Positions 1 through 40,810 of a stretch of DNA of 40,810 nt are shown piece after piece. This DNA comes from Prevotella sp. GTDB taxonomy: Bacteria > Bacteroidota > Bacteroidia > Bacteroidales > Bacteroidaceae. The number at the start of each line of letters is the position of its first letter. Positions within the stretch are counted from its first letter, which is position 1. The DNA is taken from contig JAFTGH010000042.1 of NCBI GenBank assembly GCA_017458005.1, forward strand, positions 1 through 40,810. Direction: 5' to 3'. A program made the translations under genes and the position numbers. The notes beneath the pieces were generated by a model. That model was not told the origin of the DNA and did no database searches. It saw only the letters and a program-made list of their open reading frames with translations.

Positions 1-97
1 GGAGGTGCTGGATGTGGAACATCTCATAGACCTCCTTCATCTCGTTTATGCGATCTGTGTCCTTCGCATAACGGCTTTCGTTAGGTTGTCTCACCAT
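1..97 (-). CDS. Partial CDS, unknown product (N-terminal fragment)
   Basis: An open frame reads off the left edge of the window on the minus strand. It starts at an ATG (95-97) and encodes 32 residues beginning MVRQPNESRYAKDTDR, rich in charged residues and probably helical. I do not recognise the family. The start is preceded by an A-rich stretch, as is common in Bacteroidetes, but there is no clear promoter. A 9-bp inverted repeat (119-127 and 159-167) lies just upstream of it. The frame could also be chance, since only 97 bases are visible. Confidence 0.3.
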   Translation of the reverse strand, partial: MVRQPNESRYAKDTDRINEMKEVYEMFHIQHL

Positions 98-170
98 ACT
101 TTTTCAAACTTTTGGTGTCAACCTTATTTAAAATAAGACATCGACGAATTGTGTTGTCATAAGGTTGTAG

Positions 171-275
171 ATTTCCGTGAGGAGGTTGGTATTTTTCGTG
201 AGGAGGCTACTATTTTTCGTGAGGAGGCTGGTATTTTCAGTGAGAAGCCTACTAATTTTCATGAGGAGGCTGCTC
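171..275. repeat. 21-bp tandem repeat, five degenerate copies
   Basis: Five consecutive units of about 21 bp share the core GTGAGGAGGCT and begin near 171, 191, 212, 233 and 254. Units two and three are nearly identical; the fourth is the most diverged (GTGAGAAGCCT). One frame reads as a repetitive Arg/Leu/Phe peptide, but it has no ribosome site and looks like a by-product of the repeat. The array lies upstream of the HicAB promoter. Confidence 0.7.
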
Positions 276-290
276 ACGGAAGAAGCCCTT

Positions 291-332
291 ACATCCTCCC
301 TTCGAAGGCCGTACCTCCGTAGATTGTCGCAT
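291..332. repeat. Short, internally deleted copy of the dispersed 250-bp element
   Basis: The block carries the CTCCCTTCGAAGGCCGTACC segment, then jumps directly to a sequence like GTAGAGTGTCGCAT. In the full copies at 38010-38260 and 38727-38976 these two segments are separated by about 70 bp of GC-rich hairpin sequence. It is therefore read as a deleted member of the same family, ending about 20 bp before the promoter of the HicAB remnant. Confidence 0.6.
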
Positions 333-350
333 GAAATTATTCTATATTTA

Positions 351-382
351 TTTGGAGGTTAGTACCAAATTTAGTACCTTTG
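351..382 (+). promoter_or_regulatory. Bacteroidetes-type promoter for the hicA remnant/hicB
   Basis: TTTG (351-354), a 20-bp spacer and TACCTTTG (375-382) match the Bacteroidetes sigma-ABfr form TTTG-N19-21-TAnnTTTG. AGTACC occurs twice (361-366 and 373-378) on either side of AAATTT and overlaps the -7 box. Such a site could be where the ribbon-helix-helix HicB protein represses its own operon; this is inferred. Confidence 0.7.
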
Positions 383-400
383 CGACAAAATCATATCATA

Positions 401-472
401 ATGGTTGCAAAGAATAAACTGAAGGAACGATTCAAAAGACTCCCCAAAGACTTTACATTTACAGACATTTGA
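401..472 (+). pseudogene. hicA: HicA-family toxin remnant (N-terminal 23 codons)
   Basis: An ATG at 401 opens a 23-residue frame, MVAKNKLKERFKRLPKDF followed by TFTDI, that ends in TGA at 470-472. The KERFKRLPKDFTF segment resembles the start of Bacteroidetes HicA mRNA interferases (about 60-90 residues), and the position directly before hicB fits the usual HicA-HicB order. The rest of HicA, including the double-stranded RNA-binding fold and catalytic His, is absent, because hicB starts only 31 bp later. It could be a deletion remnant, or a short peptide kept to couple translation to hicB. The HicA assignment rests on a short match plus context. Confidence 0.55.
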
Positions 473-503
473 AAAATAACCAATTAATATAAGGAGGAAA
501 GTT

Positions 504-896
504 ATGGATTATTTAGAGTATAAAGGATATAAAGGATCCGTAGAATATAGCAAGGAAGATAATTGCTTAGTAGGCAAGGTTCAAGGATTAAGTAAGGCTC
601 TTATACTATATGAAGGTCAGACTCTTGAGGAACTTCGTAAAGATTTCGAGGATGGCATTGATGACTATCTGGAAGGTTGCAAGGCTGATGGTGTTGAGCC
701 TTGTAAGCCATACAGTGGTAGGTTAAATCTCCGCATGACCTCAGAATTGCATTCTCGCATTGCTGCATTCGCAGCCTCTACGGGTTTGACTATCAACGAT
801 TTTATTAATCGTGCGGTACAAAAGGAGTTGTCACATGCTTATGAGACTAATGCCATGCTTGCCTCTGAGCCTTTACTTCCTCCAGAAAAGGATTAA
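504..896 (+). CDS. hicB: HicB-family antitoxin
   Basis: This 130-residue protein fits HicB antitoxins, which block the HicA mRNA interferase and repress their own operon. The N-terminal half (about 1-65) has the HicB partial RNase H-like fold signature: YKGYKGSVEYSKEDNCLVGK, then the acidic EELRKDFEDGIDDYLEGC. The C-terminal part (about 73-112, LNLRMTSELHSRIAAFA...INDFINRAVQKEL) is a ribbon-helix-helix DNA-binding segment of the Arc/MetJ type. AAGGAGGA (491-498) before the ATG is an unusually strong Shine-Dalgarno for this phylum and supports the start. The cognate toxin survives only as a 23-codon stub at 401-472, so this looks like an orphan antitoxin that may act only as a regulator, or may neutralise a HicA encoded elsewhere. 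Confidence 0.85.
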   Translation: MDYLEYKGYKGSVEYSKEDNCLVGKVQGLSKALILYEGQTLEELRKDFEDGIDDYLEGCKADGVEPCKPYSGRLNLRMTSELHSRIAAFAASTGLTINDFINRAVQKELSHAYETNAMLASEPLLPPEKD

Positions 897-1127
897 GATG
901 ATAACCTCATACTTGATAAAGGACACAAAGCACCGATAGCCACTGGCTTTGCAACCTTTTTGAGGTCGTCTAGGTTGGCACAAGGTTGCATAAAAAAGTT
1001 TAGTATGAAGGCTTCGGTCGAAAGTACTCTCGCTTGGAAAAACTCAAATAAATTTGACCTTCGATCGAATTTTGTCGCGACTCAACAAATGAAATATGAG
1101 TATTTCTATGTTTTCGCTGCTCCAAAA
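897..1127. other. Intergenic region without a supported gene
   Basis: About 230 bp between hicB and the next promoter. A weak inverted repeat GCAACC/GGTTGC (about 951-956 and 983-988), with a T-run after the first arm, may serve as the hicB terminator. An open frame from 960 runs through the promoter and into the next gene in another frame, so I do not call it. No other structure was seen. Confidence 0.5.
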
Positions 1128-1159
1128 TTTGGTTTTTCACTCGCTTATTTGTACCTTTG
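1128..1159 (+). promoter_or_regulatory. Bacteroidetes-type promoter for the GH operon 1189-7746
   Basis: TTTG (1128-1131), a 20-bp spacer and TACCTTTG (1152-1159) match the phylum consensus. The predicted transcription start near 1166 leaves a leader of roughly 23 bases before the ATG at 1189. The -7 box is identical to that of the HicAB promoter at 375-382. Confidence 0.75.
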
Positions 1160-1188
1160 CCCTATAATTCTACTAAAACGACAGACAG

Positions 1189-4100
1189 ATGAAGAAGATT
1201 ATCCTTTACCTGCTAACCCTTTTGCCTATGGCTGTGACCGCTCAGTCCATCACACAGAAGGAGATGAGCCGCATTTACCAAGAGGTACGAACACCCTATA
1301 AATACGGAATGGTAGTGGCACCGACGGATAACTACCACAAGATAGACTGTCCTACCGTCTTCCGAGAGGGTGACACGTGGTATATGACCTACGTCTGCTA
1401 TAATGGGAAAGACGGCACTGACGGACGAGGCTACGAGACATGGCTTGCCAAGAGTGATGATCTGTTACATTGGCAGACACTGGGACGGATCCTTGCCTAC
1501 CCTGCCGACGGAGCCAACCTATGGGATCAGAACCAACGAGGCGGTTTCCCCTCACTCATCGACTATAACTGGAATGGCTCCTACAAGATGTTTCCCTATA
1601 AGGGTCGTCACTACATGACTTACATCGGTGGTCCTGGTACGGGGTATGAGGCTGTCAACGCCCCGCTCAGCATCGGCATCGCCTCAACGGATCAAGATAT
1701 CATGAAGGCTCACCAATGGGACACCCAGTCCATGCCCTTAATGAGTTATGACGACAAGGATGCCCAGTGGTGGGAGCGTATGACCCAGTATAAGAGCACC
1801 ATCTATTGGATAAAAGACTCCAAGCAACGCATCAAGGGAGAAGAGAAATATCCCTTTGTCATGTTCTACAATGCCGGCGGCAAGGACGAGACACATCCCA
1901 AAGGAGAGCGTATTGGCATCGCATTATCCAAGGATTTAAGAAAATGGAAGCGCTATCAGGGTAATCCGGTCTTTGCCCATGACAGTGACGGCACTATCAC
2001 AGGCGACGCACAGATTGTCAGAATGGACAATATCTGGGTGATGTTCTATTTCTCTGCCTTCAATCCGACTCGTGAATACAACGCTTTCAATACTTTCGCT
2101 GTCAGCAATGACCTCGTTCACTGGACCGACTGGACAGGAGACGACTTGATCATTCCCTCCAAACCATACGATGAGATGTTTGCCCACAAGAGTTACGTGG
2201 TGAAATACGATGGTGTAGTGTATCACTATTATTGTGCCGTGAACAATGCCGGACAACGTGGCATTGCCGTTGCCACCAGTAAGCATATGGGCAAAAGTGA
2301 GGTAAACTTCCCTGTCCCAGAGCCTACAGGACATCGGTATGTACAATCATTAAATAATGACTGGGAGATCACCTTCAACGGGAACACCTTTACCCATGAC
2401 ATTCCCATCAACCTTGATGACTATTACGGTGCTCTCCAAAAAGAACATGGCAATCTCCACGGTAAAGCAGTTTTCACAAAGACCTTCGTAGCCCCCAATC
2501 TTCCTGATAAGCAATATTTTCTCCGTTTTGAAGGTGTTGGAACTTACGCTGACATCACACTTAACGGTAATTTCCTCGGACACTACGATATTGGACGGAC
2601 GACAGAGACTATTGATATCACCCCATCTGTCAAGATTGGAACAGAGAATACACTTTGTGTCAATATCTCCCATCCCGCTGGTATCACTGACATGCCATGG
2701 GTATGTGGTGGATGCAGCAGTGAATGGGGCTTCAGCGAAGGCAGTCAGCCTTTCGGAATCTTCCGTCCTGTAACCTTGGAAGTGACCGACCCTGTACGCA
2801 TTGAGCCTTTTGGGGTTCATGTCTGGCATAACCTAGACTGTGACACACTTTTTATTGATACCGAGGTAAAGAACTACAGTAAAGAATCTGTCACTATCGA
2901 CCTCATCAACAAACTCTGTGAAAAGAGTGGCAAACAAGTCATACGCCTTACTGACACTATCACGCTAAAGGCTGGAGAGACCAGAATTGTCCACCAGTCA
3001 TCACTCCTCAGTAATCCTAAACGTTGGACACTGGAAAAGCCATATCTATATCATGTTAACACCATCCTTAAGCGAGAAGGCAAGGCAAGAGAAAGTACCG
3101 ACACCCCTTATGGTTTCAATACTATTTCCTGGCCCCGTTCCACTGGACACGCCGATTATACAGGGGATAACCGTTTCTTCCTTAACGGTCAACCAGTCTT
3201 TATCAATGGAACATGCGAATATGAGCATGAGTTCGGACAGAGTCATGCTTTTTCCAATGAGCAGATTGAGGCTCGTATTAAACTGGTAAAGGATCTCGGC
3301 TTCAATGCCTTCCGTGATGCCCATCAACCCCATCATCTCCACTACCAAGAGTTACTCAACCAAGAAGGCATACTTTGGTGGCCCCAATTCTCTGCGCATA
3401 TCTGGTATGACACCCCTGAGTTCCGTGAGTCATTCAAGCGCCACCTACGGCAGTGGGTGAAAGAAAGGCGTAACTCACCAAGCATCATTCTATGGGGCCT
3501 CCAGAACGAGAGTACGCTACCCAAGGATTTCGCAGAGGAATGTTGTGCTATCATCCGTGAGATGGACCCCCGTTGTGGTACCGAACGGTTGATTACTACT
3601 TGCAATGGTGGTGAAGGGACAGACTGGAACGTCGTTCAGAACTGGAGCGGCACCTATGGAGGGAATATTGACAACTATGGCAATGAGATGAAGTCGCCTG
3701 AGCAACTACTCAATGGCGAGTATGGCGCATGGCGGACACTCGGTAACCATACTGGTGAGAACTATACAGAAGAGCGATTCTGTGAGATTCTAAAGAAGAA
3801 AATCCTGCTTGCAGAAAGCGTTAAGGATAGTATCTGTGGACAATTCCATTGGCTATTGGTCAGCCATGACAATCCAGGGCGTCGTCAACCTGATGAGGCG
3901 CTACGTCGTGTCGACAAAGCAGGACCGTTCAACTATAAGGGACTCCTTACTATCTGGGATCAGCCCACTGATGCTTTCTACATGTACCAACAGCATTATA
4001 ACCCACAACCTATTGTCCCTGCTGCAAGCATTATTGATGAGCGTATTTTATCACCCATAAAAGGTTACCAGTATATCTATCGTCTAAACTGTGGTGGGGA

Positions 4101-5007
4101 CACCTATACAGATCAGATGGGGAATCGCTGGATGCAGGATAATACCCAGTGGTCACACTCATGGGCAGAACAGTATATTAGCGACTCTTTGCACCTTTCA
4201 CCCTATCAGGCATCCCAGACCTTTAACGACTCCATTTCGTCACCTCTCTTCAAGACCTCCCGTTTCGGTCGCCATCAGTTGAGTTTCCATTTCCCTGCCG
4301 CTCCAGGCAAATACCATATAGAACTTTACTTCATAGAGCCATGGTATCGCCAGCATGATGCGGAAGGGCTCCGTGTCTTTGATGTTGCCGTCAATGGGAA
4401 AACCTGTATTCATGACTTGGATATCTGGGCACAAGTGCATTATGGGAAACCTTATAAAAGAGTCATAGAGATAGAAAACCAAGGGAATGAGATTGTGATT
4501 GATTTCCCCAAGGTAAAAGCAGGTCAGGCAATGATCTCCGCAATAGCCATTGCTGTTGATGATAGCAAGCCTATGACGACAAACCAGAAGCAGGAACTCC
4601 TATCCACCCCTAAGACATTATGGTCAGATTTCAACAACGACATCCTTGTCAAGACCCCAGACTCCCTGTTGCCTGCAAGAGCAAAAACCGCTATTGAAGT
4701 AGAGGGGAGAAAGGTAAAAGACCATCTGGAATGGGACTTTAACGTTGGAGTTGCAAAAGTCTATGCGCTAAGGTGGAAATACTATAACCCAGAGAAGACA
4801 CGTCAGTTACGGGTTCGTATTACCGATTCAAAAGGAGTCGTGTACAAAGATGCTGATATATCCTTCTTACAAACCCAGCAAAAGAAGACCAAGCGTAAGA
4901 TGACCAGTATCACAACAGGAACCCAGATTAATGCCGGTCACTATCATGTGTCACTCAAAGGGGACGGCATCGACCATATGATATTTGACAACCTCACTAT
5001 AGAATAA
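1189..5007 (+). CDS. Secreted beta-propeller/GH2/malectin fusion glycosidase
   Basis: A 1272-residue protein with a signal peptide (MKKIILYLLTLLPMAVTAQ). Residues about 25-375 form a five-bladed-propeller-like region of the GH43/GH117/GH130 type (KIDCPTVFREGDTWYMTY, YETWLAKSDDLLHW, GDAQIVRMDNIWVMFYF). Residues about 385-960 are a GH2 unit: sugar-binding sandwich, Ig-like domain and TIM barrel, with probable acid/base E774 (GLQNES) and nucleophile E844 (LLNGEYGAW). A malectin-like carbohydrate-binding domain (about 990-1130) and a final beta-rich domain follow. Two catalytic folds on one chain suggest sequential cuts on one branched substrate; the linkage cannot be read. It is the first gene of a two-gene operon with its own promoter, and the next gene starts 3 bp after its stop. 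Fold assignments for the GH2 and malectin parts are firm; the propeller family is less certain. Confidence 0.85.
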   Translation: MKKIILYLLTLLPMAVTAQSITQKEMSRIYQEVRTPYKYGMVVAPTDNYHKIDCPTVFREGDTWYMTYVCYNGKDGTDGRGYETWLAKSDDLLHWQTLGRILAYPADGANLWDQNQRGGFPSLIDYNWNGSYKMFPYKGRHYMTYIGGPGTGYEAVNAPLSIGIASTDQDIMKAHQWDTQSMPLMSYDDKDAQWWERMTQYKSTIYWIKDSKQRIKGEEKYPFVMFYNAGGKDETHPKGERIGIALSKDLRKWKRYQGNPVFAHDSDGTITGDAQIVRMDNIWVMFYFSAFNPTREYNAFNTFAVSNDLVHWTDWTGDDLIIPSKPYDEMFAHKSYVVKYDGVVYHYYCAVNNAGQRGIAVATSKHMGKSEVNFPVPEPTGHRYVQSLNNDWEITFNGNTFTHDIPINLDDYYGALQKEHGNLHGKAVFTKTFVAPNLPDKQYFLRFEGVGTYADITLNGNFLGHYDIGRTTETIDITPSVKIGTENTLCVNISHPAGITDMPWVCGGCSSEWGFSEGSQPFGIFRPVTLEVTDPVRIEPFGVHVWHNLDCDTLFIDTEVKNYSKESVTIDLINKLCEKSGKQVIRLTDTITLKAGETRIVHQSSLLSNPKRWTLEKPYLYHVNTILKREGKARESTDTPYGFNTISWPRSTGHADYTGDNRFFLNGQPVFINGTCEYEHEFGQSHAFSNEQIEARIKLVKDLGFNAFRDAHQPHHLHYQELLNQEGILWWPQFSAHIWYDTPEFRESFKRHLRQWVKERRNSPSIILWGLQNESTLPKDFAEECCAIIREMDPRCGTERLITTCNGGEGTDWNVVQNWSGTYGGNIDNYGNEMKSPEQLLNGEYGAWRTLGNHTGENYTEERFCEILKKKILLAESVKDSICGQFHWLLVSHDNPGRRQPDEALRRVDKAGPFNYKGLLTIWDQPTDAFYMYQQHYNPQPIVPAASIIDERILSPIKGYQYIYRLNCGGDTYTDQMGNRWMQDNTQWSHSWAEQYISDSLHLSPYQASQTFNDSISSPLFKTSRFGRHQLSFHFPAAPGKYHIELYFIEPWYRQHDAEGLRVFDVAVNGKTCIHDLDIWAQVHYGKPYKRVIEIENQGNEIVIDFPKVKAGQAMISAIAIAVDDSKPMTTNQKQELLSTPKTLWSDFNNDILVKTPDSLLPARAKTAIEVEGRKVKDHLEWDFNVGVAKVYALRWKYYNPEKTRQLRVRITDSKGVVYKDADISFLQTQQKKTKRKMTSITTGTQINAGHYHVSLKGDGIDHMIFDNLTIE

Positions 5008-7746
<2,739 letters not shown>

Positions 7747-7755
7747 ACCGTTAAG

Positions 7756-9276
7756 TTATTTCTTCCTACCAACTTGATAGAGCCAAGTGGACAAGAAGCC
7801 CACTAGGAAGATGGTACATGTCCCTAAGACAATGGCAAGGTATTCATGCAGATGGATACCGGGAAGGCTCCACATGCCAGCCAGAGAAATCCATGCGATG
7901 ACCAACACGCCACAGACACACCCTATCAATGCGGCAGTCCTGTTGATTTTCCGAGGCATACAGCCTAAGAGGAATAGTCCCAACATTCCCCCAGAGAAGA
8001 TACTTGACAGTGTCCACCATGCGTCAATAATGCTCTCCACACTCAGCATGGCTATGGCAACGATGATACCCAGCACTCCCACACCTACCGACGACAGGCG
8101 TAAGATGGCAAGTTCTAACTTCTGATGCTTGTGATGATCATTGGGGTCGTGGTGACGAAGACGGTCTGTAACATAACGTGCCTTTAGGAAAAACGGACGG
8201 AAATAGTCCGTCAACAAGATGGTGGCAGCAGAGGTCACACTGGTAGACACCGTGCTCATACCTGCTGCGAAGATAGAGGCTATCAGCAACCCTCGCAGAC
8301 CGACAGGCAACTCATTGACTATAAAATAAGGAAACACATAGTCGGGTTTCTCCGCTATCTCTGCAGGCAATGGAGCCACTCCCGCCGTGTAATAGGAATA
8401 CAATGCGGAGCCTATCAGGAAGAACAAAGCCGATACAGGAATAAAGAGGTAACCGCCAAAGAGTGCCGAGAACTTAGCGTCCTTATCTGTTTTCGCCGCA
8501 TGGTATCGCTGCACATAGTTCTGGTCAATACCATAGTTCTGCAAGTTGATGAAGATACCATAGATGAGACACACCCAAAACGTAGAGGTCGTCAAGTCTG
8601 ACGTGAAAGCACCCAGCGAGAACTTATTCCCCTCTGGAGAGTTGATGGCAATATCAAATGTCTGCATAGGTCCCTCTGGCATGGAGAACATCAGGATGCC
8701 AAGACACACAACCGCTCCTCCTATCAGGATAATGCCCTGTATCGCATCCGCCCAGATAACCGCCTTTAATCCACCTAACATCGAATAGATAATGATACCG
8801 ATGGAAGTGGCAATAATGACGATATGCAAATTCCATCCCATCAGAATATACATCGGGACGGCAAGCAGATAAAGGATACTACCCATACGGGCTATCTGGG
8901 TAAGCAGATAGCATGCCGAGGCATAAAGACGTGCCCATGCCCCGAATTTCTCTTCCAAGAAGGTATAGGCAGACACCGAACCACTATGGCGGTAGAAAGG
9001 CACGAAGTACTTAGCGGCAAAATAACTGGCAATAGGTATTGACAGGGAAAAGACAAAGGCATTCCAGTTAGAGGCAAAGGCCTTTCCCGGATAACCAATA
9101 TAACTGATGCTCGACACATAAGTAGCGAAGATAGACATTCCCACGACCCAACCAGGAATGGAGTGTCCTGCGGAGGTGAACTCATCCGCAGAACTTCCTT
9201 TCTTGAAGAAGGAACAGCCAAAGACTACTACTCCAAGTGTAAAGACGATAAAGATAATAAAATCTATCAGATGCAT
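7756..9276 (-). CDS. Sodium:solute symporter (SSS family)
   Basis: A 506-residue multi-pass inner-membrane protein with about 13 hydrophobic segments and typical SSS-family signatures: an N-terminal helix followed by SADEFTSAGHSIPGWVVGMS, then ATYVSSISYIGYPGKAF and GGLKAVIWADAIQG. It imports an organic solute with sodium. Its start (9276) overlaps the end of the DapA-family gene (9267) by 10 bp, so the two are translationally coupled and the cargo is probably the aldolase substrate or its precursor. A symporter paired with a DapA-family lyase is familiar from sialic acid and keto-deoxy sugar use, but nothing else here supports sialic acid. The gene converges on the GH2 gene with a 9-bp gap and no evident terminator. 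Confidence 0.9.
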   Translation of the reverse strand: MHLIDFIIFIVFTLGVVVFGCSFFKKGSSADEFTSAGHSIPGWVVGMSIFATYVSSISYIGYPGKAFASNWNAFVFSLSIPIASYFAAKYFVPFYRHSGSVSAYTFLEEKFGAWARLYASACYLLTQIARMGSILYLLAVPMYILMGWNLHIVIIATSIGIIIYSMLGGLKAVIWADAIQGIILIGGAVVCLGILMFSMPEGPMQTFDIAINSPEGNKFSLGAFTSDLTTSTFWVCLIYGIFINLQNYGIDQNYVQRYHAAKTDKDAKFSALFGGYLFIPVSALFFLIGSALYSYYTAGVAPLPAEIAEKPDYVFPYFIVNELPVGLRGLLIASIFAAGMSTVSTSVTSAATILLTDYFRPFFLKARYVTDRLRHHDPNDHHKHQKLELAILRLSSVGVGVLGIIVAIAMLSVESIIDAWWTLSSIFSGGMLGLFLLGCMPRKINRTAALIGCVCGVLVIAWISLAGMWSLPGIHLHEYLAIVLGTCTIFLVGFLSTWLYQVGRKK

Positions 9277-10199
9277 AGTTTGCCGTCTTTGATAGGTAGT
9301 GCTGCCAGTGCCTGACGAATTTTCTCCCGCTCAGGCTCCTCAAACTTATAGAAGGGAGAGGCGACGAAGTCATCGTTGATGATACCCAACAGAGAGAGGG
9401 CACACTTCAGACCTTTTAGGTAACTGGAACCGTGCTTGCCTACCGTATAAATAGAAGTGGATATCTGCATGATATACTGCTGCAACTCCAATACTCTCTG
9501 AATGTCACGATTACGTGCTGCCTCATACATTGCCACATATAATTCCGGGAACATATTGGCACCACCATTGATACCACCATGACCACCCAGCAGCACACAC
9601 TCACCTGTTATCTCCTCTGGTCCGACCAGCATGGCAAAATCAGGACGTTCCTTCATTTTATACATCACAGACTGGAAATAAACCGCATTGGCAGAAGAGT
9701 CCTTAAAACCAATCACCTGAGGATTCCGGGCGATACGACGAACGGTATCTGGGGCGAAACTGACCTTTACATGACTGGGCATATTATACAGGAACACTGG
9801 CAATGGCAACTGGGGCACTAACTCCTCATAGAACTGGGCAAGTTCCGGTTGACCTGTGGCAAAGTAATAGGGGGGAGCAGAGACCACACCATCGGCACCA
9901 CACTCTGCGGCAACCTTAGCAAGTTTAATGCTCTCTACAATACTGGTATCTGTCACACAGACCAACAGAGGCAGACGACCATTGTTGATACGCGCAGACT
10001 CACGAATCATCTGCTGACGCACACCATAACTAAGGCTCTGTTCCTCACCAGTTGTACCAAGGATAAAAAGTCCATGAACACCACCTGCTATCAGGTGCTC
10101 TATCAATCTCTCAAGACTCTCCACATCAAGTGTCTCATTGTCTTTCAATGGAGTAACAAGGGGCGGGATAATACCGCTTAGGGGATAACTTTTAATCAT
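9267..10199 (-). CDS. DapA-family aldolase/lyase (N-acetylneuraminate lyase or keto-deoxy-sugar aldolase type)
   Basis: A 310-residue class I aldolase with a TIM barrel and no signal peptide. It shows the pyruvate-binding LGTTGEE motif, catalytic Y138 (FLYNMPSH) and Schiff-base K166 (IGFKDSS). Family members cleave 2-keto-3-deoxy acids to pyruvate plus an aldehyde (N-acetylneuraminate lyase, KDG aldolase), or run the dihydrodipicolinate reaction. Coupling to a symporter and placement among glycosidases argue for a catabolic lyase, not lysine synthesis. The GTTGE and NMPSH forms look more like the DapA/KDG-aldolase branch than E. coli NanA, but I cannot fix the substrate. Candidates include sialic acid, KDO-like acids or deoxy-sugar acids from rhamnose or xylose oxidation. 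Its promoter must lie in the divergent region 10200-10308, which holds two perfect palindromes. Confidence 0.85.
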   Translation of the reverse strand: MIKSYPLSGIIPPLVTPLKDNETLDVESLERLIEHLIAGGVHGLFILGTTGEEQSLSYGVRQQMIRESARINNGRLPLLVCVTDTSIVESIKLAKVAAECGADGVVSAPPYYFATGQPELAQFYEELVPQLPLPVFLYNMPSHVKVSFAPDTVRRIARNPQVIGFKDSSANAVYFQSVMYKMKERPDFAMLVGPEEITGECVLLGGHGGINGGANMFPELYVAMYEAARNRDIQRVLELQQYIMQISTSIYTVGKHGSSYLKGLKCALSLLGIINDDFVASPFYKFEEPEREKIRQALAALPIKDGKLCI

Positions 10200-10241
10200 A
10201 ATCTTTTCTTACTAACTTTTCTATAAAGACGAAGATTGTTC

Positions 10242-10271
10242 GCTTTTGTAATGATGAGCGGTTACAAAAGC
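10242..10271. promoter_or_regulatory. Inverted repeat, 10-bp arms with 10-bp spacer (putative operator)
   Basis: GCTTTTGTAA (10242-10251) and its exact complement TTACAAAAGC (10262-10271) flank a 10-bp spacer. The site lies between the divergent aldolase and GH2 genes, where a shared regulator would bind. Each arm also contains CTTTTG, close to the TTTG of Bacteroidetes -7 boxes, so it may overlap promoters in both directions. No regulator gene lies beside it. Confidence 0.6.
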
Positions 10272-10283
10272 AATATTACAGAG

Positions 10284-10303
10284 TCATTATTTATAAATAA
10301 TGA
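10284..10303. promoter_or_regulatory. Perfect 20-bp palindrome upstream of the GH2 start
   Basis: TCATTATTTATAAATAATGA is a perfect palindrome with no spacer, ending 5 bp before the ATG at 10309. It is A+T-only apart from the outer C and G, so it could be an operator or an RNA hairpin masking the start region. The alternative ATG at 10300 lies inside the palindrome, which favours 10309 as the start. Confidence 0.5.
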
Positions 10304-10308
10304 TTCTT

Positions 10309-13119
10309 ATGAAAAAGCATATAACAGCAATGCTCATCATGGCAGCATGTCAAATGGGCATGAAAGCGCAATCTGCTGACGTAAACACTCATCGGCAGTA
10401 TCTAAGTGGAACAGGATGTGACGACATGGTGCAGTGGGACTTCAAATGCACCGATGGACGAAACAGTGGTATATGGACGAAGATAGGCGTGCCCTCCTGC
10501 TGGGAACTCCAGGGATTCGGCACCTACCAATATGGGATGCGTTTCTATGGTAAAGCGACTCCAGAGGGTATCGCCGACGAGAGAGGTTTGTATAAACACG
10601 AGTTCACCCTGCCGCAGGAATGGGCTGGACGACAAATCCTACTCGTCTTTGAGGCTGCCTTTACGGAGATCCAAGTACAGATTAACGGACGCAAGGCAGG
10701 CAATGGCACCTATCAAGGAGGCTATACCCGTCATACTATCGATGTATCAGACCGTGTCTTCTTCGGAGCAAAGAAGAACCGTCTGGAGGTAGAGGTGCTG
10801 AAAGAGAGCACTGTGCCACAGGTCAATCTCGCAGAGCGTCGTGCCGACTACTGGAATTTCGGTGGTATCTGGCGCCCTGTGTTTATCATCTCGAAGCCTT
10901 CACAGAATATCCAGCGTGTCGCCATTGATGCCAAGGGCGACGGACGGTTTATGGCGGATGTCTTTTTGAATCGCGCCTTGCCAGGCAGTTCTGTAAGTGT
11001 CTGTATCACTGACGCAAACGGAGCGAAGGTGGCGCAAAGTCCTGCCTTCACGATTACCAGCGACCAGACGAAGGTAGACTTCAGCACTAAGGGCATCAAG
11101 ACGTGGAATGCGGAACAACCTAACCTCTATACGGCTATCTTTACCTTAAAAGACCAACAGGGCAAGACACTCCATATCGAACGCCAGAAATTCGGGTTCC
11201 GCACCATCGAGTATCGGCATCAATATGCTGGTGACAAGGAGGATGGTCTCTTTATCAACGGCAAGAAAGTCATCGTGAAGGGTGCTAACCGCCACTCCTT
11301 CCGTCCCGAGACTGGTCGTACCCTTTCCAAGGCTAAGAATATCGAGGATGTCAAACTCATCAAGTCGATGAACATGAATGCCGTACGCCTCTCCCACTAC
11401 CCTGCTGACCCAGAGTTCTTGGATGCCTGCGACTCGTTAGGTCTTTATGTGGAGTGTGAACTGCCTGGTTGGCATTGGGCACATGAGACCATCATTGGCT
11501 CCCAGTTGGTAGAGGAGATGGTGACCCGTGATGTCAACCACCCCAGCATTATCTTCTGGAGCAATGGTAACGAAGGAGGCTTCAACTACGAATTAGAGCC
11601 TTTCTTTGGGAAGTTCGACCCTCAGCAACGTGTGGTTCTCTATCCTTGGGCAAACCGCAACGGGTTTGAGACCAAGCATTACCGCTCATGGGGTGAGACG
11701 GCTGAGTATATGCGCCAAAAGGAGATTTTCATGCCCACCGAGTTCCTGCATGGTCTGTACGACGGTGGACACGGCGCTGGTCTGAAGGACTACTGGGAGT
11801 TGATGATGTCGAATCCCCGTTGTGCCGGTGGTTTCCTCTGGGACTTGATGGACCAAGGCGTGGTACGTACCGATATGAATAACATCGTGGACTGCATGGG
11901 TAACTTCGGCTCTGACGGTATCGTTGGACCACATATGGAGAAGGAAGGCTCATTCTATACCATCCGCGAGGTGTGGAGCCCGATACAAGTGGAGATGAGA
12001 GATGAGAAGTTAGAGATTAGCAATTGCTATAACTTCACCAACCTGAAAGAATGTCAGTTCAGTTACCAATACCTGAAAATGCCTGCCTTTGGACAGTCGA
12101 CTGTAAAGACCGTCAGTCACGGAACCCTGAATATAGGTAGCGTAGAGCCATTTGCCTCTACCACAATTGACAAGCCTAAAGGCTCTGGTGACGTACTTCA
12201 AATAACAGCCACCAATCCGAAAGGCGAGGAAGTCTACACATGGTCTTTCAAGTCTGATGCGATTGCCGTGAGTGATGGTGCCGGTACAGACTGCACCCAG
12301 ACAGAGACCGTTGACGAGTTGTCGGTCAAGGCTGCTGGCAAGACCTATACTTTCTCGAAGAAAGACGGTCGTCTAAAATATGTTTCTGTTGGTGGAAAGA
12401 CCATCACATTGAATAACGGTCCCCGTTTTGTAGCCGCCAAGCGCTCTGACCGTTCACAAGACGGTTTCTATAACCACGATGACAAGGAGGCTTTCCAGAA
12501 GAAGACCGACTATACAGAATACGCCGACCAAGGTGCTTTCTGCGGCTTTGACTTCAAGGAAGGCGTGTTGACGGCTCACTATCAGCACGGTTCCCTGAAT
12601 ACCGTTACATGGTCCTTCAACAGCAATGGCGAAGTCGCCTTGCATGCCGACTATTATTTCAATGGTGTGGTAGACCTTCTGGGCATTGCCTTCGATTATC
12701 CAGAGACAAAGGTAAAGTCTAAACAATGGGTAGGCAAAGGACCTTATCGTGTATGGCAGAACCGTTTGGAAGGTCCCCAATACGGCTATTGGCAGACCGC
12801 TTATAACGACCCCATACCAGGTGAGTCGTTCGAGTATCCGGAGTTCAAAGGCTATTTTACCGATGTTGATTGGATGCAAATAGAGACAACAGAAGGTAAG
12901 ATTGGCATCATCAACCCCTCCGACTATGTCGGCATCTATCCCCCTCGTGACGGTCGTGACCATCTTCTCTATACCCTTCCCGAGACGGGCATTGCTTTCC
13001 TCAAGGCAATCCCTGCCGTGCGTAACAAGGTGAACACCACCGATCTGAACGGTCCTTCCGCACAGCCTTATTGGAGTAAAGGAAAAGGCACCATCAATGC
13101 AATCCTAAGGTTTGAGTAG
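10309..13119 (+). CDS. Secreted GH2 glycosidase
   Basis: A GH2 enzyme of 936 residues from the ATG at 10309. That start gives a clean signal peptide (MKKHITAMLIMAACQMGMKAQS); an upstream ATG at 10300 adds only three residues. Order: beta-sandwich sugar-binding domain (about 40-200), Ig-like domain (about 205-310), TIM barrel with acid/base E422 (WSNGNEGG) and nucleophile E478 (MPTEFLHG), then C-terminal beta-sandwich domains to the end. The barrel is closer to the general GH2 type (galactosidase, glucuronidase, mannosidase) than to LacZ. NGNEG in place of the common GNES keeps the essential Asn-Glu pair. It heads the tight run 10309-24819 and probably trims side chains before or after the rhamnosidases. 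The linkage specificity is not readable. Confidence 0.88.
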   Translation: MKKHITAMLIMAACQMGMKAQSADVNTHRQYLSGTGCDDMVQWDFKCTDGRNSGIWTKIGVPSCWELQGFGTYQYGMRFYGKATPEGIADERGLYKHEFTLPQEWAGRQILLVFEAAFTEIQVQINGRKAGNGTYQGGYTRHTIDVSDRVFFGAKKNRLEVEVLKESTVPQVNLAERRADYWNFGGIWRPVFIISKPSQNIQRVAIDAKGDGRFMADVFLNRALPGSSVSVCITDANGAKVAQSPAFTITSDQTKVDFSTKGIKTWNAEQPNLYTAIFTLKDQQGKTLHIERQKFGFRTIEYRHQYAGDKEDGLFINGKKVIVKGANRHSFRPETGRTLSKAKNIEDVKLIKSMNMNAVRLSHYPADPEFLDACDSLGLYVECELPGWHWAHETIIGSQLVEEMVTRDVNHPSIIFWSNGNEGGFNYELEPFFGKFDPQQRVVLYPWANRNGFETKHYRSWGETAEYMRQKEIFMPTEFLHGLYDGGHGAGLKDYWELMMSNPRCAGGFLWDLMDQGVVRTDMNNIVDCMGNFGSDGIVGPHMEKEGSFYTIREVWSPIQVEMRDEKLEISNCYNFTNLKECQFSYQYLKMPAFGQSTVKTVSHGTLNIGSVEPFASTTIDKPKGSGDVLQITATNPKGEEVYTWSFKSDAIAVSDGAGTDCTQTETVDELSVKAAGKTYTFSKKDGRLKYVSVGGKTITLNNGPRFVAAKRSDRSQDGFYNHDDKEAFQKKTDYTEYADQGAFCGFDFKEGVLTAHYQHGSLNTVTWSFNSNGEVALHADYYFNGVVDLLGIAFDYPETKVKSKQWVGKGPYRVWQNRLEGPQYGYWQTAYNDPIPGESFEYPEFKGYFTDVDWMQIETTEGKIGIINPSDYVGIYPPRDGRDHLLYTLPETGIAFLKAIPAVRNKVNTTDLNGPSAQPYWSKGKGTINAILRFE

Positions 13120-13125
13120 TAAAAG

Positions 13126-13234
13126 GGTAAAAAGGTAGAAAAGTAAAAGCAAGAATGAAAGTCATCAATAATAACTGGGTACGAAGGTGGGTAATAGGTG
13201 TTTTACCTTTTTACCTTTTTACCTTTTTACCTTT
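13126..13234 (+). repeat. 8-bp microsatellite in the GH106 signal sequence, complementary to the leader
   Basis: ACCTTTTT is repeated at exact 8-bp intervals (13205, 13213, 13221, and a partial copy at 13229) inside the signal-peptide codons of the GH106 gene. The intergenic leader holds GGTAAAAAGGTA (13126-13137), a perfect 12-base complement of 13212-13223 and, in other registers, of 13204-13215 and 13220-13231. The longer arms 13121-13148 and 13201-13228 pair imperfectly. The mRNA could fold a hairpin enclosing the start codon at 13155. Change by one 8-bp unit would shift the reading frame. Confidence 0.7.
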
Positions 13235-16232
13235 AAGCGCACAGCGTCCTTGGACATTCTGGTACTGGATGTATGGTGCCGTTTCAGAGCAAGGCATCCA
13301 TGCCGACTTGCAGGCGATGAAGGACGTGGGATTAGGCGGCTGTTACCTGATGCCTATTCGTGGAACACAGGAAAGACCCGAATACCAAGGAAGGGCGCAG
13401 CAACTCACTCCAGCGTTCTGGAAGATGGTAGACTATGCCATGCAACAGTCCGATTCCCTTGGTTTGGAGATGGGTATTCATATCTGCGACGGTTTCGCAC
13501 TGGCTGGCGGTCCTTGGATTACCCCAGCAGAGTCGATGCAGAAAGTGGTGTGGAGCGATACCCTTGTCACCATCACCCGTCAGGGAGCCACGGTACCTGT
13601 GCCTCGTGCCGCTACTGGTTATGAGGGATATTACGAGGATATCGCCACTTTCGCCGTTCAGGCAGAGCAGCCATTACCCGCCGCTCAGTTTTCCGGTACT
13701 ATCGTACGGGATGAGAAAGGGACGTTCCGCTCCAAAGAAGCAGGATATATCCAAGTATCCTATGAGCAGCCACAGACGGTCAGAAGTGTGGAGATCATAC
13801 CAAGTGGGAATAATGTACAGGCACAGCGTCTGCTCGTACAGGCAAGTGATGACGGACTCACCTACCATGACATCCGCCAGTTGACACCTCCCCGTCAGGG
13901 CTGGCAGAACACAGATCAAGACTATACCTACTCCTTGCCTGAGACCAAGGCAAGGTATTTCCGTTTCTATTGGACCCCAGAAGGAACAGAGCCAGGCAGT
14001 GAGGACCTTGACGCCGCCAAATGGTCGCCTGTACTGAAGATCAAGGATCTCCGTCTCTCCGCAGAACCACGTATCGACCAGTATGAGTCCAAGAACGGGT
14101 CCGTATGGAGAATAGCCGCAGCCTATCAGACTACATCATCACTTCCCAAGGTCATTAAAGTCACTCCCCAGACCGTCCTTCCTACAGGTCTCTGGCGTAT
14201 CATCCGCTTCGGACACACCTCCACAGGACATACCAATGCTACGGCTGGCGGAGGAAAAGGACTGGAATGTGACAAGTTCTCTGTCAGTGCTGTCAACAAA
14301 CAGATTGACGGATGGTTTGACCTTTTCATGAAACGTCCGCATGCCAACGTCGTTAAGTATATGCATGTTGACAGTTGGGAGTGTGGTTCCCAGAACTGGT
14401 CTAAGACTTTCGCCCATGAGTTTCAGCAACGAAGGGGCTACGACCTACTTCCTTACCTGCCCGTCTATGCCGGTATCCCGATGGACCATGCCGAGCAAGT
14501 GCTACGGGATATCCGCATCACTATCAACGAACTGATCAACGAGGTGTTCTTCACAACCCTTGCATTACGGGCTAAGGAATACGGAATACAACTCTCCTCT
14601 GAGAGTGTCGCACCCACCATGGTCTCTGACGGTATGGAGCATTATAAATATGTCGACCTGCCGATGGGCGAGTTCTGGTTGAACTCCCCTACCCATGACA
14701 AGCCCAATGATATGCTCGATGCCATTCATGGCGGACATGTCTATGGCAAGAACGTCATCCAAGCAGAAGGGTTTACAGAGGTTCGTGGGGTATGGGATGA
14801 GACACCTGCAAGCATCAAGCCCCTACTCGACCGTAACTTCTGTCTGGGTATGAACCGTCTTTTCTTCCATGTCAACACCCATAACCCTTGGCTCGACAAG
14901 AAACCAGGTATGACACTCGACGGCATTGGTCTCTTTTTCCAGCGTGACCAGACATGGTTCCCAGAGGCAAAGGCATTCGTTGACTATATCACCCGTTGCC
15001 AGACCATGCTGCAAAAAGGTGAGCCTGTCGTTGACATCGCTGTCTATACGGGGGAGGAAATGCCCTCCCGAGCACTGACACCAGACCGACTCGTGCCAAT
15101 GTTGCCAGGACTTTTCGGTCCAGAGCGTGTCGCCTCCGAACAAAAACGACTTGCCAATGTTGGACAGCCGATGGAGGAAAGTCCTGTGGGCGTACGCCAT
15201 TCCGCGGGTATCCTCGATTTGAAGGACTGGATCAATCCGCTTCACGGCTATCAGTATGACTCCATGAACAAAGACGCATTGCTGACACGGTCTTTCAACT
15301 ACAAGGCATTGGTCATCCCTCAGGGCTGTCTGATTTCCAAAGAGGCACAAGAGCGAATAGCACAATTACGCCAACAAGGTGTCCTGATTATCGACAAACC
15401 GTACCATGCCGAGACCCTTGAGGGGGTGGAGCCTGATGTCATCCTGCCAGAAGGAATCGCCTATACCCATCGAGTCACTGACGACCAAGACATCTATTTC
15501 CTCGCTAACCAAGAGGACAAGGAGCGCCAGATAACAGCGTCTTTCCGCTGTACAGGAGGTGTTCCTGCTGTCTATAACCCCATTACGGATGAATGGAATA
15601 AGGTCGCTTATACGGAGGAGGACGGTAGGACGAAAGTAATCTTCACGATGCCTGCTTATGGCTCCGTATTTATTCCCAGCATGGGAAAAAACATTCCCAA
15701 CGTGGGAAAGAAATATTCCCAACGTGGGAAAGAAACATTCCCAACGTGGGAAAAAAACATTCCCAACGTGGGAATAATCACTACGCCCTATCGTATCACT
15801 TTCAAAGAAGGTAATATCACCCTCGACAACCAGCAACTCTTCGACTGGAGTAAGCATACAGACGACCGAATCCGCTATTTCAGTGGACATGCTTTGTATA
15901 CCACGACCTTCAAGCAGAAGAGACTACCCAAGGGGCATGCATGGCTGGTATTCCCCGATATCAGGGACATCGCCCATGTCTGGGTAAACGGCATCGACTG
16001 CGGTATTGCTTGGACAGCACCTTACGAGGTGGAGGTAACCAAGGCTTTGAGGAAAGGAAAGAACACCTTGGAGATAGAAGTGGTAAACACCTGGCACAAC
16101 GCCTTACGGGGTATGGACCAAGGCAAGGCGCCCTATGAGGGTATCTGGACTAATGCCAAATACCGCACGAAAGGTGACAACCTGTTGCCTGCCGGTCTGT
16201 TAGCACAACCTGAATTAAAAATAGAACAATAA
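13155..16232 (+). CDS. Secreted GH106 alpha-L-rhamnosidase
   Basis: A 1025-residue GH106-family protein. Family features include RPWTFWYWMYGAVSEQGIHADLQAMKDVG near the N-terminus (residues about 31-60), HVDSWECGSQNWSKTFAHEF then RRGYDLLPYLP (about 401-440), and VDLPMGEFW (about 500). GH106 enzymes remove terminal alpha-L-rhamnose by inversion, for example from pectic rhamnogalacturonan. The signal peptide is encoded by an 8-bp microsatellite. Before the C-terminal beta-sandwich domain (about 885-1025, with FSGHALYTTTF and HVWVNGIDCG), about 34 residues (about 840-873) are encoded by a 22-bp repeat array and form low-complexity Gly/Asn/Lys sequence. The frame stays open through both arrays. 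It starts 35 bp after GH2 and ends 1 bp before the next gene. Confidence 0.88.
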   Translation: MKVINNNWVRRWVIGVLPFYLFTFLPLSAQRPWTFWYWMYGAVSEQGIHADLQAMKDVGLGGCYLMPIRGTQERPEYQGRAQQLTPAFWKMVDYAMQQSDSLGLEMGIHICDGFALAGGPWITPAESMQKVVWSDTLVTITRQGATVPVPRAATGYEGYYEDIATFAVQAEQPLPAAQFSGTIVRDEKGTFRSKEAGYIQVSYEQPQTVRSVEIIPSGNNVQAQRLLVQASDDGLTYHDIRQLTPPRQGWQNTDQDYTYSLPETKARYFRFYWTPEGTEPGSEDLDAAKWSPVLKIKDLRLSAEPRIDQYESKNGSVWRIAAAYQTTSSLPKVIKVTPQTVLPTGLWRIIRFGHTSTGHTNATAGGGKGLECDKFSVSAVNKQIDGWFDLFMKRPHANVVKYMHVDSWECGSQNWSKTFAHEFQQRRGYDLLPYLPVYAGIPMDHAEQVLRDIRITINELINEVFFTTLALRAKEYGIQLSSESVAPTMVSDGMEHYKYVDLPMGEFWLNSPTHDKPNDMLDAIHGGHVYGKNVIQAEGFTEVRGVWDETPASIKPLLDRNFCLGMNRLFFHVNTHNPWLDKKPGMTLDGIGLFFQRDQTWFPEAKAFVDYITRCQTMLQKGEPVVDIAVYTGEEMPSRALTPDRLVPMLPGLFGPERVASEQKRLANVGQPMEESPVGVRHSAGILDLKDWINPLHGYQYDSMNKDALLTRSFNYKALVIPQGCLISKEAQERIAQLRQQGVLIIDKPYHAETLEGVEPDVILPEGIAYTHRVTDDQDIYFLANQEDKERQITASFRCTGGVPAVYNPITDEWNKVAYTEEDGRTKVIFTMPAYGSVFIPSMGKNIPNVGKKYSQRGKETFPTWEKNIPNVGIITTPYRITFKEGNITLDNQQLFDWSKHTDDRIRYFSGHALYTTTFKQKRLPKGHAWLVFPDIRDIAHVWVNGIDCGIAWTAPYEVEVTKALRKGKNTLEIEVVNTWHNALRGMDQGKAPYEGIWTNAKYRTKGDNLLPAGLLAQPELKIEQ
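15673..15774 (+). repeat. Five-copy 21/22-bp array of palindromic units inside the GH106 gene
   Basis: TTCCCAACGTGGGAA occurs at 15694, 15716, 15738 and 15760 at 22-bp steps, preceded by a variant TTCCCAGCATGGGAA at 15673. Each unit has arms TTCCCA/TGGGAA around three bases. A 22-bp period is not a multiple of three, so consecutive units are read in different frames, giving NIPNVGKK, YSQRGKET and FPTWEKN. Unit gain or loss would frameshift the last domain unless three units changed together. Confidence 0.85.
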
Positions 16233-16233
16233 T

Positions 16234-17640
16234 ATGAGACGCATCACATTCTTTTTGATCACGTATTTGTTATCCCTCAGTGCTTCCTTTGCCGAGGTAA
16301 GACTCCCGAGATTCTTTAGCGACAATATGGTGTTGCAGCAACAAACCGAGTGTAACCTTTGGGGAACAGCCGATAAAGGTAAGACGGTGAAGATCACGAC
16401 CTCATGGAATCAGAGGAGTTATCAGGTAAAGGTTGACCAGAACGGACAGTTTGAGGTGAAAGTACAGACTCTTCAGGCGGGTGGACCGTATGAGATTTCC
16501 TTCAACGACGGCAAGTCACTGACCCTGCATAATATCCTTATCGGTGAGGTATGGATCTGCTCCGGACAGTCGAATATGGAGATGCAGATGAAAGGATTCA
16601 AGCAACAACCCGTCGAGGGAACGACAGAGGAACTGCTGCGTTGCAAGGACTCCCAACTGCGACTATTCACTGTCAAGCGCCACGTATCCCTAACTCCAGA
16701 ATATGACGTGACGGGACAATGGAGCGAGGCTAACAGTGCCAGTGTCCGTGATTTCTCCGCCACCGCCTACTATTTCGGTCGTGCCTTACGATTCACCTTG
16801 GATGTACCCGTAGGACTTATCGTCACTGCATGGGGCGGTTCTGCCTGTGAGGCTTGGATGAAGGCAGACTGGTTGCGTGTCTTCCCGAAGGTACAACAAA
16901 CGATCACGGAGGCGGATGTCAAGAAGTTAGAGCAGCGTTGTCCTACCGCTCTCTTTAATGGACAGTTGCATCCCCTCATTGGATATACCATGAAAGGCGC
17001 CATCTGGTATCAGGGAGAGGATAACGTACCCCGCTACGACTACTATGCTCCCCTATTGAAAACGATGGTAGAGGGCTGGCGTAGTGAGTGGAGACAAGGC
17101 GACTTCCCCTTCTATTACTGTCAGATAGCCCCTTACGACTATTCCCTGATAGACTGGAAAGACAGTCAGTACCTGAGGGAACAACAGGCGAAGGCTGAGA
17201 CCATGATTCCCAATGCACGCATGGCAGTGCTGATGGATGCTGGTCTGGAATATGGCATCCACCCCCGCAAGAAGCGTCAGGCTGGTGAGCGACTTGCCTT
17301 GCTCGCCCTTGCCAACACCTATGACGTGAAGGGACTGCCTGAGTTTGCGTCTTATAAGGAGGTGACTTTCCAGAACGATACCGCTGTCGTAGCCTTTGAC
17401 CGCTCTAAGGAATGGGTCTATTTCGAGCATGGCACTACCTCCAACAACTTCGAGGTGGCAGGCTCAGACAAGGTGTTCCACCCCGCCACCAAGGTATGGG
17501 TGTCCCGTAATCGTGTCTATATCACCTGTGATGCCGTCCGACAACCTGTCGCCGTACGCTATGCCTTCAAAGACTGGGCGGATGGGGACTTGATGCACGA
17601 CGGTCTCCCCGTCTCTTCCTTCCGAACTGATAACTGGTAA
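16234..17640 (+). CDS. Secreted SGNH sialate O-acetylesterase-like carbohydrate esterase
   Basis: A 468-residue exported protein (signal peptide MRRITFFLITYLLSLSASFA) of the sialate O-acetylesterase-like SGNH family. The N-terminal sandwich carries VRLPRFFSDNMVLQQ, a signature of the group. The nucleophile Ser lies in ICSGQSNMEMQM (about residue 112), a central IWYQGEDN forms another conserved block, and the late catalytic His is in YGIHPRKKR (about residue 347). Despite the family name, many Bacteroidetes members deacetylate plant glycans, including pectic and xylan side chains, and some belong to carbohydrate esterase families such as CE20. Between two rhamnosidase genes it probably removes acetyl groups that would block the glycosidases. 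The start is 1 bp after the GH106 stop. Confidence 0.85.
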   Translation: MRRITFFLITYLLSLSASFAEVRLPRFFSDNMVLQQQTECNLWGTADKGKTVKITTSWNQRSYQVKVDQNGQFEVKVQTLQAGGPYEISFNDGKSLTLHNILIGEVWICSGQSNMEMQMKGFKQQPVEGTTEELLRCKDSQLRLFTVKRHVSLTPEYDVTGQWSEANSASVRDFSATAYYFGRALRFTLDVPVGLIVTAWGGSACEAWMKADWLRVFPKVQQTITEADVKKLEQRCPTALFNGQLHPLIGYTMKGAIWYQGEDNVPRYDYYAPLLKTMVEGWRSEWRQGDFPFYYCQIAPYDYSLIDWKDSQYLREQQAKAETMIPNARMAVLMDAGLEYGIHPRKKRQAGERLALLALANTYDVKGLPEFASYKEVTFQNDTAVVAFDRSKEWVYFEHGTTSNNFEVAGSDKVFHPATKVWVSRNRVYITCDAVRQPVAVRYAFKDWADGDLMHDGLPVSSFRTDNW

Positions 17641-17645
17641 TCTAT

Positions 17646-20600
17646 ATGAAAAAAGGCATTCTCCTCTCCCTTTTGTTAGCGTTCTCAACGCTTACCAACG
17701 CCTCCGACTATATCCCAAAGGACTATGTGTGGCAGACACCCAGCAGGAACTCCAGTGAGTCAATGCCCTGTGGAGGTCATGACATCGGCATGAACATATG
17801 GGTAGAGAATGGGGATGTGCTTTTCTATATCGCCCAAAGCGGATGGTTTGATGAGAACAACACCCTGTTGAAGGCTGGACGCTGGAGACTGCATCTGGAA
17901 GGGAATCCTTTCAACGATACCCACTTCGAGCAACGGCTATGTCTTGATGAGGGAGCCGTCTATATCAAGGGAAAGGATGTCAATATCCGAATTTGGGTGG
18001 ATGTCTATGAGCCCGTCGTGTTTGTGGAGATGTCATCGCCACATGCAAGACAAGCAACCCTCAGTTATGAGAGTTGGCGATACAAAGACCGCCCTGTGAC
18101 GAAGGCAGAGTGCCAACAGTGTTCCTATAAGTGGGTATTACCTGCTGACTGCAAGACATTCGCAGACGAAATCCACGCAAAAGGAAGTCACTTGACTTTT
18201 ACCCATCAGAATAAAGCAGAGACGGTGTTCGACTTCACGGTCAGTCGTGAGCGTTTGGATGCCATCAAGGACGACCTCTATAACCCCATCGGCAATTTGA
18301 GAATGGGTGGAAAGATGCATGCCGACGGGTTCTCGTACATAGGGACTACGGAGGGCATATACGCCTCGACAGACTATCGCAGTTGGAACTTCCAACGAAA
18401 GAAGATGAAGAAAGGAGTTATCTCTATTCAATTATATACTGGTGAAGCACCTACTTCGTCTGTCAATGCAACGGTATCAAAGGAGAGAAGCGCATCATGG
18501 TGGCATAAATATTGGCAACGGAGTTACATACAGACTGACTGTGGACAGCAGGAGGTGACACAGATAATCCGCAACTACGAACTGATGCGGTATATGCTGG
18601 GATGTAACGCTTATGGTAAGTGGCCTACGAAATTCAATGGCGGTCTCTTCACCTTTGACCCCGTCTATGTCGACTCTACGATGACGTTCACCCCTGACTA
18701 TCGTAAATGGGGTGGCGGTACGATGACGGCACAGAACCAACGTCTGGTCTATTGGCCTATGCTTAAAAGTGGTGATTACGAGGTACTGAAGCCTCAACTC
18801 GACACCTATCTGCGGATGCTACCTAATGCCATAGCATGGACACGCCACCACTGGGGACACGGAGGGGCATGCTTCAGTGAACAGATAGAGAACTTCGGAC
18901 TGCCCAATCCTGCCGAATATGGCAAGCACAAGGATGGTGACGACTGGGGCGTAGAGAAGAACAAATGGCTGGAGTATGAGTGGGACACCGCCTTGGAGTT
19001 TGGAAAGATGTACCTTGATATGTTGCCATGGTACCCTGACTCTACCCTGGAGAAATACCGTGCCCTCGTCACTGAGCCCCTGCGTTTCTTCGTTGAGCAC
19101 TACCCTAACCTCATTATCTATCCCGGATCGGGCTGTGAGACCTATAAGATAGCACGTAATCCCTCCAATACCGTCGCTGCCTTGCAAGCACTGAAAGACT
19201 ATCTCGTCGATGTTGGTGCAGATATTTCCACCATTCCCGACATTCCCCTTCATGTGATTGACGGTGACACCTGTATCGCTCCTGCTATCAGTTGGGAACG
19301 GATACAGAACACGGAGACACCACAACTATACCCTGTATTTCCTTGGCGCATCTACGGTATGGGACGACCACACCTTGATATCGCCCGTAATACCTATCTC
19401 AAAGATCCGCACGCCATCGAGATGCGTAGTACAAAGGGATGGAAACAGGATAATATCTGGGCGGCCTGTCTGGGTATGACCGACGAGGCGACACGTCTGA
19501 ATACGGAGAAGTTGGGTAATGGTCCCTATCGCTTCCCCGCCTTCTGGGACCCTGGTTTCGACTGGGCTCCTGACCATAACAGAGGGGGCGCTGGTATGAT
19601 TGGACTGCAAGAGATGCTGCTACAGGAAGACCTCGATCACAATCCCATCCTCTTCCCTGCATGGTCTCGTGAGTGGAACTGTCGCTTCCGACTCTATCTC
19701 TCTGGACAGCGTTGTGTCGATGCGGAAGTGAAAGACGGCAAGATTACCTATGCCATCGACGGTGTTGATTACTCTGATGATATAGAAGTCCCTGAGAAGG
19801 CTCAGTGGATTGGTGCCATCACAAAAAAGGATGCACGACTACCTGAGGGGCGCAACTACACTGGTGCAAAACTGAAAGAGCCCCTGGTGAAAGAGGCGTG
19901 GAAGAATGTCGACACCCTAAGTCAACGGAGTATCGTGCTACGCAGAGACATTCCCCTCAAAGGGAAAGTATTCAAGGCAACCGTCTCTATCGTCGGACTG
20001 GGGTTCTATGAACTCACCATCAACGGCAAGAAGGTGGGTGACGCATCCTTTGCACCTCTATGGAGTGACTATGACAAAACAGTGTTCTACAATACTTACG
20101 ATGTCACCTCTTACCTCAGCCAAAAGCCAACTGCCGTGCAAGTTCTGTTAGGCAATGGTTTCTACAACGAACAGGGACGACGCTATGCCAAGATGAAGAT
20201 CTCGTTTGGTCCTCCCACCCTGCTGTTCCGCATGCACATTGAGTATCTCGACGGAAAGACAGAGGATATCGTCAGTGACGGACAATGGCAGTGGGCGCTA
20301 TCACCTGTCACCTTTAACAGCATCTATGGCGGTGAGGATTATGACGCTCGCTTGGAGGATGCTACCGACTGGCACCCTGTCGTCATCCAAGAGGCTCCTA
20401 AGGGTGTCCTCCGCCAACAGATGGCAGAGCCTGTCAAAATCATGGAACGCTATTCTGTCAAGGATACTATTAAGAATGACTCCGTCCTAGTACTCGACAT
20501 GGGACAGAACTTGGCGGGATTCCCAGAGATTACCGTTCAAGGACAACGGGGACAATGGCTGAGACTGACTCCTGGCGAGACCTTGACAAAAGACGGACTA

Positions 20601-21986
20601 GTGAATCAGAAGCAAACGGGTCGCCCACATTATTATACTTATATATTAAAAGGTGACAACCAACAGCCAGAAAGATGGCATCCCCGTTTCTCGTATTATG
20701 GTTATCGCTACGCGCAAGTAGAGGGCGACCTTGACGTGTTGAAGAACATCGAGTCATGCTTCGTGTATAACTCTGCACAGAAGACGGGCGACTTTGAATG
20801 CTCCAATGCTCTCTTCAACGATGCCTACCGCCTGATAGACCGTGCCATCCGCTCCAATTGGCAGGCAGTATGGACAGACTGTCCCCATCGTGAGAAACTG
20901 GGTTGGCTGGAACAAGACTGGCTGAACGGAGAGGGACTCCTTGCTAATTACGACTGTCGTGCGATGATAGAGCAGACCATGCAGAACATCGCTGACGCAC
21001 AATACCCCCATGGCGCCTTGCCTGAGATAGCCCCTAACTACGTAATCTTTGAGGGTTCATGGGCACCTCCATTCCTAGAGTCGCCTGAATGGGGAGGAGC
21101 CTTCATCGCCCTACCCTTCCTCTATCAGTCATTCTATGGTGACGATAAACTCATCACTCGCTATCGCCAGCAGATGAAACGCTATGTGGATTATCTGGCG
21201 ACGCAGGACTCTTGCTATATCCTTCGTCAGGGACTGGGCGACTGGTACGACTACGGACCAGGGCGTGCGGGATTTGCACAGAACACTCCCATGCCGCTTG
21301 TCTCGACGGCTCATTACTATTGGTGGAACCACCTGATGGGTGAGGCACGCGCAGACAGTATCAAGGCAGCGTTCATCAAGGAGTTCTACAACCCTACCAC
21401 CCATCAGTATGCCACAGGCAGTCAGTGTGCACAGGCGATTGCCCTTGAGATGGACTTGGTACCAGAAGGTGACCGTGAGGCGGTATTACAACAACTAATT
21501 AACGATATCCATGCCCATGGAGACCGCCTGACGACGGGTGACGTAGGCAACCGCTATCTGTTTAACGCCCTCATCCATAACGGACAGCAGGAACTGCTCT
21601 ACAAGATGCTGAACCACTACGACGTACCTGGCTACGGCTATCAGATCAAACTCGGACATACCACGCTGACGGAGCAATGGAACCCAGAACACGGTGCCTC
21701 CATGAACCATTTCATGATGGGACACCTGAACAACCTGCTCATACCTTATTTCCTAGGCATCTGGCGGGAGGGTGACCGTATCACGATAGCCCCTCATCCC
21801 GTGGGCGACCTTACTTGGTGCCGAGGACGGATGGAAGACGTAAAGGTTGACTGGCATTTTGAAGGCAACACCTTTGTGCTGAAGGTGGACATTCCTGCTG
21901 GTAGGAAAGCAACCATCCAACTCCCCTATAGCGGACTGACGACCGTGGTTGGCGAGGGACAACACATACTGAAAATCAAAAAGTGA
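17646..21986 (+). CDS. DUF5703-GH78 fusion, secreted alpha-L-rhamnosidase
   Basis: A 1446-residue exported protein (signal peptide MKKGILLSLLLAFSTLTNAS) made of two large units. Residues about 25-690 match DUF5703-type proteins: a beta-rich N-domain with SESMPCGGHDIGMNIWVENG, then a helical (alpha/alpha)-barrel region with MTAQNQRLVYWPMLKSGDY reminiscent of GH95/GH63-type barrels. Residues about 715-1446 are GH78, with beta-sandwich domains (YELTINGKKVGDASFAP, VLLGNGFYNEQGRRY), then the (alpha/alpha)6 barrel with DCPHREKLGW (E1083, expected general acid) and the C-terminal WNPEHGASMNHFMMG. GH78 hydrolyses terminal alpha-L-rhamnose. GH78 enzymes usually stand alone, so the extra barrel suggests a second activity on the adjacent sugar. 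The next gene starts 4 bp downstream. Confidence 0.85.
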   Translation: MKKGILLSLLLAFSTLTNASDYIPKDYVWQTPSRNSSESMPCGGHDIGMNIWVENGDVLFYIAQSGWFDENNTLLKAGRWRLHLEGNPFNDTHFEQRLCLDEGAVYIKGKDVNIRIWVDVYEPVVFVEMSSPHARQATLSYESWRYKDRPVTKAECQQCSYKWVLPADCKTFADEIHAKGSHLTFTHQNKAETVFDFTVSRERLDAIKDDLYNPIGNLRMGGKMHADGFSYIGTTEGIYASTDYRSWNFQRKKMKKGVISIQLYTGEAPTSSVNATVSKERSASWWHKYWQRSYIQTDCGQQEVTQIIRNYELMRYMLGCNAYGKWPTKFNGGLFTFDPVYVDSTMTFTPDYRKWGGGTMTAQNQRLVYWPMLKSGDYEVLKPQLDTYLRMLPNAIAWTRHHWGHGGACFSEQIENFGLPNPAEYGKHKDGDDWGVEKNKWLEYEWDTALEFGKMYLDMLPWYPDSTLEKYRALVTEPLRFFVEHYPNLIIYPGSGCETYKIARNPSNTVAALQALKDYLVDVGADISTIPDIPLHVIDGDTCIAPAISWERIQNTETPQLYPVFPWRIYGMGRPHLDIARNTYLKDPHAIEMRSTKGWKQDNIWAACLGMTDEATRLNTEKLGNGPYRFPAFWDPGFDWAPDHNRGGAGMIGLQEMLLQEDLDHNPILFPAWSREWNCRFRLYLSGQRCVDAEVKDGKITYAIDGVDYSDDIEVPEKAQWIGAITKKDARLPEGRNYTGAKLKEPLVKEAWKNVDTLSQRSIVLRRDIPLKGKVFKATVSIVGLGFYELTINGKKVGDASFAPLWSDYDKTVFYNTYDVTSYLSQKPTAVQVLLGNGFYNEQGRRYAKMKISFGPPTLLFRMHIEYLDGKTEDIVSDGQWQWALSPVTFNSIYGGEDYDARLEDATDWHPVVIQEAPKGVLRQQMAEPVKIMERYSVKDTIKNDSVLVLDMGQNLAGFPEITVQGQRGQWLRLTPGETLTKDGLVNQKQTGRPHYYTYILKGDNQQPERWHPRFSYYGYRYAQVEGDLDVLKNIESCFVYNSAQKTGDFECSNALFNDAYRLIDRAIRSNWQAVWTDCPHREKLGWLEQDWLNGEGLLANYDCRAMIEQTMQNIADAQYPHGALPEIAPNYVIFEGSWAPPFLESPEWGGAFIALPFLYQSFYGDDKLITRYRQQMKRYVDYLATQDSCYILRQGLGDWYDYGPGRAGFAQNTPMPLVSTAHYYWWNHLMGEARADSIKAAFIKEFYNPTTHQYATGSQCAQAIALEMDLVPEGDREAVLQQLINDIHAHGDRLTTGDVGNRYLFNALIHNGQQELLYKMLNHYDVPGYGYQIKLGHTTLTEQWNPEHGASMNHFMMGHLNNLLIPYFLGIWREGDRITIAPHPVGDLTWCRGRMEDVKVDWHFEGNTFVLKVDIPAGRKATIQLPYSGLTTVVGEGQHILKIKK

Positions 21987-21990
21987 AGAT

Positions 21991-24819
21991 ATGATGAATA
22001 CTTGGAAACCGAATCTCGAGGAGACAAAGAAACGATACATCAACTGGTGGAACCACAAGGGTATTATCCTGAATATGTGGGAACACTTCCAAGAGGGGGT
22101 AACTCCTCATGCTGACATTCCCATGCCGCCAGCACCCCGTGACTTGAACCAGAAATGGTTCGACCCGCAATGGCGTGCCGACTACCTCGACTGGTATGTG
22201 GCACACTCGTCACTGATGGCTGACATGCTGCCTGTGGCTAACACCCAACTGGGACCAGGTTCCCTTGCCGCCATCCTAGGTGGTGTCTTTGAGGGGGGTG
22301 AGGATACGATCTGGATTCATCCCGACCCTCACTATAAAGATGATATCGTCTTTGACCCCAACCATCCCAACTACCTGCTGCATAAGGAACTGTTAAAGGC
22401 TTGCAAGCAGAAGGCGCAGGGACATTACTATGTGGGCATGCCCGACTTGATGGAAGGACTTGACGTGCTTGCCGCCATCAAGGGTACTGACAAGGTTCTG
22501 CTTGACACCGTGATGCAACCAGAGGTACTGGAGCACCAGATGCAACAGATCAACGATATCTATTTCCAAGTGTTCGACGAACTCTACGACATCATCCGTG
22601 AGGGTGACGAAATGGCTTTCTGCTATTTCTCCTCATGGGCTCCAGGCAAGATGTCGAAACTACAGAGTGACATCTCTACGATGATCAGTGTGGACGACTA
22701 CCGCCGCTTCGTACAGCCGTTTATCCGTGAACAGTGTCAGAAGATTGACTATACCCTCTACCATCTGGATGGTGTGGGTGCCATGCATCATCTGGACGCT
22801 CTCTTGGAGATTGAGGAGTTGAACGCTATCCAGTGGACTCCTGGTGTGGGCGAGCCACAGGGAGGCAGTCCTAAGTGGTACGACCTCTACAAGAAAATCC
22901 TTGCCCACGGCAAGAGTATCATGGCTTGTTGGGTGATACTCGACGAGTTACGTCCGTTGCTCGACAATATTGGTGGCGATGGCGTACATCTGGAGATGGA
23001 CTTCCATAACGAGCGAGAGGTGGAACAGGCAATGCGCATCATCGAGGAATACCAAAGTCATGACGAGGTGGACGAGGAGGTAAAAGAGATTATCCGCCTC
23101 ATCGAATCCCCCACTGAGACCGTCAAGACTGACAGACCCGCCTTCCCCACCAACCGTATCCTCGTCCTCGACGGTGCGATGGGAACGATGATTCAGCAAT
23201 ACCAACTGCGGGAGGAGGACTTCCGTGGGTCACGCTTCGCCCATCATGACTACGACCTGAAAGGCTGTAATGACGTACTGTCGCTGACCTGTCCTTTCAT
23301 CGTCCGGGATATTCACCGCAAATACTTAGAGGCGGGTGCTGATATCATTGAGACCAACACGTTCAATGCCCAGCGCATCTCGATGGGTGACTATGGGATG
23401 CAGGACTATTGTCGGGACATCAACCTTGCCGCTGTGAAGATAGCCCGTGAGATGGCGGAGAGGTATTCGACGCCAGAGAAACCACGCTATGTCGCAGGCA
23501 GCATTGGTCCGACCAGTCGTACGACCTCTGTAGCCACCTCTGGTGTTCCCTTGTCCAAGGAAGAACTACGTACTGCCTACGAGGAACAAATCAAGGCACT
23601 TGCAGAAGGAGGTGTGGATGTACTACTCATCGAGACCATCTTTGATGTGGAGAATGCCCGTATCGCTATTGAGGCGGCAACACGCATCGCCCCCGACCTC
23701 CCCATCATGCTCAGTTTCTCCGTCTCTACTCCTGATGGTCATAACATGCTGGGGCAGAGTATTCTTGATTTCCTCCATGAGGAGAAGAAGGAATTCTTCT
23801 CCATCGGCATCAACTGTCTCTCTGATGTCCAGCAGATGACTCCACTGATCTGTCAACTGTCACAGTTCGGAACGAGGGTAAGCCTCTACCCCAACGCTGG
23901 AATGCCCGATGCCAAAGGACAGTATACCAAGACACCAGAGAGCCTGCTGGGTGATGTATGGCAGTTGTTGGAAAACCATTGCCTGAACATCATCGGAGGA
24001 TGCTGCGGTACGACAGATGCACATATCCGACTGATGGCACAGGCGGTAGAGCCTGTCCCCGGGGTTTTCCTGTCACCCCTACGTCCTGGGGAGAGTCCTA
24101 GTCTCTCTAGTATACCTAGTACACCTAGTAATCCTAGTAAGCCTAGCACTCCCGCTCCCTCGTTCCCCCGTACCTCCGAGCACACCCCCTCCGAACGTCT
24201 CTATCAAGCAATCCTCGATGGTAAGAGCGATGATGCCGCAGCAGCCACAAGGGACGCTATCGCCCAGAACATCGCTCCGCAAGACCTCATCAACGGACAG
24301 ATGATCCGTGCGATGAGCGAGGTGGGCAGACGTTTCCAGGACGGCAAGGCTTTCGTGCCTCAGTTGCTGATGGCAGGACGTGCCATGAAGGCGGCACTCG
24401 AACTGTTGAAGCCGATGATGGCTGGTACGGCAAGTACGTCTTTGGGAAAGGTAGTGATTGGCACTGTGAAAGGCGACCTGCATGATATCGGCAAGAACCT
24501 CGTTGCCTCCATGCTGGAAGGCTGTGGCTTCGAGGTGGTGAATATCGGTATTGATGTCTCTGCCGACACCTTCATCGAGGCTATCAAGGAGAATCAACCC
24601 GATATCCTTTGCATGAGTGCCCTGCTCACCACGACGATGGGATATATGAAGGAGGTCATCGATGCCTTGGAGACTGCTGGCATCCGCGACCAAGTGAAGG
24701 TGATGGTAGGTGGTGCCCCCGTCACCCAAGGCTTCGCTGATGAGATAGGAGCCGACGGTTATAGCGACAACGCCAACTCCGCCGTCACTGTCGCCAAACA
24801 GTTATTAGGGAAATTGTAA
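21991..24819 (+). CDS. UroD-like/homocysteine methyltransferase/cobalamin-binding fusion (putative corrinoid O-demethylase)
   Basis: A 942-residue cytoplasmic protein with three modules. Residues about 1-370 are UroD-superfamily, of the MtaA/MtbA/CmuA methyltransferase kind, carrying YHLDG (H258, D260) where acceptor enzymes have HxC. Residues about 385-690 are a MetH-type homocysteine methyltransferase: VLDGAMGTMIQ, with zinc ligands C609 (INCLS), C671 and C672 (GGCCGT). A Pro/Ser linker encoded by a 9-bp repeat follows (about 700-730). Residues about 735-942 are a helical cap plus B12-binding domain with GDLHDIGKN (H831, the cobalt ligand). A natural reading is methyl transfer from an unknown donor to cobalamin to homocysteine, giving methionine. 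The folate, SAM and reactivation domains of MetH are absent. It lies 4 bp after the GH78 gene, and a MetH-activation-like protein is encoded convergently 7 bp away. Confidence 0.88.
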   Translation: MMNTWKPNLEETKKRYINWWNHKGIILNMWEHFQEGVTPHADIPMPPAPRDLNQKWFDPQWRADYLDWYVAHSSLMADMLPVANTQLGPGSLAAILGGVFEGGEDTIWIHPDPHYKDDIVFDPNHPNYLLHKELLKACKQKAQGHYYVGMPDLMEGLDVLAAIKGTDKVLLDTVMQPEVLEHQMQQINDIYFQVFDELYDIIREGDEMAFCYFSSWAPGKMSKLQSDISTMISVDDYRRFVQPFIREQCQKIDYTLYHLDGVGAMHHLDALLEIEELNAIQWTPGVGEPQGGSPKWYDLYKKILAHGKSIMACWVILDELRPLLDNIGGDGVHLEMDFHNEREVEQAMRIIEEYQSHDEVDEEVKEIIRLIESPTETVKTDRPAFPTNRILVLDGAMGTMIQQYQLREEDFRGSRFAHHDYDLKGCNDVLSLTCPFIVRDIHRKYLEAGADIIETNTFNAQRISMGDYGMQDYCRDINLAAVKIAREMAERYSTPEKPRYVAGSIGPTSRTTSVATSGVPLSKEELRTAYEEQIKALAEGGVDVLLIETIFDVENARIAIEAATRIAPDLPIMLSFSVSTPDGHNMLGQSILDFLHEEKKEFFSIGINCLSDVQQMTPLICQLSQFGTRVSLYPNAGMPDAKGQYTKTPESLLGDVWQLLENHCLNIIGGCCGTTDAHIRLMAQAVEPVPGVFLSPLRPGESPSLSSIPSTPSNPSKPSTPAPSFPRTSEHTPSERLYQAILDGKSDDAAAATRDAIAQNIAPQDLINGQMIRAMSEVGRRFQDGKAFVPQLLMAGRAMKAALELLKPMMAGTASTSLGKVVIGTVKGDLHDIGKNLVASMLEGCGFEVVNIGIDVSADTFIEAIKENQPDILCMSALLTTTMGYMKEVIDALETAGIRDQVKVMVGGAPVTQGFADEIGADGYSDNANSAVTVAKQLLGKL
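24098..24146 (+). repeat. 9-bp in-frame minisatellite encoding the interdomain linker
   Basis: CTAG occurs six times at exact 9-bp spacing (24098, 24107, 24116, 24125, 24134, 24143), the later units reading CCTAGTAnn. The array encodes SIPSTPSNPSKPSTP, a flexible linker between the homocysteine-methyltransferase and cobalamin modules. Because 9 is a multiple of three, copy number changes would alter linker length without a frameshift. Confidence 0.8.
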
Positions 24820-24826
24820 GATTCAA

Positions 24827-25480
24827 TCAGTGTGTCGGGCGTAGTTTCCGCCTGAAACACTGTTTGAAATCACAGAGTCCACAGGTATAGTCCAGATGGC
24901 GGACATCCTTGCCCAGTCCGATAATGCCACTGACTGACTTGATGGGTACCATCAGGGAGGAGTCTGTCAGGCGGACTCCACAGGTATGTCCTTCGAACAA
25001 AGGGAAGAGCAGTTGCTGTTGGGACACATGCCAGCCACAATAGCCAGGGGAGAAACGGTTGGTATGATGCCAACCTAACTTATCGATACTCTCTTGCAGA
25101 CTCACCTCCATCTGGTCGGCGCAATGCTCGGCAATGACAGAGCCGAGGGCATCGGCAATGAATACACGTACCATATCTCCCCCGTCCTTCAGCCGTTGCT
25201 GGTATGCCTCATACGCCGTGCCACTCGTACAGATAAAGAGGGCGTAAGCCTCTGCGCCACGTAACTGACGCGGGATAATCTTACCCGTGTCGAAGGCGGG
25301 CAGGTCTTTCACGACTTGATAGCAGAACTGGGGGCGCAGCCAAGGGCGCACCTCGTCCATGATGGCTAATGCCTCCCGTCGTGTCGCCTCATCAGGTTCC
25401 ACGTCATAATAGCCCATCTGCTCATAGAGATTAGCAGGGGTTATACCTAAAGCATCATAGTCCAGTGTTTTCTCCGTCAT
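24827..25480 (-). CDS. MetH activation-domain-like protein (corrinoid reactivation, putative)
   Basis: A 217-residue cytoplasmic protein resembling the vitamin B12-dependent methionine synthase activation domain. The RFSPGYCGW segment corresponds to the SAM-binding RxxPGY motif, and MVPIKSVSGIIGLG matches the conserved C-terminal core. In MetH this domain methylates inactive cob(II)alamin using SAM and an electron donor. Here it is a separate protein, which fits the fusion at 21991-24819 lacking such a domain. The C-terminus has C200, C203 and C208 (CGLCDFKQC), which could bind a metal or Fe-S cluster and supply electrons; that is speculative. The ATG overlaps the stop of the upstream UroD-family gene (ATGA), so the two are co-translated. 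It converges on the fusion gene with a 7-bp gap. Confidence 0.8.
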   Translation of the reverse strand: MTEKTLDYDALGITPANLYEQMGYYDVEPDEATRREALAIMDEVRPWLRPQFCYQVVKDLPAFDTGKIIPRQLRGAEAYALFICTSGTAYEAYQQRLKDGGDMVRVFIADALGSVIAEHCADQMEVSLQESIDKLGWHHTNRFSPGYCGWHVSQQQLLFPLFEGHTCGVRLTDSSLMVPIKSVSGIIGLGKDVRHLDYTCGLCDFKQCFRRKLRPTH

Positions 25481-26505
25481 GATTGCTCATTCCACTCTTT
25501 GAGTGCCTCAAAGAAGGCATCCACGTTATGCTGTGGCGTATGCGGTGGTGTATCGCAACCACTGGAGAGGACGAAGTTAGGATAATCCCGCATTTTCTCC
25601 AACAAGTCTGTCACGGTCTGGTGCATCTGCGAGGGCATCCCGTCCTTGAAAACACTCACTGGATCGATATTACCCATAGCAAGGGCTGTGGGCGGAACGT
25701 CACGGATGACCTCCTCCATGCGGCACTTATTACCAAAGTGGTATGCCGCCGCACCTGTGCTGACCATCGCGCGAGTACAATGACCCGTATTACCACAGTT
25801 ATGGAGAATCACCAGAAAGTCGTCAGACTGCACCTCATTCACGATATAGCGCACATAGTCAGAGGAGAACGTCTGACAGTCCTTGTCCGACATCAGTCCT
25901 GCGGCAGGCTCCGCCATCATGACACCCCCTACTCCCGTCTGTTTCAAGGCATGACAGTATTTCTTGATGAACATCGTACACTTGCTGAGCAGTTGATGGG
26001 CGGCGTCAGGGTTCTCATAGATAAGCATCATCAACTCCGACATGTCATACAGACGACCTGCAAGAGAGAACGGACCGATACAACCTGCAAAGACAGGACG
26101 GTCGGTGATATGGCGAGCAGCAAGCAGGTTTGCCTTCAGATAGGCAGGAATGCGACCAGCCGAGAGAGAGGGAACCTCCAGACGCTCAATAGCCGCCACA
26201 TCAGCCAAAGGATGTCCTACCACGGCAGGTACCGCGATATCGCTGAAAGCAATCTCCGCACCAAAAGCCTCTGCCTCTGTCGTCAGGTCCATGATGGTAG
26301 CAGCAGCCACCGTAGGATAACGATTGACCAAGGTCTGCACAGCCTCATAATGAACCCGTCCATTGCTGACTGCCTGTCGCACGGTATTGCCATTCATCTC
26401 GATACCTGGGTGAGTCATCACAGGCAATGCCATGACCTCTTTCCGTTGGATGACATCCGCCATCCATTGTCTCATATTCCGCTTCATCTGTTCCGCTTTT
26501 TTCAT
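25477..26505 (-). CDS. UroD-family corrinoid methyltransferase (MtaA/CmuA-like)
   Basis: A UroD-superfamily protein of 342 residues from the ATG at 26505, or 354 from the ATG at 26541. The shorter form is preferred because a TAGTTTTG box at 26515-26522 on this strand would place the RNA start downstream of 26541. It carries the zinc signature of methylcobalamin methyltransferases: H-x-C in LHNCG (H235, C237 from the 26505 start) and a distal Cys in SSGCD (C317). True uroporphyrinogen decarboxylases lack this triad. It could move methyl groups between a donor and the corrinoid module of the neighbouring fusion, acting as a second substrate enzyme. MtaA-type enzymes use coenzyme M, which is not expected here, so the acceptor or donor is unknown. 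Translationally coupled to the activation protein. Confidence 0.85.
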   Translation of the reverse strand: MKKAEQMKRNMRQWMADVIQRKEVMALPVMTHPGIEMNGNTVRQAVSNGRVHYEAVQTLVNRYPTVAAATIMDLTTEAEAFGAEIAFSDIAVPAVVGHPLADVAAIERLEVPSLSAGRIPAYLKANLLAARHITDRPVFAGCIGPFSLAGRLYDMSELMMLIYENPDAAHQLLSKCTMFIKKYCHALKQTGVGGVMMAEPAAGLMSDKDCQTFSSDYVRYIVNEVQSDDFLVILHNCGNTGHCTRAMVSTGAAAYHFGNKCRMEEVIRDVPPTALAMGNIDPVSVFKDGMPSQMHQTVTDLLEKMRDYPNFVLSSGCDTPPHTPQHNVDAFFEALKEWNEQS

Positions 26506-26512
26506 TAAAGAC

Positions 26513-26571
26513 GACAAAACTATTGTTTTGTCACTATCCAAAGTTTAATGTTTAATCTTTAATGTTTAATG
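26513..26571. promoter_or_regulatory. Divergent control region: 8-bp palindrome and TTTAATG heptamers
   Basis: GACAAAAC (26513-26520), TATT and GTTTTGTC (26525-26532) form a perfect palindrome overlapping a minus-strand -7-like box (TAGTTTTG, 26515-26522). Next come four tandem heptamers, TTTAATG, TTTAATC, TTTAATG, TTTAATG (26544-26571). The block lies between the divergent UroD-family and beta-helix genes and probably controls one or both. Confidence 0.55.
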
Positions 26572-26615
26572 TTGTTGTGGTGGTGACATTTCAAGGTTCT
26601 TCACGTCTTTAAGAT

Positions 26616-28112
26616 ATGAAACGAACACTAACCTGTATCCTTTTACTACTTGTCGCCTATGTCTCTCATGCAGGTGAGATTGTCGTCAACCCTGGTGAGA
26701 GTCTGCATGACGCTTTGCGAAAAGCACGGGAATGGCGACGCACCAATGCCCCACAATGTGAGGGAGGTATTATCATCACTTTGAAGGCTGGACGTTACTA
26801 TATGAATGAGCCTTTGTTCCTGCGCCCGGAGGATAGTGGGACGGAAGACTCACCACTCCTCATCCAAGGTGAGCGGGATGCCGTTATCTGTGGTGATGTC
26901 AAGCAAAAGCACACCCAACTCTTCCCAAAGGAAGGCATGGAACGCATGATCGATTTCAATACTGCCGATCGTACCATCACCATTCCCACGCCCCCTAAAG
27001 AGGTGTTGGAAACGAAGAATCTGGAAATGGTAGTGCATCAGCGTTGGGCGATTGCCATTCTCCGAGTCAAAGAGATGAAGGTGCAGGGTGACCAGACGAT
27101 TGTCTCTTTCATGGAACCTGAGAGTCGCTTGGAGTTCGAGCATCCTTGGCCACAACCCGTCATCGGTGGGGAGCGTGGCAATAGTTCCTTCCTCTTGAGA
27201 ACGACAGAACAGCGAGACGGTGTGGAGCAACTGGTCATCGTCGATGGTGCCGACTGTGTTATCTTCGGAACCCTGACCTTTGAGAACACCTGTTGGAACC
27301 GTCCCCTACACAAAGGACACGTCACCCTGCAAGGTGGTTTTCCTCTTATTGATGCCTATAAACTAAAGGAGAGCCCAGGACTGCCCTGGGACGAAGGACT
27401 GGAGAACCAGGCATGGATAGAACGTCCTGTCAGTGCTGTCACCGTCAGGAATTCAAAAAAGGTCAGTATCATCAGTTGCAGGTTCCAATATCTTGCTGCA
27501 ACTGCTATAGACTTCTATGGTGTCAGCGAAAGTTCTATTGTCAACAACATCTTTGAGCACATAGGTGGCACGGCAATCATGGTCGGTTCTTTCGCAGAAA
27601 GTCCTCGTGAAGTTCATCGTCCATATACCGACCTTGCCTCGCAATGCCAGATGCTTAACATATCAGCCAACAGCATCCATGATGCCACCAACGAAGATTG
27701 GGGAGCCGCCGCCATCAGTTGCGGCTATGTACGTGACTGCGTCATTTCCCAAAATACCGTCAGTCATGTCAACTATAGCGGCATCTGCATCGGTTGGGGA
27801 TGGACACCCCTTGACACAGGCATGCGGAATAATCTTATTATTAATAATAAGGTGAGCGACTATGCCCGCCAACTATATGACGCAGGTGGCATCTACACCT
27901 TATCCAACCAACCGAACTCCAGCATCAGGGATAATGAGATCAGTCAGCCCCATCCTGCCCCATACGCTACCAACAACCGTGGTTTCCGCATCTATCTCGA
28001 TGCACGGACAGACGGGTTTACGATAGAGAACAACCAAACAGATGACCGACTGATTCGTCGTGACGAGATTGGCGACAACCACCCTGGTCCTAACCTTATA
28101 TTCAAACAATGA
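26616..28112 (+). CDS. Secreted right-handed parallel beta-helix protein
   Basis: A 498-residue exported protein (signal peptide MKRTLTCILLLLVAYVSHA) with the layout of pectate-lyase-like beta-helices. Near the N-terminus is VVNPGESLHDALRKAREW, then LKAGRYYMNEPLFL. Asn-rich coils follow, such as NNIFEHIGGTAIMVG, NSIHDATN, NTVSHVNYSGICIGWGW and NNLIINNKVSDY. This fold carries polysaccharide lyases and hydrolases such as GH28, GH110, GH120 and GH141. I see no decisive motif to choose among them. GWGW...GGIYTLSNQPNS resembles the central region of beta-helix GH141/GH120-like proteins, but this one is shorter. It is the first gene of a three-gene block; its stop overlaps the GH31 start (ATGA). 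Confidence 0.75.
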   Translation: MKRTLTCILLLLVAYVSHAGEIVVNPGESLHDALRKAREWRRTNAPQCEGGIIITLKAGRYYMNEPLFLRPEDSGTEDSPLLIQGERDAVICGDVKQKHTQLFPKEGMERMIDFNTADRTITIPTPPKEVLETKNLEMVVHQRWAIAILRVKEMKVQGDQTIVSFMEPESRLEFEHPWPQPVIGGERGNSSFLLRTTEQRDGVEQLVIVDGADCVIFGTLTFENTCWNRPLHKGHVTLQGGFPLIDAYKLKESPGLPWDEGLENQAWIERPVSAVTVRNSKKVSIISCRFQYLAATAIDFYGVSESSIVNNIFEHIGGTAIMVGSFAESPREVHRPYTDLASQCQMLNISANSIHDATNEDWGAAAISCGYVRDCVISQNTVSHVNYSGICIGWGWTPLDTGMRNNLIINNKVSDYARQLYDAGGIYTLSNQPNSSIRDNEISQPHPAPYATNNRGFRIYLDARTDGFTIENNQTDDRLIRRDEIGDNHPGPNLIFKQ

Positions 28113-30379
28113 AACAAACTAACTACCATCTCTTTGACTTCATGGACTTCGACCCGACCCTACAGCGGGACGAGAGTCTGTGGAAAGCCTATGCGCCTAC
28201 GAAGATTGTAGAGCGTGACGGGGATATCATCATCACCATCCCTTACCAGAAACAGAGACATCAAGAGGACATGGAGCCTGACACGGATACTCCCCAGCAG
28301 ACCTATGACCTCATCATCCGTGCCTATGAGCCTAACATCATCCGCTTGTTTACGACGATGACGGATGACGAGATGACGGACCATGACGAGATGCTACAGA
28401 TGGCACCAGCCGTGAAGCGCCAGCCCCTCCGTCTCCATGGTTCCGTATGCTGCGACATTGTCGCAGCGAATGACAAGAAAGTCGCCACCATCAATCTGGA
28501 AGCCCCTCGCCTCGACCATTGGAGCGACCTCCTGCCTGCTCCGCAACCAGCACCGTTTATCACTTTCTATCCTGATGGCGACACCTCTAAGCCTGTTGCC
28601 CTCAGCGACGACCATTTCTCACCACCCCGCTATGATGCCCTGCCGCTCGGCTTCTGTTCTGTTAGTTGCTGTGCCACAGCAACCACCACCGAGCGAGCCA
28701 CCATCTCTTTCAGATGTGACGCTAACGAGCACTTTGTGGGTACTGGCGAGCGGTTCCGTAAGATGGACCTCAGCGGACAGACGTTCCAGTTGAAGAACCA
28801 GGACGGACAGGGTGTCAACAACCGTCGCTGCTATAAGAACATCCCGTTCTACCTGTCCAGTCGTATGTATGGTGTCTTTTACCACACCTCCGACTACTGC
28901 AAGTTATCCCTCGCTGACCATAGCGCAAGGAGTGTGCAGTTTATGTGCGACCGTGCTACACTGGATGTCTTCCTCATCGGTGGACAGACCCCTGAGGAGA
29001 TTCTGAGAGGATACCGCATGCTGACGGGCTTTCCTGCCATGCCTCCCCTTTGGAGTTTCGGTATCTGGATGAGCCGTATGACCTATTTCTCCGCTGATGA
29101 GGTGGAGGATATCTGTCACCGCCTGCGAGAGGAGCACTACCCCTGCGATGTCATTCACCTCGATACAGGCTGGTTCCGTACCGACTGGCTCTGCGAATGG
29201 AAGTTCAACCCTGAGCGTTTCCCTGCCCCCAAGGCGTTTATCAGCAGACTGAAGGAGCAAGGTTTCAAGGTGTCCCTCTGGCAACTGCCTTATATCGCCC
29301 AAGGTGCCGAGCAGTTGGAGGAGGCAAAGCAGAACAAATACATCAGTCAACCGACGAGGGAAGAGGACACATCAACAGGTGGAGCCTCCAACTTCTCCGC
29401 CCTCGACTATGCGGGAACGATTGACTTCACTTACCCCAAGGCAACCGACTGGTATAAGTACACCTTACTGAAACCGTTGCTGGACATGGGGGTGAAGTGC
29501 ATCAAGACCGACTTCGGAGAGAATATCCACATGGATCACCAGTACCATGCGTCGACACCAGAGAGACTGAACAACATCTATGCCCTGCTCTACCAGAAAG
29601 CAGCCTATGAGGTGACCCGTGAGGTAACTGGCGACGGTATTATCTGGGCACGTGCCGGATGGGCGGGCTGCCAGCGTTATCCTCTCCATTGGGGCGGTGA
29701 CAGCGAGAGTTCATGGGCTGGTATGGCTGGCTCTCTCAAAGGTGGACTCCACTTAGGACTCTCAGGCTTCGCTTTCTGGAGTCATGACGTACCTGGATTC
29801 CATTCCACGCCCGACTTCATGAACTCCCCCCTTGATGAGCAAGTCTATGTGCGATGGACTCAGTTTGGAGTGTTCACCTCCCATATGCGCTATCATGGCA
29901 CCTGTAAGCGGGAGCCTTGGCATTACCCAGAGATTGCCCCGATTGTCAAGCGTTGGTGGAAACTCCGCTATCGCCTGCTTCCCTATATCGTAGAGCAGTC
30001 TGAACTTGCCTGCCAGAGTGGTCTTCCTCTCGTTCAGGCGTTGCTGTTCCACCATCCTCACGACCGACAGGTATGGCATATCGACGATGAGTACTACTTC
30101 GGCAATGAACTGCTGGTATGTCCCGTGATGAATGCAGACAACCGTCGGGATATCTACCTGCCCGAAGGACCATGGGTCAACTTCCTGACAGGTGAGCGCC
30201 TGGAGGGCGGTCGCTGGTACTATCAGGTGGAGGTGCCCCTCGACCAGATGCCCGTCTTTGTCCGTCCTGACGCTGTCATCAAGATGTACCCGCATGATGT
30301 CGACTCCACCGACGATATGGATCTCTCACAATCTACTGATATCACCATTACACACAACTTTAAAGGCATCACACTATGA
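28109..30379 (+). CDS. Cytoplasmic GH31 alpha-xylosidase-like enzyme
   Basis: A 756-residue GH31 enzyme with no signal peptide, so it should act on imported oligosaccharides. Conserved parts include GTGERFRKMDLSGQ, PPLWSFGIWMSRMTY, CDVIHLDTGWF, nucleophile D468 (CIKTDFGE) and acid/base D531 (HWGGDSESSW). Retention of KTDFGE and the WMSR block is typical of the YicI alpha-xylosidase group more than of alpha-glucosidases (usually WxDMNE), so alpha-xylosidase is the best guess. The start overlaps the beta-helix stop by 4 bp, and its stop overlaps the symporter start by 4 bp, so hydrolysis and import are closely coupled. Confidence 0.85.
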   Translation: MKQTNYHLFDFMDFDPTLQRDESLWKAYAPTKIVERDGDIIITIPYQKQRHQEDMEPDTDTPQQTYDLIIRAYEPNIIRLFTTMTDDEMTDHDEMLQMAPAVKRQPLRLHGSVCCDIVAANDKKVATINLEAPRLDHWSDLLPAPQPAPFITFYPDGDTSKPVALSDDHFSPPRYDALPLGFCSVSCCATATTTERATISFRCDANEHFVGTGERFRKMDLSGQTFQLKNQDGQGVNNRRCYKNIPFYLSSRMYGVFYHTSDYCKLSLADHSARSVQFMCDRATLDVFLIGGQTPEEILRGYRMLTGFPAMPPLWSFGIWMSRMTYFSADEVEDICHRLREEHYPCDVIHLDTGWFRTDWLCEWKFNPERFPAPKAFISRLKEQGFKVSLWQLPYIAQGAEQLEEAKQNKYISQPTREEDTSTGGASNFSALDYAGTIDFTYPKATDWYKYTLLKPLLDMGVKCIKTDFGENIHMDHQYHASTPERLNNIYALLYQKAAYEVTREVTGDGIIWARAGWAGCQRYPLHWGGDSESSWAGMAGSLKGGLHLGLSGFAFWSHDVPGFHSTPDFMNSPLDEQVYVRWTQFGVFTSHMRYHGTCKREPWHYPEIAPIVKRWWKLRYRLLPYIVEQSELACQSGLPLVQALLFHHPHDRQVWHIDDEYYFGNELLVCPVMNADNRRDIYLPEGPWVNFLTGERLEGGRWYYQVEVPLDQMPVFVRPDAVIKMYPHDVDSTDDMDLSQSTDITITHNFKGITL

Positions 30380-31935
30380 ATACACATTACATGCAGTCTC
30401 TTGACTGGATGATCCTTGCGATCTATTTCATCATCCTACTCGCCATCGGCGTATGGGCAAGTACCAAACGAAAGAAAGAGGGTTCCCTGTTCCTCGCTGA
30501 GCACTCCCTGCGCTGGCACCATATCGGTTTCTCCATGTGGGGAACGAATGTCGGTCCTTCCATGCTGATAGCATCAGCCTCAGCGGGATTCACGACAGGT
30601 ATCGTCTCCGGCAACTATGCGTGGTATGCCTTTGTGTTCATCGCCCTGCTTGCCTTTGTCTTTGCTCCCCGTTACTTAGGAGCAAAGGTGCATACGCTGC
30701 CTGAGTTCATGGGATTGCGCTTCGGACAGTCTACGAGGAATATCCTCGCTTGGTATACCATTGCCACCATCATCATATCCTGGCTTGCCCTGACACTCTT
30801 TGCCGGAGGCATCCTAATCCGACAGGTATTCGATATCCCGATGTGGATGTCGGCATTGGTACTGCTGATCATCTCCGCCTTCTTCACGATGCTGGGAGGA
30901 CTGAAGGCTGTCGCCTATACCAATGTGTATCAGATGATCCTGCTCATCGTTGTATCACTGATCTTGGTGATTGTCGGTCTTGACCGTGTTGGAGGTGTCT
31001 CTGCCTTGGTCGCCAAGGTTCCTGCCGACTATTGGGTGATGTTCAAGCCCAACACCGACGAGGCATTCCCTTGGTTACCTATCATCCTCGGCTACCCAGT
31101 GATGGGCATCTGGTTCTGGTGTACTGACCAGAGTATGGTGCAACCTGTCCTTGCCGCTAAGGATTTACGGGAGGGACAACTGGGTACTAACTTCACGGGA
31201 TGGTTGAAGATTCTGGATGTCGCCCTCTATATCCTTCCAGGTATTATCTGCTTTGCCCTCTTCCCCACATTGGAGAATCCTGACGAGGCATACCTGACGA
31301 TGGTGGAGAACCTGTTTCCTGTGGGAATGGTCGGCTTGGTGTTTGCCGTGCTGACAGCATGTCTGGTATCCACGATAGGTTCTGCGCTCAATGCGTTAAG
31401 CACTGTATTTACCATGGATGTCTACGTTAAGAACTTCAAACCTGGTGCTCCACAATGGGAGATTAACATGGTAGGACGATTAGTCACTCTTATCGGTGCC
31501 GCCCTTGCCATCGTCCTCACCATTGCCATTGATGCCATCAAAGGACTCAATCTCTTCAATGTGTTCCAGAGTGTCCTGGGCTTCATCGCTCCCCCGATGG
31601 CGGCAGTTTTCGTCCTTGGTATTTTCTGGAAACGCACCACAACACGTGCTGCCAACTTTGCCTTGACCGTTGGCACCATTTTCTGCCTGACCGTCGGTAT
31701 CCTCTATCTATGGCCGCCCGAATGGCTTCAGTTCCCTTGGCCGCACTTCATGCTGTTGTCGTTCGAGTTGTTTGTTATCCTTGTTGCCTCGATGGTGGTA
31801 ATCAGTCTGACGGACAAAGACAAGACCGTCTACGAAATACCGGCTCCCGTACATGAGAACCAGTCGAGACTTGCCATAGGGCTATGGATAGCCTTGGCAG
31901 TGGTAATGATAGGACTATATATCTATTTCAATTAA
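30376..31935 (+). CDS. Sodium:solute symporter (SSS/SGLT type)
   Basis: A 519-residue inner-membrane protein with about 14 hydrophobic helices and SSS-family motifs (WASTKRKKEGSLFLAEHS, GLKAVAYTNVYQMI, TACLVSTIGSALNALSTVF). The motifs resemble sugar-transporting SGLT-like members. It probably imports the oligosaccharide cut by the GH31 encoded 4 bp upstream. It differs clearly from the other symporter (7756-9276), so two cargoes are likely. The last 35 codons (from 31831) lie in a 117-bp segment that occurs again at 33683-33799. The coding copy is intact and ends in a hydrophobic helix followed by IYFN. Confidence 0.9.
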   Translation: MNTHYMQSLDWMILAIYFIILLAIGVWASTKRKKEGSLFLAEHSLRWHHIGFSMWGTNVGPSMLIASASAGFTTGIVSGNYAWYAFVFIALLAFVFAPRYLGAKVHTLPEFMGLRFGQSTRNILAWYTIATIIISWLALTLFAGGILIRQVFDIPMWMSALVLLIISAFFTMLGGLKAVAYTNVYQMILLIVVSLILVIVGLDRVGGVSALVAKVPADYWVMFKPNTDEAFPWLPIILGYPVMGIWFWCTDQSMVQPVLAAKDLREGQLGTNFTGWLKILDVALYILPGIICFALFPTLENPDEAYLTMVENLFPVGMVGLVFAVLTACLVSTIGSALNALSTVFTMDVYVKNFKPGAPQWEINMVGRLVTLIGAALAIVLTIAIDAIKGLNLFNVFQSVLGFIAPPMAAVFVLGIFWKRTTTRAANFALTVGTIFCLTVGILYLWPPEWLQFPWPHFMLLSFELFVILVASMVVISLTDKDKTVYEIPAPVHENQSRLAIGLWIALAVVMIGLYIYFN

Positions 31936-31947
31936 TGGATGATGAGA
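31831..31947 (+). repeat. 117-bp direct repeat, left copy (symporter 3' end)
   Basis: This block covers the last 35 codons of the symporter gene, its stop and 12 bp beyond. It recurs at 33683-33799 with one mismatch (31859 A versus 33711 G), an offset of 1852 bp. The ATPase gene ends 9 bp past this copy. Confidence 0.9.
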
Positions 31948-31955
31948 TTGATTGG

Positions 31956-33161
31956 TTAATACAGGAAGCCGAACGCCCAAAGGGGAATCTTTCTCATGGT
32001 GGCGGACTCTATATCGTCGGCTGCCACAAAGGAATGATTCTGTCCTTCCAGTTGGGTAAATCCTTTATCGGCTCCCCCGATCTCTATCACTGTATTGTCG
32101 TCGATGCGGAAGTCACCACTTTTATAGCCAGCATATTCCACGGTGTGACCTGCCGAGGTCAACTGATTGGCAAAGAATGTCTCACGAACGGTACCGATCT
32201 CTGGTTGCTGTGGACACAGCATATAAAGTAGATTGGAGTTGTCCAGATATATCTTATCTGGTTTCTGAAGGTCGGTGACATGTTTCAAGTCAGCAAACAG
32301 ACGGCGAATCAAACAGGCTTCCTCCATGTGTGTCAGGTATTTCAAAGTGGAAGGGCGTGATATACCCGTGGCTTTTGACAGTTTGGCGATATCTACCTCG
32401 TATGGCGTCATCTGCGAGATAACTTGTAGCAGAGCCTTTAGACTACGCGTATTGCCAACGTCAATACTGCGGTACTTAGTCAGTTCCACGTCGACAATAT
32501 AGTTGACCACGTCCTCCAGATGGTTATAATACACGCGCTTATTTTCGAAATAAAAAGGATAGTAGCCAACCTTCAGATAACGGCTGAAATACTCTAACGG
32601 ATGGCATAAGGAACGGATGTACGAACAAAACTTGTTGGGAGTATCCAACAACGTTTCCAAAGCGATAGAGTCGATATCAAGCCCCATGTCTAATTTGAGA
32701 AACTCACGGAAAGAAAGACCAGGCATCTCATAATGCATCATGCGCCGAGACAAGTCGGCTTGACCATCATTAATCTGAATGAGCGATGAGCCGCTGAGTA
32801 CGACATGCAGTTTCGGATACAGGTCGTAAACCTCCTTTATTTCACGACTCCACCCTTCGTATTTATGCACTTCATCAATGAAAAGCCATTGACCTCCCCG
32901 TTTTACGAACTTGTCGACGAGATCAACGATAGTATGGGTAGTGAAATAGTTGGTATCTGCTGAACAATAGAGCACATGACGGTCGTCGGCATCAAAGTTC
33001 TTTTTGATGTACTGCAACAAAAGCGTTGACTTACCAACTCCCTTGGATCCCTTCACAATGACAAGACGCGAATCCCAATCAATACGATGCATGAAATCTC
33101 TGATATAATCCATCGGTACTTCAGAGAGGTAGGTATCGTGGCGTTCAAATAATTTTTCCAT
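31956..33161 (-). CDS. AAA-family ATPase with DUF4143-type C-terminal domain
   Basis: A P-loop ATPase of 401 residues from the ATG at 33161 (MEKLFERHDTYLSEV), which matches the usual start of this family. The open frame extends upstream to 33263 through a hydrophobic stretch that overlaps repeat DNA, so I take the downstream ATG. Walker A is GSKGVGKST (residues 38-46) and Walker B is QWLFIDEVHKY. The AAA_14 part is followed by a winged-helix-like segment (AKLSKATGISRPSTLKYLTHMEE) and a DUF4143 domain with PD-(D/E)xK-like residues near DFRIDDNTVIEIG. These proteins are abundant, often mobile and of unclear role; links with defence or toxin-antitoxin islands are suggested. The unit 31831-33682 is bracketed by the 117-bp repeats. 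Confidence 0.85.
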   Translation of the reverse strand: MEKLFERHDTYLSEVPMDYIRDFMHRIDWDSRLVIVKGSKGVGKSTLLLQYIKKNFDADDRHVLYCSADTNYFTTHTIVDLVDKFVKRGGQWLFIDEVHKYEGWSREIKEVYDLYPKLHVVLSGSSLIQINDGQADLSRRMMHYEMPGLSFREFLKLDMGLDIDSIALETLLDTPNKFCSYIRSLCHPLEYFSRYLKVGYYPFYFENKRVYYNHLEDVVNYIVDVELTKYRSIDVGNTRSLKALLQVISQMTPYEVDIAKLSKATGISRPSTLKYLTHMEEACLIRRLFADLKHVTDLQKPDKIYLDNSNLLYMLCPQQPEIGTVRETFFANQLTSAGHTVEYAGYKSGDFRIDDNTVIEIGGADKGFTQLEGQNHSFVAADDIESATMRKIPLWAFGFLY

Positions 33162-33682
33162 AATTCCGATATTATTTTCTATCATGCGTAAAAGACAGTT
33201 TGCATCTATCTGCAAAATATGTAAAATCAGATTTACCATATTCAAGCAAAATATGTAAAACACTGTTTACACTTTTCGTTTGCAAAAATACAAATAAAAA
33301 TCTAAACTCCAAACTATTTTCCTCTTTTTCTTTCTTGTCCTTGTAAACACATCTGTACCAAGACTTCATTTTGTGGAACATTTAATCTTCGACGATGTCG
33401 TTTGTAAACCATAGTCCCTTCTATGACTCAAAACTAATAATTCTTGATGTCTTGAGTTCTCTAAATGCCTATGATTGGGGAGTTTTCTGCGTAAAGGTGA
33501 AAGAAATATGGAAAAATAACTAACTTTGCAGTCGCAGACTGCACTTCCGTTGTTGGGACAGGGCAGGACGCATATATATTGATTGGTGTTTACGAATGCT
33601 GATTTGACCTTCTCCAAACTTCGCAACCTTGGATAGAGTCTGAGCGTAAGACAGAATCTTCTGATCAAAAGGCAATAGTGAA
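33162..33682. other. Intergenic region with paired 15-bp repeats and an orphan promoter
   Basis: GCAAAATATGTAAAA occurs twice (33212-33226 and 33246-33260), beside two related motifs GTAAAAGACAGTTTGC (33188-33203) and GTAAAACACTGTTTAC (33255-33270). These lie upstream of the ATPase gene and may be its control region. Further on, TAACTTTG (33521-33528, plus strand) is a perfect -7 box with no gene behind it. The rest (about 33300-33682) has no supported gene. Confidence 0.5.
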
Positions 33683-33799
33683 TACGAAATACCGGCTCCC
33701 GTACATGAGAGCCAGTCGAGACTTGCCATAGGGCTATGGATAGCCTTGGCAGTGGTAATGATAGGACTATATATCTATTTCAATTAATGGATGATGAGA
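33683..33799 (+). repeat. 117-bp direct repeat, right copy (non-coding duplicate of symporter 3' end)
   Basis: Matches 31831-31947 at 116 of 117 positions, including the symporter stop and the following ATTAATGGATGATGAGA. The upstream part of the symporter gene is missing, so this copy is a truncated pseudogene fragment. The Fic gene, convergent in orientation, ends 11 bp past it, just as the ATPase gene ends 9 bp past the left copy. Confidence 0.9.
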
Positions 33800-33809
33800 A
33801 CGGTTTTCT

Positions 33810-34844
33810 TTAAAAATATTCTCTTACCGCAAACTCGAACTGGTCGATGAAGATTTGTTTGAAAGCATAGAGATTATTCTGTTCGTAGAAAATGAGCATC
33901 GCCTTCTTATAGTCGATAGAATCGACAGAGCGGAAACTCAATGGACAATAACCATTGGCTATCAGAATGGCATTGCTGGTGATGCGGGCTGTTCGCTTGT
34001 TGCCATCAGAGAATGCCTGAATATACGACAGCAGCACAAGCGTCAGCAATGCTTTCTCGAAAATGCTGCCCTTGCTGTTTATCAAGTCGCATGTATCATG
34101 CATCGCCTCACGTATCTGGAATTCATTATCTAAAGGATGATAATTCGTTCCTGTGATACCTACACGACGATGACGGATACCTCTATCTACTGAGAGTTCC
34201 TTGGTAAGCAACTGATGAATATCCTCAATGTGGCTGACCGTCAAGGTCCGCAGATAATCAGGATTATCGAGTATGAAACGCAAGGCATCCTTATGGTTGA
34301 GCAACATCACGGCTTCTTCCTTGGTCTTACCATCGGCAGTCTTACTCTCACGAAGCAGACGTTCAGTTTCCAGCAAAGAATAGGTATTGCCTTCTATCTG
34401 CGACGATTTCCAACTGAGGTCAATGCCCAAACGCTCCATCTCCTTACGATATTCGTTTTCGCTCATCTCACTCACATGCTGACGAAACTCTGCCTGTAAC
34501 TCTTGAAGATGTGCATTCTCTTCGGCAGTGAAAAGCCTGACGGCTGGAAGTTGCTCACGAATCAGTTCAAAGTTGAAAGATGCCTGAACCTGCCGCTTAT
34601 CCACATCAACAGCAAAGTATGTATCCAGATTGAGCGGCATCAACAGATGAGCCTGATCAGAAAGACGGTAACGAGTGGCACGAGCCTTGCCCTCGACGAC
34701 AATATCGTCGTTCTGAACACCTGCCGCAATAAGACGCTTCAAAGTGGCATCACTTCCTTCGAAGGCTATGCCCTTTGCAATTTCATCACGCGAAGACAGC
34801 GGATGGTAGTGCAGAAACTGTAAAATCTCTCTTGATGTATCCAT
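33810..34844 (-). CDS. Fic-family protein with degenerate catalytic motif
   Basis: A 344-residue Fic-domain protein. A winged-helix-like N-terminus (about 1-70: REILQFLHYHPLSSRDEIA) precedes the Fic core. The active-site helix reads YIQAFSDGNKRTAR. The usual motif is HPFxDGNxRxxR, so the catalytic His is replaced by Gln (Q276) and the Pro by Ala, while the phosphate-binding DGNKRTAR is intact. An inhibitory-helix signature SSQIEGN (about 146-152) is present upstream in the same chain. Fic enzymes transfer AMP or related groups to proteins using the His as base; without it this member may bind nucleotides without normal AMPylation. A TAACTTTG -7 box and an inverted repeat lie upstream. Similar QAF-type proteins seem common in Bacteroidetes, so this may be a real subfamily. 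Confidence 0.85.
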   Translation of the reverse strand: MDTSREILQFLHYHPLSSRDEIAKGIAFEGSDATLKRLIAAGVQNDDIVVEGKARATRYRLSDQAHLLMPLNLDTYFAVDVDKRQVQASFNFELIREQLPAVRLFTAEENAHLQELQAEFRQHVSEMSENEYRKEMERLGIDLSWKSSQIEGNTYSLLETERLLRESKTADGKTKEEAVMLLNHKDALRFILDNPDYLRTLTVSHIEDIHQLLTKELSVDRGIRHRRVGITGTNYHPLDNEFQIREAMHDTCDLINSKGSIFEKALLTLVLLSYIQAFSDGNKRTARITSNAILIANGYCPLSFRSVDSIDYKKAMLIFYEQNNLYAFKQIFIDQFEFAVREYF

Positions 34845-34866
34845 CTCTAAAGACTTTAAATCGGTG

Positions 34867-34945
34867 CAAAGTTAGTGAATATTTTCCAATTATCGGCTCA
34901 TTATGAGTTAAAAATACACATGAATATCACGTGTTTTGAGCCGAT
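34867..34945 (-). promoter_or_regulatory. Promoter and inverted repeat upstream of the Fic gene
   Basis: On the minus strand TAACTTTG (34867-34874) matches the -7 consensus, about 22 bp before the ATG. Upstream of it ATCGGCTCA (34892-34900) and TGAGCCGAT (34937-34945) form a perfect 9-bp inverted repeat around a 36-bp spacer that itself contains TCATTATGA. This may be a repressor site, perhaps for the winged-helix part of the Fic protein. Confidence 0.5.
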
Positions 34946-35081
34946 TTAGGGAAACTAAAGACCACACAAACAGTCAAGAAAGGGGATACACTGCAGATCC
35001 ATCTCGCCCTATGCGGTGGATGGAGTGCGATAGTGAAATAATTATTTTCCCCTTTTTCTTTTTTGTTTCAAAAATAATCGC

Positions 35082-35089
35082 TATCTTTG
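35082..35089 (+). promoter_or_regulatory. -7 box (TATCTTTG) for the methyltransferase-nuclease operon
   Basis: TATCTTTG fits TAnnTTTG. A TTTTG at 35061-35065 is a possible -33 element, but the spacer (16 bp) is shorter than usual. If used, it gives an unusually long leader of about 280 bases before the ATG at 35374, filled with inverted repeats. Confidence 0.45.
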
Positions 35090-35153
35090 CTCCTGCATTG
35101 CCCGAATGCTTTAGAGAAAGTGGGTGGTGTGACTTTAGTGGAAATATAACAAG

Positions 35154-35293
35154 CGTTTGCTGTTATTCGGAACATCTTAGAATCTACCACATTCAAAAGA
35201 CCAAATACCGAAGAGTAAGTTGCAAACGTCTGTGCGTAATGCATGGGCGTGACTTATCTGGTATTTGAGGCTTGTGGTAGAGCCGTAAGATGT
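35154..35293 (+). ncRNA. Candidate structured leader RNA or recombination-site hairpin
   Basis: Several complementary pairs nest here. ACATCTTA (35172-35179) pairs with TAAGATGT (35286-35293), TCTACCAC (35183-35190) with GTGGTAGA (35274-35281), CAAATACC (35202-35209) with GGTATTTG (35260-35267), and AGTAAGT (35214-35220) partly with ACTTATCT (35252-35259). Together they make a hairpin of about 122 bases with small internal loops. A competing pair is CGTTTGC (35154-35160) with GCAAACG (35222-35228). The loop motif TAATGCATGGGCGT recurs as TAATGCATGGCGT just before the ATG at 35374. I do not recognise the family. It could be a regulatory leader, a small RNA or an attC-like folded site. Confidence 0.5.
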
Positions 35294-35373
35294 GGATTGG
35301 AAACGTCCATGTCTTTTTTGCTCTATTATTGCCTCATCTCCGAAGATAAGCAATACGCACTAATGCATGGCGT

Positions 35374-36486
35374 ATGGCTAACAAGAATCTGAATGCTGCA
35401 AAGACAGCGAAAAAAGATGAGTTTTACACTCAAATGACTGACATCGAACGTGAGTTGCAACACTATTGGCAGCATTTCGATGGCAAGACAGTACTTTGCA
35501 ATTGTGATGACCCTTACGAGAGTAACTTCTTCAAGTATTTCGCTCTTCGCTTCAACCAACTGAAGTTGAAGAAACTCATCTGCACCTGTTATAATGGTTC
35601 ACCTGTGCAGGGCAATGAACTGATGATTGACTTCGGCGACTTTGAGGACGAGCCGAAGAAGGTTGCGTATAAGGTGGAGATAACAGAGGTGAAGGATTTA
35701 AATGGCGACGGGGCTGTAGACCTCAGTGATGTTCAATATCTAATGAAGAACGATAAGAATGTACTCTCAACTTTAAAGACTGGTGATTTCCGAGACCCTG
35801 AGTGCATTGGATTGCTGAAGCAGGCAGATATCGTTGTGACTAACCCACCGTTTTCTTTGTTCCGTGAGTACATTGGGCAACTGATGGAGTATGACAAGAA
35901 GTTTTTAATAATAGGTCATCAAAATGCGATTACCTATAAAGAAGTGTTCCCTCTTATAAAAGATAACAAAGTATGGCTTGGATATGGATTTAAAGGAGGG
36001 GCTGCACATTTCTTTTCTCCTTATGAAGACATTGCAACAGCAGGTGACCACAAAAAAGACATGATTCGCGTTTCAGGAGTCAATTGGTTTACTAATCTTG
36101 AAATTCCTAAACGAAATGAGGAACTTGATTTGGTTTGCAGATACTCACCAGAAGAATATCCTAAATATGATAACTATGATGCTATTGATGTAAGCAGTAC
36201 AATGGATATACCATGTGACTATCCTGGAATAATGGGAGTACCCATAACATTCTTAGACAAACATAATCCTGAACAATTTGAATTAATTGGTGCAGAAACA
36301 AACGACTTCGCTGAATCCTTGGGAATACAGCCTATTGGCAAAGAATGGATGGAACGTTATCGTAAAGCAGGAGGTACAGGGCATTACACTGCTAATATGA
36401 GAACACTCGTTTTAACCTACAAAGGAAAACCGAAAAAAGCATATTTCAGAATTTTAATCCGCAACAGACATCCTAAAACTATATGA
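35374..36486 (+). CDS. EcoRI-type adenine-specific DNA methyltransferase
   Basis: A 370-residue protein of the EcoRI-methylase-like family (N6-adenine). It opens with KKDEFYTQMTDIERELQHY, typical of the group, and carries VLCNCDDPYESNFFKYFA, the catalytic TNPPFSLF (N157-F160), and GYGFKGGAAHFFSP. DLNGDGAVDLSDVQYLMKND (about 109-128) resembles an EF-hand or dockerin loop, but I recall similar text in other members and treat it as family sequence. It would protect host DNA or mark it epigenetically. Its TGA overlaps the ATG of the DUF262-HNH gene (ATGA), implying a coupled modification-restriction pair. From about 35900 the gene is clearly more A+T-rich than its first half. The start is the first ATG after the structured leader. 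Confidence 0.88.
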   Translation: MANKNLNAAKTAKKDEFYTQMTDIERELQHYWQHFDGKTVLCNCDDPYESNFFKYFALRFNQLKLKKLICTCYNGSPVQGNELMIDFGDFEDEPKKVAYKVEITEVKDLNGDGAVDLSDVQYLMKNDKNVLSTLKTGDFRDPECIGLLKQADIVVTNPPFSLFREYIGQLMEYDKKFLIIGHQNAITYKEVFPLIKDNKVWLGYGFKGGAAHFFSPYEDIATAGDHKKDMIRVSGVNWFTNLEIPKRNEELDLVCRYSPEEYPKYDNYDAIDVSSTMDIPCDYPGIMGVPITFLDKHNPEQFELIGAETNDFAESLGIQPIGKEWMERYRKAGGTGHYTANMRTLVLTYKGKPKKAYFRILIRNRHPKTI

Positions 36487-37607
36487 TGACGATTAAACAA
36501 ATAGAAGTAACCGTTGGCGAGATAACCTTGGGTTACGTGAACAACGATGAACAAGGCGTTCGTGGATATAATGGAAAACTCGACATCCGCCCACCTTATC
36601 AGCGTGAGTTTATCTACAACGAGAAGGAGCAGCAGGCAGTGATAACTACAGTGCTGCATGGCTATCCGCTGAACGTGATGTACTGGGTAAAACGCTCAGA
36701 CGATGCAGATTGTCCCTACGAGGTGATGGACGGACAGCAGCGTACGCTCTCACTCTGTGAGTATGTAGCAGGTAAGTTCTCGTATGAGTTTAAGAACTTC
36801 TTCAACCAGCCAGAGGATGTACAGCGGAAGATATTGAACTATCCTTTGACCGTGTATGTCTGTGAAGGCGAGGCATCAGAGAAACTGGAATGGTTTCAGA
36901 CAATCAACATTGCAGGAAAGCCATTGAACGAGCAGGAGATAAACAATGCCATCTTTGCAGGTCCTTTCGTCAGTGATGCCAAACGTCATTTCTCAAAATC
37001 AAACTGTGGTGCCTATCGCTTAGGCAAAGACTTGGTAAACGGTACACCAATCCGTCAGGACTTCTTGAAGAAAGCACTGGAATGGATGGCAGACCATGAG
37101 ACAAGACAAGGACATCGGATGACGGCAGTGAGTTATATGTCTGCCCATCAGCACGACCCGAATGCCAATAACCTCTGGCAATACTTCCAAACGGTACTCA
37201 ATTGGGCTATGAATAACTTCGACATGAAGAAGTTCAAGAAGATCATGAAGGGATTGGATTGGGCGTTATTCTATGACAAATACCATAATGAGACGTTGGA
37301 TGTGGTAGCATTGGGAAAGCGTATCTCAGAACTGATGCGCGACAGCGAGATACAGAAGCAGTCGGGTATTATTCCTTATGTACTGACTGGTGATGAGCAT
37401 TATCTCGACCTGCGTGCCTTCCCGGAGGATATCAAACTGGCTGTATGGGAACAGCAAAGCCATCGATGTGTGCTCTGCGGAAAGGAGTTCGACTATGAGT
37501 TTATGGAGGGTGACCACATCACTCCTTGGCGTGAAGGCGGACGAACTATAGTGGAGAACTGCCAGATGCTTTGTCGTGAATGTAATCGTAGGAAAGGAAG
37601 TAAATAA
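36483..37607 (+). CDS. DUF262 and HNH endonuclease-domain protein
   Basis: A 374-residue protein. The N-terminal DUF262 part (about 10-190) contains IRPPYQREFIYNEKEQQAVI and the signature EVMDGQQRTLSL, a ParB/Srx-like NTP-binding element known from GmrS, SspE and related defence proteins. The C-terminus is an HNH nuclease (about 328-374) with zinc Cys pairs in CVLCGKEF and CRECNRRKG, and GDHITPW with the catalytic His. DUF262 proteins with nuclease domains restrict foreign or modified DNA. The 4-bp overlap with the adenine methyltransferase suggests the methylase either protects host sites or creates the mark the nuclease senses. DUF1524 is the more usual nuclease partner, so HNH is a variation. 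A hairpin follows the gene. Confidence 0.87.
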   Translation: MMTIKQIEVTVGEITLGYVNNDEQGVRGYNGKLDIRPPYQREFIYNEKEQQAVITTVLHGYPLNVMYWVKRSDDADCPYEVMDGQQRTLSLCEYVAGKFSYEFKNFFNQPEDVQRKILNYPLTVYVCEGEASEKLEWFQTINIAGKPLNEQEINNAIFAGPFVSDAKRHFSKSNCGAYRLGKDLVNGTPIRQDFLKKALEWMADHETRQGHRMTAVSYMSAHQHDPNANNLWQYFQTVLNWAMNNFDMKKFKKIMKGLDWALFYDKYHNETLDVVALGKRISELMRDSEIQKQSGIIPYVLTGDEHYLDLRAFPEDIKLAVWEQQSHRCVLCGKEFDYEFMEGDHITPWREGGRTIVENCQMLCRECNRRKGSK

Positions 37608-37641
37608 CTAATAAACTACAAACAGCAATTAACCCTGCTAT

Positions 37642-37711
37642 CCCTGCTACAATCTGCATAACTCATTGATAATCAAGGAAAATTTGTAGCAGGGTTAGGC
37701 TACAACCCTGC
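37642..37711 (+). terminator. Alternative hairpins after the DUF262-HNH gene
   Basis: CCCTGCTACAA (37642-37652) is the exact complement of TTGTAGCAGGG (37684-37694). Overlapping it, GCAGGGTT (37689-37696) and AACCCTGC (37704-37711) form a second perfect stem with a 7-base loop. The two stems exclude each other. They lie 35-100 bp past the stop and could end transcription, though the following T-run is weak. Confidence 0.5.
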
Positions 37712-38009
37712 ACCTTTTGAGAAAAGCGGGACTCTTGCTTTGGCAAGAGACTTTGTCGATGACTGATGATTCACACATCATAGGAATCAAAAGGATGACA
37801 TCTACGTTCTGTAGATGCCAACCTTTGCATTTATTAGCCTCTCTGTATTCGATGTGAAGTGCCGGTGTAATCAGTTGTTGGAAGTATCCTAATCGGTAGG
37901 TTTGCTGGCTTTACGAACTTTCCGAGATGAATCCTAATCCTCTTCTTTGGGCTGTATAAATCCAATAGGGCGACGCTTCTTCAAGGTCGCAATTTGCGAC
38001 CTTAAACGA
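37712..38009. other. Intergenic stretch holding a partial copy of the dispersed element (37811-37884)
   Basis: No gene is supported. From 37811 to 37884 the sequence matches the middle of the 250-bp element (38051-38124) with several mismatches, sharing TCGATGTGAAGTGCC and AATCAGTTGTTGGAAG. It lacks both ends of the element, so it is an older fragment. A short hairpin GGTCGCAAT/TTGCGACC lies at about 37985-38002. Confidence 0.6.
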
Positions 38010-38260
38010 GAAAACTGGGGGACAGTTCTCAGTAATCCACTTTAGAAATTGTAAATGCCATCCTTTGTATTTATTAGTCCCTATGTCTTCGATGTGAAGT
38101 GCCGTTGTAATCAGTTGTTGGAAGAGTAAATAGCCCCTACTTCCTCCCTTCGAAGGCCGTACCTTCGACCCTCGAAGGCGGCACCTCCTGCCCCCGGAGG
38201 TACGGGCTTCGTGGCAAGGAGGAGGCACCTTTGTAGAGTGTCGCATAAAAAAAGGATTTT
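38010..38260. repeat. 250-bp dispersed element, copy A
   Basis: About 250 bp repeated at 38727-38976 (offset 717 bp) with only a handful of differences. It starts GAAAACTGGGGGACAGTTCT and ends CATAAAAAAAGGATTTT. The centre is GC-rich and self-complementary: CCTTCGA/TCGAAGG is a tight hairpin, and CCTCC/GGAGG pair around TGCCCCC. An open frame on the minus strand crosses it but has no homology I recognise. It is probably a non-coding mobile or miniature element. Confidence 0.85.
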
Positions 38261-38540
38261 CGAAAAACATGTAACCATATAACACGACAGCCCTCAAACG
38301 ACCTTGTACAAAGGGTTTGAGGTATGTTACATGTTGCCTAAACATGTAACATACATGTACCATAGTGAGGTGTATGTTAGAAGTATGTTATATGTTCGAC
38401 AAACATATAACATGGTGTGAGCCCAGTGTTTATCGGGGATTGAACCACATGATGTTATATAGTTACATGTTTTTCGCAATTCGTTCAAAAATCAATCGGC
38501 AACTGAAAGGCAATCAGTTACCGACGGAGAGCCTTTCAGT
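38261..38540. repeat. Cluster of hairpins enclosed by a 24-bp inverted repeat
   Basis: Positions 38261-38284 and 38453-38476 are complementary at 23 of 24 bases. Inside are CCTCAAAC/GTTTGAGG (38292-38299, 38315-38322), TATGTTACATGTT/AACATGTAACATA (38323-38335, 38341-38353) and ATGTTATATGTT/AACATATAACAT (38385-38396, 38402-38413). Beyond lies CTGAAAGGC/GCCTTTCAG (38503-38511, 38531-38539). No gene is supported. The repeated ACATGTAACAT and ACATATAACAT cores suggest a shared origin. Confidence 0.75.
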
Positions 38541-38576
38541 CGGCATCAGATTTTGTTCCAAAGAGGTCTCGATTTT

Positions 38577-38700
38577 ACTCCGATATAGTTAATGACTTAC
38601 TCCGATATGGGTTATGGGGGTATAACCCATATCGGAGTGTAGGTATAAGGATTATCGGAACAAGTGATAAAGACTATCGGAGTAAGTGATTAAGTATATC
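38577..38700. repeat. Palindromic array of TATCGGAGT motifs around a perfect 16-bp hairpin
   Basis: ACTCCGATA occurs at 38577 and 38599 (22 bp apart). Its complement TATCGGAGT, or the variant TATCGGAAC, occurs at 38630, 38653 and 38675 (23 and 22 bp apart). The centre, 38600-38615 and 38622-38637, is a perfect 16-bp stem with a 6-base loop. The last two units extend into a 20-bp direct repeat (TATCGGAnnAAGTGATnAAG). The layout resembles binding sites for a multimeric protein or a small hairpin-type mobile element. Confidence 0.75.
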
Positions 38701-38726
38701 TTTTACTGGGGTGTAACCTTTTTTGC

Positions 38727-38976
38727 GAAAACTGGGGGACAGTTCTCAGTAATCCACTTTAGAAATTGTAAATGCCATCCTATGCGTTTATTAGTCCCTA
38801 TGTATTCGATGTGAAGTGCCGTTGTAATCAGTTATTGGAAGAGTAAATAGCCCCAACTTCCTCCCTTCGAAGGCCGTACCTTCGACCCTCGAAGGCGGCA
38901 CCTCCTGCCCCCGGAGGTACGGGCTTCGTGGCAAGGAGGAGGCACCTTTGTAAAATGGCGCATAAAAAAGGATTTT
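38727..38976. repeat. 250-bp dispersed element, copy B
   Basis: Second near-complete copy of 38010-38260, ending at GGATTTT exactly where the insertion sequence begins (38977). It differs by a few substitutions and one base in the terminal A-run. Together the copies bracket the hairpin clusters at 38261-38700. Confidence 0.85.
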
Positions 38977-39001
38977 GGTTCTTCGTCAATTTGGGTGATA
39001 A
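38977..39001 (+). repeat. Left terminal inverted repeat of the ISL3 element
   Basis: 25 bp, perfect complement of 40785-40809. It directly follows the GGATTTT end of the 250-bp element. Confidence 0.9.
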
Positions 39002-39062
39002 ACAAACATTACAAAATTTAACTATCTATCTGATAATCAACATATTAGTTAACATAATAAAG

Positions 39063-39093
39063 TTGTAGATGTGCGTATTTTTTCGTATCTTTG
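39063..39093 (+). promoter_or_regulatory. Promoter of the ISL3 transposase
   Basis: TTG (39063-39065), a 20-bp spacer and TATCTTTG (39086-39093) match the Bacteroidetes form. The last three bases of the -7 box are the TTG that an automatic call would take as start codon, so translation must begin further downstream on a transcript from this promoter. Confidence 0.65.
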
Positions 39094-39096
39094 TAT

Positions 39097-40800
39097 GTGA
39101 ACCCAAAGAAGAAAAAGCGCCCATCTACAGAGCGCAAATGTACTAAGAAATCTGGACTCTCACAAGTAATTGCCCGGATAAAATCATCGGTGAGTGAAAA
39201 ATGTCATGCCTGGCGTATCAGCCTTGACGGTGTGACCAGTGCAGAATCATACACAAGCATCCAGGCTCATACAACAGGAAAGACGGGCGTATGTCCTTGT
39301 TGCGGCAAGCGTAGCAGGACAGTCCACAGCCATCGTCTGCGCAAGATACAATGTGCGGAGTTTCTTGGCAGTCGGACGATACTGGTACTCGATGTCCGCC
39401 ATTTTGTATGCACTAATCCCAGTTGTAGGCGGAAGACATTCGTCGAGCCTTTGGCGATGACGCATCTCTACGGTCGCCATACGCATGAGGTGGAGAAGCG
39501 TATACGTCATGAGGCTTTGGGGCAGTCGGCACGCAGGGCTTCCGAGACGTTGGGCATGCAGCATATAAAGGTCAGTCCTTCGGCTATTATTCGTACACTG
39601 CGCCGGATGGGTCATGCCAATCCTGAGGTACGCACGAGTGGATTTGTCGGGCTGGACGACTTTGCCAAACGGAAGGGACAGAAGTATATGTGTGCTGTCG
39701 TAGACCACTACACGAGGGCTCCCGTTGCGGTATTCGATTCCAGATACGGCAGTGAGATAACGGACTGGCTGCGCGCTCATCCTGAGATAAAGGTCGTCAC
39801 GCGTGACGGGAGTCAGGGCTATCGGGAGATCATCAGTGCCGCATCCGGAGGGATCATCCAGGTCTCCGACCGCTTTCACCTGATGAAGAATCTCAAGGAA
39901 GCGTCCGTAGACCCTATCAGGACATTACTCGGACAGAGGAAGCAAAGACGGCACTATCCCTATCCGACGGAAGAGGAGGCCTACGGATTCATTTTTGGGG
40001 AAATCCTCCAGATGGGAGATGCCAGGCACAGGAGGAGGGTGAAGGACTACTACGACTCCCGCCGTTTGAAGGACGAGGGGATGAGTACGGCACAGATAGC
40101 ATCAGCGCTTGCCTTTAGTACGCGCAGGGCGGCTAAGGTATTCCGTACGGACATCTGGTTCCTGCTCAGCCGTGACCAGAAGGTGGCTATGAAGGCGGCG
40201 AGGAAGATGGCAAGCACGATAAGCAAGGGGCATATAACGCCGGAATCCGTCGTTAAAAACATGGGCGGCAAAGTTGAGCCGAGAATAGTCAGGAGATGCA
40301 TGAGAACACTCTACGACCATTACAGACCACTGTTTGATGAGGTGCGCAGACAGAACCGCGCATTAGGAGATAAGGGAAAAACGACACCAGTCAAGGGCAG
40401 CAGCATCTGGAAATATATTGTTACAGGGAAGACATGCTCCAAAAGACTGGAGGAATTGGGACAGACACATCCGGAGATTGACCAACTGATGAAAATTTGC
40501 ATAGGCTTTAGGAAGATGCTTCATAATGAGGAGGACGCACCAAGTATGGACGACTGGCTGAAAGAGGCTGGGAATTGTAAACTGAAAGAGATGAGGGCTT
40601 TTGCAAAGCATGTAGAAAGGGACAGGAATGCTATAGAGCAAGCCTGCGCAACGAATTTTAGCAACGCGTTGTTAGAAGGTACGGTCAATAAAGCAAAAGC
40701 TATCAAAAGGGCAATGTACAATAGGGCTAAGGCGAGTGTCTTCAGGGCAAAACTACTATATGCGAACAATAAATGCTCATATAATTATCACCCAAATTGA
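39097..40800 (+). CDS. ISL3-family transposase
   Basis: A DDE transposase of about 567 residues. The N-terminal zinc finger of ISL3 proteins is visible as VCPCCGKRSRTVHSH and FVCTNPSCRRKTF (about 65-120). A helix-turn-helix region (RRASETLGMQHIKVSPSAII) follows. The DDE catalytic core starts at GFVGLDDFAKRKGQKY, continues at VVTRDGSQGY and SDRFHLMKNL, and ends at LLEGTVNKAKAIKRAMYNRA, which supplies the catalytic Glu. The frame has no ATG before about codon 125. A TTG at 39091 overlaps the promoter, so GTG at 39097 is used here as the most upstream start compatible with it; the true start may be another non-ATG codon. The gene appears intact and ends inside the right terminal repeat. Confidence 0.88.
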   Translation: MNPKKKKRPSTERKCTKKSGLSQVIARIKSSVSEKCHAWRISLDGVTSAESYTSIQAHTTGKTGVCPCCGKRSRTVHSHRLRKIQCAEFLGSRTILVLDVRHFVCTNPSCRRKTFVEPLAMTHLYGRHTHEVEKRIRHEALGQSARRASETLGMQHIKVSPSAIIRTLRRMGHANPEVRTSGFVGLDDFAKRKGQKYMCAVVDHYTRAPVAVFDSRYGSEITDWLRAHPEIKVVTRDGSQGYREIISAASGGIIQVSDRFHLMKNLKEASVDPIRTLLGQRKQRRHYPYPTEEEAYGFIFGEILQMGDARHRRRVKDYYDSRRLKDEGMSTAQIASALAFSTRRAAKVFRTDIWFLLSRDQKVAMKAARKMASTISKGHITPESVVKNMGGKVEPRIVRRCMRTLYDHYRPLFDEVRRQNRALGDKGKTTPVKGSSIWKYIVTGKTCSKRLEELGQTHPEIDQLMKICIGFRKMLHNEEDAPSMDDWLKEAGNCKLKEMRAFAKHVERDRNAIEQACATNFSNALLEGTVNKAKAIKRAMYNRAKASVFRAKLLYANNKCSYNYHPN

Positions 40801-40809
40801 CGAAGAACC
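40785..40809 (-). repeat. Right terminal inverted repeat of the ISL3 element
   Basis: 25 bp, perfect complement of 38977-39001. The transposase stop codon (40798-40800) lies inside it. One base of flank remains in the window. Confidence 0.9.
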
Positions 40810-40810
40810 A

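What the first reader, a model, noticed from the sequence alone, without database searches (positions are those of the whole stretch)
21991..24819. One-chain corrinoid methyl-transfer machine: UroD-like, homocysteine methyltransferase and B12 module
The sequence shows three complete modules in a 942-residue protein: a UroD-superfamily methyltransferase, a MetH-type homocysteine methyltransferase with its Cys/CysCys zinc set (C609, C671, C672), and a B12 domain with GDLHDIGKN. Known corrinoid O-demethylases and methanol/methylamine systems split substrate enzyme, corrinoid protein and acceptor enzyme into separate polypeptides. Here the folate and activation domains of MetH are absent and a UroD-like unit takes the donor side. 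The inferred activity is donor-O-CH3 plus homocysteine giving donor-OH plus methionine, without tetrahydrofolate.
Basis: partly seen in the sequence, partly recalled or inferred. Interest (0 to 1): 0.82.

Follow-up and report, generated by a model that had tools for sequence, protein, structure and literature searches.

The report
Corrinoid demethylase for pectin methyl sugars
A Prevotella-like gut bacterium carries one protein that looks able to pull a methyl group off a methylated plant sugar and hand it, through vitamin B12, directly to homocysteine to make methionine; if right, it would account for a methylated scrap of pectin that a well-studied gut bacterium is reported to leave uneaten.

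The parts
21991..24819 (+). NT-HMT-B12 chain, 942 aa: proposed sugar O-demethylase / corrinoid / homocysteine methyltransferase
   Evidence: 73 full three-domain relatives among 80 loci
21991..23058 (+). NT domain (residues 1-356), UroD-superfamily barrel, proposed methyl-donor (MT1) site; YHLDG with H258 and D260 invariant in 77 of 77 rows
23152..24054 (+). homocysteine S-methyltransferase domain (residues 388-688), MetH-related
23815..23817 (+). codon of Zn ligand C609
   Evidence: C in 74 of 74
24001..24006 (+). codons of Zn ligands C671, C672
   Evidence: C in 74 of 74
24193..24411 (+). B12-binding_2 (cap) domain, residues 735-807
24445..24786 (+). B12-binding domain, residues 819-932; closest to MtgC/MtbC corrinoid proteins
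24472..24498 (+). GDLHDIGKN cobalamin-binding motif (residues 828-836)
24827..25480 (-). MSact: stand-alone MetH-type reactivation domain, with the RxxxGY AdoMet motif (motif label recalled)
   Evidence: match at E<1e-30 in 15 of 16 NT+ and 0 of 43 NT- same-genus genomes
25477..26541 (-). UROD2: MtaA-like Zn methyltransferase (H247, C249, C329 in 54 of 54 rows), proposed further methyl acceptor enzyme; true start may be residue 19 (about 26487), where 37 of 53 relatives begin
26616..28112 (+). GH141-A, signal peptide read by eye; paralogue of BT1002
28109..30379 (+). GH31, no signal peptide by eye, YicI/alpha-xylosidase-like
30376..31935 (+). sodium:solute symporter, proposed importer
10300..21986 (+). 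genes just upstream, same strand and closely spaced: GH2 (10300), GH106 (13155), SASA esterase (16234), DUF5703-GH78 (17646)

Best explanation
The locus imports and strips a methylated sugar from the pectin rhamnogalacturonan II (RG-II). A secreted GH141 (BT1002-like, elsewhere in the genome) releases 2-O-methyl-D-xylose-alpha-1,3-L-fucose; the SSF symporter brings the disaccharide (or the monosaccharide) into the cytoplasm; the cytoplasmic GH31 splits it; the NT domain transfers the 2-O-methyl group to the Co(I) corrinoid of the same chain, leaving D-xylose; the HMT domain moves the methyl from Co(III) to Zn-bound homocysteine, giving methionine. No folate is used. When the cobalt oxidises to Co(II), the neighbouring MSact protein re-methylates it with AdoMet, as the MetH activation domain does. 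UROD2 is a second, Zn-dependent outlet for the methyl group, and the likely acceptor in forms without an HMT. Shown: chain, domains, fold, conserved residues, gene partners, co-occurrence. Inferred: substrate, direction of methyl flow, the role of every protein. No step is biochemically shown.
For: Domains and Zn/B12 residues. NT has the UroD/MtaA fold. Split, NT-B12 and NT-HMT-B12 forms in similar loci, with a free HMT in L145. Same-genus co-occurrence: GH31 16/16 v 1/43, GH141-A 16/16 v 1/43, MSact 15/16 v 0/43, UROD2 11/16 v 0/43, a second GH141 (34-41% identical to GH141-A) 15/16 v 4/43. The own genome's second GH141 matches BT1002 at 788.7 bits, in an RG-II-like locus. BT1002 releases MeXyl-Fuc (PMC10154630, passages); B. 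thetaiotaomicron cleaves 21 of 22 RG-II linkages but not that one, and accumulates the disaccharide when grown on an RG-II-derived oligosaccharide (PMC7939467, passages). By eye GH141-A has a signal peptide and GH31 none. GH31's best NCBIfam model is alpha-xylosidase.
Against: No activity is known for any of these proteins. GH31 is below the alpha-xylosidase cut-off (483.3 v 606 bits) and reads HLDTGWF where YicI reads HFDCFWM. 5f7c, its close solved relative (1209.7 bits), is by my recall from B. thetaiotaomicron, which is reported not to cleave MeXyl-Fuc. 11 of 43 long-flanked loci show no GH31 nearby. GH141-A is a paralogue (305.5 bits to BT1002), so its role is open. UROD2 persists in most three-domain genomes, so the HMT is not simply its replacement; G832 has NT without HMT in its frame and no UROD2. 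G049 and G832 have no MSact match, G562 only one inside a MetH frame. No corrinoid gene was seen within the 20 kb of L145 or L147. Removing methyl from an alkyl ether is harder than from an aryl ether (recalled). Co-occurrence counts ignore relatedness of the genomes.
Confidence: 0.55

Rival explanations
1. Same machine, different methyl sugar: the substrate is 2-O-methyl-L-fucose (RG-II chain B) or another O-methyl sugar released by the locus, not 2-O-methyl-xylose.
For: A figure legend on spent media of a B. thetaiotaomicron mutant also labels 2-O-Me-Fuc (PMC7939467); the window has rhamnosidases, an esterase and a GH141 paralogue of unknown specificity; some loci lack a nearby GH31.
Against: The tightest genetic partner is a GH31, a family acting on alpha-D-glycosides (recalled), 16/16 v 1/43.
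Confidence: 0.22
2. UROD2 is the main physiological acceptor and the HMT domain is a side outlet, or UROD2 is a second donor enzyme feeding the same corrinoid.
For: UROD2 matches at 50% identity or more in 17 of 19 further NT+ genomes, three-domain ones included; H247/C249/C329 invariant in 54 of 54; MtaA-like.
Against: UROD2 was not found in five genomes whose chain carries HMT (G009, G027, G036, G049; G562; 79-99% complete); the HMT Zn site is kept in 74 of 74 although the domain evolves fast.
Confidence: 0.13
3. The chain is an alternative methionine synthase that draws methyl from another donor (methanol, a methyl thiol or a methyl ester product), the sugar locus being incidental.
For: HMT and B12 modules are those of methionine synthesis; G004 (99% complete) shows no HMT match but the fused chain.
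Against: The own genome and 20 of 24 NT+ genomes searched have a separate MetH-length frame with an HMT match; the locus partners are carbohydrate enzymes across genera; among 18 neighbour proteins scanned in the window none but MSact is a methionine-pathway type.
Confidence: 0.08
4. NT is not a methyltransferase; it keeps a UroD barrel for another reaction and the fusion only co-locates enzymes.
For: Direct sequence similarity to UroD methyltransferases is too weak to score; the UroD superfamily also holds decarboxylases.
Against: Fusion to, or clustering with, a corrinoid domain and a reactivation protein in most architectures (no corrinoid gene seen in L145 or L147).
Confidence: 0.06

Closest known systems
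Corrinoid O-demethylases of acetogens and methanogens (MtvABC, OdmABCD, MtoABCD) and Cdm
   Same: UroD-superfamily MT1, corrinoid protein, second methyltransferase, reactivating protein (passages of PMC13222342 and PMC8630106)
   Different: Those described in the passages act on aryl methyl ethers or haloalkanes and pass methyl to tetrahydrofolate (bacteria) or CoM (archaea); here the acceptor domain is a homocysteine methyltransferase, the parts are fused, the reactivation protein is of MetH type, and the locus is a pectin-type locus
CmuA (chloromethane)
   Same: one protein acts as MTI and corrinoid protein (PMC13222342 passage); resembles the NT-B12 two-domain form
   Different: haloalkane substrate, separate CmuB acceptor enzyme, no HMT module (last point recalled)
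MetH, cobalamin-dependent methionine synthase
   Same: HMT module (fused HMTs form one clade beside MetH HMTs) and a B12 module
   Different: no pterin-binding domain; donor domain is UroD-like and N-terminal; corrinoid module closer to MtgC/MtbC; activation domain is a separate neighbour gene
BT1002-type GH141 RG-II pathway of Bacteroides thetaiotaomicron
   Same: a BT1002-like GH141 in an RG-II-like locus exists in this genome
   Different: B. thetaiotaomicron is reported to leave 2-O-Me-Xyl-alpha-1,3-Fuc uncleaved
MtaA/MtbA methylcobamide:CoM methyltransferases
   Same: UROD2 has an invariant H-x-C ... C set and scores best against 4ay7 and NCBIfam MtaA-type models
   Different: below every curated cut-off; CoM is not expected in these bacteria (recalled), thiol acceptor unknown
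type 1 mlp gene clusters (SCMT homologues; PMC10418091, abstract and passages)
   Same: UroD-superfamily corrinoid methyltransferases widespread in anaerobes
   Different: proposed there for methyl-sulfur or methyl-selenide; relation to UROD2 not tested here

Membership tests
UroD superfamily (NT domain) | UroD-type (beta/alpha)8 fold | tested here: met
UroD superfamily (NT domain) | profile-level sequence relation | tested here: met
   through intermediates: A1-A6 prob 94.4, A6-A7 prob 96.9, A5-A7 prob 94.9; direct A1-A3 gave nothing
Pfam URO-D PF01208 (NT domain) | gathering score | tested here: not met
   no match
corrinoid O-demethylase systems | DxHxxG corrinoid protein | tested here: met
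corrinoid O-demethylase systems | second methyltransferase to tetrahydrofolate/pterin in the locus | tested here: not met
   no pterin-binding domain in the chain or in the 18 neighbour proteins scanned; HMT and MtaA-like proteins instead
corrinoid O-demethylase systems | ATP-dependent Fe-S activating enzyme | tested here: inconclusive
   none among the window proteins scanned; a MetH-type activation protein instead; the rest of the genome was not searched for it
corrinoid O-demethylase systems | removes O-methyl groups | not testable with these tools
   needs an assay
MetH | Hcy module with three Zn cysteines | tested here: met
MetH | pterin-binding domain between HMT and B12 modules | tested here: not met
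   metH model 490.6 v cut-off 1010.85 bits
MetH | C-terminal activation domain in the same chain | tested here: not met
   separate gene at 24827-25480
MtaA/CmuA methyltransferase (UROD2) | H-x-C ... C Zn ligands | tested here: met
   54 of 54 rows
MtaA/CmuA methyltransferase (UROD2) | TIGR01463 cut-off | tested here: not met
   130.7 v 235.4 bits
alpha-xylosidase YicI family (GH31) | PRK10658 cut-off | tested here: not met
   483.3 v 606 bits; KTDFGE and HWGGD segments shared with YicI

The most novel reading that the evidence does not exclude
First anaerobic, cobalamin-dependent O-demethylation of a sugar methyl ether: a single chain turns a pectin methyl sugar plus homocysteine into free sugar plus methionine, so a dietary polysaccharide directly feeds the cell's methyl-group metabolism without folate, and the locus deals with the one RG-II linkage reported as uncleaved by B. 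thetaiotaomicron.
Probability: 0.45. Interest if true: 0.9.

Novelty: new variant of a known kind. Interest (0 to 1): 0.8.

Why it matters
RG-II is a plant cell-wall pectin eaten by people and ruminants (recalled); B. thetaiotaomicron is reported to leave 2-O-methyl-xylose-fucose behind. A locus that deals with it would name the missing enzymes and give a cross-feeding story testable in Phocaeicola vulgatus, which has the two-domain form (L104). It would also widen corrinoid O-demethylation from aryl ethers to alkyl ethers of sugars and from folate to homocysteine as acceptor. The graded series split, two-domain, three-domain is a natural experiment in fusing a multi-protein B12 pathway.

Tried and rejected
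Idea that the HMT module was acquired several times (HMT identity to the window falls to 43.9% while NT stays at 86.8% or more, 73 rows): not supported; fused HMTs form one clade (98/82; 34 of about 90 fused rows hand-picked for diversity, plus 19 MetH and 1 free HMT).

Idea that HMT and UROD2 exclude each other: not borne out; UROD2 is found in most three-domain genomes.

Idea that the window GH141 is the BT1002 orthologue: rejected; a better match is at G000:C29 (788.7 v 305.5 bits). Only the own genome's second GH141 was compared with BT1002; those of the other genomes were sorted by their 34-41% identity to GH141-A.

Idea that MSact belongs to the truncated MetH of this genome: not favoured; it tracks NT (15/16 v 0/43 at E<1e-30), also in genomes with a MetH frame of 1147-1260 aa. 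Weak matches in NT- genomes (G001, G008, G021) lie in longer frames or score above E 1e-7.

Direct profile comparison NT v UROD2, profiles v PDB and a viral-contig scan gave nothing useful. Families not appearing are no evidence, as that list holds only Foldseek's matches. A passage on BT3299 (PMC3878776) did not help to place 5f7c. Literature: searches showed no description of this fusion or of corrinoid demethylation of sugars in their listings (open-licence PMC only, listings and passages seen; one search was a search for protein names; the main RG-II paper, 10.1038/nature21725, is not held).

A structure job for the full 942-aa chain (A4) was never accepted and not tried again late because too few calls were left.

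Full report
1. What is there. The 942-aa frame at 21991-24819 is intact. Pfam finds a homocysteine S-methyltransferase (391-686) and the two B12-binding domains (735-807, 819-932). The B12 part matches MtgC-, MtbC- and MtaC-type corrinoid models of NCBIfam (219 to 134 bits, all below their cut-offs), while the best stretch of the metH match is the HMT part. C609, C671 and C672 are cysteine in 74 of 74 three-domain rows (73 relatives and the window), and the GDLHDIGKN motif is kept, although the HMT is less conserved (mean identity to the window 69.8%) than NT (91.4%) and B12 (87.3%).

3. Neighbours. Directly beside the chain, on the other strand, lie a stand-alone MetH activation domain (24827-25480) and a URO-D protein, UROD2 (25477-26541). 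UROD2 scores best against methylcobamide:CoM methyltransferases but below their cut-offs, and its H247/C249/C329 are invariant in 54 of 54 rows. MSact has RFSPGY, the RxxxGY AdoMet motif of MetH (label recalled; R in 55 of 56 rows, G and Y in 56 of 56). Then follow GH141-A, GH31 and a sodium symporter. Upstream on the same strand are GH2, GH106, a SASA esterase and DUF5703-GH78, the last ending 4 bases before the chain.

4. Relatives. A genome-contig scan found 313 stretches encoding a relative and kept the best 80, mostly titled Prevotella or Prevotellaceae, many from ruminants, with Phocaeicola vulgatus, P. sartorii, Bacteroides sp. GM023, Marseilla massiliensis and Prevotella pectinovora. 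73 of 80 have the full three-domain chain, 2 more (L051, L088) show NT-HMT up to a contig end, and 5 (L103, L104, L110, L111, L117) are NT-B12 without HMT; these 5 all have GH31, GH141, symporter, MSact and UROD2 in the locus. In other genomes NT is a separate gene: of the loci I fetched, L038, L039, L040, L145, L146, L147 and L148 (7; distant homologues L151-L153 not counted). A separate corrinoid protein is seen in 3 of the 7 (L038, L039, L146), MSact in 4 (L038, L039, L145, L146), UROD2 in 3 (L038, L039, L147), and a free homocysteine methyltransferase in 1 (L145; Pfam 245.8 bits); L040 and L148 are short contigs. Three-domain chains also occur in another family (L144, L149, L150). This is a split-to-fused series. 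The domain is not widespread: 2 of 395 genomes across the phylum, the own one and a weak one; 15 of 393 in the order, own included, some weak; 14 of 301 in the family, own included.

5. Co-occurrence. Among 59 same-genus genomes (those drawn, own genome not counted) 16 have NT. GH31 (E up to 1e-150): 16/16 v 1/43; GH141-A (53% identity or more): 16/16 v 1/43; MSact (E<1e-30): 15/16 v 0/43, missing in G049; UROD2 (E<1e-100): 11/16 v 0/43; second GH141 (34-41% identical): 15/16 v 4/43 (Fisher p 1.5e-13, 1.5e-13, 4e-13, 1.6e-8, 1.4e-9; relatedness not corrected). Locally, of 43 loci with long flanks, 32 have GH31, 30 GH141, 32 the symporter, 30 MSact, 31 UROD2. In 19 further NT+ genomes UROD2 at 50% identity or more is in 17, not in G562 or G832, and MSact (P. 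vulgatus query, E 3e-28 or better) in 17, not in G832 and only inside a MetH-length frame in G562.

6. Substrate. The own genome has a second GH141 that is a far better match to BT1002 (788.7 bits), in a locus with SusD, DUF6298, DUF3826, GH127 and GH78-type genes. The literature passages seen say that BT1002 releases 2-O-methyl-D-xylose-alpha-1,3-L-fucose from RG-II (PMC10154630), that B. thetaiotaomicron cleaves 21 of 22 RG-II linkages except that one, and that it accumulates the disaccharide when grown on an RG-II-derived oligosaccharide (PMC7939467). GH31, with no signal peptide by eye, is best matched by YicI after one close PDB chain, 5f7c, and by the alpha-xylosidase model. The simplest order is secreted GH141, symporter, cytoplasmic GH31, then demethylation. 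A 2-O-methyl-xylose cannot enter the usual xylose isomerase route until demethylated (recalled), which gives a reason for the enzyme. The substrate remains an inference; 2-O-methyl-fucose is the main rival.

7. Acceptor. A separate MetH-length frame with an HMT match is present in the own genome and in 20 of 24 NT+ genomes searched; not seen in G004 (99% complete, only the fused chain), G057 (65% complete), G559 (weak, short matches) and G065 (no match). So the chain is not simply the methionine synthase. UROD2 remains unexplained beside it.

8. Known or new. Described bacterial systems pass the methyl to tetrahydrofolate by way of MT1, corrinoid protein and MT2 (PMC8630106 and PMC13222342, passages). 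CmuA acts as MTI and corrinoid protein in one, and a figure legend of PMC8630106 mentions other corrinoid proteins fused with their methyltransferase. I found no report of a fusion with an HMT acceptor or of corrinoid demethylation of sugars in the listings of nine searches of open-licence papers. I rate it a new variant of corrinoid O-demethylases, with architecture and association shown and activity unshown.

Noticed in passing
24827-25480 (-), MSact: Four cysteines (C148 just after the RxxxGY motif, C200, C203, C208) are invariant in 56 of 56 rows; they could hold a metal or Fe-S cluster for reducing the cobalt.
   Followed up: partly
35374-37607 and L188:15935-18240: Two similar pairs of an EcoRI-type adenine methylase and a GmrSD_N/HNH nuclease gene, one in the window and one beside the RG-II-like locus of the same genome.
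   Followed up: no
L041:6779-9523 (-): The own MetH (914 aa) seems to end after the B12 domain, judged by length and by eye; several other NT+ genomes have 912-936-aa frames, others 1147-1260 aa.
   Followed up: partly
L155:8766-10575 and L157:8029-14299: L155: a UroD-like protein next to a free corrinoid protein and a GH2. L157: UROD2-like genes, a corrinoid protein, MSact and a GH31 together. Perhaps further sugar-locus methyltransferase systems with other substrates.
   Followed up: no
L145:10130-11179, L146:8110-9174: A Gfo/Idh/MocA oxidoreductase sits between NT and the symporter in two split loci.
   Followed up: no
L103: A contig titled Paenibacillus carries a Bacteroidales-like locus with 85% identical NT; perhaps a mislabelled MAG.
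   Followed up: no
MT840006.1:3627-4685: A 4851-base record called Bacteriophage sp. from human faeces encodes an 87.6% identical NT; probably bacterial DNA.
   Followed up: no
7756-10199 (-): A symporter plus DHDPS-family aldolase pair; relatives of both lie in the NT loci L075, L076, L090, L096, L103 and L119, perhaps for another RG-II sugar acid.
   Followed up: no
23152-24054, HMT domain: The HMT module diverges faster than the NT and B12 modules of the same chain, although its Zn site is fixed.
   Followed up: partly
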